From: Myxococcota bacterium
GTDB lineage: Bacteria > Myxococcota > XYA12-FULL-58-9 > JASMKV01
Direction: 5' to 3'
Assembly (NCBI GenBank): GCA_030749035.1
Contig: JASMKV010000262.1
Location: 1-48,076 of the forward strand
Length of the DNA stretch: 48,076 nucleotides
The notes under the pieces are model-generated. The model worked only from the letters and a program-made list of their open reading frames with translations, did no database searches and had not been told where the DNA came from. A program made the translations under genes and the position numbers. This document shows, piece after piece, positions 1 through 48,076 of the stretch; positions within the stretch are counted from its first letter, which is position 1; the number at the start of each line of letters is the position of its first letter.

Positions 1-1366
1 TTTGAACCTTTTTTTGTAGTGGTTGCATGAACATGACAACAATGATGCGTAGGTAATAGTAGGCGCCAACAGCGCTTGCCAAGACAGCGATGATGACTAA
101 GGGTGTCCGGCCAGCGTCAACAGCGGCTCCAAACATAGCCAATTTACCAAAAAAACCAACGCTTGGGGGTATCCCGGCAAGCCCAAGCATAAAAATACTC
201 ATGCATATACCAAGAAAGGGTTGGGCGGTGCCATATCCGGAAAGATCATCCATCGCCAAATTGCGCTTGGTCTGCCCACGATGCTCTAATGCGATAAGAA
301 CTCCAAAAGCGCCAACGGTCATAAATGTGTAGCCACAAAGATAGTATGCGATCCCCGAAATGGCTTCATGACTTGGCTGTGCGAGCCAGGCACTTAAGCC
401 AACAAAAATATACCCTGCATGGGCGATACTTGAGTATGCCAACATGCGTTTGATTTGTGTTTGTCGGATAGCAATGAGATTTCCTGTAAGCATGGTGATG
501 ATGGCTAAAAGCTCAAAGGCCTGGATGAGACTTTCGCCGGGTTTACCTTGACTCAAAATAGTGATGTCTACGAAGCGAATAAGTGCGGCAAAAGAGGCAG
601 CTTTGACACCAACGGCCATAAAGGCACTGACTGGGGTTGGAGATCCTTCATAAACATCCGGAGCCCACATATGAAAAGGCACGGCAGCGACCTTAAAGCC
701 CAATCCGCCGATGACCATGCTGATGCCGATCCAGCCGAGCAAGCCAGGCTGAGCGCTTTTAAATGCGCTGGAGATATTGGCATAGGTGATTGAGGCTTCC
801 CCTGAAATACGTCCGCATTCTCCATAGAGGAGTGCAATGCCGAAAAGCGCAAACGCCGAGGCAAAAGCGCCATAAAGAAAATATTTCATGGCGGCTTCCT
901 GGCTAAGCTTGGAGTGACGTAAATATCCGGCAAGGACGTATATGGCCAACGACATGGTTTCGATGCCAATAAAAAGATTAAGAAGATCACCGGCGGTTAT
1001 CACAACGAGCATACCGACTGTAGAGAGCAAAAGAAGACCAATAAATTCACCGACGGCGAGATCATGTTCCTTAAGATATGCAATGGCAAAAAGCAGTGAG
1101 AGTGCTGCACCAACGACGCTGATAAAGCCAAAAACGGAAGAGATTCCATCAAGAAGAACGCGGCCGTTAAAAACAGCAGCGTCGCTTTCATGTTTCCACA
1201 AAAGCCACCCAGAAAAGCTCAGCGCAATCAGTGCCAGGAAAGCGAGATGACTTACGTGTGTTGGGGCAGGACGATTTTCTCCACCAGCGACACTGAGTAA
1301 AAGCACAAGGGCCGCAGCGATAGCAACGACCGTTAAGGGCGTAATGGCGATAATCTCGTTTAACAT
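1..1366 (-). CDS. nuoN: NADH-quinone oxidoreductase subunit N (partial, C-terminus off the window)
   Basis: Membrane-arm subunit of complex I, one of three antiporter-like proton pumps. The minus-strand frame stays open from an ATG at 1366 to the window edge, giving about 455 codons. The usual length is 480-490, so about 30 residues are missing. Visible family marks are the antiporter core VPFHMWAPDVYEGSPTPVSA (about residues 228-247), the TQIKRMLAYSSIAHAGY segment, and a run of hydrophobic helices throughout. The ATG follows the nuoM stop directly (TAAATG), and the end of nuoM supplies an AAGGAAAAA ribosome site, so translation is probably coupled. It is the third gene of nuoL-nuoM-nuoN. The identification is secure; only the C-terminus is unknown. 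Confidence 0.97.
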   Translation of the reverse strand, partial: MLNEIIAITPLTVVAIAAALVLLLSVAGGENRPAPTHVSHLAFLALIALSFSGWLLWKHESDAAVFNGRVLLDGISSVFGFISVVGAALSLLFAIAYLKEHDLAVGEFIGLLLLSTVGMLVVITAGDLLNLFIGIETMSLAIYVLAGYLRHSKLSQEAAMKYFLYGAFASAFALFGIALLYGECGRISGEASITYANISSAFKSAQPGLLGWIGISMVIGGLGFKVAAVPFHMWAPDVYEGSPTPVSAFMAVGVKAASFAALIRFVDITILSQGKPGESLIQAFELLAIITMLTGNLIAIRQTQIKRMLAYSSIAHAGYIFVGLSAWLAQPSHEAISGIAYYLCGYTFMTVGAFGVLIALEHRGQTKRNLAMDDLSGYGTAQPFLGICMSIFMLGLAGIPPSVGFFGKLAMFGAAVDAGRTPLVIIAVLASAVGAYYYLRIIVVMFMQPLQKKVQ

Positions 1367-3316
1367 TTATTTTTCCTTAAAAATGCGATTGGATTTTGTC
1401 ACGTCAAGGCGGCGCAGGAGTTTTCCGCGTGGGGAAACTTTCAACTGCTTAATGTTTCGTGTGGGCAGTGTGGTTGGTCGTGAAGGTTTTCTCTGAAGCT
1501 TTTTCGGTGCGGCCACTTTTTTGTCGAGGACCTGGAGCCCTGCGCCTTGTCTTATATGTTTAACATAGGCGTTGACTGTGGGTTGGATGGCATCAAGACA
1601 GGGTTTGGGATAAACACCAAGGACAATGACCGCGAGGATAAAAGGGATAAAGATGAGGGTTTCTCGCCCGGACAAATCCTTGAGGTTTTGATTCTTTTTG
1701 TTTTTGAGTTCGCCATAAAACAAGGCTTGTACGGCAATGAGCAAGTACACAGCAGCAAAGATGACCCCCAGAGCGCCCAGAGCGCTGAGTAGGGCAAAGA
1801 TTTCCCGGAAAGGCTGTGTCGAAGCCCTGAATTCAAGAAGAGGTTGAATGAGTAGTCCGCCACCAAAAGTCGCCAAGGGTGGTCCTACGAGTACGAAGGC
1901 AGAGCATATGCTCAGGATAAAAGTGAAAATGAATGTCACTTGTCCGTGCTCTGCACTTTGCAGGCTCCACACTTTTCGCAGGATAAGAATAATCGCTAAA
2001 AGAGAAGAGAGTTGTAAAAGCCAGATGCCCGCACTGGCAAAGTCTCCACTTGTTAAAGCCAGAGGCAGGCCAGTGCTTTGAAATGCGCCAAGTAAAATCA
2101 TGAACTCGCCGACAAATCCGTTTAGCCCAGGCAGGCCCATAGAACTCAAGGCAATGATAATAAAAAAGAGTGCGTAGCGTGGCATGACTTGAGCCAGGCC
2201 ACCAAATTCAGACAACTCCCGGGTATGACGACGTTCATAAATGACCCCAACCAAGAGAAAAAGTGCACCAGTTGAAATGCCGTGGTTGACCATTTGGATA
2301 ACCGCACCACTTGTGCTGGTGGGCTCCAGAGCCAATATCCCAAGCATCACGAACCCCAGATGACTTACGGAAGAATATGCCACAAGGCGTTTGAGATCTT
2401 TTTGGACCATGGCCACGAGTGCACCATAAATAATACCGATGACAGCAAGTACGGTAAGGCTAGGTATGAAAAGAACGGCCGCCTTGGGAAAGAGCCACAT
2501 GGCGTAGCGCAAGAAACCAAAGGTGCCCAGTTTTAAGAGCACGCCCGCCAGGATGACTGAGCCGCCTGTGGGGGCTTCAACGTGTGCATCGGGCAACCAT
2601 GTGTGAAATGGAAACATGGGAACTTTAATCGCGAAGGCCAGAGCAAATGCAGCAAAAAGCCATATTTCGGCTTGGCCGAGATTCGCATTAGGCAATCGCT
2701 CGGTCAGCTCCACCCATGAAAAAGTAAGTCCACCTTGAGATTTGGTGCTCCAAACGGTGTAGATAATGGCGACAAGCATAAGAAGTGAGCCGCCCATGGT
2801 ATAGAGAAAGAATTTGAGTGCCGCATAGATGCGTCTTTGCCCACCCCAAATACCAATGAGAAAATACATGGGAATAAGCATGGCTTCCCAAAAGATGTAA
2901 AAGAGGAAGAGGTCGGTGGCGAGAAAAGCACCGAGCATGCCTGTTTGTAAAACGAGCATCGCGATACAGTATTCACGAGAGTATTTATCAATACTCGAGT
3001 AAGTGCTTAGGATGACTAAGGGCATAAGCGCGGCGCTTAAGAGGACAAGAAGAATGGAGAGGCCATCAATACCAAGGCTATAGCTGATGCCCATGGATGG
3101 AATCCATTCAGCTTTTTCGACAAGCTGCATGGCGGTATTTGTTGCATCAAAGCGTTGCCAGACCATGAACGTCAATAAGCATTCAATAAGGCTAAGGCCG
3201 ATGGTGAAGCCACGGGCTCCATTGTGCTCATGACGAGGAAAGGTCAAAAGAAGAAGCGCGCCGCCCAAAGGAAGAAAAATGACCAAGCTTAGCAAATGTG
3301 TGTCCAGAAAACCCAT
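1367..3316 (-). CDS. nuoM: NADH-quinone oxidoreductase subunit M, with unusual insertion and basic tail
   Basis: Proton-pumping membrane-arm subunit of complex I. It has the channel glutamate E144 in FWEAMLIPMY, the channel lysine K231 in AIKVPMFPFHTWLPDAH, and VQKDLKRLVAYSSVSHLGF at about 304-322. At 649 residues it is well above the usual 490-530. Two parts account for this. A stretch at about residues 413-505 lies between GEFMILLGAF and the helix LGVIFAAVYLL, which are normally almost adjacent, and it contains two hydrophobic segments. The C-terminus carries a Lys/Arg-rich tail (about 588-649) with no membrane helix. The whole is one uninterrupted frame. It starts 2 nt after the nuoL stop, with AGAGGAT as ribosome site. 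Confidence 0.96.
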   Translation of the reverse strand: MGFLDTHLLSLVIFLPLGGALLLLTFPRHEHNGARGFTIGLSLIECLLTFMVWQRFDATNTAMQLVEKAEWIPSMGISYSLGIDGLSILLVLLSAALMPLVILSTYSSIDKYSREYCIAMLVLQTGMLGAFLATDLFLFYIFWEAMLIPMYFLIGIWGGQRRIYAALKFFLYTMGGSLLMLVAIIYTVWSTKSQGGLTFSWVELTERLPNANLGQAEIWLFAAFALAFAIKVPMFPFHTWLPDAHVEAPTGGSVILAGVLLKLGTFGFLRYAMWLFPKAAVLFIPSLTVLAVIGIIYGALVAMVQKDLKRLVAYSSVSHLGFVMLGILALEPTSTSGAVIQMVNHGISTGALFLLVGVIYERRHTRELSEFGGLAQVMPRYALFFIIIALSSMGLPGLNGFVGEFMILLGAFQSTGLPLALTSGDFASAGIWLLQLSSLLAIILILRKVWSLQSAEHGQVTFIFTFILSICSAFVLVGPPLATFGGGLLIQPLLEFRASTQPFREIFALLSALGALGVIFAAVYLLIAVQALFYGELKNKKNQNLKDLSGRETLIFIPFILAVIVLGVYPKPCLDAIQPTVNAYVKHIRQGAGLQVLDKKVAAPKKLQRKPSRPTTLPTRNIKQLKVSPRGKLLRRLDVTKSNRIFKEK

Positions 3317-3318
3317 GA

Positions 3319-5352
3319 TTAATCTATCCTCTTGCTTGTGACCATCTGTGTGTTGCTGGTGGGTTGGAGAAGACTTGTTTCTGTTTTTTGCTGATAAGGC
3401 GTAAGCCAGCCATAGAGTAAGAGTGCTGCGGCGATAACAAAAATTGCCAGATAACGCTGAATGTTACCGTTATGAAAGAGTTGTCCGAGAACGCCCAGGT
3501 GGCGTGCCAGCCAGCCAGTGAAGTTGACAAGTCCATCAATAATGCGTTTATCGAGGCCTTCAAAAAGGACCAAGCGCGAAGTCCACTCCAAAGGTTTAAG
3601 CACGGTGATTTCGTAGAGTTCATCAATATGCCACTTCTCAAACAAACGGATATGGAGCCATTGGCCAAAGCCTTTTTCGGTGAATCGGCCTAAGGCAGGG
3701 TGAATTTTTTTGGCGTAGAGTACAAAGGCAAGAGCAAAACTGCTCAAGGCGACGAGTGTGGCCACGGTCATCAAAATGTACTCCGTGCGAGCGTGATCGC
3801 CACTCACGCCCGTCCCGGTTCCGACCGCGGGTACGAGCCAATGTGTAAAGGTGTTGTGTCCACCAAAGACGTGTGGCCAATCGGCCACGCCGGCAATGAT
3901 GGAAAGCAGAGCCAGCACGATAAGCGGTAAAGTCATGGTCCATGGCGATTCATGCACATGGGCAGCAACCTCTGGTTTGGCTCTTAAAGATCCCGAAAAG
4001 AAAGTGAGAAAAACCAATCGGGACATGTAGAACGCTGTTAATGCGGCGGCAGCGACGCCCGTCCCCCAGATGATTTTGGCATAGGGTGCAAAAGTACTGG
4101 AAAAACTTCCTGCATCTGCAGAAAAGGCACTCCACAAAATGGCGTCTTTTGAAATAAATCCAGACAGAAATGGAAAACCAACAATGGCGAGTGTGGCAAT
4201 GCCGAATGTGGCAAAGGTGATGGGAAGTTTACGCCAGAGTCCGCCCATTTCCCGCATATCTTGCTCATCGCTCATGGCGTGTATCACAGAGCCAGAACCC
4301 AGAAAAAGGCAGGCTTTAAAGAATGCGTGGGTGACCAGGTGAAAAACGGCTGCCGCATAAGCGCCAACCCCCGCCGCGATGAACATAAAGCCGAGCTGAC
4401 TTACGGTGGAATAGGCGAGGACTTTTTTGATGTCATTTTGTACGAGGCCAATCGTTGCGGCAAACAATGCCGTGATCGCACCAATAGATGCCATGGTGAG
4501 CATAGCCACGGGTGAGAGTGTAAAAACAAAATGTAAACGTGCTGACATATAAACCCCAGCGGTGACCATGGTTGCGGCATGAATCAGGGCTGACACAGGC
4601 GTGGGGCCCGCCATGGCATCGGGCAACCAAACGTAAAGCGGGACTTGCGCACTCTTTCCCGCGGCGCCCAAAAGCAGCAGGAGTCCAACAGCGGTGGCGA
4701 CGGCAACGGAGATTTGACCACCCAGCGCGGCTTCTTTAATGCCGCTAAATTCAAGGGTGCCAAGTTCACGAAAGAGAATGAGCATGGCCAAAATAAATCC
4801 AACATCACCGATACGGTTGACCACAAAAGCTTTTTTACCGGCTTTGGATTTTTCGATATCTTTGTACCAAAACCCGATCAGCAAGTAGGAGCAGAGTCCG
4901 ACACCCTCCCAGCCGACAAACATGATGGGCAGGGAGTCGCCAAGTACCAGGATGAGCATGGCAAAGGTGAATAGATTTAAATACGCAAAGTATCGTGCAA
5001 AGGCAGGATCGTGGCTCATATAGCCGACTGAATACAGATGAATCAGAAATCCCACACCGGTAATGACCAGCATCATCACGATGCTCAAATGGTCGGCATT
5101 GAATCCAACATGAATGCTGTGGGTGGCCAAAGGAATCCATTCAAAGAGTTGGACACGGATTTGTTCGGGGCCGGCGTCGGCACTGAGCAGTCCAAAGAGA
5201 TAGAGTCCCAAAGCAAAGGCGCTTAGCACAGTGCCACAGGCAAGCCATGAGACGAGCAAGCGTGGTAAGCGATGTCCCCAGAGCCCGTTGAAGGTGGCGC
5301 CAAGAAGCGGCAGAAGAACAGCAAGGCTTAAGCATTGTTCGGGGCTCGGCAT
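3319..5352 (-). CDS. nuoL: NADH-quinone oxidoreductase subunit L
   Basis: Distal proton-pumping subunit of complex I, 677 residues, with more than a dozen predicted membrane helices. Family marks are E149 in GWEGVGLCSYLLIGFW, K233 in AAGKSAQVPLYVWLPDAMAGPTPVSALIHAATMV, and DIKKVLAYSTVSQLGF. The C-terminal region has the shape of the long lateral helix that clamps NuoM and NuoN. It is the first gene of a tight nuoL-M-N run. Upstream is a divergent promoter region and hinT, not nuoK, so the subunits A-K must lie elsewhere. An AAGGGA sequence stands about 10 nt before the ATG. Confidence 0.97.
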   Translation of the reverse strand: MPSPEQCLSLAVLLPLLGATFNGLWGHRLPRLLVSWLACGTVLSAFALGLYLFGLLSADAGPEQIRVQLFEWIPLATHSIHVGFNADHLSIVMMLVITGVGFLIHLYSVGYMSHDPAFARYFAYLNLFTFAMLILVLGDSLPIMFVGWEGVGLCSYLLIGFWYKDIEKSKAGKKAFVVNRIGDVGFILAMLILFRELGTLEFSGIKEAALGGQISVAVATAVGLLLLLGAAGKSAQVPLYVWLPDAMAGPTPVSALIHAATMVTAGVYMSARLHFVFTLSPVAMLTMASIGAITALFAATIGLVQNDIKKVLAYSTVSQLGFMFIAAGVGAYAAAVFHLVTHAFFKACLFLGSGSVIHAMSDEQDMREMGGLWRKLPITFATFGIATLAIVGFPFLSGFISKDAILWSAFSADAGSFSSTFAPYAKIIWGTGVAAAALTAFYMSRLVFLTFFSGSLRAKPEVAAHVHESPWTMTLPLIVLALLSIIAGVADWPHVFGGHNTFTHWLVPAVGTGTGVSGDHARTEYILMTVATLVALSSFALAFVLYAKKIHPALGRFTEKGFGQWLHIRLFEKWHIDELYEITVLKPLEWTSRLVLFEGLDKRIIDGLVNFTGWLARHLGVLGQLFHNGNIQRYLAIFVIAAALLLYGWLTPYQQKTETSLLQPTSNTQMVTSKRID

Positions 5353-5591
5353 GGTCTTGTTCCCTTATTCTTTGATAACCTTTTATGCCGCAGGTGATTC
5401 TCTGCAAAACACCATCGGCCAACTCTAAGTGCAAGTGATTGTTTAGGATCTCTCGCTGCCAGAGTCAAGGGAAGGAGGCTCTGGAGAAGAATGAATTACA
5501 CTAAAATTGTGCATGGTTTTGTGGGCTTGATGTAGGGCATGTTTTGGGAAAAATAATTTCATTTTGGTCAGACTTGGGCTAGATCGAGTGC

Positions 5592-6002
5592 ATGGCAGAG
5601 ACTATTTTTAAGAAGATTATTGCGCGGGAAATTCCTGCAGACATTGTTTACGAGGATGACGATGTCCTGGCGTTTTTGGATATTAATCCCCTTTCAAAGG
5701 GCCATACACTGGTGATCCCCAAGGAGCCGGCAGAGACTCTCGATCAACTCTCAGCTGATGCGGCAGCGGCCGTGGGGCGTGTTTTACCGCGTGTGGCTAA
5801 AGCCGTTTTGCGTGCCACAGGCGCCAAAGATTTCAATGTGTTGCAGAATAATGGTACAGCGGCGCATCAGGCGGTGTTGCATGTGCATTTTCATATTATC
5901 CCCAGAGCAGGAAAGGATGGTTTGGGGATTGGCTGGCCAACACAAAGGTTAGAGCCACACGAGGCTAAGCTTCTGGCACAGCAGATTAAGAGTCATTTAT
6001 AG
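5592..6002 (+). CDS. hinT: HIT-family nucleotide hydrolase (HinT-like)
   Basis: Small cytoplasmic purine-nucleoside phosphoramidase of the histidine triad family, 136 residues, which is normal length. The triad HVHFHII is at H97, H99 and H101; H99 is the expected nucleophile. DINPLSKGHTLVIPK (30-44) and the FNVLQNNGTAAHQ segment are typical of the family. The physiological substrate is not clear from the sequence. It is divergent from nuoL and convergent with obgE: its TAG stop overlaps the obgE stop by 6 nt, leaving no room for a terminator. The ribosome site is weak. Confidence 0.93.
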   Translation: MAETIFKKIIAREIPADIVYEDDDVLAFLDINPLSKGHTLVIPKEPAETLDQLSADAAAAVGRVLPRVAKAVLRATGAKDFNVLQNNGTAAHQAVLHVHFHIIPRAGKDGLGIGWPTQRLEPHEAKLLAQQIKSHL

Positions 6003-7052
6003 CGGTGCCGCGGCGGGGATCTTATCCTCAGGATCGGCCTCTTTGCTTTGCTGTAGCGCGTGCCCCAGATGCTTGACCAAGTTGTCGATGCCCACCCCTG
6101 AAGCCGCAGAAATCGCGAAAAAGGGCAGATTTTTGTCTTTGGCGTAGGCGGCCACTTCGGCTTCATAGGCTTGTACGAAGTCGAGATCCATGCGGTTTAA
6201 CACCAGGGTTCGCGGCACTTGTGCCAATTTGGGGTTGTGCTTTTGTATTTCCATCTCAATGGCTTCAAAATCAGGTAGAGGCTCTCGTTCGTCTAAATCC
6301 GGTTCAACTGTAATCAGATGCACAATATGTTTGACGCGCTCGACATGGCGTAGAAATTGTGTGCCCAAACCGGTGCCTTGGTGGGCGCCGACAACGAGGC
6401 CTGGAACATCGGCGACGACAAAGTGTTCGTGCAGACCAAAATGGACCACGCCTAAGTTGGGCACCAAAGTGGTAAAGGGGTAATCTGCAATTTTGGGTCT
6501 GGCTGCGGAGATTTTCGAGATAAGCAGTGATTTACCCACATTTGGGAAACCAATCAGACCCACATCAGCCAGCAATTTAAGTTCAAGACGAATTTCCAGC
6601 TCTTCGCCAGGTTCGCCAGGTTGTGAGATACGCGGTGCCTTATGTGTAGAGCTTTTAAAGTGTAAATTTCCTTTGCCGCCGCGTCCACCGTTGGCGACGA
6701 TAAAAGACATACCATCTGCATGCAGATCGGCTAAGTTTTCATTCGTTTCCGCATTGATGATCACCGTACCCACTGGGACCTTTACAATTTTATCGTCGGC
6801 ATTTTTACCCGATTTTTGTCGGCCTTCACCGGGGCTGCCATTTCTTGCCATTTGTCGGGGGTGGTAACGATAATCCAATAATGTTGAAAGTGAAGAATCG
6901 GCTTTTAAAATAACAGAGCCACCATCACCGCCGTTGCCGCCATCAGGCCCGCCGCGGGGGACATTGGCTTCTCGACGAAAAGAGACACAGCCCGCACCAC
7001 CTTTACCGGAGCGGGCGTAGATTTTAGCAATATCTACAAATTTATAGCCCAA
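5997..7052 (-). CDS. obgE: Obg family GTPase
   Basis: Ribosome-associated GTPase needed for late 50S assembly. The N-terminal Obg fold is glycine-rich (VSFRREANVPRGGPDGGNGG, about 24-43), and the G domain begins at about residue 160. The P-loop reads GFPNVGKSLLIS: the GKS is intact, but the following Thr/Ser of the family is Leu. G4 is NRMD and G5 is ISAAS. The length of 351 is normal. The only start that keeps the conserved KFVD N-terminus is a TTG at 7052, with no clear Shine-Dalgarno, suggesting low or coupled translation after rpmA, which ends 11 nt upstream. Order rplU-rpmA-obgE is the common bacterial arrangement. Confidence 0.95.
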   Translation of the reverse strand: MGYKFVDIAKIYARSGKGGAGCVSFRREANVPRGGPDGGNGGDGGSVILKADSSLSTLLDYRYHPRQMARNGSPGEGRQKSGKNADDKIVKVPVGTVIINAETNENLADLHADGMSFIVANGGRGGKGNLHFKSSTHKAPRISQPGEPGEELEIRLELKLLADVGLIGFPNVGKSLLISKISAARPKIADYPFTTLVPNLGVVHFGLHEHFVVADVPGLVVGAHQGTGLGTQFLRHVERVKHIVHLITVEPDLDEREPLPDFEAIEMEIQKHNPKLAQVPRTLVLNRMDLDFVQAYEAEVAAYAKDKNLPFFAISAASGVGIDNLVKHLGHALQQSKEADPEDKIPAAAPL

Positions 7053-7063
7053 TGTATTGTGAT

Positions 7064-7321
7064 TTAAGAGGCGACGGGTGCAACTGCTGCAGTCGTTTTG
7101 CCGCGTTTTTGTTGGTAGCTCACACGACCGTCAATTTTAGCGAAGAGTGTAAAGTCTTTGCCTTGGCCAACATTGGTTCCAGGCCAGATTTTATTACCAA
7201 CCTGTCGAACCAGAATGTTACCCGCATTCACAACCATGCCATCTGATCTTTTCACACCACGATATTTTGGATTTGAATCGCGACCGTTACGGGTTGAGCC
7301 CTGTCCTTTTTTGTGTGCCAT
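7064..7321 (-). CDS. rpmA: 50S ribosomal protein L27
   Basis: Ribosomal protein whose N-terminus reaches the peptidyl-transferase centre. The 85-residue product begins [16 protein letters not shown] and continues [20 protein letters not shown], the standard L27 signature. There is no Firmicutes-type N-terminal prepeptide. A GGGG ribosome site lies in the last codons of rplU, 3 nt upstream, so the two are co-translated. The C-terminus is slightly alanine/valine-rich but of ordinary length. Confidence 0.98.
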
Positions 7322-7324
7322 TTT

Positions 7325-7636
7325 TTACCCCGTTATTTCGATGATTTCAATTTCAGTGTAGGGTTGACGATGTCCGATGGTTTTGTGAAAGCCCTTACGA
7401 CGCTTCTTTTTAAACACATCAATTTTAGCATGCTTATCATGGGCGAGTATTTTTGCACTTACACTGGCACCCTCGACAAGAGGTTGACCAATTTTGGGCG
7501 TCTCTTCGCCGCCAATCATGAGAACATCATCAAGAGTTAAGGTTGTGCCAACTTCACCGGATAACGTATCGACTTTAAGCTTATCGCCCTTGCTCACCCG
7601 GTGCTGTTTGCCACTGTTTCGAATTACTGCATACAT
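7325..7636 (-). CDS. rplU: 50S ribosomal protein L21
   Basis: Ribosomal large-subunit protein, 103 residues, with typical start MYAVIRNSGKQHRVSKGDKL and C-terminal KKRRKGFHKTIGHRQPYTEIEI. It is the first gene of rplU-rpmA-obgE. The upstream 144 nt are non-coding and hold a good -35 box. A purine block (GGGGGGATAAAG) stands before the ATG. The leader is long enough for feedback regulation, but I see no motif that proves it. Confidence 0.98.
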   Translation of the reverse strand: MYAVIRNSGKQHRVSKGDKLKVDTLSGEVGTTLTLDDVLMIGGEETPKIGQPLVEGASVSAKILAHDKHAKIDVFKKKRRKGFHKTIGHRQPYTEIEIIEITG

Positions 7637-7683
7637 GTCTTTATCCCCCCGACTCTAGTCTAGGCTCGGAATTTTAGAGGCTG

Positions 7684-7713
7684 CTCTTACGAGAAAATCA
7701 ACAGGGTTGTCAA
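7684..7713 (-). promoter_or_regulatory. Probable sigma-70 promoter of rplU-rpmA-obgE
   Basis: On the minus strand a perfect -35 hexamer TTGACA (7713-7708) is followed after 18 nt by TAAGAG (7689-7684), a poor -10 match. It would start transcription about 40 nt upstream of rplU. The call rests mainly on the exact -35 and on the position. Confidence 0.45.
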
Positions 7714-7780
7714 GCCGATAGCACTCTTGTCTGCATTTTCCCTTTGGAAACCTGATCTTATCCGGGTTTTCTGCTCAAAT

Positions 7781-8143
7781 TTAACCTTTACGACAGGGAA
7801 CGCCGTGAGATTGGAGAAATGCAGCCACTTTTTGCTTCTGCGCATCGCTCATTTCAACCAGCGATAGGGCTAAACCAGGAATACGGTCAAAAAAGTTGTC
7901 TGGATCGTACTCAATCGTACGCACAACTTTCGCTTTAATTTCAAAGGGTAATTGCTCTTCTTCGCTCACATCGGGCATCAGCGTGACGACTGTTTCGGCG
8001 CTAAGTTCATGGTGGGTTTCAATAAAAAGCCCAGTCTCCGAGACATCGATAACACTGCCTGACCAAAATCCGTCACCCGTATCATAGATCATACTCAGAC
8101 CGTTGACATGATATCGTGGTGCTCTGTCTGTGTGCCCTGCCAT
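7781..8143 (-). CDS. PilZ-domain protein
   Basis: Single-domain PilZ protein of 120 residues. The second c-di-GMP-binding motif is clear (DVSETG, about 33-38, fitting D/N-x-S-x-x-G), as is the closing strand GLALSLVEMS. The first motif is incomplete: only RAPR (residues 7-10) is present where RxxxR is expected, with Asp at the first position. It may therefore bind c-di-GMP weakly or act as a protein-interaction module. It stands alone between rplU and kdsD on the minus strand. Candidate outputs in the window are the type IV pilus and MglA, but no link is shown by the sequence. Confidence 0.82.
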   Translation of the reverse strand: MAGHTDRAPRYHVNGLSMIYDTGDGFWSGSVIDVSETGLFIETHHELSAETVVTLMPDVSEEEQLPFEIKAKVVRTIEYDPDNFFDRIPGLALSLVEMSDAQKQKVAAFLQSHGVPCRKG

Positions 8144-8214
8144 TGTTATACACTCCTGAACGCTATTTAACGGTTATTGGTCGAAGATACAACACCCCAA
8201 GTATGAAATTTCAA

Positions 8215-8234
8215 GCAGCCTTATTTTACGCTGC
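8215..8234 (-). terminator. Weak hairpin downstream of kdsD
   Basis: GCAGC and GCTGC arms (8215-8219, 8230-8234) form a 5-bp stem with a 10-nt loop just after the kdsD stop, followed on the minus strand by TTGAAATTT. It is short, so this is only a possible terminator separating kdsD from the PilZ gene. Confidence 0.3.
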
Positions 8235-8249
8235 GTCCAATGTCATAGT

Positions 8250-9269
8250 CTAGCGAATAACCAAAAGATCTTGAATATCTAAGAGTCCAACGGGCCGATT
8301 CTTGTTGTCCACGACGATCACTTGATCAATTTTGTTCTCACGCATCATATGTATCGTGTCCGCAACAAGTTCATTCTCGCGAAGCGTTTTAGGATGCAGA
8401 TGCATAAATTGTTCAATGGGCTGCTGCATATCCAGCTGATTGTCTTGTGCGATCAAGCGCCGCAAATCCCCATCGGTAAACAAGCCGACCAAGACTCCAT
8501 CTGTATCAACCACGGAAGTGGCGCCGGGGCGCCCCTGTGTATGGGTCATGGTATCGAGCGCCTCAGCGAGTGTGATCTTACTGAAAACAATAGGATTTTC
8601 TTCGCCCGTTCGCATGATTTCACGAACCTCAATGAGTTTCTTGCCGAGGCTGCCCCCGGGATGAAAACAGGCATATTCTTGACGACCAAAGCCGCGTAAA
8701 TTGAATAGGCACATTGCCAACGCATCACCCAAAACCATGGAGACTGTTGTGCTGGCTGTAGGCACAAGGCCCATCGGACATGCTTCGGCGACAGGTCCGA
8801 TGCTTAGGGTGATGGTGGCATGTTGCGCCAGGCTTGATTCGGCATCTCCAGTCATGGCGATAAGTGGCACCCCTTGTTCCTTAAGGGGTTGAACGATTTG
8901 CAGTATTTCAGCGGATTCACCACTGTTAGAGAGTGCCAACACGACATCATCGTTGGTGATGCGGCCAAGATCGCCATGCACCATATCTCCAGCGTGGACA
9001 TAAAGTGATGGTGTGCCGGTCGAGGCCAGAGTTGCCGATATCTTTTGCCCAACCAATCCACTTTTACCCATACCGGTGACCACGACATGTCCTTTAGATT
9101 GCAGTATGAGCTCAATCGCTTGGATGAAATTGCCGTTGATGTGGTTGCCTAGAGCTTGAACGGCTCGGCTTTCAACTTCGATAATCTGTCGGGCCTCTTC
9201 GAGAATGTCATCAGCGGCAAAAAGTTTGGGCTTTGCATTCGGGTCGGCTATCTGCTTCGAGCTCGTCAT
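8250..9269 (-). CDS. kdsD: Arabinose-5-phosphate isomerase, KdsD/KpsF/GutQ family
   Basis: Converts ribulose-5-phosphate to arabinose-5-phosphate, the first step of Kdo synthesis for lipopolysaccharide. An SIS sugar-isomerase domain comes first, with TGMGKSGLVGQKISATLASTGTP, HGDLGRI and LSNSGES. A pair of CBS domains follows, ending DQVIVVDNKNRPVGLLDIQDLL. The frame can be extended to a TTG at 9314, but the extra 15 residues (WRRFKRVARS) are not family-like, so the ATG at 9269 is preferred. That gives 339 residues, close to the family norm of about 330. The gene is divergent from the lipid kinase across 384 nt of non-coding DNA. Confidence 0.93.
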   Translation of the reverse strand: MTSSKQIADPNAKPKLFAADDILEEARQIIEVESRAVQALGNHINGNFIQAIELILQSKGHVVVTGMGKSGLVGQKISATLASTGTPSLYVHAGDMVHGDLGRITNDDVVLALSNSGESAEILQIVQPLKEQGVPLIAMTGDAESSLAQHATITLSIGPVAEACPMGLVPTASTTVSMVLGDALAMCLFNLRGFGRQEYACFHPGGSLGKKLIEVREIMRTGEENPIVFSKITLAEALDTMTHTQGRPGATSVVDTDGVLVGLFTDGDLRRLIAQDNQLDMQQPIEQFMHLHPKTLRENELVADTIHMMRENKIDQVIVVDNKNRPVGLLDIQDLLVIR

Positions 9270-9403
9270 GATGGGGCCGCTTCTAGCAACTCGTTTAAAT
9301 CTTCGCCAGTCCAAAATGTTGAAAATGTGCTTTAGATCGACACAAACAAGGTTAAATTAAATAAAAACATTAGGTTAAGGATCATTATTGGACATCAAGT
9401 CTT

Positions 9404-9535
9404 CCGGATTGGCGTTTTGGAGTGAACCCTTGTTTCCTGACTAATCCGGTATTGGGTTGATTCGTGTGTGTAAATAAAACCCAGAGAGTGGCCAAGATCG
9501 CTCTTAAGCATTTAAAATGCAAGAGCTATTTCTTT
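9404..9535 (+). other. Non-coding divergent region with possible structured RNA
   Basis: The 384 nt between kdsD and the lipid kinase (9270-9653) have no convincing gene. On the plus strand CCGGATT (9404-9410) can pair with AATCCGG (9443-9449). AACCC inside that loop (9425-9429) can pair with GGGTT outside it (9454-9458), which would be a pseudoknot. The same GGGTT can instead pair with AACCC at 9478-9482. A terminator hairpin follows at 9500. The layout resembles a small RNA or an attenuated leader, but this is inference from pairing alone. The CGTATTCG octamer occurs twice between 9565 and 9635. Confidence 0.35.
9500..9535 (+). terminator. Strong intrinsic terminator with no gene upstream
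   Basis: GCTCTT (9500-9505) pairs with AAGAGC (9521-9526), and GCATTT (9508-9513) pairs with AAATGC (9515-9520). This makes a 12-bp stem with an AA bulge and almost no loop as written; in practice the inner A-T pairs would open. The tail 9527-9535 is TATTTCTTT. The U-rich tail is on the plus-strand side only, so it should end a plus-strand transcript begun within 9270-9500, ahead of the lipid kinase. Confidence 0.6.
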
Positions 9536-9653
9536 AAGCCGTCTCGTTAGTGGCTCTTCAGGGCAAAAGTCGTATTCGGGGCTAGCCGAAACAAAGCCCT
9601 TAATGTTAAGGTAGCCGTATTCGTATAGGCCCTGCCAGAATAAGAGGAGTATC

Positions 9654-10793
9654 ATGTTAACTTCTGTTCCAGAGCATGATTCGACGACGAAAAATGCGCG
9701 CGCGTTGGAGTTGCCGGTACAGGTGGCCAGTCCAGAGCGTGTGGCCATCTTGCTCAATCGCAATGCCCGGCGTGTGAGCGATCGTTTGGCACGTACCCTG
9801 GAGCGTGTGGTCGGCCCAGAGAATGTCTTTTATTCGCGTAATTTGGAGGAGGCGGAAGCTTTTTCCCGTGAAATTGTCCAGCGCGGTTACGGCACAGTCG
9901 TTTGTGGTGGGGGTGATGGGACTTTGGTTCAGGGCATTAATCTCATTCAGAATTATGTGCACTCTGCCAATGCTTGGCGCGTGGATCGGTACGAGCGTAC
10001 GAATGAAAAGCAGACTCTCTTGGCGACGCCACGCTTTGCTTTTTTGCGTTTGGGCACCGGTAATGCGATTAGTAAACTGGTCGGCGCGACTGATCCAGTC
10101 AATGATTTGAAGCGCATTGTTGATTTTGTGCCGGGCAGAACCCATCATATGCCGTTGATTGAAAGTGCCGGCGAACGATTCTTTTTTGCCGGCATGGGCT
10201 ATGATTCGATTCTTTTGAACGATTATAATTGGCTAAAGCAACACACACACAATCGCTTGATTAAACCTTTTCTGCATACGGTTGGGGGATATTTTGCCGC
10301 TCTTTTTATGCGGACTTTACCCAATTGGTGGCTTGGTCGTGCTGGCCGTTTTGAAGCGAAGGTGATTTCGCGCAAAGAAGCCTACTATGTCGATCCCCGA
10401 CGTGGTGATTGCATTGAGTATATTGCGCCAGGCAGTGTGTTGTTTGAGGGACCGGCCACACTTCTTTCGCTGGGTACCTGCCCATTTTATGGTTATGGCC
10501 TCAAGATTTTTCCTTTTGCACGCATGATGTCGGGCAAGATGCATTTGCGCATTGGCATGCTGGATCCACTTCGGGTCTTGGTGAATTTACCGAGTCTATG
10601 GAAAGGCGCTTATCGACATCCCAAATTGGTGCAGGACTTTCTTGTTGAAGATATTAGTGTGGAGCTCGGCAGTCCTTATCCTTATCAGCACTCGGGTGAC
10701 GCGCAGGGTATGCGTGATCAAGTCGACTTTAAGATTAGCGATGAAATGCTACGCTTGGTTGACCTTTATCCACCGCGAAGAACAAGCTATTGA
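9654..10793 (+). CDS. Diacylglycerol kinase-type lipid kinase
   Basis: Protein of 379 residues with the DAGK catalytic fold: LLNRNARRVSDRLARTLERV (about 33-52), the nucleotide loop CGGGDGTLVQGINLI, and LRLGTGNAISKLVGA. This family phosphorylates diacylglycerol, ceramide or related lipids using ATP. The exact substrate cannot be read from the sequence. The C-terminal half is longer than in the 300-residue YegS/DgkB proteins and ends DMYPPRRTSY-like in a basic tail (VDLYPPRRTSY). The ATG has an AGAGGAG ribosome site. The downstream penicillin-binding protein starts 35 nt later, so the two may form an envelope-related operon. Confidence 0.88.
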   Translation: MLTSVPEHDSTTKNARALELPVQVASPERVAILLNRNARRVSDRLARTLERVVGPENVFYSRNLEEAEAFSREIVQRGYGTVVCGGGDGTLVQGINLIQNYVHSANAWRVDRYERTNEKQTLLATPRFAFLRLGTGNAISKLVGATDPVNDLKRIVDFVPGRTHHMPLIESAGERFFFAGMGYDSILLNDYNWLKQHTHNRLIKPFLHTVGGYFAALFMRTLPNWWLGRAGRFEAKVISRKEAYYVDPRRGDCIEYIAPGSVLFEGPATLLSLGTCPFYGYGLKIFPFARMMSGKMHLRIGMLDPLRVLVNLPSLWKGAYRHPKLVQDFLVEDISVELGSPYPYQHSGDAQGMRDQVDFKISDEMLRLVDLYPPRRTSY

Positions 10794-10828
10794 TGCACTG
10801 AGCCGCCGAGGGCATTGAAGAGGCAAGC

Positions 10829-13327
10829 GTGAAAAAACTTTGGCAAAATTATATGGGCAGGTTTGTATTGGGCACACTGGTCTTGGGTGTGGTCTGCGCC
10901 ATTTCTTTGGTTGTTGTTTATAATGAACTGACGGCCAATTTGCCCACGATTGCCCAGTTGGCTGAGTATGACCCGCCACAAAGCACACTCGTTTATTCCG
11001 ATGAAGGGCAATTGATTGGTCGCTTTGAAAAAGAGTTTCGCCGCCTTGTTGCATTTGAAAAGATACCTCAGCATTTGATCCATGCATTTTTAGCGGCAGA
11101 AGATGCCGATTTTTTTAGCCATGAAGGATTGGATTACTGGGGCATTTTGCGGGCTGCTTTGAAGAACCTTAGACCTGGTGCGCATCTTCAGGGCGCAAGC
11201 ACCATTACACAGCAAATTGTAAAAACGATGATTGTGGGTACGGAGCGTTCTTATAAGCGCAAGCTAAGAGAAGCGATTTTGGCCAGGCGTTTAGAGCAAA
11301 GCCTTACGAAAGAACAAATTTTATATATTTATCTGAATCAAATTTATTTTGGCTCGGGGGCTTATGGTGTTGAGGCTGCGGCAAAAATCTATTTTGATAA
11401 AAACGTGACACAGCTTTCGGTTGGCGAAGCCGCTTATTTGGCAGCAATCCCTAAAAACCCAAGTCGCTATACGCTGATCAAAGATCCTGCCGCGGCAAAA
11501 GAAAGACAAACTTATGTTCTTAAACAAATGTTTGCCCATGGCTGGTTGACCCAGTCTCTTATGGAGAAGTCGATTGGCAAGGCGGTTCCGGCGCCATCTT
11601 CGCTTGATCAAGGATTTGTCGTGTCAAAGCATTATGTCGAACATGTGCGACGGATTTTGGCTGCGGACTTTTCGGAGAAAGAGCTTTTCGAAGGTGGCAT
11701 GAAGATTTATACAGGACTGCGCTTAAAGGCGCAAAAGGAAGCATTTCGTGCGCTAAGGCAAGGGCTTGAGCAGATCGCTCGCACACAGGGGTTTCAGGGG
11801 GCCAGGCAACGCCTTGAGGCAGATGTGTTTCGTGAATATTTAGAGTTGGTGCATCAAGATTTGGAAAAAAAATCGATTTTGTTTGCACGTTTACATGCGT
11901 CACCACAAAGTCAAACAACCTATATTTGGAATTTTGAAAAGCTTGATGAACTTGATGGTTTAAGTTTAGCTGATTTGAAAAGCACGATGCAGGTTTTACG
12001 ACTTGAGCCAGGGTTGCAAGTCAAAGTTCCTATCACGAAAGTGAATTCAATAGAGGACCGTATCGAATTTGATTTAGGAGAATGTGTGGGGCATGTTTCG
12101 CTTGACGAGATGAAATGGGCCCGGCCATTTTCCCCTCAAGGGTGGACGCCAGCACCAAAAGACCTCAGCGAAATTGTTCGCCGCGGTGACTTTTTAAAGG
12201 TTGAGATTCTTGAAAAGGGAATTGAAAGCGCTGGTGATAAGAATTGCCAGCTGGCGGTCAAAGTGATTCCAGAACCGGTGGTTCAAGGTGCCTTTGTGGT
12301 GCTCGATCCGCATACTTTTATGGTCAATGCGATGATTGGTGGATATGAGGGTTCGGGGCGCGGCTTTAACCGGGTGACACAAGCCTTACGGCAACCGGGC
12401 TCGGCGTTTAAGCCCATTGTGTACGCGACAGCTTTAGCGCAAGGCTTGATTCACCAAGCAAGTCTTTGTGCCGATACGCCGATTGTTGTTCGTGATGTTG
12501 TGAGTGGAGAAGTTTGGAAACCGCAAAATTATGAGACCGGTGAATTTTCAGGGAATATAACGCAGAGGCTGGCCCTGGCATGGTCTAAGAATACTTGTGC
12601 CGTTAAGCTCTTTGAAAAATTAGGCGGTGAAGAGGTTCTCAAAATGGCAGAGAGTTTGGGTGTAAAGAGCACTTTACCAGATTCTTTGAGTTTGGCTCTG
12701 GGCTCGGGGGAGATGTCTCCGCTCGAATTGGCAAAGGTTTACGCGACTTTTGCCTCAGGAGGATTTAATACAGATCCTATTTTTGTTCGTAAAATTACAG
12801 ATAAAAAAGGAAAAATTGTTTTAGACAAAAAGCGCACTTTATCACAAATGTTGCCGCCACAACTTGCTTACGTGCTGACCGACATGCTCAAGGCAGTTTT
12901 TGTGCAAGGCACTGCAAAAAAATACAGCAGTCAAAAACACGTGTTTGCTGGCAAGACGGGGACATCTGACGAGTCGCGCGACGCTTGGTTTGTGGGCTAT
13001 TCACCTGAATTGGTCGCTCTAAGCTGGGTGGGTTTTGATGATAATCAATCCTTAGGTCGCGCCACCGGTGGCTCTCACGCTTTACCCATTTGGTCCGATT
13101 TTATGGAATCGATGTTGGACAATGAACCGCAAAGGGATTTTGCACAGCCTCCAGATATTGTTTTCTTGAGTGTTGATCGGGTCAATGGAAGCCTGCAGGA
13201 AACATCGCAAAGTGTGTCGATGGCATTTCAGAAGGACAATTTGCCGCGTGAACAGATGCAAGATCACGACAGCATTTTTATTGCGGATGATGAAGAAGAA
13301 AATGCATTGTTCTACGAACGACCTTAG
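10829..13327 (+). CDS. mrcA: Class A penicillin-binding protein (bifunctional glycosyltransferase/transpeptidase)
   Basis: Peptidoglycan polymerase and cross-linker anchored in the inner membrane by a helix at about 11-31. The GT51 domain has the catalytic E91 in EDADFFSHEG, QGASTITQQIVK (121-132), RKLREAILARRLE and YLNQIYFGSGAYGVEAAA. A linker domain of about 180 residues precedes the transpeptidase, where S525-AFK, S586-K-N and K709-TGT are the three active-site motifs. At 832 residues it is PBP1A-like in length and layout. The start is a GTG with GAAGAGG upstream. The C-terminus ends in an acidic stretch (DDEEENALF). Its TAG overlaps the convergent tsaB stop by 4 nt. Confidence 0.96.
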   Translation: MKKLWQNYMGRFVLGTLVLGVVCAISLVVVYNELTANLPTIAQLAEYDPPQSTLVYSDEGQLIGRFEKEFRRLVAFEKIPQHLIHAFLAAEDADFFSHEGLDYWGILRAALKNLRPGAHLQGASTITQQIVKTMIVGTERSYKRKLREAILARRLEQSLTKEQILYIYLNQIYFGSGAYGVEAAAKIYFDKNVTQLSVGEAAYLAAIPKNPSRYTLIKDPAAAKERQTYVLKQMFAHGWLTQSLMEKSIGKAVPAPSSLDQGFVVSKHYVEHVRRILAADFSEKELFEGGMKIYTGLRLKAQKEAFRALRQGLEQIARTQGFQGARQRLEADVFREYLELVHQDLEKKSILFARLHASPQSQTTYIWNFEKLDELDGLSLADLKSTMQVLRLEPGLQVKVPITKVNSIEDRIEFDLGECVGHVSLDEMKWARPFSPQGWTPAPKDLSEIVRRGDFLKVEILEKGIESAGDKNCQLAVKVIPEPVVQGAFVVLDPHTFMVNAMIGGYEGSGRGFNRVTQALRQPGSAFKPIVYATALAQGLIHQASLCADTPIVVRDVVSGEVWKPQNYETGEFSGNITQRLALAWSKNTCAVKLFEKLGGEEVLKMAESLGVKSTLPDSLSLALGSGEMSPLELAKVYATFASGGFNTDPIFVRKITDKKGKIVLDKKRTLSQMLPPQLAYVLTDMLKAVFVQGTAKKYSSQKHVFAGKTGTSDESRDAWFVGYSPELVALSWVGFDDNQSLGRATGGSHALPIWSDFMESMLDNEPQRDFAQPPDIVFLSVDRVNGSLQETSQSVSMAFQKDNLPREQMQDHDSIFIADDEEENALFYERP

Positions 13328-14055
13328 GTGTTTTTTATATTTTCTTCAGCAGCAGAGAGTCTCAAATAAGCGGGGCTCAATTCTTCAAGTGCAAGATATT
13401 GGCCTTTCTGAATCTCGTCTTGTTTAAGCATCAAGGCTTGTTCTGTTTTCATCTGCTGTGTTGTGAAAACAAATTGCTCTGAGGCCTTAAGATAAGGTTT
13501 GAGCAAAGCAGCCGCTTCGCCCAAAAGGGTGACGGGGTCGTCTTGAAGCGCATTTAAGTGCGCGGCCAAAGCTTCGGGATGGTAGAGCCCCACAGGGATA
13601 ATGCAATTAAGCGCATCGTTGTTTTTCTTAAAGGCACCAGCAAAAAGTTCACCCCTTTGGGCATTTCTTGTGGGGACGATAATCTTTGCATGATGGCTCA
13701 GGGCCAGCGCTTCTAAGGAACAAAACCCATAGAGGGGAACCTGTGCGCCGAGAGCAAGTCCTTTCATTGTTGCAAGCCCCACCCGTAGCCCAGTAAATGA
13801 TCCCGGTCCCAGTCCAATAAGCATTGTATGGATTTCGTTGAGGGGTATTTTGGCTTCTTTAAGGCAAGCTTGTATGGATATGAGTATCGATTCTGAAGGT
13901 TTTTGGGTTGCTGGGCATGTGGTTTCAAAGAGTGTGTGGGTCGATGCATTATAACAGCCCATCAGTGCCAATGTATCAGATGTGTCCAATATAAGGGCCG
14001 AACCGGACTTTGCGGATAAGTGCGCTATTTTTTCACATCGAAAGCTAAGCGACAT
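13324..14055 (-). CDS. tsaB: tRNA threonylcarbamoyladenosine biosynthesis protein TsaB
   Basis: Scaffold partner of TsaD in making t6A37 of ANN-decoding tRNAs. It has ASKHA-fold marks: ALILDTSDTLALMGCY at the N-terminus and GLGPGSFTGLRVGLATMKGLALG (about 86-108). The length of 243 is normal, with about 15 extra N-terminal residues before the first strand. It is the last gene of the pyrH operon. Its ATG shares one base with the rseP stop (TAATG), which implies coupled translation. Its stop overlaps that of the convergent penicillin-binding protein. Confidence 0.93.
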   Translation of the reverse strand: MSLSFRCEKIAHLSAKSGSALILDTSDTLALMGCYNASTHTLFETTCPATQKPSESILISIQACLKEAKIPLNEIHTMLIGLGPGSFTGLRVGLATMKGLALGAQVPLYGFCSLEALALSHHAKIIVPTRNAQRGELFAGAFKKNNDALNCIIPVGLYHPEALAAHLNALQDDPVTLLGEAAALLKPYLKASEQFVFTTQQMKTEQALMLKQDEIQKGQYLALEELSPAYLRLSAAEENIKNT

Positions 14056-15734
14056 TAACCCAACACATACCGGATGATGTCATTGTGAAAGACGAGAACC
14101 ATCAAGAGCAAGAGCATCCCAAGGCCAAAGACATTTGCCAGTTCACGAAACCGCATTGGCGGAGGCCTACGTCGAATTGCTTCGTAAGCAAGAAACATGA
14201 GTTGACCGCCATCCAAAACAGGCAGTGGGAAGAGATTTAATATACCCAAATTGACACTGATCATCGCAAACATGCGAAAGAAAAAGTCCCAGCCCCGTTT
14301 TGCACTTTTTTCGGCGATGACAAAAAGCATAATGGGACCGCCCATCGTGTCTAAGGGAATGACGCCCTGAACAATTTTAGCAATACCTTTAATGATCAGA
14401 CTCATGTCTTCAAGGACTTGTAAGTTCGCCTCATAAAAAGCTTCTCCGAGGCTGACTTGGCGCTCCAAGAGATAGGTATCAAGAACCGTGTTGTTGTTAT
14501 GTGCACCAAAGCGATAAACTGTGCGTTTGTTTTTAAAATCGTCTGTTTCTTCCCTGGCTTCGAGTTGGACTTGGGTTTCTTTTATTTCCATACCGCGCTG
14601 ATAGCTTAAATGAAAACGTGCGCGTGCATCGCTGCCTTGAAATGCAGAGAGGTCTATGGCCCAAACACCGATGGGTGTGGCAGGAGATATTCCATCTTCG
14701 TTTTCGATGGCGACAGAAAGCAATCGGTCGTTTTTGAGAAGCCCAGCTTTTGCCGCAGGGCTACCTTCTTCAACCTCATCAATAATGGTGTCCATATTGA
14801 TTAAGCCTGTGTAAAAAAGAGAATCGGCCGAGGAGAAAGCGTCGTTTTTAAGTTCTTGCGGGAAGTCAACGGGCACAAGCTCTTTGCTGATTTCTTGTTC
14901 GCCACGTTTAAGACTCAGCTCTATGTTTGACTGTGCTGACAACCCGGCAAAGAGCTGGCGGACTTCGTGCCAGGCGTTGATGTCACTCTTGTTGATGGAA
15001 AGGATTTGGTCACCGGTTTCAATACCCGCTAAGGCGGCAGGACTTGTTTCATCAATCACGGCAACAATCGGTTTGAGATATTGAAGAGAAATGCCAATAC
15101 GCCCTTTGGTTTCTTGCTCTTTGAAGACATTTTCCCGGCTATGTGCTTCTGGGCGCAGGGTTCCTGTATGTATTTGACCATGACGCTCGTAATCGATTTG
15201 TAAATCTTTGCCCGGATTTGTCGCAATCACTTGTCTTAGTTGCTCCCAGTGCTCTGTTTCTTCTCCGTTGACCGCGCGTATCGTATCGCCGGGCCGCAGT
15301 CCTGCTTGCCAAGCGGGCTGTCCTTTTGAGACGATGCCCAGCTTGGTCGCACCGAATTGGTGGGTGCCACTGAACATGAAAAAATACACAATTAAAGCTA
15401 AAATAAGATTAAAGGCAGGGCCCGCAAAGGCAATCGCAGCACGTTGCCAAATTGGTTTTGCATCAAAGCTACGGCCTTCATCTTCTGGGGCAATCTCTTC
15501 ATCTTCTCCAGGAATTTCGCCAAGCATTTTGACATATCCGCCCAAAGGTAGAGCGCGGAGTTGATATTGGGTTTCGCCTTTTTCGTAGCTAAAAAGTTTA
15601 GGCCCAAAACCAAGAGCAAAGCGTAGAACTTTAACATCGCAAGCTTTGGCAACCAGAAAGTGCCCAAGTTCATGAAAGAAAATGAGCGCGCCGATAAGAA
15701 TAATGAACCAATGTGCATTTTGTAGAATATACAT
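14055..15734 (-). CDS. rseP: Site-2 intramembrane metalloprotease RseP, with three PDZ domains
   Basis: Inner-membrane zinc protease of the M50 family that cleaves anti-sigma factors and signal peptides within the membrane. The zinc site H21-E-L-G-H25 is in the first helix, GYVKM follows at 66-70, and the second metal-binding segment NLFPLPVLDGG is at 500-510. At 559 residues it exceeds the roughly 450 of E. coli RseP. The extra length comes from PDZ-like repeats: I can delimit three, at about 131-195, 215-290 and 310-395, where two is usual. AGGAAAAA precedes the ATG. The dxr gene often found between cdsA and rseP is absent. Confidence 0.95.
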   Translation of the reverse strand: MYILQNAHWFIILIGALIFFHELGHFLVAKACDVKVLRFALGFGPKLFSYEKGETQYQLRALPLGGYVKMLGEIPGEDEEIAPEDEGRSFDAKPIWQRAAIAFAGPAFNLILALIVYFFMFSGTHQFGATKLGIVSKGQPAWQAGLRPGDTIRAVNGEETEHWEQLRQVIATNPGKDLQIDYERHGQIHTGTLRPEAHSRENVFKEQETKGRIGISLQYLKPIVAVIDETSPAALAGIETGDQILSINKSDINAWHEVRQLFAGLSAQSNIELSLKRGEQEISKELVPVDFPQELKNDAFSSADSLFYTGLINMDTIIDEVEEGSPAAKAGLLKNDRLLSVAIENEDGISPATPIGVWAIDLSAFQGSDARARFHLSYQRGMEIKETQVQLEAREETDDFKNKRTVYRFGAHNNNTVLDTYLLERQVSLGEAFYEANLQVLEDMSLIIKGIAKIVQGVIPLDTMGGPIMLFVIAEKSAKRGWDFFFRMFAMISVNLGILNLFPLPVLDGGQLMFLAYEAIRRRPPPMRFRELANVFGLGMLLLLMVLVFHNDIIRYVLG

Positions 15735-15799
15735 TTTTTTCCTATTTTCTAATTTACGCTATCTTTCATGGGGATGGCTACCGCTTTATATTGTCCTTT

Positions 15800-16612
15800 T
15801 TAGGCTCCGGACAAGTCTAAAAAGATGGTGCAATAACAATAAGTAAGGGGGATGACAAAAAGAAAAGCATCAAACCTGTCGAGGATGCCGCCGTGACCGG
15901 GTAAAAGTTTTGAGCTGTCTTTGACCTGATAGGCCCGTTTAAGCATGGATTCGGCTAAATCTCCGAGTATTCCAGAAATGGCGATAAGCAAGCCCAAGGC
16001 CAGGGCATGGCCCAGGCTGATGGGTAACTTTAAAAGGCTGACCAGGCTAACGCTGCAAACCAGTGCTCCAGCGATGGCCCCATAGGCGCCGGCCCGGGTT
16101 TTACCCGGAGAAATCACAGGATAGAGCTTTTCTTTACCCCAGGCGCGACCGGTAAAATAGGCGGCAGTATCACCGGCCCACGTTGTAAGAAGCGCCAGCA
16201 GGACGAGGCCCAAGCCTTCAGGAGATTCCCGCAAATTGCTTAGAAAAGGCAAAAGGGAAAAGCAATAAAATAGACCGAAGAAAAGGACACCCAATTTGCT
16301 TATGGAGCTGTCGATCGGCAGGGGATCACGAAGAAAAGCCACAAAAAGAAGCAAAAGCAGGCAAGCCTGAAAAAGGTTGGCATGCGTGTTGGGCAAAATG
16401 GTTAAAGCACGTAAGCATATGGTGATGCCGAGTAAGAAAGTGAGAATTCGCAGCGATAATTTTATATCGCGAAAAGTCATGTTCAGAAATTCATACCACA
16501 TCAGTCCACATAGGATGAGGCAGATTAGGGCAAGCGGCATACCGCCGAGATAAATAAGCCACAAGAGCAGGGGACCCAAAAGGGCAGCAACCATTATTCG
16601 ATGTTTCAGCAT
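15800..16612 (-). CDS. cdsA: Phosphatidate cytidylyltransferase
   Basis: Makes CDP-diacylglycerol from phosphatidate and CTP, the branch point of phospholipid synthesis. It is a 270-residue polytopic membrane protein with the family signature at its C-terminus: ESMLKRAYQVKD followed by LLPGHGGILDRFDA. SPGKTRAGAYG lies in the middle. It begins 3 nt after the uppS stop. The gap of 65 nt to rseP is the longest inside this operon and contains no gene. Confidence 0.96.
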   Translation of the reverse strand: MLKHRIMVAALLGPLLLWLIYLGGMPLALICLILCGLMWYEFLNMTFRDIKLSLRILTFLLGITICLRALTILPNTHANLFQACLLLLLFVAFLRDPLPIDSSISKLGVLFFGLFYCFSLLPFLSNLRESPEGLGLVLLALLTTWAGDTAAYFTGRAWGKEKLYPVISPGKTRAGAYGAIAGALVCSVSLVSLLKLPISLGHALALGLLIAISGILGDLAESMLKRAYQVKDSSKLLPGHGGILDRFDAFLFVIPLTYCYCTIFLDLSGA

Positions 16613-16615
16613 GTT

Positions 16616-17380
16616 TTAAAGCCCAGATGAACTCGCGAGTTGAATATCCACATCGCCGAATCTTCTTTGGCGATTCGCATAGTCGTTTAAAGCGGTATCA
16701 AAATGGGCACGGGAAAAATCAGGCCACAAGGTATCGGTAAAGTGCAATTCTGCATAGGCCATTTGCCAGAGAAGGAAGTTGGAAATGCGATATTCTCCAG
16801 AGGTTCGTATGATAAGGTCGGGATCAGGCAGGTCTTTGGTAAAAAGTTTTTCCGCCAAGACTTTTTCGGTCAAATCTTCAGCTTGCCAGTTTTTTGCGAG
16901 AGCTTCATGATAAACATTCTTCATCGCATGAATAATTTCTTCCCGACTTCCGTAATTTAAAGCGAGAGTGAGGGTCATTTTCGTATTTTTTTTCGTTTCA
17001 TCGGTCAGCTGGTTGACCGCATTTTGTGTCGTTTCAGGAAGAGAGAGCAAATCACCAATGGTGCTGAAGCGGATATGGTTATCCATTAAGGTGTCGCGTT
17101 CTTTGACACAATATTCTTCAAGCAAGTTCATCAAGCCATTAATTTCTTGAACAGGCCGTTTCCAGTTCTGAATCGAGAACGAGTAGAGCGTTAAGTGTGG
17201 AATTTCGAGTTCTCGGGAATAGGTGGTGATGTCACGGACAATTTTAGCCCCTTCTCGATGTCCCTCTATACGTGGCAGCTGACGATTGAGAGCCCAGCGG
17301 CCATTGCCATCCATAATAATGGCAACATGCTGTGGAAGGTTGGCTTCCTGTGGGATTTCTTGTGATGCGGGGTGGGCCAT
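16616..17380 (-). CDS. uppS: Undecaprenyl diphosphate synthase (cis-prenyltransferase)
   Basis: Builds the C55 lipid carrier for peptidoglycan and other envelope polymers from FPP and IPP. The MDGNGRWA motif with catalytic D24, H41 in EGHREGA, IIRTSGEYRISNFLLWQ and AYAELHFTDTLWPDF are present. The length of 254 is normal. One change stands out: the near-invariant SENW motif reads S69-I-Q-N-W, with Gln at the position of E. coli Glu81, which is linked to substrate handling. The codon (17168-17170) is unambiguous. It follows frr by 6 nt with no strong ribosome site. Confidence 0.95.
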   Translation of the reverse strand: MAHPASQEIPQEANLPQHVAIIMDGNGRWALNRQLPRIEGHREGAKIVRDITTYSRELEIPHLTLYSFSIQNWKRPVQEINGLMNLLEEYCVKERDTLMDNHIRFSTIGDLLSLPETTQNAVNQLTDETKKNTKMTLTLALNYGSREEIIHAMKNVYHEALAKNWQAEDLTEKVLAEKLFTKDLPDPDLIIRTSGEYRISNFLLWQMAYAELHFTDTLWPDFSRAHFDTALNDYANRQRRFGDVDIQLASSSGL

Positions 17381-17386
17381 TGGAGC

Positions 17387-17950
17387 TTAAAAATCGAGCA
17401 GTTCGTTTTCTTTTTTCGCGATGATTTCATCAATGCTTTTGTTGCCCGCGTCGGTCACCTGCTGCACTTTTTCAAGGGCTTTTTTAAGATCATCTTGTGA
17501 GATCTCTTTCTCTTTTTCAAGCTCTTTGAGAAAGTCATTCGCATCTCGTCTATGATTTCGCAAAGAAATTCGACTGTCTTCCGCTCTTTGCTTAACCTGT
17601 TTTGCCAATTCTTTACGTCTTTCTTCGGTCAGGGCAGGAATGGGTAAGCGAATCATTTCGCCATCATTTTGGGGAGTGATGCCAATTTCGGCGCCCATAA
17701 TCGCTTTTTCGACTTCAGCGATAATCGATTTGTCCCAAGGTTTAACGGTAATCAGCCGTGCATCTGCAACATTGACATTGGCCACTTGGTTAAGTGGGCT
17801 CATGGAGCCAAAATAGTCAACGCGCACACCATCAAGGATGGCCGCATTGGCTCGACCGGTTCGCATTTTCCCTAAATCGCCTTTTAATGCATTTAAGGTC
17901 GCATCGATTTGGCCTTTAAGCTCAGCGTATACATCATCGATTGCACTCAT
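17387..17950 (-). CDS. frr: Ribosome recycling factor
   Basis: Splits post-termination ribosomes together with EF-G. The 187-residue protein has the standard KMRTGRANAAILDGVRVDYFGS region, LPIPALTEERRKELAKQVK, and a C-terminal three-helix bundle ending ENELLDF. A strong AAGGAGA lies 5 nt before the ATG. It follows pyrH by 30 nt, as in most bacteria. Confidence 0.98.
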   Translation of the reverse strand: MSAIDDVYAELKGQIDATLNALKGDLGKMRTGRANAAILDGVRVDYFGSMSPLNQVANVNVADARLITVKPWDKSIIAEVEKAIMGAEIGITPQNDGEMIRLPIPALTEERRKELAKQVKQRAEDSRISLRNHRRDANDFLKELEKEKEISQDDLKKALEKVQQVTDAGNKSIDEIIAKKENELLDF

Positions 17951-17980
17951 GGTTTCTCCTTACAAATTTATATTGCGTCT

Positions 17981-18718
<738 letters not shown>

Positions 18719-18747
18719 CTAATCTATGGGATTTTTGGCGCTGCGGC

Positions 18748-18776
18748 TGTATCGCTCTCAACGTAAGGCGTGTCAA
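18748..18776 (-). promoter_or_regulatory. Probable promoter of the pyrH operon
   Basis: Minus-strand TTGACA (18776-18771) is followed after exactly 17 nt by GATACA (18753-18748), about 40 nt upstream of the pyrH ATG. The -35 is perfect and the -10 matches half of consensus. A TATAAT on the same strand at 18808-18803 lies in this divergent region too, but it lacks a good -35. Confidence 0.5.
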
Positions 18777-18891
18777 GGTGCCCCGGTCGCAAAAAACTAC
18801 GGATTATAGGGTAAAAATATCTCCTTTGATTTGGTGGCTGGATCTAGGGCTTCGATTCGCATAGAAGGGTTATTCGAGAGGAAGGCAAACT

Positions 18892-20511
18892 GTGTCATAT
18901 CTGGTTTTAGCACGTAAATATAGACCGCCTGGTTTTGAAGATATCGTTGGTCAGGAACATATCGTCCAGACCTTAGAGAATGCGATTAAGCTTGAACGGG
19001 TGCATCATGCATTTCTATTTACAGGACCTCGTGGTGTGGGAAAGACGACCACGGCCAGGGTCTTGGCCAGGACATTGGGCTGTGATGATTTAGATGTTGT
19101 TGAAGTTGACGCAGCGTCGAACAGCGGTGTGGATAATGTTCGTGAACTTTGTGAAAACGTACGCTACCGGCCGACAAAAGGTGCCTATAAAGTTTATATT
19201 ATCGATGAGGTGCATATGCTGAGCCAAGCAGCCTTTAATGCACTTTTAAAAACCCTTGAAGAGCCCCCCTCGCATGTGAAATTTATTTTTGCGACCACGG
19301 AGCCGCATAAGATTCCGGCGACAATTTTATCCCGTTGTCAGCGATTCGATTTCCGTCGTGTTTCAGCCGAAGTATTAACGACGCATTTAAAAAGCATTCT
19401 TAAAAAAGAGAAAGTAAAGGTTCCAGATAAGGCCTTAGGGCTTATTGTGCGTGAAGCCGAAGGCTCGGTGCGTGATGCGCTTTCTCTGCTGGATCAGGTG
19501 TTAAGTTTTGCTGATGGCAAAATTACGATGGATTCCGTTGAAGGTGCCCTTGGACTTTTAGAACATCAATTGATTGTCGATTTGGTCCAAGCTGTTTTAG
19601 ACAAGGATGCAGATAAGTTACTGGAAATTATTGCGCACATTGATGCTCGTGGGCATGACCTGTCGTCTGTGGCGCATTTAGTCCTTGCCCATCTTCGTGA
19701 TTTAATGGTGATGACTTTAACAAGTAAGCCGGACATGCGCGTGCTCGATCGCAGTGATAGTGAACTTAAGGTTCTTAAAAAACAAGCGGGGCAAACAAGC
19801 TCTGAAGATCTACAGCGTTACTTTCATGTGGCGACCAAAGCAGCCGATGACGTACAGCGCTCAGAACACCCGAAGCTTTCTTTGGAAATGGGCTTACTGA
19901 GCTTGCTGGCGATAGTGCCAACAACTTCTGTTGAAGTGTTGTTGAAAAAACTTGAGGAAGTCGGTGGTGCAGGGGGGACGCTAAGCGTTTCGGCAAAGCC
20001 GGCTTTCAAAGGGAAAAAAACAAACGCGCCAAGTGCGCCCAAAGCAGTTTTGGATAAGACAAAGGTACTTGAGGAAAGAGTGACTACGGCGAATATGGCA
20101 GAGGCACCGGTTTCCTGGGTGCGTTTTGTCGATCGGGTACGGGCAAAACGACCAGCTTTAGCGTCATTTTTAGAGCACGGTCGACCGATTGATTTTTCGC
20201 CCACCGGGGTCAAACTTAGTATTTCAAAAAAAACGTTTTACTGGGACGCTTTGCACGAACGAGACAATATCGATTTGATCCAGAATCTCTTAAAAGAGCA
20301 TTTTGACCAGGAAGTTTCCTGGCAGATTGTAGATGATGGTGAGAGCCCCAAGGCTGTTCAGACGATGGCGGAAAGTGCGAGTGCCGCAAAAAAAGACAAA
20401 AGACAAAAAGTGATAGACGATGCGCATGCCCATCCGGGTGTGCAAAATGTGATGGAAATATTGGGGGGAGAAGTTCAGGAAATTCGCCCATTAGATCCTG
20501 ATCTTGATTAA
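18892..20511 (+). CDS. dnaX: DNA polymerase III subunit gamma/tau, zinc module missing
   Basis: Clamp-loader ATPase of the replisome. It has Walker A GPRGVGKT (45-52), Walker B IIDEVH (103-108), the LLKTLEEPPSHVKFIFATTEPHKIPATILSRCQRF sensor and arginine-finger region, and a C-terminal half that fits domains III-V. The zinc module normally inserted after Walker A is gone: Cys64 is followed at once by DDLDVVEVDAASN, whereas the family has about 25 residues carrying three more zinc-binding Cys. The join is clean and in frame (19081-19084). The start is a GTG with GAGGAAGG upstream. The 539-residue length is otherwise tau-like. First gene of dnaX-ybaB-recR. Confidence 0.96.
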   Translation: MSYLVLARKYRPPGFEDIVGQEHIVQTLENAIKLERVHHAFLFTGPRGVGKTTTARVLARTLGCDDLDVVEVDAASNSGVDNVRELCENVRYRPTKGAYKVYIIDEVHMLSQAAFNALLKTLEEPPSHVKFIFATTEPHKIPATILSRCQRFDFRRVSAEVLTTHLKSILKKEKVKVPDKALGLIVREAEGSVRDALSLLDQVLSFADGKITMDSVEGALGLLEHQLIVDLVQAVLDKDADKLLEIIAHIDARGHDLSSVAHLVLAHLRDLMVMTLTSKPDMRVLDRSDSELKVLKKQAGQTSSEDLQRYFHVATKAADDVQRSEHPKLSLEMGLLSLLAIVPTTSVEVLLKKLEEVGGAGGTLSVSAKPAFKGKKTNAPSAPKAVLDKTKVLEERVTTANMAEAPVSWVRFVDRVRAKRPALASFLEHGRPIDFSPTGVKLSISKKTFYWDALHERDNIDLIQNLLKEHFDQEVSWQIVDDGESPKAVQTMAESASAAKKDKRQKVIDDAHAHPGVQNVMEILGGEVQEIRPLDPDLD

Positions 20512-20524
20512 AAGGACAAGTAGA

Positions 20525-20857
20525 ATGGATTTAAATAAATTGATGGATGCAGCTCGTCAAATGCAAGATGAGATGAGCAAGGCTAAAGAGCAACAAGTTG
20601 ACATGCGAATTTCAGGCGAGTCTGGCGGCGGTTTGGTGAAAGTTTTGATCAACGGTCTGCATGAAGTTTTGGAATTGAAAATAGATCCGAGCTTAATCAA
20701 AGATGAAGATTTGTCCATGCTTGAGGATTTAGTACGGGCAGCAATGAATCAGGCGAACTTAAAATTGGCCGATGAACTCAAAACCAGTCTTGGCGATGTG
20801 GCCTCTAAAATGGGATTGGATTTGGGCGGCATGGATTTTCCAGGTAATATGTCTTAA
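20525..20857 (+). CDS. ybaB: YbaB/EbfC family nucleoid-associated protein
   Basis: Small DNA-binding protein, 110 residues. MDLNKLMDAARQMQDEMSKAKEQ forms the N-terminal helix, then VKVLINGLHEVLELKIDPSLI, and DLVRAAMNQANLKLADE. The frame opens at a TTG at 20504, but the ATG at 20525 has an AGGA ribosome site and matches the family N-terminus. It lies in the conserved dnaX-ybaB-recR order; the spacing to recR is 2 nt. Confidence 0.94.
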   Translation: MDLNKLMDAARQMQDEMSKAKEQQVDMRISGESGGGLVKVLINGLHEVLELKIDPSLIKDEDLSMLEDLVRAAMNQANLKLADELKTSLGDVASKMGLDLGGMDFPGNMS

Positions 20858-20859
20858 GC

Positions 20860-21480
20860 ATGAAGCTCGATCCGATTGCGACATTACAGTTACAGCTGGC
20901 CCGTTTACCCGGCATTGGCCCGCGGTCGGCAGCACGTTTGGCCTTCTACATTATTAAAACGTCGCAGGCGCAGGGAAAAAATGCAAATTTGGCAGAAGAT
21001 TTGGCCCAATCTCTTCTGGATGTGCAAAAAGAGGTAAGACTCTGTAGAGAATGTCAGAATTTATGCACTGAGGAATATTGTTCTATTTGTCGTGATCCGA
21101 GGCGAGATCAATCTACGCTTTGTGTGGTTGAGGCGGTTCCCGATATGCAGGCTCTGGAGAAAAGTGGAACCTTTCGAGGTTTGTATCATGTCTTGCACGG
21201 CGTTTTAGCGCCCCTGGAAGGGGTGGGCCCTGAAGAGTTGAAGCTTGAATATTTATTGGATCGAACTAAAAATAAATCTGTTGAGGAAGTGATTATTGCA
21301 ACGAATGCAAATGTTGATGGAGATGCAACCGCATTGTATTTGGCTTCCTTGCTTGAGCCCCAGGAGCTTCGTATTACACGTTTGGCGATGGGGGTGCCTT
21401 TGGGTTCAGAGCTTGAATATTTGGATTCTGCGACTTTAAGTCGGGCGTTGCTCGAACGTAAAGACATGGTCAATACTTGA
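20860..21480 (+). CDS. recR: Recombination mediator RecR
   Basis: Works with RecF and RecO to load RecA at gaps. The 206-residue protein has the N-terminal helix-hairpin-helix (LARLPGIGPRSAARLAFYI), a zinc finger CRECQNLCTEEYCSIC (about 58-73), and a Toprim domain (LCVVEAVPDMQALEKSG, then YHVLHGVLAPLEGVGPEEL). The arrangement with dnaX and ybaB is standard. Confidence 0.97.
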   Translation: MKLDPIATLQLQLARLPGIGPRSAARLAFYIIKTSQAQGKNANLAEDLAQSLLDVQKEVRLCRECQNLCTEEYCSICRDPRRDQSTLCVVEAVPDMQALEKSGTFRGLYHVLHGVLAPLEGVGPEELKLEYLLDRTKNKSVEEVIIATNANVDGDATALYLASLLEPQELRITRLAMGVPLGSELEYLDSATLSRALLERKDMVNT

Positions 21481-21530
21481 TTATTCATAGATGTAGACAT
21501 AAGTTGCATTAAGTACCTTGGGGCGGATGC

Positions 21531-22127
21531 ATGTCGTTTATCAATTATAGTTCTAAAGAGATCAATTGTAAGCTTGTCTATTATGGTCCCGGTCTTGGCG
21601 GGAAAACCACCAATTTACAATATATCTATGAGCAGACCCAAGGTGAGCTGAAAGGGAAAATGATTTCTCTGGCGACTGAGACAGAACGCACTCTGTTTTT
21701 TGATTTTTTGCCCCTTTCTTTGGGCGAGATTCGCGGCTTTCAGACCCGCTTTCATTTGTATACGGTCCCCGGTCAGGTTTTTTATGACGCCAGTCGTAAA
21801 CTGATTTTAAAAGGCGTTGATGGGGTTATTTTTGTGGCGGACAGCCAGAGCGAGCGATTCGATGCGAATTTAGAGTCGATGGAGAATCTGCGGGTGAATT
21901 TATCGGAGCATGGCTACGATCTGGATTCGCTCCCCTTGGTTGTACAGTATAACAAAAGGGATCTGCCTTCGTCGATGGAAGTCGAAGAGCTACGAAAGCA
22001 TTTAAACCCACAAGGCGTGACCGATTTTGAAGCCATTGCGACACAAGGGCAGGGCGTGTTTGAGTCACTTAAAACCCTTGCAAAACAGGTTCTTGTAGCG
22101 CTTAAGAGTGAAGGTGACGAGCTCTAA
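21531..22127 (+). CDS. mglA: MglA-type Ras-like polarity GTPase
   Basis: Cytoplasmic GTPase of the MglA family, which sets cell polarity and controls gliding and type IV pilus motility in Myxococcus; close homologues occur in Bdellovibrio and relatives. The 198-residue protein has P-loop GPGLGGKT (19-26), the MglA-specific [52 protein letters not shown], and NKRD (141-144). The usual MglB roadblock partner (its GAP) is not next to it. The gene follows recR by 50 nt and ends before a hairpin, so it may be its own transcription unit. Confidence 0.93.
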
Positions 22128-22149
22128 CAAAGGCCCCTAAGCTGCGGCT

Positions 22150-22170
22150 AAAGGCTTGCCGAGAGCCTTT
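22150..22170 (+). terminator. Terminator-like hairpin after mglA
   Basis: AAAGGCT (22150-22156) pairs perfectly with AGCCTTT (22164-22170) around a 7-nt loop, followed by CTTCT. It lies between mglA and ctaA. The U tail is weak. Confidence 0.5.
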
Positions 22171-22193
22171 CTTCTGGGTATAAGCGGCCACCG

Positions 22194-23126
22194 ATGATGC
22201 TCTTTCGTTACGCTATATTAACGGTATTTGTGACCTTTTTATTACTCCTGGCCGGTGGATTGGTGCATGCGACCGGCTCTTCCCTGGCTTGTCCGGATTG
22301 GCCCTTATGTTTTGGTGAAGTTTTCCCCAAGATGCAGGGCGGTGTCTTATACGAACATGGTCATCGGCTTATGGCGAGCCTTGTAGCCTTCTTAACTTTT
22401 GGTTTGGCATGTTGGTTATGGCGCAACGATCAAGGTGATAGGCCCATGCGTTATTTGGGGCTGGGCGCTTTTGTTTTGGTGCTTGCTCAGGCAGGTCTTG
22501 GCGGTTTGACAGTCATTTTTCGGTTGCCGCTTTTCGTTTCAGCCACACATTTGTCAGTGGCGATGTTCTTTTTTGGCCTTCTTGTCTATTTGACCTGTCG
22601 TATTTGTTATGGACCAAAGATACATGCGGGTGCTCAACATTCACGCGCCTGGCTGCTGATTGCGCTCATTGCAATCTACATACAAATTGTGCTTGGCGCT
22701 TTGGTGCGCCATACGGGCGCAGGTTTGGCATGTAATATCGATATTGTTTTGTGCAATGGTGCGTTCTGGCCAGACAATGGCCCTGGATTGTTGCATATGT
22801 TGCATCGTGTATGCGGATTTGCTGCAGGATTGGCTGTTTGCAAAGCGGCATGGGATGCTTATCGCTTAGGAAGTCAATTTCGTTCTGTGCGTATGCAAAT
22901 GCTTTCATTGGCGACTGTAGCCTTATTGCTCGTACAAATCTTATTGGGTTTCTTGACGCTGGTCACCTATATCGCCGTACCTTTTGTGACGGCCCATTTA
23001 GGTGGCGCAGCACTGCTCTTGATGACGCTCTTAATTCTTTACTTATGCGGCCCGGTTTGGCTTGAGGCCCCAAAAGAAAGTTCAGCGCCTTCGCAAAATT
23101 TAGAAGTTGCATCGGTGGGAACATAA
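22194..23126 (+). CDS. ctaA: Haem A synthase
   Basis: Oxidises the methyl group of haem O to make haem A for the aa3-type oxidase encoded nearby. The 310-residue, eight-helix membrane protein has H55/H57 in YEHGHRLMASL, ATHLSVAMFF, LLHMLHRVCGF and VTAHLGGAALL as haem-ligand histidines. Two cysteine pairs (LACPDWPLC and LACNIDIVLC) lie in the outer loops. ATGATG offers two adjacent starts. Its stop overlaps the ctaB start (TAATG). The five genes from ctaA to the dihaem cytochrome appear to form one plus-strand operon. Confidence 0.95.
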   Translation: MMLFRYAILTVFVTFLLLLAGGLVHATGSSLACPDWPLCFGEVFPKMQGGVLYEHGHRLMASLVAFLTFGLACWLWRNDQGDRPMRYLGLGAFVLVLAQAGLGGLTVIFRLPLFVSATHLSVAMFFFGLLVYLTCRICYGPKIHAGAQHSRAWLLIALIAIYIQIVLGALVRHTGAGLACNIDIVLCNGAFWPDNGPGLLHMLHRVCGFAAGLAVCKAAWDAYRLGSQFRSVRMQMLSLATVALLLVQILLGFLTLVTYIAVPFVTAHLGGAALLLMTLLILYLCGPVWLEAPKESSAPSQNLEVASVGT

Positions 23127-24013
23127 TGGCCAAGGCAATAAGTATACCGGTGAGTTCAGGCGGCGCACTTCGAGACTATATTAGCCTTACCAAGCCGCGC
23201 CTCTCTCTTTTTGTCCTCTTTACATGCGCGGTTGGAATTTGGTTTGCGCCCGGTGAGATCGATTTCATGCGTATGTTGGGGACACTTTGTTTAACGGCTC
23301 TTCTTGTTGGCTCAGCGAACGCATTTAATTGCTATCTCGAGCGAGATACAGACGCCTTGATGCAGCGGACACGCACGCGGGCGTTGCCTGATGGCCGATT
23401 AGAGCCCCGACCCGCATTTATTTTTGCATGTGTGACCGGCATGATTTCTTTTGGCGGGCTCTTTTTTGTGGCCAATAGTCTCACCGCTTTTGCCGGATTG
23501 TTGGCGCTCTTTACTTATGTTTGCTGCTATACGCCGATGAAACGCAAAACGACTTTGGCGCTTTATGTTGGCGCAATTCCAGGCGCGATGCCACCACTTA
23601 TGGGCTGGACAGCAGTCCAACCCCAGCTCGATCCAGGTGCGCTATGGCTTTTTGGACTTATGTTCTTTTGGCAAATTCCACATTTTTTAGCGATTTCTCT
23701 CTATTTGAAAAAAGATTATGACCGCGCCAGGTTGAAAGTTTTTTCAAATGTTTATGGAGAGCGTTTAACGATTGTGGCGGCGCTTATTTCTTCGATTGTG
23801 TTGCTTTTGGTCAGTTTGGTGCCAGTTTCTATAGGCTTAACAACTTCCGAATATGGTTTTGTGGCTGCGAGTGTTGGCGGGCTGCTGGTTCTGGTTGCCG
23901 CATTTGGTCTGAGTGAAAGAAAAAGTCAGGGCTGGGCGCGCTTGCTGTTTTTTAGCACGCTCTTTTATCTCTTTTGTATTTTTGCTGGGCTTTTGATTGG
24001 AAAAACAGGATGA
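23126..24013 (+). CDS. ctaB: Protohaem IX farnesyltransferase (haem O synthase)
   Basis: UbiA-family membrane prenyltransferase that adds farnesyl to haem B. The 295-residue protein has LTKPRLSLFVLFTCAVG, the first Asp-rich motif NAFNCYLERDTDALMQRTRTRALP, YTPMKRKTTLALYVGAIPGAMPPLMGW, and the second motif KKDYDRARLKVF. It overlaps ctaA by 1 nt and the following ABC ATPase by 4 nt (ATGA), so translation is coupled in both directions. Confidence 0.96.
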   Translation: MAKAISIPVSSGGALRDYISLTKPRLSLFVLFTCAVGIWFAPGEIDFMRMLGTLCLTALLVGSANAFNCYLERDTDALMQRTRTRALPDGRLEPRPAFIFACVTGMISFGGLFFVANSLTAFAGLLALFTYVCCYTPMKRKTTLALYVGAIPGAMPPLMGWTAVQPQLDPGALWLFGLMFFWQIPHFLAISLYLKKDYDRARLKVFSNVYGERLTIVAALISSIVLLLVSLVPVSIGLTTSEYGFVAASVGGLLVLVAAFGLSERKSQGWARLLFFSTLFYLFCIFAGLLIGKTG

Positions 24014-25005
24014 GTGCGCAAGGTGCCGTATTGGAAAACAGTGCTCCTGGTGCGGAGCAACGTCCAATCTACTTTCTTTTGCACGACCTGTCTTTAACCT
24101 TGGGTTTTCGTACCGTCTTAGATGGTGTGTCTTTTGATTTGCGACGTGGTGAAATTCTTGGTCTCTTGGGTCCCAATGGCTCAGGTAAAAGTTCTTTGTT
24201 GCGCTGTTTAACTGGACTCTACAAGCCAACGTGCTCCTTTAGTGTGGGCGGTGAGGCGATGCGTCCTGGATCCCAGGCTTTTCGGAGACAGCTGGGCGTG
24301 GTTTTTCAGCAGGATAGTTTAGACGAAAAATTGACCGCCCGTGAAAATTTACACTTGGCGGGAATGCTCTATGGGCTCAAAGTCGATGAGTCCAAGGAGC
24401 GTATTGCGGAACTCCTCTCTTTTGTGGAATTGGAAAGTCGTGCCAATGAAGCGGTGAAAACCTATTCAGGAGGTATGCGCAGACGTTTAGAATTGGCCAG
24501 GGCGCTCATTCACAATCCAAGTATTTTATTGCTTGATGAACCGACGACCGGCCTTGATCCTTATGCCTTTGAAAAGGTTTGGAGTCGATTAGAGGCCTTA
24601 CGCAAATTAAGAGGGTTAACCATTTTGCTCTCAACCCATCGATCGGATGAAGCGGAACGTTGCGATAGGCTTGCGGTGATGGATGAGGGGCGCATTTTGC
24701 GTTGCGATACTCCAGCACATTTACTGCAGCAAGTTGCAGGCGATGTGCTTATTGTGAAGGCGAAGCATTTAGAGTCTGTGGCGCGTGTGGTTGAGGAGCA
24801 ATTTGGTCTCACAGGTCGTATAGAGGATGAAAAGTATTTTCTCGAACAAGAACAAGGCCATGCATTTATCCCTGAACTCGCATCTTCTTTTGAAACAGGA
24901 GAACTCTTGTCGATAGAGCTGCGTCGCCCCAATCTCAATGATGTCTTTTTTCACGTGACTGGGCACAGCATGACTGTGCGCGAAGAGGAGGAGGCGCATG
25001 ATTAG
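24010..25005 (+). CDS. ABC-2 type transporter, ATP-binding subunit
   Basis: ATPase of 331 residues resembling the DrrA/NodI/CcmA group: Walker A GPNGSGKS (54-61), Q-loop VVFQQDSLDEKLTARENL, signature YSGGM (152-156), Walker B LLLDEP (173-178) and H210 in LSTHRSDEAERC. About 100 residues follow the ATPase domain. The ATG at 24010 overlaps the ctaB stop as ATGA; a longer reading from 23974 is unlikely. The substrate is unknown. Its place between haem A synthesis and a cytochrome c suggests a role in oxidase or cytochrome assembly, but this is inference. Confidence 0.92.
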   Translation: MSAQGAVLENSAPGAEQRPIYFLLHDLSLTLGFRTVLDGVSFDLRRGEILGLLGPNGSGKSSLLRCLTGLYKPTCSFSVGGEAMRPGSQAFRRQLGVVFQQDSLDEKLTARENLHLAGMLYGLKVDESKERIAELLSFVELESRANEAVKTYSGGMRRRLELARALIHNPSILLLDEPTTGLDPYAFEKVWSRLEALRKLRGLTILLSTHRSDEAERCDRLAVMDEGRILRCDTPAHLLQQVAGDVLIVKAKHLESVARVVEEQFGLTGRIEDEKYFLEQEQGHAFIPELASSFETGELLSIELRRPNLNDVFFHVTGHSMTVREEEEAHD

Positions 25006-25783
25006 TTGGTCTTTGGAGTGGGCCACAGTCAAAGCGCTTTGGCGACGTGATGTCTTGCGTTTTTGGCGTCAGCCTTCACGTATTGTAGGGGCTTTAGGGC
25101 AACCGATTATCTTTTGGCTTGTGATTGGCTCAGGTATGGCAACCACCTTCCAGCTTAAAGATGCAAATATTGGTTATATGGAATATTTCTACCCGGGCGT
25201 GGTGGTGATGGTTCTTCTTTTCTCTTCGATTTTTGCAAGTGTTTCCGTGATTGAAGACAGGCACCAGGGCTTTTTACAAGCGGTCATGGCGGGACCGGGC
25301 TCCAGAGCGGCCATGGTTTTGGGTAAATGTCTTGGTTCGAGCTCCGTGGCGCTTATTCAGGTTGCTGTCTTTATGGTCTTGGCGCCATTGGCAGGTTTTG
25401 TCTTTTCAGATGTGCAGTGGATTTCCATGTTTGCGATATTGATTTTTGCATCGTTGGGATTAACCGCATTGGGTTTTGGTATGGCCTGGTTTTTTGATTC
25501 TGTTCAGGCATATCATGCGATCCAAATGACTTTGCTGATGCCGCTCTGGGTTATTTCGGGCGCGATGTTTCCGGTCAACGATGGGCACCTTGCTTTTCGC
25601 CTTCTCGAACCCCTCAATCCGCTTGCTTATGCCGTCTCGGGCACCAGGCACGCTTTTTATGGTGGTCAAGCGCCGGGGCATTTAACCATTACTTCTTCGT
25701 TAGGGCTTGAAATTTTTTGTTTGGCATTTGTTTGCACACTTGCTTTTGCTGCGGCGGTTTGGGTTTGTGAGAAACGCCGCTAA
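24998..25783 (+). CDS. ABC-2 type transporter, permease subunit
   Basis: Membrane partner of the preceding ATPase, 261 residues with about six hydrophobic helices. ABC-2 family features are the N-terminal LWRRDVLRFWRQPSRIVGALGQPIIFWLVIGSG, the central EDRHQGFLQAVMAGPGSR loop, and the LMPLWVISGAMFPV...LEPLNPLAYAVSGTRHAFYG region typical of the DrrB group. It overlaps the ATPase gene by 8 nt. The substrate cannot be read from the sequence. Confidence 0.9.
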   Translation: MISWSLEWATVKALWRRDVLRFWRQPSRIVGALGQPIIFWLVIGSGMATTFQLKDANIGYMEYFYPGVVVMVLLFSSIFASVSVIEDRHQGFLQAVMAGPGSRAAMVLGKCLGSSSVALIQVAVFMVLAPLAGFVFSDVQWISMFAILIFASLGLTALGFGMAWFFDSVQAYHAIQMTLLMPLWVISGAMFPVNDGHLAFRLLEPLNPLAYAVSGTRHAFYGGQAPGHLTITSSLGLEIFCLAFVCTLAFAAAVWVCEKRR

Positions 25784-26594
25784 ATATTTTTTAAAGCATA
25801 TTTTGCGCACGATCTGTTTGAGTCTTGGTTTAAGCGCATGCACACAGGTTGGGGAGTCGCCCAAGATCGAAGGTGATCAGACTCTGGGCGGTCGTCAAAT
25901 TAGTGCACAACTTTTGAAGCGAGGTCAGGAAATCTATCTTGGCGCTTGCGCCTCTTGTCACGGTGTTAAAGGTGATGGTCGCGGCCCCGTTGGCTTGCAT
26001 CAAAACCCTCCACCTCGTGATTTGCGCCAGGGCATTATCAAATTTGCTTCCGTGCCGGTGGGGGAGTTGCCCACTGATGAAGATTTGGCACGCGTGGTTA
26101 AAAATGGCCTGCGGGGTACAGCGATGTTGGCTTGGCCTGTTGCTGATGCAGATATTAAAGCGGTTATTCAGTACATCAAGCTTTTTTCAAGCCGCTGGCA
26201 AAAAGAAAAAGCGGGCAAGCCTATTGTGGTGGGCAAAGATGTCTTTGCAGGAAAGCGCGAGCAGGCATTGAAGCTTGGTGAAGAACTCTATCACACCAAA
26301 GCGCAGTGCAGTTTATGCCACCCGGCGTTTAGTGCGACTTTTAAGCATGATGCGCTTAGAGATAAAGATAAGAGTGGGCAAGCGCGTGTCGATGATACTT
26401 CCGGCCATGCGACAAAATTTGGCAAGGATGTTTTAAGGGCAGGGGATAAATTAGAGGACATTTACCGTGCGGTGGCTGCAGGCGTTGGTGGAACTGCCAT
26501 GCCGAGTTGGTCAAATGCTTTAAGTGCCCAGGAGATCTGGGCTATAGCGTATTATGTTCAGGATTTAAATTTACGGGAAAACCAACGCCCATAA
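25767..26594 (+). CDS. Dihaem cytochrome c lipoprotein
   Basis: Periplasmic electron carrier anchored by a lipid: signal peptide with lipobox LSAC (lipidated C25), CASCH at 61-65 and CSLCH at 181-185. GTAMLAWP (about 118-125) and GTAMPSW downstream of the two haems are likely Met-ligand segments. The start chosen is the GTG at 25767, within the permease gene, because it gives a proper lipoprotein signal; the longer TTG reading from 25707 adds an unconvincing N-terminus. A paralogue of the same design lies on the opposite strand at 26767-27699. It ends 37 nt inside the small membrane-protein gene that runs the other way. Confidence 0.88.
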   Translation: MRNAAKYFLKHILRTICLSLGLSACTQVGESPKIEGDQTLGGRQISAQLLKRGQEIYLGACASCHGVKGDGRGPVGLHQNPPPRDLRQGIIKFASVPVGELPTDEDLARVVKNGLRGTAMLAWPVADADIKAVIQYIKLFSSRWQKEKAGKPIVVGKDVFAGKREQALKLGEELYHTKAQCSLCHPAFSATFKHDALRDKDKSGQARVDDTSGHATKFGKDVLRAGDKLEDIYRAVAAGVGGTAMPSWSNALSAQEIWAIAYYVQDLNLRENQRP

Positions 26595-26752
26595 AAGAGG
26601 CCAAGAACGCCAAAGCACAACCCGGCAATTCCACTGGCCAGAGCGCCAGTATTAGCCTTAGCGCTATAACCATGAAAGCCATAAGCCATCATGATCAAGG
26701 AAAAGATCATCACAACAGCAATAAATATTTTATGCAGTGTATAAAGACGCAC
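26558..26752 (-). CDS. Small two-helix membrane protein, unrecognised
   Basis: A 64-residue product from a GTG start 15 nt downstream of the dihaem cytochrome on the minus strand. It has two hydrophobic helices (about 8-27 and 35-54) separated by a short loop, and a basic end GRWFSRKFKS. The position as last gene of the oxidase operon and the clean membrane profile support it as real. I do not recognise the family. The ribosome site is poor, and its 3' end overlaps the convergent cytochrome gene by 37 nt. Confidence 0.5.
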   Translation of the reverse strand: MRLYTLHKIFIAVVMIFSLIMMAYGFHGYSAKANTGALASGIAGLCFGVLGLFYGRWFSRKFKS

Positions 26753-26766
26753 TATGATTCAATCAA

Positions 26767-27699
26767 TTAGTTCTCAACCGCTTCGCTGTTTTCCGCATCA
26801 GGTTGTGGGGCGACAAAGGGCGGTTGTGAGCGCAGCGCTTTTTGCAGCGCTTGTGCTTTTGGTGTATCACGCAAATCGGCTAAGCTTTTGACGTAGTGTG
26901 TAAGGGCCCAAAGGTCCTGTGCAGTCAGAGAACTCCATGCGGGCATGGCTGTTCCACCAATACCGGCGGCAATGGTTTGATAAAGACGCTTAGGCTCTGT
27001 TCCGGTTTTGATGGGGTGGTAGGTGAAATCGATGGGGATAAGTTTATGCCCGTAAGAGCTGTCGCGCAGTTGTGGGTCATAAATATTGTCATCAATCTCG
27101 GTCATGTCGTAACCAAGGAGTGCTTTGGTGACATCAAAGAGTTCTTGTTTGCTGACGTAGCTTGGATGGCAGCGAGCGCACTGTACTGTGGCGTGATAAA
27201 GTTTTTTTCCTTCTTCGATACCAGCAGCCTCATTTCCGGCCCAAGGATCTTTGGGTGCAAGAACCATTTTGCCGGGCTTTTCTTTTTGCCAGCGTGGTGA
27301 AAGGGTTTTGATGTATTGGATAATGGCGTGAATATCTTCATCGGCGAGGTCCCAAGGCAGCATAGGGGTGCCATCAAGACCTTCTTTGATGATTTGGGTG
27401 AGCGTTTCGTCGTTGGGAAGCTGGCCTGCTTCAACACCGCCAAATTTAAAATAAGCCTCCGGATGGGTAAAATCTCGTGGTATAGGGCGCATGTAGTGGC
27501 TGGCTGGACCCTTGCCGTCACCCGTTTCGCCGTGACAGGCGTAGCAGTTTTGCATAAATTTTTCTTTGCCCTGATTTAAGACTGCGGCAGAAACTTCCTG
27601 GCCACCTAGAACCATGGGTTCCTTGAAATGCTTATCACAGCCAGTGCTAAGCAAGAGTAGGGTAAAGAGGGCAAATATGTTTACTAATAACTTTTTCAT
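26767..27699 (-). CDS. Dihaem cytochrome c lipoprotein (paralogue in the oxidase operon)
   Basis: A 310-residue lipoprotein cytochrome: lipobox STGC (C21), CYACH at 52-56 and CARCH at 174-178, with GTPMLPWDLADEDIHAIIQYIK and GTAMPAWSSLTAQDLWALTHYVK as probable Met-ligand segments. It shares layout and short sequence blocks with the plus-strand dihaem protein (GGQ-VSA, DGKGP/DGRGP, SPRWQKEK-GK, GGTAMP-W). The C-terminal tail of about 40 residues is Pro/Gln-rich. The ATG at 27699 lies 8 nt after the subunit III stop. It probably donates electrons to the CuA site of subunit II, which has no haem domain of its own. Confidence 0.9.
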   Translation of the reverse strand: MKKLLVNIFALFTLLLLSTGCDKHFKEPMVLGGQEVSAAVLNQGKEKFMQNCYACHGETGDGKGPASHYMRPIPRDFTHPEAYFKFGGVEAGQLPNDETLTQIIKEGLDGTPMLPWDLADEDIHAIIQYIKTLSPRWQKEKPGKMVLAPKDPWAGNEAAGIEEGKKLYHATVQCARCHPSYVSKQELFDVTKALLGYDMTEIDDNIYDPQLRDSSYGHKLIPIDFTYHPIKTGTEPKRLYQTIAAGIGGTAMPAWSSLTAQDLWALTHYVKSLADLRDTPKAQALQKALRSQPPFVAPQPDAENSEAVEN

Positions 27700-27706
27700 A
27701 ATCAAC

Positions 27707-28321
27707 TCACATGATGAAAATGGTTACGAACATGAGCAACCAGACAATACCGACAAAATGCCAGTACATTGTCCATAAACGAACAGTTATAGAATTCTCT
27801 AAACGATAAACCTGACGCCAGGCTTGAATCGACAAAACAATGAGGGCGAAAAAACCGATCAGAACATGGGCAGCATGCACCCAGGTCAAACCAAAAATGA
27901 TTGAGCCGTAGGAGCCTGAGTCTGGCGTCAGCCCGCTGGCCATGAGAGCGCTCCAGAAGTGCCATTGTAGACCAAGAAACAAGGCCGCAAAGACGGAACC
28001 AAGCATAAAGGCGTTGCGAAAGGCTGCCAACTTTTCCTTACGCAGATGAGAAACGCCACGGTGCAGGACCAAGGAGCTAAGCGCAATCACAAATGAATTG
28101 ATTGCGGGCAGCATAATAGAGAACTCCGGTGCATTGACCGGTGGCCAAACATTGGAGCGCACACGCACAATGGCATAGGAGAAGAAGAGGGCTGCAAACA
28201 TCATGGCCCAGGCGGCCAGAAGGAAGATCATACCGAGCATGGCGGTCCATTCCCGTCGCGCTCGGTTTTGTGCCGCCACATTGGGCGGCATCTCGATCAT
28301 TTTGGCAGCCATTGTTGACAT
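27707..28321 (-). CDS. Cytochrome c oxidase subunit III family protein, second copy
   Basis: A 204-residue protein of the CtaE/CyoC family with about five helices. Family marks are NRARREWTAMLGMIFLLAAWAMMFAALFFSYAIVR, LGLQWHFWSAL, GSIIFGLTWVHAAHVLIGFFAL and the C-terminal LWTMYWHFVGIVWLLMF. It lies directly downstream of subunit I, with an AGGAAAAG ribosome site. A different subunit III starts the same operon (31497-32189), so the operon encodes two; this one is the shorter. Confidence 0.88.
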   Translation of the reverse strand: MSTMAAKMIEMPPNVAAQNRARREWTAMLGMIFLLAAWAMMFAALFFSYAIVRVRSNVWPPVNAPEFSIMLPAINSFVIALSSLVLHRGVSHLRKEKLAAFRNAFMLGSVFAALFLGLQWHFWSALMASGLTPDSGSYGSIIFGLTWVHAAHVLIGFFALIVLSIQAWRQVYRLENSITVRLWTMYWHFVGIVWLLMFVTIFIM

Positions 28322-28344
28322 TCTTTTCCTGGATGACCTCCGCT

Positions 28345-30117
28345 TTAGGCGCCCTGCGCGACCTTCTCATCTGTGCTTGCTGATAATTCGATGCCATCGA
28401 AGGCTTCGTCTTGTCCTAGCCAATCTTTGCCCATCTTTTCGAGAACACCCGGATGGGCGTACTCATGAGGGCCATGATAAACTGTGGGGATTGGGTCAAA
28501 GTTGTGCACCGGTGGTGGTGACGGAATCGTCCACTCCAGGGTTCCAACTTCCCAAGGGTTGTCTCCGGCCTCTTCACCAGCAAACATGCTCTTAAAGAAA
28601 TTAATCACAAAAAAGACTTGTCCAAAGAGCAAGGCAAATGCAGCCCAAGATGTCTTGATGTTGGCATCCTGTAAATGCTGCAAAAAGGTGTATTGATAGG
28701 GGTCAAAGAACCAGCGCGGCTGGCCTGCGTAACCGACCACCAGTTGTCCACCAAAAACCAAAGTGATAAAAATGAAGGAAAACCAGAAGTGCAACTTGCC
28801 CAACATGGGATTCATTTTGCGTCCAAACATTTTAGGGAACCAGAAATAAATCGCACAAAAGGTTCCTAAGAATGTCGCCGCAGCCATGGTGTAATGGAAG
28901 TGACCAACAACATACATGGTGTCATGCAGATAGATGTCCGTAGAAATTGTTCCTAAGAAAATCCCGGTGAGTCCACCTAAACCAAAAACAAAAACAGTAC
29001 CTAAAGCAAAAATCATGGGAACGGTTAGGCGTATGGAGCCTTTCCACATGGTGTGTAGCCAGTTTAAGAAAAGAACTTCTGCGGGGATGGAAATGACCAG
29101 CGTCAAAATCATAAAGCTTTGGCCTAAGAGTGGATTGATTCCAGTCATAAACATATGGTGACCATAGACAACCGCGCTTAAGACCGTCACGGCGATAAGC
29201 GCAATAACCGTACCCTTGTACCAGTAGGCTGGTTTCCGTGAGAAAAAGGAAATCACATCACCGACAATACCCCAGGCAGGTAAGATCAGAATGTAGACTT
29301 CGGGGTGTCCAAAAATCCAAAAGAGGTGCTGAAACAAGATTGGATCACCACCGGTGCCGGTCGCGTTGGCACCGGCCACAAAAAACTGCGTCCCGAACAT
29401 ACGGTCGAGAATAAGCAGTAGGCCTGCAGAACCAAGGACTGGTACAAAAAGAACATTGAGGACAGAAGTCAACCACAGGCCCCATACGGTTAGTGGTAAA
29501 CGCATCCAGGTCATGCCTGGTGCGCGAAAGCGAATGACCGTGGTGACATAGTTGATGCCGCCCATAATGGTTGCCACACCGGTCACGAAGATGGCTGCCA
29601 TCATCATGGTTTGCCCGTGCCCCGGGGTACCGATATTTCCCGACATAGGGGGATAGGATATCCAGGCTGCCGCAGCTGCGCCATTGTCAAAAAAGAAGGA
29701 TGCGCCAACCATGATTTGTGAAAGGACGAAAACCCAGAACGAAAGCATGTTCAGGAGCGGAAATGCCATATCCCGCGCACCAATCATTAAAGGAATACAA
29801 TAGTTACCAAAGGCGCCAATCAGCATGGGCGTGATCGCCCAGAAAATCATGATAAGTCCATGGTTGGTAAAGAGCTTAGGATACAGATCAGGCGTTATGG
29901 CACCGCCGCTTTCTTTGAGGAAAAGATCACCGATAACCGGCACTTTTTCGCCAGGATAAGCCCATTGCCAGCGAATCATCATGGCCAGCAAGCCACCCCA
30001 AAGTAAAAAGAGCAGCCCGGCCCATAAAAATTGCTTGGCAATGACTTTATGATCGGTGGTGAAAAGATATTTTTTTACGAAAGTGGTTGGTTCGTGGTGA
30101 ATGGGTTGTAAATCCAT
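28345..30117 (-). CDS. ctaD: Cytochrome c oxidase subunit I, atypical K-channel
   Basis: Catalytic haem-copper subunit of an aa3-type oxidase, 590 residues. Haem a ligands are H86 and H408, haem a3 H406. CuB ligands are H271, H320 and H321, with the cross-linked tyrosine Y275 and the D-channel glutamate E273 in GHPEVY. D116 at the D-channel entrance is kept in GARDMAFP. The K-channel helix is unusual: the family motif IPTGIKVFNW reads I344-P-A-E-V-L-F-L-N-W, so the lysine is Leu349, the threonine is Ala346 and a Glu stands at 347. The ATG at 30117 has a strong GGGAGGAG site 2 nt after the subunit II stop. Confidence 0.97.
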   Translation of the reverse strand: MDLQPIHHEPTTFVKKYLFTTDHKVIAKQFLWAGLLFLLWGGLLAMMIRWQWAYPGEKVPVIGDLFLKESGGAITPDLYPKLFTNHGLIMIFWAITPMLIGAFGNYCIPLMIGARDMAFPLLNMLSFWVFVLSQIMVGASFFFDNGAAAAAWISYPPMSGNIGTPGHGQTMMMAAIFVTGVATIMGGINYVTTVIRFRAPGMTWMRLPLTVWGLWLTSVLNVLFVPVLGSAGLLLILDRMFGTQFFVAGANATGTGGDPILFQHLFWIFGHPEVYILILPAWGIVGDVISFFSRKPAYWYKGTVIALIAVTVLSAVVYGHHMFMTGINPLLGQSFMILTLVISIPAEVLFLNWLHTMWKGSIRLTVPMIFALGTVFVFGLGGLTGIFLGTISTDIYLHDTMYVVGHFHYTMAAATFLGTFCAIYFWFPKMFGRKMNPMLGKLHFWFSFIFITLVFGGQLVVGYAGQPRWFFDPYQYTFLQHLQDANIKTSWAAFALLFGQVFFVINFFKSMFAGEEAGDNPWEVGTLEWTIPSPPPVHNFDPIPTVYHGPHEYAHPGVLEKMGKDWLGQDEAFDGIELSASTDEKVAQGA

Positions 30118-30119
30118 GA

Positions 30120-30950
30120 TTATAACTCCTCCCAAGCCCAGCCCCATTGGGCTGACTTGTCTTCTGGATCAAAGGCGAGTTTGGCTCGGCGGCTGGCTTC
30201 ATCATGCCACGCCTTGTATTCATTCTCTGGCATGATGGTTAAGATGCCGCGCATTTTATAGTGGGCGGCGCCACAGTGCTGTACACAAACAATTTCAAAA
30301 TCACCTGTATCGGTGGCTTGAAACCAAATGCGATTGACATCACCTGGAATCGCATCGGATTTGACCCTAAGATTGGGTAAGAAGAATGAGTGAATCACAT
30401 CAACCGATGTGAGCTGCATGCCAATCGGGGTGTTGATGGGAACCCGAATGTCGTTACGGGTAACGATGTCGTCTGCAGTGTTAAATTTTCCGTCGGCACC
30501 TTTATAGCGTGCGTCCCAGACCCACTGCCTGCCGTTGACTTCGATTTGCACTGCATCAGGCCCTTCGGCTTTTTCAAAGTTCCAAAAGGCTTCGTTTAAG
30601 TCGACAACGGAGTTGTAGAAAAGGTTACCATCAACAACAAAGAAGATGAGTGCTGAAATGGTACAGGCGATGAGTATGTGGTGCTTTGAATCGCCTGTGT
30701 CATAATCGGCTTTGTGGTTTTTGCCATGCAAAAAGATTGCCCAGAGCATCCAAATGCACATGATCACAAAAAGGATGATACAAAAGACCATGGTGATGTT
30801 GATCAACCAGTCAATACGGTGTCCATCCAAAGAGACATCACGCGGTAGATTATAACCGCTTTCTGGTTGGGGTTGTGCATAAGCCAAAGCGCTGACTAAG
30901 CTTACACTAAAAAAGGCCACTAGGTTTTGAATAGACTTACACCATTTCAT
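30120..30950 (-). CDS. ctaC: Cytochrome c oxidase subunit II (CuA)
   Basis: Electron-entry subunit with a binuclear copper site: H187 and C222-V-Q-H-C226-GAAH230-YKM233. The first 25 residues are a signal peptide, and two membrane helices lie at about 48-73 and 90-112. GRQWVWDARY (140-149) is the aromatic patch for electron entry. There is no C-terminal haem c domain, so this is aa3, not caa3. The Glu usual in the CuA loop is Gln, as in some other subunits II. A longer reading to 31007 is possible, but the ATG at 30950, with AGGGAG upstream, gives a normal signal peptide. It lies 1 nt after the preceding stop. Confidence 0.96.
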   Translation of the reverse strand: MKWCKSIQNLVAFFSVSLVSALAYAQPQPESGYNLPRDVSLDGHRIDWLINITMVFCIILFVIMCIWMLWAIFLHGKNHKADYDTGDSKHHILIACTISALIFFVVDGNLFYNSVVDLNEAFWNFEKAEGPDAVQIEVNGRQWVWDARYKGADGKFNTADDIVTRNDIRVPINTPIGMQLTSVDVIHSFFLPNLRVKSDAIPGDVNRIWFQATDTGDFEIVCVQHCGAAHYKMRGILTIMPENEYKAWHDEASRRAKLAFDPEDKSAQWGWAWEEL

Positions 30951-30951
30951 T

Positions 30952-31209
30952 TTAAGGTGTTCTCCCTTCTGATACGTTGGCAAATTGCGCCATGATACGT
31001 TCTTCATGGACTTTGCTCTGCTTCAAAAGACGGTAAACAATGTAGGTTACCCCAAAGGGTAAAAGAATCATCGAACCAAGAATAATAAGGTAGAGATTGC
31101 CACCATCGTTGTTTCCGGCACAAGCCGGACAAGCCCAGGCATTTTGCGGAATGCCCAGACAAATCAAGAGTGCAAAAGCACTGATGGTTGTGCCCAACGT
31201 TTTTTTCAC
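30952..31209 (-). CDS. Small exported membrane protein with CPAC motif
   Basis: An 85-residue protein of unknown function within the oxidase operon. It has a signal-like N-terminus (KKTLGTTISAFALLICLG), then CPACAGNNDGGN right after the likely cleavage site, then one hydrophobic helix (about 45-64) and a short charged tail. The CxxC beside the membrane, just upstream of the CuA subunit gene, suggests copper or thiol chemistry, but this is inference. The GTG at 31209 overlaps the subunit IV stop as GTGA and has GGAG 9 nt before it. An ATG at 31224 is the alternative start. Confidence 0.75.
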   Translation of the reverse strand: MKKTLGTTISAFALLICLGIPQNAWACPACAGNNDGGNLYLIILGSMILLPFGVTYIVYRLLKQSKVHEERIMAQFANVSEGRTP

Positions 31210-31487
31210 GAGAGCAATCTCCATGCTGCTTCACCAATCAAGGCAATCGCATATACTGCTGGGATGGCCAGGCAAAAGGCGACACCATTGCGCACCATTT
31301 TAGTTTCATGGCTTAAATGCATGAAGTGGTAAGCCACCAGGGCAGCTTTAGCGATAGCCATGAGGATAAGGCAGGAGACCAAAGCGGTGATAGATACACC
31401 CGGAACATAGACAACCCCAACTTCCAGAGCTGTCAGAATCGTTAGCCATGCAAAAATTTGCCAATACTTCTTCTTATTCACAGCCAT
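31206..31487 (-). CDS. ctaF: Cytochrome c oxidase subunit IV
   Basis: Small accessory subunit of 93 residues with three hydrophobic segments. KYWQIFAWLTILTALEVGVVYV and the central AKAALVAYHFMHLSHETKMVR fit the prokaryotic subunit IV (CtaF/CyoD-like) family. GGAG precedes the ATG. It lies between subunit III and the CPAC protein with almost no spacing. Confidence 0.88.
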   Translation of the reverse strand: MAVNKKKYWQIFAWLTILTALEVGVVYVPGVSITALVSCLILMAIAKAALVAYHFMHLSHETKMVRNGVAFCLAIPAVYAIALIGEAAWRLLS

Positions 31488-31496
31488 TGTTAGCTC

Positions 31497-32189
31497 CTAT
31501 AAGGGAATGAGGTAAATGAGAGTAAAAACGAGAATCCAAACCAGATCGACAAAATGCCAAAACAGTCCAGCGATTTCGATCATATTGGCATTGCCGTCAT
31601 CAAAGTGTCCTTTGAGCATTTTGATCCACATGACCGTTAAGTAAGTAACCCCAGTTAAAACGTGCATGCCGTGAAACGCGGTGATCGCATAAAAGGTCGT
31701 GGCGTAGTTGGATTGGCCAAAAATAAGCCCCTCCTTAATAAGCCCCTCGTGATGGAAGATAAATGCAAACGTTCCAAAGTATTCTTGCATCTGACCGCAT
31801 AGAAAAAGAGCGCCACCTAAAATCGTTAACCCGAGCCACATTTTGGCGGACTTCATGTCCTTTTCAACGACCGCAGCGTAGGACATGACCATGGATACGG
31901 ATGAACAGATCAAGAGAAATGTCAGACCGGCAGTAAAATTAATACCAAGTTCTGGTTCGGGCCGTTCAAGCCAAGAGCAGAGACCCTGGTTAAATAATTC
32001 CTCTGAACAGCGCCACATATCGCTGGCACCGCGGCGGATGCCGTAGGCCAGAAGCAGTCCTGAAAAGGAAAAGGCATCAGAAAGCAGAAAAATCCACATT
32101 CCCAATTTGCCGGCGGTAATTTCACCAACATGTTCTTCTTGCGGCCAATCTACGGGGCCGTGATGATGGCTGTCAGCATTTGCGCTCAT
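31497..32189 (-). CDS. ctaE: Cytochrome c oxidase subunit III
   Basis: A 230-residue member of the subunit III family and first gene of the oxidase operon. The N-terminus is His-rich (ADSHHHGPVDWPQEEHVGE). GKLGMWIFLLSDAFSFSGLLLAYG, the central TLLGGALFLCGQMQEY-type helix (GLTILGGALFLCGQMQEYFG), FYAITAFHGMHVLTGVTYL and AGLFWHFVDLVWILVFTLIYLIPL are typical. The ATG at 32189 has GAGGA about 9 nt upstream; the longer frame to 32231 lacks support. A loop between helices 2 and 3 holds two Cys (MWRCSEELFNQGLCSW). Confidence 0.94.
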   Translation of the reverse strand: MSANADSHHHGPVDWPQEEHVGEITAGKLGMWIFLLSDAFSFSGLLLAYGIRRGASDMWRCSEELFNQGLCSWLERPEPELGINFTAGLTFLLICSSVSMVMSYAAVVEKDMKSAKMWLGLTILGGALFLCGQMQEYFGTFAFIFHHEGLIKEGLIFGQSNYATTFYAITAFHGMHVLTGVTYLTVMWIKMLKGHFDDGNANMIEIAGLFWHFVDLVWILVFTLIYLIPL

Positions 32190-32264
32190 GTCGATATCCT
32201 CGTGTAATGGTGTGAGAATTTTAACGAACAAGACCTATCGCTCATTGGAGAAGAGAGCAAGTCA

Positions 32265-32286
32265 TAATATGACACTTGTCATATTA
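32265..32286. promoter_or_regulatory. 22-bp palindrome, candidate operator between ctaE and sco
   Basis: Two perfect 10-nt arms, TAATATGACA (32265-32274) and TGTCATATTA (32277-32286), flank a CT spacer. The symmetry is exactly that of a dimeric repressor or activator site. It lies 76 nt upstream of the oxidase operon start and 116 nt upstream of sco, so one factor could control both. The sequence does not match the FNR half-site (TTGAT) and I do not assign a regulator. Confidence 0.65.
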
Positions 32287-32359
32287 ATCTCTGTGTAATT
32301 GAAGAGGAAATTCGTACTTTAATGGTCCTAAATACTTTGTACGATGTGCGCCAAAAACA

Positions 32360-32389
32360 TTGACCTTCGTGGCTTGGATCACTTATAGG
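32360..32389 (+). promoter_or_regulatory. Possible promoter of sco
   Basis: TTGACC (32360-32365) and TATAGG (32384-32389) are 18 nt apart. The start of transcription would fall only a few bases before the ATG at 32402, so either the message is nearly leaderless or the in-frame ATG at 32447, which has GAGGG upstream, is used. Confidence 0.35.
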
Positions 32390-32401
32390 TGCGCCACAGA
32401 T

Positions 32402-33067
32402 ATGGACAACACATCACATCAATGGGGCCTGAGGGTTGATCGATTCATGAAACGCTGGGTGGGGCATCCGGGTTTTTGGCTCTTGTGGGTGGCGTTAATC
32501 TTTTCCTGGCCGATCACGCGTGCCGTGCGTGCGAATTTGCCCGATGCGCTGCCCCAATTGGGTCAGGTGGCGCATTTTTCCCTGACCAATCAGTACGGTG
32601 CCAATTTTAATAGTGAGGAGCAATTGGCGGGCAAAATATGGGTGGCCAATTTTATTTTTACCCGCTGCCCTACAGTTTGTCCGGCATTTACCAAGAAGAT
32701 GTTTGAGGTGCAGCATCGGGTGCGTCACTTGCATCAAGCGGTGCAGCTTGTTTCTTTTAGTGTCGATCCGGATTACGATACACCTGAGAGATTGTTGGAA
32801 TACGCGCAGGAGCATCGGGCCAGCCCCTTTATGTGGTCCTTTTTGACTGGGCCTCTTGAGGCGGTGAAAAGCACGGTGAGTGAAAGTCTGAAAAATTCGA
32901 TGGGGGGACAGCGGCCTGATGGGAATTTTGAAGGTATTTTTCATGGCTCCCATTTTGTTTTAATTGATGGGGCGATGCAGATACGTGGTTTCTATAATGC
33001 AGAAGATGAAGGCTCGATGGATGAACTTCTCAGTGATATGAGTTGGGTCGTCAATCGTGGTGGCTAG
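32402..33067 (+). CDS. SCO1/SenC-type copper chaperone
   Basis: Membrane-anchored thioredoxin-fold protein that delivers copper to the CuA site of subunit II. One helix (about 24-40) anchors it. The copper ligands are C89 and C93 in TRCPTVCPAFT and H181 in FHGSHFVLID. SFSVDPDYDTPERLLEYA is a typical family block. At 221 residues its length is normal. The ATG at 32402 is chosen over the TTG at 32360. It is divergent from the oxidase operon it would serve and is followed closely by nfeD. Confidence 0.92.
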   Translation: MDNTSHQWGLRVDRFMKRWVGHPGFWLLWVALIFSWPITRAVRANLPDALPQLGQVAHFSLTNQYGANFNSEEQLAGKIWVANFIFTRCPTVCPAFTKKMFEVQHRVRHLHQAVQLVSFSVDPDYDTPERLLEYAQEHRASPFMWSFLTGPLEAVKSTVSESLKNSMGGQRPDGNFEGIFHGSHFVLIDGAMQIRGFYNAEDEGSMDELLSDMSWVVNRGG

Positions 33068-33069
33068 TC

Positions 33070-34611
33070 ATGCGAAAAACGTTTAAGCTTCTAATTTTAA
33101 AATACTTTTTTGCTTCTCTGCTGATCGGGTTTTTGATTCCCGTGGTGGCTTTAGCAGAGAAAAGTGTGGTGCCCACGCCGTCCAAAACCCCGAGCACCAA
33201 GTCTGCAAACGCGGCAGCGGTCGAACCAGCCAAAGAGGAGGCGCCAAGTGCCGAGGAAGCCCAGTCGGTTGATGTTTCGGCAGAGGATTTAAAAGGCTAT
33301 GACGCCAATGCAGGTGCGGGTAAGCAACTTATTGAAGTTGATATCGAAGGTACCATCGATTTGGGCCTGGCCGCTTATATCGAGCGGGCTGTTGCTAAAG
33401 GGAGCGCCAAAGATGTTTTTATCCTCAAGCTGAAAACCTTTGGTGGTCGGGTGGATGCGGCGGTACGTATTCGTGATGCACTTTTAGGTGCACCTATGCC
33501 AACAGTGACATTCATTGATCGGCGGGCCATTTCTGCAGGGGCTCTTATTTCTTTAGCGAGTGATACGATCATTATGAGTGAAGGCGCTTCGATTGGTGCC
33601 GCCACGCCAGTTCAGGCCGATGGTGGTAAAGCCAAGCCCACCAGTGAAAAAGTGGTTTCTTATATGCGTGCGGAAATGCGCTCCACCGCTGAAGCCAAAG
33701 GCCGGCGCGCCGATATCGCTGAAGCGATGGTCGATAAGGATATAGAGATTAAAGACATCAGCCAAAAGGACAAGCTGCTGACTTTAACGAGTAAAAAAGC
33801 TTTAGAATATAAGATCGCTGATGCGGTGGTGGCCGATTACGAAGCGGCGATTGCATTTTTAAATTTACATAAGGCGAAGCGTGTTTCTTTAGAAACCGAT
33901 TGGGGCGAGAAACTGGCGCGGGCTTTAACCGAGCCGGCGGTTTCATCGATGCTCATGTCTTTAGGCTTTCTGGCTTTGATGATGGAGCTTTATACGGCCG
34001 GGTTTGGCATTACCGGCGCCATTGGCTTGGTGCTTATAGGTTTGTTTTTCTTTGGTCAGTATGCAGCGCATCTGGCGGGTTTAGAAGAGATGCTCTTTTT
34101 TCTCGTTGGCATTGTTTTGTTGCTTTTGGAATTTTTGGTGATTCCTGGTTTTGGCATTGCCGGCATTTTAGGCTTTGCGTTGATGGGGGCAGGCTTGGTG
34201 ATGGCGCTTGTGGAGCTTAATATTCCCTGGGATGTGGCTTTTGAGCTCGGCTATGTGGGGGAATCGGCCAGTCGGGTGGCCGTTCAATTGGCGTTGGCTT
34301 TGACCGTTATCCTTATTGGGCTTTATCTTATGACCAAATATTTGCCAGGCTCCTGGCTTGGCTCCCGCTTAATTTTGAGTTCGAGTACGGATGCGGATAA
34401 GGGTTTTGTGTCATCGCCGGAGGCTGAGAACAACTTGCTTGGTCAGCATGGTCGGGTGATGGGGACCTTACGCCCCGCCGGTATTGCTGAATTTTCCGGA
34501 GAGCGGGTCGATGTGGTCAGCCAAGGTGGATTTATTGAAGAGGGGCAAGAAGTCGAAGTCGTTCAGGTTGATGGTAATCGGGTTGTGGTTAAAGCGCTGA
34601 ACGCAGAATAA
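33070..34611 (+). CDS. nfeD: Full-length NfeD: membrane-bound ClpP-class serine protease
   Basis: A 513-residue protein in three parts: a signal sequence and Ala/Pro/Lys-rich linker (1-85), a ClpP-like protease domain (about 86-285) and a C-terminal membrane region with an OB-fold NfeD domain (about 425-513). The nucleophile is S155 in [16 protein letters not shown]194, some 40 residues later, fits the Ser-Lys dyad described for the family. IGAATPV at 175-181 is typical. Between them lie four or five helices (about 290-425). It begins 2 nt after sco and is followed by floA, the standard NfeD-flotillin pairing. Confidence 0.92.
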
Positions 34612-34633
34612 ACTTAAAGGGAGTTTCTTTATT

Positions 34634-35629
34634 ATGGATGGTACAGGTATGGCCGCTGTTTTTGTTATTTTTGCACTTTTTATACTTATCGCCTTTCTGC
34701 TCTGGTTTGTGCCGGTGGGATTGTGGATTCAGGCGATGACCTCAGGCGTGCCGGTAGGGATCGCCACGCTCATTGGTATGCGTTTACGTAAAGTGCCACC
34801 GTCGGTGGTTATCGGAGCCCGTATTATGGGGTCGAAGGCTGGCATCCAGGTGGTTGTAGATGAACTCGAGGCCCACTATTTGGCCGGAGGCAATGTAGGC
34901 CTGGTGGTGCAGTCGCTGGTTTCAGCCGATAAAGCGTCAATTTCTTTGCCTTTTGAGCGTGCCGCCGCCATTGATTTGGCCGGGCGTAATGTGCTCGAAG
35001 CGGTGCAGATGAGTGTGTTGCCCAAAGTCATTACCACGCCGAAAATTGCCGCCATGGCCAAAGATGGCATCCAGCTCAGCGCTTATGTGCGGATTACGTT
35101 GCGTACCAATCTCGATCGTCTGGTGGGTGGTGCGACTGAAGAAACCATTTTGGCTCGGGTTGGTGAGGGCGTGGTGTCGACCATTGGATCGTCATCTACC
35201 CATAAGGATGTGTTGGAGAATCCGGATAATATTTCTAAATACGTCCTTTCCAAAGGCCTGGATGCGGGAACGGCCTTTGAGATTCTTTCCATCGACATTG
35301 CCGATGTGGATGTGGGCGCCAATATTGGCGCCAAATTGCAGACCGAACAGGCCGAAGCCGACAAGCAAATCGCGCAGGCCAAAGCCGAATCCAGACGCGC
35401 CATTGCGGTGGCCGCCGAGCAGGAGATGCGGGCCAAAGTTGGTGAAATGCGCGCCCGGGTGGTGGAGGCGGAAGCCCAAGTGCCTTTGGCGATGTCAGAA
35501 GCCTTACGTGAGGGTAATATTGGCGTTTTAGACTATTATAATCTCAAAAATGTCGAAGCCGATACGCAGATGCGTACGTCTATTGGTGGTGATGGCAGCA
35601 CAGACGGCGGCGGTCCAGAAGGGGCTTAA
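34634..35629 (+). CDS. floA: Flotillin-like protein FloA
   Basis: Scaffold of membrane microdomains. The N-terminal hydrophobic segment (about 6-38) is followed by [22 protein letters not shown], a PHB-like domain with [24 protein letters not shown] and [32 protein letters not shown], and an Ala/Glu-rich coiled coil ([20 protein letters not shown]). The C-terminus is Gly-rich. The length of 331 is normal. GGGAG precedes the ATG. Confidence 0.96.
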
Positions 35630-35641
35630 GACAATACTCTC

Positions 35642-35824
35642 ATGAGGCATCGTCGTGACATTGAGACCCTCCTGGAGGGCCAAGATCGTGAGGCATTTTT
35701 GGCGCGCTTGCGTCTGGCCATCGCGTTGGAGTTGCCCAACACCCATTTTGTTCGGCCACGCCTCTTGCGGGCCGAGCGTTCGTCCTTGGGTACTCCAAAA
35801 TGCAGAAAGAAATTAAGGGCTTAA
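35642..35824 (+). CDS. Small ORF of uncertain reality between floA and the next gene
   Basis: An ATG-started frame of 60 codons fills the gap between floA and the following gene. Its stop lies 4 nt before the next ATG, and the shared AAGGGG would serve that gene. The product is Arg/Leu-rich and helical (RRDIETLLEGQDREAFLARL), with no family I recognise. There is no ribosome site for it. It could be a coupled small protein or simply spacer DNA. Confidence 0.35.
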   Translation: MRHRRDIETLLEGQDREAFLARLRLAIALELPNTHFVRPRLLRAERSSLGTPKCRKKLRA

Positions 35825-35828
35825 GGGG

Positions 35829-36521
35829 ATGAAGTGGTCTGAACGCATCGACGATCTGATCAATCTTTTGATCTTTTTTTACTTCTTTTTGCCAGCCATC
35901 AAGCGTTTTTTGAAGCGTTTCCGCAAGACCGAGAGCGTGTCCTCCACAGAGACTGTTTCTGCACAAGAGCAAGCTGAGGTGCAAGCGCAACAAAATCGTG
36001 ACGCACTTTTGACCCGCATACGGGGGCGGCTACGACAGATTTATGTGGCGCAGGCGGAGCTTGAAATATTGCTGGACGAGCTTGAGGTGGCCATGGTTGA
36101 TGCTCCAGGTTTGGTCTGGAAACGTACTTTAAGGGCGAGTGAAGAGGTCTTTGGCGGGCTTGATAGGCTATTTCGGCAGATGAATCAGGATATGGACAAT
36201 GCAGCGCTTACCGGTGGCCCACTATTGGATGACTATCAAGCGCTTTTTGACGAGCAGGAACTCTTGCGGGAAGATTATCGCCGAATTTTGGCCTTAGAGG
36301 CGCAATTGGCCACGCAAAAGCCAGTGGTGGAGGCCCCTCAGGAGATTATTCTGCCCTTGCTGGAGGAGGCCCCCGAGGCGCAAAAGGCCCAGCTCCCCGT
36401 TCAAGCACAGATGGTTGTGCAAAACCCCGAGTTAAGGCCTTTACGGCCCCGGCAAAAAGTGTTGCGCGAAGCGGTGCTTTTAAGATCGATTTTAGGTCAG
36501 CGTACATCATATTTTCCTTAA
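35829..36521 (+). CDS. Unrecognised membrane-anchored coiled-coil protein downstream of floA
   Basis: A 230-residue protein with one N-terminal hydrophobic segment (about 11-24, LINLLIFFYFFLPAI), a basic stretch, a Gln/Glu-rich helical region (about 42-155) likely to form coiled coil, and a Pro/Glu-rich linker (about 160-205). It ends in a short conserved-looking helix LREAVLLRSILGQRTSYFP. I do not recognise it. The position, the AAGGGG ribosome site and the hairpin after it suggest it closes the sco-nfeD-floA unit and may act with FloA or NfeD at the membrane. Confidence 0.78.
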   Translation: MKWSERIDDLINLLIFFYFFLPAIKRFLKRFRKTESVSSTETVSAQEQAEVQAQQNRDALLTRIRGRLRQIYVAQAELEILLDELEVAMVDAPGLVWKRTLRASEEVFGGLDRLFRQMNQDMDNAALTGGPLLDDYQALFDEQELLREDYRRILALEAQLATQKPVVEAPQEIILPLLEEAPEAQKAQLPVQAQMVVQNPELRPLRPRQKVLREAVLLRSILGQRTSYFP

Positions 36522-36553
36522 CGTTTATCTTGCCTTAAGCTATTGTTTTCAGT

Positions 36554-36576
36554 AAATGGGGGCGACCCATTTTGTT
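36554..36576 (+). terminator. Intrinsic terminator between the floA unit and the bc operon
   Basis: AAATGGG (36554-36560) pairs with CCCATTT (36566-36572) around a 5-nt loop, followed by TGTT. A second inverted repeat, CCAAG/CTTGG (36577-36591), stands between it and the ferredoxin start. Confidence 0.55.
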
Positions 36577-36606
36577 CCAAGTTAAGCTTGGCGATGAAAG
36601 GCAACG

Positions 36607-37071
36607 ATGGCTTTTGATATTATTCCAGAACTTTGTATTGGTTGTACCGCCTGTTCCAAGAAGTGTCCTGTGGATTGCATCACCGGTGAGTCAAAACGTA
36701 TTCATTGGATCGATCCTTTGGCTTGCATTGATTGTGGTGCTTGCGGGATTGTTTGTCCAACCGAAGCGATTTTAGATGCCAAGGGTCAGCCGATTCCCTT
36801 TATCAAAAAGAAAGGCGAGCGACCGATTGCCGTGGTTGATGAAGTCTTTTGTTCGGGTTGCGACTTTTGTCCAGACTTATGTCCGTTTGATTGTCTAGAA
36901 ACTGTCCGGGATGTGACTTCACCGCTATCGACATCTGTCGTTAAAATGGTTGCACCAGAAAATTGCACCGCCTGTCGTTTGTGTGAAGACATTTGTCAAA
37001 AAGAAGCGATTGTCGTGCGTAATCCGGATGGAACCGATTTTGTTAATTTAGGTCGAGGCGACGTGGTGTAA
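36607..37071 (+). CDS. Ferredoxin with four [4Fe-4S] cluster motifs
   Basis: A 154-residue protein with four CxxCxxCxxxC motifs, at Cys 10/13/16/20, 40/43/46/50, 82/85/88/92 and 120/123/126/130. This is room for four [4Fe-4S] clusters in two bacterial-ferredoxin pairs. Extra cysteines stand at 24 and 96 in CPVDC and CPFDC. There is no signal peptide, so it should be cytoplasmic or on the inner face of the membrane. It is the first gene of the bc-complex operon, with AAAGG before the ATG, and the HEAT protein follows 2 nt later. A cytoplasmic iron-sulphur protein is not part of standard bc complexes. Confidence 0.92.
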   Translation: MAFDIIPELCIGCTACSKKCPVDCITGESKRIHWIDPLACIDCGACGIVCPTEAILDAKGQPIPFIKKKGERPIAVVDEVFCSGCDFCPDLCPFDCLETVRDVTSPLSTSVVKMVAPENCTACRLCEDICQKEAIVVRNPDGTDFVNLGRGDVV

Positions 37072-37073
37072 CG

Positions 37074-38003
37074 ATGAGCGAGTCGCAAGAACACAACCAG
37101 CCGCAAGCGCAGAACAACGAGCCGGTTTCGTTTTACGCCAATCCGGTGTGGAAAAAGTTTTATGCTTTTATCTTGGGGCCATTCCTTGTGGCATCTATGG
37201 CGATTGGTGTTTATGTGGTGATTTCTTTGATGACCGGTGACAACACCACGCCTGGCGAGTTGGTGGGGCAGTTGCGTAACGGCGGCCATCATCAACGCTG
37301 GCAAGCGGCCTTTGCTTTAACAAAGTACATTCAGCCAGGCTCTGATGATGATGATGCATCTTACAGACGACGTCTGGCCGATGTTCGCGTGCTGGGGCCA
37401 GAACTCAAGAGTATTTTTGAGGATACGAAAGTCAGTGATCCACAAGTGCGTCGTTATCTTGCCCTTACCTTTGGCTATTTGGGCGATAAACGTTGGACCT
37501 CAGTTTTAACCCAGGCACTTCGTGATGAAGATTCGGAAACTGTGCTCAACAGTCTTATTGCCTTGACGATGCTTGAAGATGTTAGTGCAGCGCCGGCAGT
37601 CATTGAAGTCTCGAAAGGGGATGTGGCTGAGCTGCGCTCGGTGGCGGCTTATGTGCTTGGTGTTTTGGGCACCACCGATGCGGTGCGGCGTTTAGAGGAA
37701 TTGCTTGGCGATCGCGCACCATCGGTGAAATGGAATGCGGCTTTTGCATTGGCGCGGCATGGCAACAATGCGGGGGAAGAGATTATTGCCGAAATTTTAG
37801 ACAGAGGTCCATTGGCGCAGACCGAAGGCTTAGATGCGTTGAAGCGACAAGAACAATTTTTCAATGCGCTTCGTTCAGCAAGTCGGTTGAAGTCCGAAAA
37901 ATTACACGGGCGTTTGGTCCGTATTGCAGAACATGACAAAGATATTAAAGCGCAGGGTTTGGCGAAGAAGCTTTTAGCCCGCGCAGAAACTACAGGCTTT
38001 TGA
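37074..38003 (+). CDS. Membrane-anchored HEAT-repeat protein
   Basis: A 309-residue protein with a Gln/Asn-rich N-terminus, one membrane helix (about 30-53) and a C-terminal array of helical repeats: RWQAAFALTKYI, RRYLALTFGYLGD, VLNSLIALTMLED, LRSVAAYVLGVLGTTDAVRRLEELL, VKWNAAFALARHGN. These fit HEAT/PBS-lyase-like repeats, which serve as protein-docking surfaces. It is fused into the bc operon between the ferredoxin and the Rieske gene, so it is probably a structural or assembly subunit of that complex. I do not know a more exact name. Confidence 0.88.
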   Translation: MSESQEHNQPQAQNNEPVSFYANPVWKKFYAFILGPFLVASMAIGVYVVISLMTGDNTTPGELVGQLRNGGHHQRWQAAFALTKYIQPGSDDDDASYRRRLADVRVLGPELKSIFEDTKVSDPQVRRYLALTFGYLGDKRWTSVLTQALRDEDSETVLNSLIALTMLEDVSAAPAVIEVSKGDVAELRSVAAYVLGVLGTTDAVRRLEELLGDRAPSVKWNAAFALARHGNNAGEEIIAEILDRGPLAQTEGLDALKRQEQFFNALRSASRLKSEKLHGRLVRIAEHDKDIKAQGLAKKLLARAETTGF

Positions 38004-38016
38004 AGGAAAAGAAACG

Positions 38017-38556
38017 ATGGCATTTAGAGTTTTTCGTTCCATAAATAAAGCGGCGCTAAGTGGCGAAGTGACCCGGCGCTCATTTGTTAATTGGCTTGGC
38101 TTAGGCTGGTTGATGTTTACTGCGGCGATGGGGGCTTGCACTGCGGCGATGGGCCGCTTTATGATGCCCAACGTTTTGTTTGAGCCACCGATGGCGTTTA
38201 AAGCGGGGTTTCCTGATGAATATCAAGAAGGGAAAGTCGATATACGTTGGAAAGCCAAATATGGTGTGTGGGTCGTGCGCGAAAAAGGTGGTTTTTATGC
38301 GCTTTCGACAGTGTGCACCCATTTAGGTTGTACACCAAACTGGCTGAGCGCTGATTCGAAATTTAAATGCCCGTGTCATGGTTCGGGGTTTTATATTACA
38401 GGAATTCATTTTGAAGGTCCGGCGCCGCGTCCCCTTGAGCGCTATAAAATCAGCCTTGCGGATGATGGGCAGATCTTAGTGGATAAATCGAAAATTTTTC
38501 AGCAAGAAAAAGGACAGTGGGAAGATGCCGAAGCGTACCTACCCATGAGTGCTTGA
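38017..38556 (+). CDS. Rieske iron-sulphur protein of a bc-type complex
   Basis: Carries the [2Fe-2S] cluster that takes the first electron from quinol. Ligands are C100-TH102 and C118-PCH121, and C105/C120 are placed for the stabilising disulphide (CTHLGC, CPCHGSGF). A twin-arginine signal TRRSFVNWLG (19-28) precedes the single anchor helix. The length of 179 is normal. GPAPRPLERY is typical. It lies between the HEAT protein and cytochrome b, with AAGGAAAAG before the ATG. Confidence 0.95.
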   Translation: MAFRVFRSINKAALSGEVTRRSFVNWLGLGWLMFTAAMGACTAAMGRFMMPNVLFEPPMAFKAGFPDEYQEGKVDIRWKAKYGVWVVREKGGFYALSTVCTHLGCTPNWLSADSKFKCPCHGSGFYITGIHFEGPAPRPLERYKISLADDGQILVDKSKIFQQEKGQWEDAEAYLPMSA

Positions 38557-38583
38557 TTAAATTGAATAAAAGGAAGCTGTATT

Positions 38584-39405
38584 ATGGCAGATGACAAGGA
38601 ATTAAGACCGGCTCACGTACCTAAGCGGCAGCAGAGTATTTTTCAGCCGATTTATGACTCTCAGATATGGCAGTCAATTTTTCGCCATGGCTGGATGGAT
38701 AACGACCGTAATCGGGCGTTGGTCATTATTACAAACGTCTTTATGCATTTACATCCAGTACGGATTCGTAAAAGCGGAGTAATGCTCTCTTTTACCTGGT
38801 GCATGGGCGGACTTTCATTCTTTTTGTTTTTGGTTGAGACGGTGACAGGCGTTCTTCTTATGTTCTATTATCGGCCCACAGCAGAATACGCTTATGTCGA
38901 TATTGTGGCGTTACGTGAACACGTACCTTTAGGCCTTTTTCGTGAGATGCATCGTTGGGGCGCCCATGCGATGGTTATTATTGTTTGGTTGCATATGTTT
39001 CGTGTCTTTTTGACCGGAAGCTATAAGCCACCACGTGAATTCAACTGGAACGTTGGGGTTATTTTGCTTGTCTTAACTCTTTTGCTTTCGTTTACCGGTT
39101 ATCTTTTGCCTTGGGATCAATTGGCGATTTGGGCGGTTACAGTGGGCACCAACATGGCACGCGCAACACCGCTTCTTGGCCATGAAGGCCCTGGAGCGAT
39201 GTTTATTAAAGTGGGTGATATTTCCCTGGTGCATGCCGGGTCCGATGTGAGGTTTGGCCTTTTGGGCGGCAGGTTTGTCGGGGAGGCAACGCTTTTACGA
39301 TTCTATGTGTTGCATTGTGTGGCGATTCCCTTGGGGGCTGCAGTATTGATGGCGGTACATTTTTGGCGCATTCGTAAGGATGGTGGCATCAGTGGCCCGA
39401 TGTAG
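38584..39405 (+). CDS. Cytochrome b, N-terminal (b6-type) subunit
   Basis: Quinol-oxidising subunit with two b haems. Ligands are H123/H137 and H244/H259. The second pair has 14 intervening residues, the cytochrome b6 spacing, not the 13 of mitochondrial-type bc1. [19 protein letters not shown] (172-190) marks the quinol site. A segment of about 35 residues ([19 protein letters not shown]...) before the last histidine helices is longer than usual. The 273-residue length and the separate downstream gene show a split cytochrome b, as in b6f and many deltaproteobacterial or acidobacterial complexes. Confidence 0.95.
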
Positions 39406-39445
39406 AAGGTCAAGGTAATTTTTCGAAACGAAGGATATAATTGAG

Positions 39446-40558
39446 ATGGAAGCTGCATCTGATACATTAAAAATGATCATCAATAAGATCTGCGAGCCGG
39501 AGCCATTTTTCATATTGATGGTGCTTTGGTGTTTTGCTTCGGTGATTTGGGCGGATAAATGGGTGAAGCCGAAAATTGCCTTTACCATGATGGGGGCATT
39601 TTTCCTTCTTTACCTTTTCTCGCTGACGGATTCTAATTTTTATTCGATTGCGACCAAAGGTGATAACATTCCGATTATCGCGATGCTCTTTATGTCGGTT
39701 TATTTTACCTGGCTTGGCTTTTGGCGGGGTGTGGAAAATGATAAGCGCAAAGCCGAAGGTCGCCCGATGATCGAGGAAGAGGGCAAGGAAGTTAAGGTCC
39801 TGGTTTGGCCCCATTTGATTTACATCGAATTTATTGTGGGCATTTTTTGCACGGCCCTTCTCGTTGTTTGGTCGATTGTGATTATGGCGCCTTTAGAGGA
39901 GCCCGCATCGAGTGCGGCGACACCCAACCCATCGAAAGCACCTTGGTACTTTTTGGGTTTACAAGAGATGCTGGTTTATTTTGACCCATGGATGGCCGGT
40001 GTTGTTGCGCCGAGTTTGATTATTGTTGGCTTGATGGCGATTCCCTATTTGGACAAAAATCCTAAAGGCAACGGTTATTACACAATTAAAGAGCGCTGGT
40101 TTGCGATTTCGTTTTTTAATTTTGGTTATCTGGTTTTGTGGATGGCTTTGATTTTTCTTGGAACCGTGATGCGTGGTCCAAACTGGAACTTCTTTGGTCC
40201 CTTTGATTACTGGGATGTACATAAGCAACCGGTTTTGAATAACTTAAACCTTTCAGAGCTTTTCTTTATTAAGACTTTGGATATGGGATTGCCTGAGCAT
40301 TGGCTTAAGCGCGAAGCGTTGGGGATTGCTCTTACGGTTATTTACCTTTTTGTTCTTCCCGTTCTGTTTGACAAAGTCCCGTTTTTTAAAATCGGTGAGT
40401 TTTTTAAGAAGATGCGTATCGAGATGGGGGCAGTACGTTATTACACATTTATCTTTTTGTTTTTAACGATGATGTCATTGCCCATCAAGATGGTTTTACG
40501 TTGGACCGTGAACTTGAAATATGTCGTGGCAATACCGGAATACTTTTTTAACATTTAG
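39446..40558 (+). CDS. Cytochrome b, C-terminal (subunit IV-like) protein, extended
   Basis: Completes the quinol-oxidation site of the split cytochrome b. PNPSKAPWYFLGLQEMLVYFDPW (160-182) corresponds to the PEWY region; the APWYFLGLQE form is typical of this clade. At 370 residues it is more than twice the size of b6f subunit IV. The first 115 residues add three hydrophobic helices (about 21-37, 44-61, 75-93), and more helices follow at the C-terminus. It begins 40 nt after the b6 gene with GAAGGA upstream. Confidence 0.92.
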   Translation: MEAASDTLKMIINKICEPEPFFILMVLWCFASVIWADKWVKPKIAFTMMGAFFLLYLFSLTDSNFYSIATKGDNIPIIAMLFMSVYFTWLGFWRGVENDKRKAEGRPMIEEEGKEVKVLVWPHLIYIEFIVGIFCTALLVVWSIVIMAPLEEPASSAATPNPSKAPWYFLGLQEMLVYFDPWMAGVVAPSLIIVGLMAIPYLDKNPKGNGYYTIKERWFAISFFNFGYLVLWMALIFLGTVMRGPNWNFFGPFDYWDVHKQPVLNNLNLSELFFIKTLDMGLPEHWLKREALGIALTVIYLFVLPVLFDKVPFFKIGEFFKKMRIEMGAVRYYTFIFLFLTMMSLPIKMVLRWTVNLKYVVAIPEYFFNI

Positions 40559-40576
40559 AGTGGTGAGGACAGCAAA

Positions 40577-43500
40577 GTGGCACGTACCAATCGACCAGAT
40601 GAAGCATATCACATACCAACCCTGAATTTTTGGTTTGCGATCTCGGCCATCGTGCTGATGATCACGAGTGTATGGATGGTGTGGTTTGATTATGACCGCT
40701 CCTGGAAAAATGTGCAGCGGGATTTTCAACGTATTGAGCGTGATCGGCTTGAATACGAAAAAGCACAAGCACAAGAAGAGATTAAGAAAGAAGAATTTGC
40801 GAAATTAGAGGCGACCTTAGAAAAGGCCGAGGCCAATGTGGTGGCCCAGCAAGAAGATATTGAAGCAAGCCGGATTGAACTCAAGACGCAAAGCGACGTG
40901 TTGTATTTGGCCAAGCAGAACTACCAGTTCAAGAAGGCGGACTTAGCGGACAAGCGCTACGCTTTAGAACATGATTTAGAGTACGCCAAAACTCCAGTCG
41001 AAGTGAAGAAGCTTAAAGACGCTTTTGCTGTAGAGGATCAGGCGGTCTTGGATTTAGAGAAAATATTTAAACTCGAAGAAGAAAAACTCTATTTTGCACA
41101 GACCAAGCTCGACAAATTGCTGGCGGCCAATAAAGCAGCTCAGGCTGCTTTGGATGCTGCGCAAAAAGAGGTGATTGCCTACAATAAGCGTCTTGATAAA
41201 ATTGCACCCAACTTTTTTAATGATGTTTTTCGGGATGCGCCGCTCCTTGATTTTATGGCGCCCTCATTGCGCATTAAGCAGCGGGTTATTCCTGATATTC
41301 GTGACGATTATAACTTTGCCACGGTACAAAAAGAAGACCGTTGTGAAACTTGTCATTTAGGTATTGCCAATAAGAGTTATGAGACAGACGCGCAAACCGG
41401 GCGATTCTTGAGCGAATCAACGCGTGTGGTTTTTGAACATGAGGTCATCGACTATACAAAAGATTTTATTGAGGAAGCCTTAAGTGGTGATGATGCTAAA
41501 TATGCTTTAGAAGAAATCGTTACGCTGCAGGAAAAACCTGAGCTGAGCATCGAAGCCTGGGCAGAAGAAAATATTGAAGATGAAGGTCGCCGTGGCGAGC
41601 TTATGGAATATTTGGCGGATGCCCGCGAAGATTTGCGCAAGGAAACGGCACAATTTAAGGCCCACCCTAATCTGGATTTATTTTTAACGTCCAAAAGTCC
41701 ACATCCGGTAGAAACCTATGGTTGTACGGTTTGTCATGAGGGCCGAGGTCATGCGGTGGATTTTGATCGTGTCTATCACACACCTGAAAATGCGGAAGAA
41801 GCTGCGCGCTGGGCCGAAGATTATAATTGGCATGTGCCTCATTATTGGGACTGGCCGCAATTACCCGCAAAGTACGCCGAAGCCTCTTGTGCAAAATGTC
41901 ATGATGCACAAGTCAAGGTTGCTGGTGCGGAAAAATACAACAAAGGTCGCGAATTGGTGGAAAATTCGGGTTGCTTTGGTTGTCATAAAATTGATGGTTT
42001 AACAAATGTCTTACGGAAGGTGGGGCCAGGTTTAGATAAGTATCCATCGAAAGTTGCCGATAAGGATTTTGCTTTTGCATGGATTTGGAACCCTAAACAT
42101 TTTCGGCCGGACACGAAAATGCCGCAATTTTTTGATCTGGAAAACAATTCAGCGCCTGAGTTCAAGAGTCTGAACGAGCAGGAAGTTCGGGGGATCGTGG
42201 CTTATCTTTATAAGAACAGCGATTCTTATACTCCAGAAGCTTTAAATATGTCAGGCAACCCACAGAGCGGCAAGCAGCTCTTTGAGGAAGTGGGGTGTTT
42301 GGCTTGTCACTCGATGAATGATGCGAAGCAAAGCGTGGCTGACCACGGCCCAGATCTTTCAGGCATTGGTTCAAAATTAAGTCAAGAATGGATGTATTCA
42401 TGGATGCGCAATCCAAAAGGCTATTTTGCCAAGACGCACATGCCTTCTTTACGTTTAAGCAAGAATGAAGCGGCGGATATTTCGGCTTATCTGATCTCCT
42501 TAAAGAAAAAAGATTGGAACGTTGCAAAGATGCCGACGCGGGATGAGGCTTTGCAGGAAGAGCTCTTGCGCATCGCGCTGGGCAACTCAATGCGGCGAAC
42601 TGAATTGAATGACTATCTTGGCGGACTTGATGCGGAGGAGCGCGAGCTTCAGGTTGGTGAAAAGGCGATTGGAAAATATGGCTGTGCTGGGTGCCATGAC
42701 ATCAAGGGCTTTGAAAATGCAGGCCCCATTGGGACCGAGCTTACTACTTGGGGCAGCAAGCTGCTTAACAAGTTAGATTTTGCCATGATGCACGGGGAGA
42801 TTCCGCATACGAAAATTGCTTGGTTTCAAGAAAAAGTGGATGACCCGCGGGTTTATGATCGTGGCAAGGTTAAAGCTTTTCCCGATCTTTTGAAGATGCC
42901 AAGATTTGGTTTCAATGAAGATGAAATTGAAGTCTTAACAACCTATATTTTGTCGCGTGTGAAAAATGATATTTCCGATTTGCGTAAGCGGGCTGTCGAT
43001 CCTGAGCTTGCGGCGATTCAGGAGGGTCGAACAATGGCCAGGCAGCTCAACTGCTATGGCTGCCATTATTTCGATGACGAAGGTGGAGACTTTGCGCTCT
43101 ACTGGACAGTCAACGATCAAGGCCAAGGGGAATTTACTTCATCGAGTGGTCGAGCTCATTTTGATTATTTGGAGCATGTGCCAGGGCCAACCAGGGGACA
43201 TGTACCGCCACTTCTTTTAGATCAAGGCAACAAGACAGAACCACAATGGCTCTTTTCTTTCTTGAAGGATCCGATCATGTTGCGTCCGCAGTTAAAGATG
43301 CGCATGCCGACTTTTGGTTTTGATGATGCAGAGGCCAATACCGTCATCAAAATGTTTGCGGGCATTGAAGGACACGATCTTGGGGAAATTTCATCTTACC
43401 AGCCTGATGTGAGTTTGGCTTTAACAGGCCATGAACTTTTCCAGCGCGGTAAGTGTACCCAGTGTCATCTTTTTACCGATAAAGTGGTTTCTCAGGAAAA

Positions 43501-43771
43501 CGTTCCCAAAACGGTTGTGGCGCCAAATCTGAAACTTTCCGCGCAGCGTTTGCAGGCGCAGTGGATTGTGCGTTGGCTCGAAGATCCACAAAGCATTATG
43601 CCCGGAGCGAATATGCCGAATTATTTCGACACGGAAAACAATTTTACGGTGCTCGATCAAGACGCCAAACTGCTGGGTGGAGATATGCATAAAGGCATGC
43701 AGGCTTTAAGAGATTATCTTAAGCTTTCGGGTTCATCTAAGGGCGGTGGAGGCGAGCGCGCTGGGCTCTAG
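40577..43771 (+). CDS. Octahaem cytochrome c with membrane anchor and coiled coil
   Basis: A 1064-residue exported protein closing the bc operon. One helix (about 16-37) anchors it. A long heptad-rich coiled coil (about 43-205) follows. Eight CxxCH haem sites are at 256-260, 383-387, 438-442, 466-470, 574-578, 703-707, 826-830 and 960-964. Repeated segments of the type WMRNPKGYFAKTHMPSLRLSKNEAADISAYL, WNPKHFRPDTKMPQF and FLKDPIMLRPQLKMRMPTFGF show that it is built from several class I cytochrome c domains, each with a Met ligand in KMP, HMP or RMP. No cytochrome c1 gene is present, so this protein probably takes electrons from the Rieske centre. The start is GTG with GAGGA. Confidence 0.93.
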   Translation: MARTNRPDEAYHIPTLNFWFAISAIVLMITSVWMVWFDYDRSWKNVQRDFQRIERDRLEYEKAQAQEEIKKEEFAKLEATLEKAEANVVAQQEDIEASRIELKTQSDVLYLAKQNYQFKKADLADKRYALEHDLEYAKTPVEVKKLKDAFAVEDQAVLDLEKIFKLEEEKLYFAQTKLDKLLAANKAAQAALDAAQKEVIAYNKRLDKIAPNFFNDVFRDAPLLDFMAPSLRIKQRVIPDIRDDYNFATVQKEDRCETCHLGIANKSYETDAQTGRFLSESTRVVFEHEVIDYTKDFIEEALSGDDAKYALEEIVTLQEKPELSIEAWAEENIEDEGRRGELMEYLADAREDLRKETAQFKAHPNLDLFLTSKSPHPVETYGCTVCHEGRGHAVDFDRVYHTPENAEEAARWAEDYNWHVPHYWDWPQLPAKYAEASCAKCHDAQVKVAGAEKYNKGRELVENSGCFGCHKIDGLTNVLRKVGPGLDKYPSKVADKDFAFAWIWNPKHFRPDTKMPQFFDLENNSAPEFKSLNEQEVRGIVAYLYKNSDSYTPEALNMSGNPQSGKQLFEEVGCLACHSMNDAKQSVADHGPDLSGIGSKLSQEWMYSWMRNPKGYFAKTHMPSLRLSKNEAADISAYLISLKKKDWNVAKMPTRDEALQEELLRIALGNSMRRTELNDYLGGLDAEERELQVGEKAIGKYGCAGCHDIKGFENAGPIGTELTTWGSKLLNKLDFAMMHGEIPHTKIAWFQEKVDDPRVYDRGKVKAFPDLLKMPRFGFNEDEIEVLTTYILSRVKNDISDLRKRAVDPELAAIQEGRTMARQLNCYGCHYFDDEGGDFALYWTVNDQGQGEFTSSSGRAHFDYLEHVPGPTRGHVPPLLLDQGNKTEPQWLFSFLKDPIMLRPQLKMRMPTFGFDDAEANTVIKMFAGIEGHDLGEISSYQPDVSLALTGHELFQRGKCTQCHLFTDKVVSQENVPKTVVAPNLKLSAQRLQAQWIVRWLEDPQSIMPGANMPNYFDTENNFTVLDQDAKLLGGDMHKGMQALRDYLKLSGSSKGGGGERAGL

Positions 43772-43787
43772 TTCACGGGTTTTGGCG

Positions 43788-43810
43788 TAGGAAAAAGCGG
43801 TTTTTTCCTA
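43788..43810 (+). terminator. Hairpin after the bc operon
   Basis: TAGGAAAAA (43788-43796) and TTTTTCCTA (43802-43810) form a perfect 9-bp stem with a 5-nt loop, 16 nt past the octahaem gene stop. A T-run is inside the stem and none follows it, so efficiency is uncertain. The remaining 120 nt up to pilV show no other clear element. Confidence 0.5.
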
Positions 43811-43930
43811 AGTCCTTTAGATCAAGCGCTTTTTGCCCCTTTCCAGAGCCCTAAGGTACTGTTACTATTGGCTTTAGTATGCTTAAAAATCGTCGATGTG
43901 ATGACTGACGATGTGAACCTTTAGGCATGG

Positions 43931-44374
43931 GTGAGGCCATCATTGCAGGTATTTGAACACCACAAATCGAGGTTACATTGTTCAGCATTTACGCTTGTTG
44001 AATTAATGGTCACGCTTGGTTTTTTATCCTTTGCGCTTTTAGGGGTGACGAGCCTGCAGATCTACGCCATGCGTATGGTTCAGACCTCGGCGGATATTAC
44101 CATCGCGTCGAATTTAATCTCGGCAACGGTAGAGGAGTTGTGGTTAACCGATTTTGATTCGGTGACTGACGTTGCGGCTGTTTATTATCGTCAAAATGGT
44201 GCGGCCATCACCGAGAGTGACGCCTCGTCCCAAAAATTTGCCGTCACCGTAAGCTTAGAAACCGATAACGGCAATTCGAAAGACATTAAGGTGACCGCAA
44301 CGTGGAAATCCCATCCAGGGGCCTCGGCGGAAAAGAATGTTGAAACGTATACCAGGATTTTTAATAGGCCATAG
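43931..44374 (+). CDS. pilV: Type IV pilus minor pilin, PilV-like
   Basis: A 147-residue prepilin-like protein with a 19-residue leader and the class III signal AFTLVELMVTLGFLSFALLGV. The Glu at mature position 5 is present (E24). The residue before the cleavage site is Ala19 where Gly is nearly invariant, so processing may be slow or depend on context. The rest fits PilV (AMRMVQTSADITIASNLISATVEELW). The start is a GTG. It is first in pilV-pilW-pilX-pilY1; a FimU/GspH-type minor pilin is not seen upstream. Confidence 0.85.
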   Translation: MRPSLQVFEHHKSRLHCSAFTLVELMVTLGFLSFALLGVTSLQIYAMRMVQTSADITIASNLISATVEELWLTDFDSVTDVAAVYYRQNGAAITESDASSQKFAVTVSLETDNGNSKDIKVTATWKSHPGASAEKNVETYTRIFNRP

Positions 44375-44377
44375 CCC

Positions 44378-45607
44378 ATGCAGTTGATGAGAAAAAAATT
44401 ACGAGCACAGGAAAAGGGTTTCACGCTTGTTGAGTTGATGTTGACGGTGGGTTTAGGCTCGATTGTCGCCGGAGCCATTGTCGGCACCATGGTGACGCAG
44501 CAACAGGGTTATCAAACGGCGCTTGAATTTACCGAAGCGCAACAAAATGTTCGTGCCGCTTTAGATGTCATCAATTATTATGCACGGCAGGCGGGTAGAG
44601 GCTTTGTTGTTGCCGGAAATGGCACGGGGTCTTCGGCGGTGACACTTGCGGGGTCACCCTTTATTGGTAACTGTTTTTTAGGCAAAAGTCATAGTGGCAA
44701 GGGTTTGGGAGCAGCTCAGGATAATTGTGACAATATTGATACGGATGTGGATCGATTACGAATTGCGTATGCGGATGCGGACAGAATATACGATGATGCA
44801 GCGTACGATTTGGCTATCGATACCGCGGAAGGTACAATTCAAATATGCTGTAATGGATCTGGCTCAGAATTGTGTCACGACAGCACCAGTGTTGGGGCCT
44901 TACATTCGTCCAGTGAAACAATTTCTTCAAGTGCGCCTGTTTACGGGCTGATTTCAGGAACCTGCTCCGATGGTAATTTGGCCAATGATTTGGTCCTTTT
45001 GACGAAGGTAAGCAATTGTAGCAATCTTACCAGTGGTTATAATGCCTATGTTTACAATTCGGACCTGTCCGGCCAATCAAGCAGCACGACGCTTTCTTGC
45101 ACCTATGCAACAGGCGCATTCAAGCTTTCTCGTGCTGAGGTGGTGGATTTTTTTGTTGATAAAACCACAGATTCTTTGCACCCAACGCTTAAAATGAATC
45201 GACAAAGCGCTGTAGGAGAAAGCAGCGCACAGATCATTGCATATGATGTTGAAGATATTCAGTTTCAATATGGTATCGATACCAGCAAAAATCCTGATGG
45301 TATTCTAGGCGATGGTGGTACCCCGATTTGGTGTGATGATCTTTATATTACAGCCGATTCGGTGGGCGATGATGATTGTGCAGGACTCGGAACTTTCGGT
45401 ACAACACTGGCTTACCAGCAGCGCGCCATTGCGTTGCGACTGGCAGTGATTGTGCGAACGCGTCATCAGCGTTCAAGGTTGATGAAGCATGATGTGAGTG
45501 CTTATGATGGAGCGACCTATCCTTTAAGCAGCGAGAACAACGTTCGAGGTCATTATCGTCGCTGGATTTTTCGTTCAACCATAGGTTTAAGGAACAACGC
45601 CTTGTGA
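44378..45607 (+). CDS. pilW: Type IV pilus minor pilin, PilW-like
   Basis: A 409-residue prepilin with cleavage site G14|FTLVELMLTVGLGSIVAGAIVG and E19 at mature position 5. QQNVRAALDVINYYARQAGRGF follows the stalk helix and is typical of PilW. It is longer than the 270-340 common in PilW. The globular part is Ser/Asp/Cys-rich (for example CCNGSGSELCHDS), suggesting disulphides. It begins 3 nt after pilV, and its TGA overlaps the pilX GTG. Confidence 0.9.
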   Translation: MQLMRKKLRAQEKGFTLVELMLTVGLGSIVAGAIVGTMVTQQQGYQTALEFTEAQQNVRAALDVINYYARQAGRGFVVAGNGTGSSAVTLAGSPFIGNCFLGKSHSGKGLGAAQDNCDNIDTDVDRLRIAYADADRIYDDAAYDLAIDTAEGTIQICCNGSGSELCHDSTSVGALHSSSETISSSAPVYGLISGTCSDGNLANDLVLLTKVSNCSNLTSGYNAYVYNSDLSGQSSSTTLSCTYATGAFKLSRAEVVDFFVDKTTDSLHPTLKMNRQSAVGESSAQIIAYDVEDIQFQYGIDTSKNPDGILGDGGTPIWCDDLYITADSVGDDDCAGLGTFGTTLAYQQRAIALRLAVIVRTRHQRSRLMKHDVSAYDGATYPLSSENNVRGHYRRWIFRSTIGLRNNAL

Positions 45608-46134
45608 AAATTTTTCTTAAAAACAGTGAAGTTGGATTTTCTTTAATCATGGCGGTGTCCGTTGTTGCACTTTTGATGATGCTCGGCTTGGTGGTGATGC
45701 AGTCCGTGAATTCCGACGTGCGGGTTGCGGGCAATAGCCGGAATACGCAGAACATGATACAATTGGCCGAGGCGGGGATTGCTCAAGGCTTGGATGTGTT
45801 ACGGGCTTCTCCCTACAATATTGATGACCAAAGCACGCCTTCAACTCAGACAAGTGTCATTAACAGCGCCATTGGCTCTGGCAGTAGCTTAAGCGTGGTG
45901 GGCTCATCGGATACAGAATTGGGGAATTGTGTTGAAAAAGGTTGGCGGCAATTGGTGGGCAGTGACACTTGGACCGCTTATGGTAACGGTTTTATTCGGG
46001 TTATGATGTACGATAACATTGAAAGTGATAACGATCGCACGACCGATACCGATCAAACCTTTTTGGTCCGGGCTTTAGCAAGCGATGGTTATGATGGACG
46101 TCGCTGTATTGAAATCGAAGTCAAGGTGGATTAG
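45604..46134 (+). CDS. pilX: Type IV pilus minor pilin, PilX-like
   Basis: A 176-residue protein with signal G11|FSLIMAVSVVALLMMLGLVVMQ, then SRNTQNMIQLAEAGIAQGLDVL, matching PilX. As is usual for PilX, Glu is absent at mature position 5 (Met here). The GTG start overlaps the pilW stop as GTGA. PilX-type minor pilins form the tip complex with PilV, PilW and PilY1. Confidence 0.87.
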   Translation: MKIFLKNSEVGFSLIMAVSVVALLMMLGLVVMQSVNSDVRVAGNSRNTQNMIQLAEAGIAQGLDVLRASPYNIDDQSTPSTQTSVINSAIGSGSSLSVVGSSDTELGNCVEKGWRQLVGSDTWTAYGNGFIRVMMYDNIESDNDRTTDTDQTFLVRALASDGYDGRRCIEIEVKVD

Positions 46135-46141
46135 TTACGTT

Positions 46142-48076
46142 ATGGCTCTTCACACGCACATATGCCGGGCCCTGCTTATAGCCCTTGTGGGATTTTTCAG
46201 TGCTCAGAGGCAAGTGCGTGCAACCTGTAATGTGAGCTCCTCTGCGACCTTAACCGAAAACTTCAGCAAGACAACCAATTACGATCCAGACAACTCGTCG
46301 GTGAGTGGATGGTCAAGCAGCAGTGGGCAGGTGAGCTTGAATGGGCGTGGCGGAGAGTTTTCACTGGCCCTGGGTGAAAATTATACCGGTGTGATTTATG
46401 CCATGACCGGTGGTGATTATAATTTAGACAGCCGTTGTTTGGATGATTTCGTCATGCTGAGTCGTAACGCCAGCGGCGCCTGTAAGCTTCTCTTTGGGCG
46501 CAATAAGGGCGGAACGACCCATGAAGGATTTGAAGTTTCTTCCACGACTCTGGCTTCTTTGGATTCAGCCATTTGTGATCGCAATGCAGCACCGGTTTTA
46601 TTGACCGGTAGGCTGAACAACGATTCTTTTCCTGATGTGGTTCTTATGTACACGAGTGATGCCCAAGGGGCAGGATCTTTGAGCACCAAGGTTTTTATTA
46701 ATGACGCGAACGCCGGAAGTGGCCAATCAAGTGGCACTTGTTCTTCGGATTTGGGTGATTCCGCTTTTAAACAACCACCTGAGCCAACTTTTAGTGCACA
46801 GTCCGACAGTTTAACCTATCCATCGAGTGTGTATACGCATTGGGCCAGTGATTATGCTGTGCTCAAGGATTGGGATGGCGATGGTTATGATGATATTTTG
46901 GTTTTAAGTGGCAGCAATACGGTCAATTTACTTAAGCTCTTTATCACAAAGATCAGTTCTGGTGCTTTTAATGGTGTTGAAAGTGGACAAACGGTTATTT
47001 CTGATGTGGACGTGTATACACCGATTGCCAATGGCTCGAATGATGCAACCTCGTTAGATGGGGCGTGCATCTCTGCGGACAGTTCGGGAAGTTATTCGCG
47101 CGGTCCATCTCTGCTTTTGACCGGTGATTTTGATGGTGATGGTGATAACGACATTATTGTGGGGAGTGTTTCGCAGGCCGGGTTGAAATATTTTCGTAAC
47201 GATGGTGGACTTATGGGGCCTTTTGTTCAACAGGCCGATATTGCTTTTAGTGTCGGTGGTGCAGCACATGGCGCCGTTGCTGATTTTGATCTGGATGGCG
47301 ATCTTGATTTTGTTGTCATGCGGGATGACGAAAATTGTTATGGAGGAACAACAACCAACAATATTTATTTATTTCGTAATCAGGGTGGAGGTGATTCTTT
47401 TGCGCAGGAGATTCTCTACACTGGTTTGGGCGACACGAACCATATGCTTTCCGGCCACCTCTATCAGGCCGATGGAAGTGGTGCCATCGATGTTTATATG
47501 GGCATCAACAGCGGTTACTCTGTTCTCTTAAAGAATGGTCTTCAATCTAAAGTTGCCAATAAGGTTGGTGTAGCGCAAAGCACCAATATTTTAGCCGCCG
47601 TAAAAGAGACCTTTGGTGTGGTGAGCATGACGATTAGCAGCTTTACCCGTAAAACGCCCGTCGGTACGTCTGTTGCACTCTATTTGACGAACAATGGGGG
47701 GCGTTCCTGGGAAGAAGTGTCGGCAGTTGGTTTATATTCTTTGCCCTATACGCACGCTTTTAAATCTCACGGTATGGATCTGCGTTTCAAAGTTGTTCTA
47801 CGTACAACCGACGGCAAGGTTACACCTACTGTGTATGATATAGCTGGGACCTATCAGTATACAGGGGCATTTCAATATTCACGCTCGAAATTGACCACCG
47901 GTACGGTGACGGTAAATAAAAAATCCACAGAGTTGCTATTTGAGGCTTCCTATACCTATCCAGACTATGTTGGCTCCTTGAAAGCCTACGACCTATCTGG
48001 AATGCCTGTCGGGGCATCCATCAACAGTCTTAACAGTATAAATTCTAAAGGTGTTCTTAAGGCGACTTGGGACGCA
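46142..48076 (+). CDS. pilY1: PilY1-like tip protein with FG-GAP repeats (partial, C-terminus off the window)
   Basis: The frame is open from the ATG at 46142 to the window end (645 codons). A signal peptide ends at about ...QRQVRA. Three Asp-rich calcium-type loops of the FG-GAP/VCBS kind are at 243-251 (DWDGDGYDD), 329-337 (DFDGDGDND) and 381-389 (DFDLDGDLD), which suggests a beta-propeller. The last residues, GSLKAYDLSG...LKATWDA (about 615-645), match the start of the PilY1 C-terminal propeller, and the gene follows pilX as pilY1 does. Canonical PilY1 has a von Willebrand A domain in the N-terminal part; I see none. It should be the adhesin or assembly factor at the pilus tip. Confidence 0.85.
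   Translation, partial: MALHTHICRALLIALVGFFSAQRQVRATCNVSSSATLTENFSKTTNYDPDNSSVSGWSSSSGQVSLNGRGGEFSLALGENYTGVIYAMTGGDYNLDSRCLDDFVMLSRNASGACKLLFGRNKGGTTHEGFEVSSTTLASLDSAICDRNAAPVLLTGRLNNDSFPDVVLMYTSDAQGAGSLSTKVFINDANAGSGQSSGTCSSDLGDSAFKQPPEPTFSAQSDSLTYPSSVYTHWASDYAVLKDWDGDGYDDILVLSGSNTVNLLKLFITKISSGAFNGVESGQTVISDVDVYTPIANGSNDATSLDGACISADSSGSYSRGPSLLLTGDFDGDGDNDIIVGSVSQAGLKYFRNDGGLMGPFVQQADIAFSVGGAAHGAVADFDLDGDLDFVVMRDDENCYGGTTTNNIYLFRNQGGGDSFAQEILYTGLGDTNHMLSGHLYQADGSGAIDVYMGINSGYSVLLKNGLQSKVANKVGVAQSTNILAAVKETFGVVSMTISSFTRKTPVGTSVALYLTNNGGRSWEEVSAVGLYSLPYTHAFKSHGMDLRFKVVLRTTDGKVTPTVYDIAGTYQYTGAFQYSRSKLTTGTVTVNKKSTELLFEASYTYPDYVGSLKAYDLSGMPVGASINSLNSINSKGVLKATWDA

Follow-up and report, generated by a model that had tools for sequence, protein, structure and literature searches.

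The pilY1 gene that runs off the end of the 48,076-nucleotide stretch analysed here (the window, which is the whole of contig C262 of genome G000) likely encodes the tip protein of a type IVa pilus, with a distal FG-GAP propeller of calcium-type blades instead of a von Willebrand A (vWA) or DUF4114 domain. In the current view of PilY1, its N-terminal domain lies outermost on type IVa pili and determines which targets they grip, and FG-GAP PilY1 is probably a new, clade-level third N-terminal tip class of a known protein. Such a class would mean that a pilus tip can acquire a new head built on the fold of animal integrins and fungal lectins.

The pilV-pilW-pilX-pilY1 array occupies the last 4 kb of the contig and closes it, with pilY1 last and truncated at the contig end (Table 1); the G000 assembly comprises 3.97 Mb in 527 contigs. 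PilY1 belongs to a minor pilin operon (pilV, pilW, pilX, fimU/fimT), and the preceding genes have counterparts in other genomes of the same order. The PilV-like gene resembles the gene at the same position in G002 (E 5.7e-19) and G001 (2.9e-6), PilW matches its relatives in G001 (7e-42), G002 (7e-38) and G003 (2e-21), and the PilX-like protein matches those in G002 (8e-17) and G001 (2e-15). An alternative ATG for the pilY1 frame lies at 46085 and would overlap pilX. A low-confidence model places a helix at residues 4-15 of the protein. Elsewhere in the window, positions 39446-43771 contain two cytochrome genes: one encodes a cytochrome b C-terminal part, and the next a 1064-residue protein in which four stretches match cytochrome c.

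Table 1. Coordinates of features in the window and in contig C518 of the same genome.
Feature	Location	Strand	Basis
PilV-like minor pilin	43931..44374	+	N-methylation motif weak, 0.0046, under cut-off
PilW minor pilin	44378..45607	+	PF16074, 45.0 bits, cut-off 26
PilX-like minor pilin	45604..46134	+	PilX_N, 4e-5, 23.9 bits, slightly under cut-off 25.5
pilY1, N-terminal 645 residues	46142..48076	+	ATG at 46142, frame open up to contig end at 48076
Probable signal peptide, residues 1-27	46142..46222	+	Translation judged by eye
FG-GAP domain, modelled as beta-propeller	46223..47611	+	Pfam, model, structure matches, profile match (E 1.2e-15)
Degenerate FG-GAP loop, GRLNNDSFPDV	46607..46639	+	Aligns with GDFDGDGDADL of G002
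Calcium-type loop 1, DWDGDGYDD, residue 243	46868..46894	+	Strict DxDxDGxxD
Calcium-type loop 2, DFDGDGDND, residue 329	47126..47152	+	Strict DxDxDGxxD
Calcium-type loop 3, DFDLDGDLD, residue 381	47282..47308	+	Strict DxDxDGxxD
Linker domain and PilY1 propeller lead-in, residues 471-645	47552..48076	+	Profile match, GxLxAYDL element
NF033662 repeats in PilY1 propeller	L002 (C518) 2409-5933	-	15 matched stretches
SycD/LcrH-type chaperone and companion gene	L002 (C518) 1265-1753 and 463-1185	-	Adjoin pilY1

The truncated product matches Pfam FG-GAP_3 (PF13517; 3.9e-11, 43.8 bits, cut-off 26.9) and Pfam FG-GAP (33.6 bits, cut-off 22.1). The three DxDxDGxxD loops of FG-GAP type that a sequence-only reading of this DNA had reported in the N-terminal region are confirmed, and in 2000 shuffles of the window's 645 residues three strict loops never arose and two arose once. 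More degenerate blades are visible on alignment with G002 and G001. FG-GAP exceeded the family cut-off in the window and in G001-G003, and the FG-GAP region of L048, a named Myxococcales MAG, matched at 4.2e-14. When motifs were counted in the PilY1 open reading frames examined, two or more broad loops occurred only in the window, L048, G001, G002 and G003, with G003 PilY1 having only two calcium-type loops; G049 (L182) joins them with two loops if the strict motif is applied, and one of these, at residue 1173, falls inside the propeller. We built a profile from four FG-GAP PilY1 N-regions and compared it by hhalign with eight generic FG-GAP segments and with eight PilY1 N-regions classed as vWA-type by their DxSxSM motif. 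The profile matched the generic FG-GAP segments at 98.6% (E 1.2e-15) over residues 85-418, and we therefore assign these residues to FG-GAP.

Residues 28-490 were modelled from an alignment of the window protein with 26 segments from related loci, giving a mean pLDDT of 62.5 and a pTM of 0.66 with most blades at 70-91, while a model from a two-row alignment reached a pLDDT of 31.5. A Foldseek search with the model placed CRTAC1 first (7e-7), with the PVL lectin, KICSTOR propellers and integrins lower. By VIA-align, the GlcNAc lectins PAL, PVL and AAL2 matched the model with Z scores of 17.3-17.5 across 332-334 residues, and the generic propellers BBS9 and LGI1 scored similarly or slightly higher over fewer residues. 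Because the underlying alignment consists mostly of FG-GAP proteins and so favours a propeller fold, we take the model to be consistent with a beta-propeller and not as proof of one. With no model used, a four-sequence profile matched CRTAC1 in the PDB (1.8e-5) and, weakly, integrin alpha-IIb (0.017); the window protein alone gave no PDB match by phmmer. The earlier phrase "integrin-like propeller" describes the fold, and GlcNAc and fucose lectins match the model at least as well as integrins do.

A vWA domain in this region would contradict the FG-GAP assignment, and none was found by Pfam, motif or profile comparison. Pfam returned no VWA match in the window or in G001-G003, and the FG-GAP PilY1 profile matched the eight vWA-type N-regions at 6.5% by hhalign; a vWA domain hidden by divergence is ruled out by these three approaches. 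The window does contain one literal DxSxS (DSSGS, residues 313-317, with 0.74 expected in shuffles), so that the sequence-only reading was wrong to the letter in calling the motif absent. This DSSGS sits between two FG-GAP loops with no hydrophobic strand before it, however, and none of G001, G002 and L048 conserves it. DUF4114 was not found by Pfam in the window, G001, G002 or G003.

The end of the window resembles the start of the PilY1 propeller, as had been proposed, with the lead-in matching by hhalign and by profile and the propeller itself lying beyond the window. Against the vWA-type PilY1 N-regions, the hhalign alignment is confined to LFEASYTYPDYVGSLKAYDL, which pairs with the WxGxL element (a stretch of 21 columns preceding the propeller), and we therefore regard this lead-in element as common to FG-GAP and vWA PilY1s. 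A profile of residues 471-645 finds G002, G001 and L048 and, weakly, the equivalent place in several other PilY1s. Judged from sequence and gene order, contig C518 of G000 very probably holds the remainder of the gene, because it encodes a PilY1 C-terminus (GDLEGRLWKID, LRWREI ending; 27% to G002 and 26% to G001) followed by a GspH-type pseudopilin, a SycD-like chaperone and orfA in an order that G001-G003 share. The PF05567 match of C518 is marginal by itself (21.7 bits) and exceeds its cut-off only with neighbouring stretches (28.2 bits), and the calcium site DxDxDGxxD of the C-terminal propeller reads DLDKDGDTD in C518 and is degenerate in G001. C518 begins within a repeat array, and assemblies commonly break at such arrays. 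No other PilY1 was detected in G000, where the C518 protein used as a query returned C518 alone, and a search of the G000 contigs for the middle of the gene with a stretch of G002 gave a best E of 0.32. About 250 propeller residues and an unspecified number of repeats are missing between C262 and C518. Because the gene is cut and its middle is in no contig, the join of C262 and C518 rests on synteny and on the single PilY1 of the genome. A PilY1 propeller is thus present on the syntenic contig C518, and the complete genes of G001-G003 encode one as well.

These complete genes, of 1602 (G001), 1559 (G002) and 1581 (G003) codons, each encode FG-GAP repeats and a PF05567 propeller, both above cut-off, within a single frame, and the window PilY1 is 34% identical to that of G002 over 26-658. 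Each follows pilW, with pilV-like and pilX-like genes also in G001 and G002, and downstream of each come genes for a pseudopilin and a SycD-like chaperone and then one more gene. The C-terminal propellers of G002 and G001 carry an insert of ~200 residues, bounded by LWE(F/Y)(S/T)D and G(Q/E)TWS.P. In G002 this insert is similar to a portion of a GH31 alpha-glucosidase structure (4.3e-4), with a weak similarity to a carbohydrate-binding module (0.13) besides. At the corresponding place C518 has 15 matched NF033662 acidic double-disulfide repeats (234.7 bits, 3.3e-71), a region whose 560 residues include 79 Cys, 186 Asp/Glu and 22 Lys/Arg. The C-terminal propeller of G003 lacks an insert of this kind. 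From the inserts and the FG-GAP head together, this lineage therefore elaborates its tip protein at two places. The insert resembling a carbohydrate-binding module in G002 and its diverged counterpart in G001 lie in PilY1 genes at loci L024 (about 2604-7280) and L025 (4363-9168).

One PilY1 gene was detected by PF05567 in each of the eight genomes of the order. Four of these genes have an FG-GAP head (G000-G003) and four a vWA head (G004-G007), the vWA domains being read from the FDxS(G/N)SM motif and its surrounding pattern, with no VWA listed there by Pfam. Two PilY1 lineages that differ in their heads thus occur in one order, and at the detection limit each genome has just one of them. In a tree of C-terminal regions, made by a quick method with SH-aLRT support only and with long branches that include G003 and L048, the four FG-GAP PilY1s form one clade (97) and the four vWA PilY1s of the order another (100), far apart. 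The tree has 50 rows, comprising 42 of 43 open reading frames (G062 was dropped as cut by a contig end), the C518 part, L048 and six named PilY1s, and leaves out 20 further open reading frames of the phylum survey. With the two groups apart in the C-terminal tree, whole PilY1 lineages differ, and a recent swap of only the N-terminal part onto the vWA PilY1 of the order is unsupported.

The phylum survey covered 63 PilY1 open reading frames, a part of the matches found, and in the 60 beyond G001-G003 a Pfam scan found no FG-GAP in the N-region. The DxSxSM motif is present in 35 of the 63, none of them in G001-G003, so that vWA is not universal in PilY1, and DUF4114 was matched in 8 other PilY1s of the phylum. 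The presence of this DUF4114 class, together with the genome sizes, suggests that the phylum is Myxococcota. The proposal that FG-GAP stands in place of vWA is right about position, but the C-terminal clades point to separate lineages. A scan of named genomes returned at least 48 loci, the majority being ordinary PilY1s or FG-GAP proteins of a generic kind; among the matches listed, only L048 had both FG-GAP and PilY1 parts. These lie in one 1461-codon frame with a weak propeller match (PF05567 6.8e-5, 23.7 bits, under cut-off in a one-genome search, and missed by hmmscan at E 0.01), and the tblastn match of L048 spans residues 327-903 of G002. Among other N-regions, a vWA-type PilY1 at L119 (G006; 7403-11065, - strand) has a hexapeptide (left-handed beta-helix) insert (PF00132, 1.1e-16), and a PilY1 at L145 (G069; 6304-10551, - strand) has a SUEL-lectin-like stretch (1.9e-6, 28.6 bits, under cut-off).

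PilY1 and the minor pilins prime the pilus, with the N-terminal domain outermost, and a contact between PilY1 and PilX is predicted to hold the priming complex together (PMC13190605). By analogy, the window PilY1 would form a priming complex at the pilus tip with PilV, PilW, PilX and a FimT/FimU-like pseudopilin, in which the C-terminal propeller rests on the minor pilins while the FG-GAP head faces outward. The calcium loops would stabilise the FG-GAP fold, and the propeller would probably serve as a gripping or sensing head whose ligand, most likely a glycan or glycoprotein, belongs to a surface, a matrix or another cell; retraction would then pull the cell along or hold the partner. In G000 the second half of PilY1 appears to be lengthened by acidic double-disulfide repeats of calcium type in the C-terminal propeller. 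The FG-GAP head thus suggests a different grip on surfaces or other cells, and on the basis of the model its ligand may be a glycan at least as readily as a protein, because lectins match at least as well as integrins.

The same propeller could instead be a calcium-stiffened spacer or force sensor that keeps the loaded tip folded and reports surface contact without binding a ligand. The vWA domain of Pseudomonas PilY1 has been proposed to act as a sensor of force or surface contact, and calcium increases the mechanical stability of P. aeruginosa PilY1 (PMC13190605); several blades of the window protein have degenerate loops, which also fits a spacer. However, the closest solved FG-GAP folds include ligand binders (integrins and GlcNAc and fucose lectins), and we consider a pure spacer unlikely. 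Because the frame stops at the contig end, it might also be asked whether an FG-GAP protein and a PilY1 lead-in were joined in assembly. Three other genomes carry both parts in frame and far from contig ends, with 34% identity between the window protein and G002 over 26-658, and these complete homologues rule out a chimera for practical purposes.

The genes beside pilY1 raise a different possibility, namely that PilY1 serves a contact apparatus with the type III secretion system of the adjacent chaperone and not a motility pilus. A SycD/LcrH-type chaperone and orfA adjoin PilY1 in five of the eight genomes of the order (G000-G004); the chaperone by the C518 PilY1 matches TIGR02552 (5.9e-25, 87.6 bits, under the equivalog cut-off of 104.8), and it and its companion gene also lie by pilY1 in G001-G004 (L024, L025, L026, L117), the chaperone being 63-84% identical. 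G000 also encodes an HrcV export gate (843 bits). Neighbourhood is not function, however, and G004 has the same chaperone by a vWA PilY1 in another orientation, whereas no such chaperone was found near PilY1 in G005-G007 within the stretch examined. G000 moreover has three PilT-family ATPases over cut-off, and PilT-type ATPases point to retractile pili; a role in type III secretion seems improbable. Equally doubtful is a broader proposal in which the tip and its glycan-binding or acidic calcium-binding inserts seize cells for the type III apparatus, the whole having co-evolved as a single contact device. We favour a tip protein of a type IVa pilus with an FG-GAP head.

A 2026 survey that covers 67 myxobacterial genomes and 150 of their PilY1s describes an N-terminal vWFA domain, DUF4114 or the propeller alone, assigning vWA to classes 1.3, 1.4b and 1.5-1.7 and DUF4114 to classes 1.1 and 1.2, the DUF4114 class being restricted to Myxococcales among myxobacteria (PMC13190605). 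The terms FG-GAP and VCBS do not occur in its main text, and no paper in the literature searched reports an FG-GAP N-terminal domain on PilY1. The one paper found to mention both deals with the lone calcium blade in the C-terminal propeller of PilY1, which it already groups with integrin calcium blades (PMC3123361). With four vWA and four FG-GAP genomes, the order offers a natural comparison for the function of the tip domain.

Compared with the vWA-type PilY1/PilC proteins (PilY1 of P. aeruginosa and L. pneumophila, PilY1.3 of M. xanthus), the window class shares the C-terminal propeller with its calcium site, the lead-in GxLxAY..WDA and the minor-pilin operon, but has an FG-GAP propeller instead of a vWA domain with its MIDAS, and G000, G001 and G002 carry a large insert in the C-terminal propeller. 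PilY1.1 and PilY1.2 of Myxococcus xanthus (the DUF4114 class) are alike in having a non-vWA N-terminal domain and a pilus operon, but differ in the DUF4114 domain itself. C518 shares its repeats with NF033662 proteins, but has them inserted inside a PilY1 propeller. The propellers of integrin alpha, CRTAC1 and PVL (PF01839/PF13517) resemble the window domain in their repeated DxDxDGxxD blades and in the modelled fold, with a profile match to CRTAC1 and a weak one to integrin alpha-IIb; in contrast to them, the window domain has only three strict loops and stands at the N terminus of a pilus tip protein.
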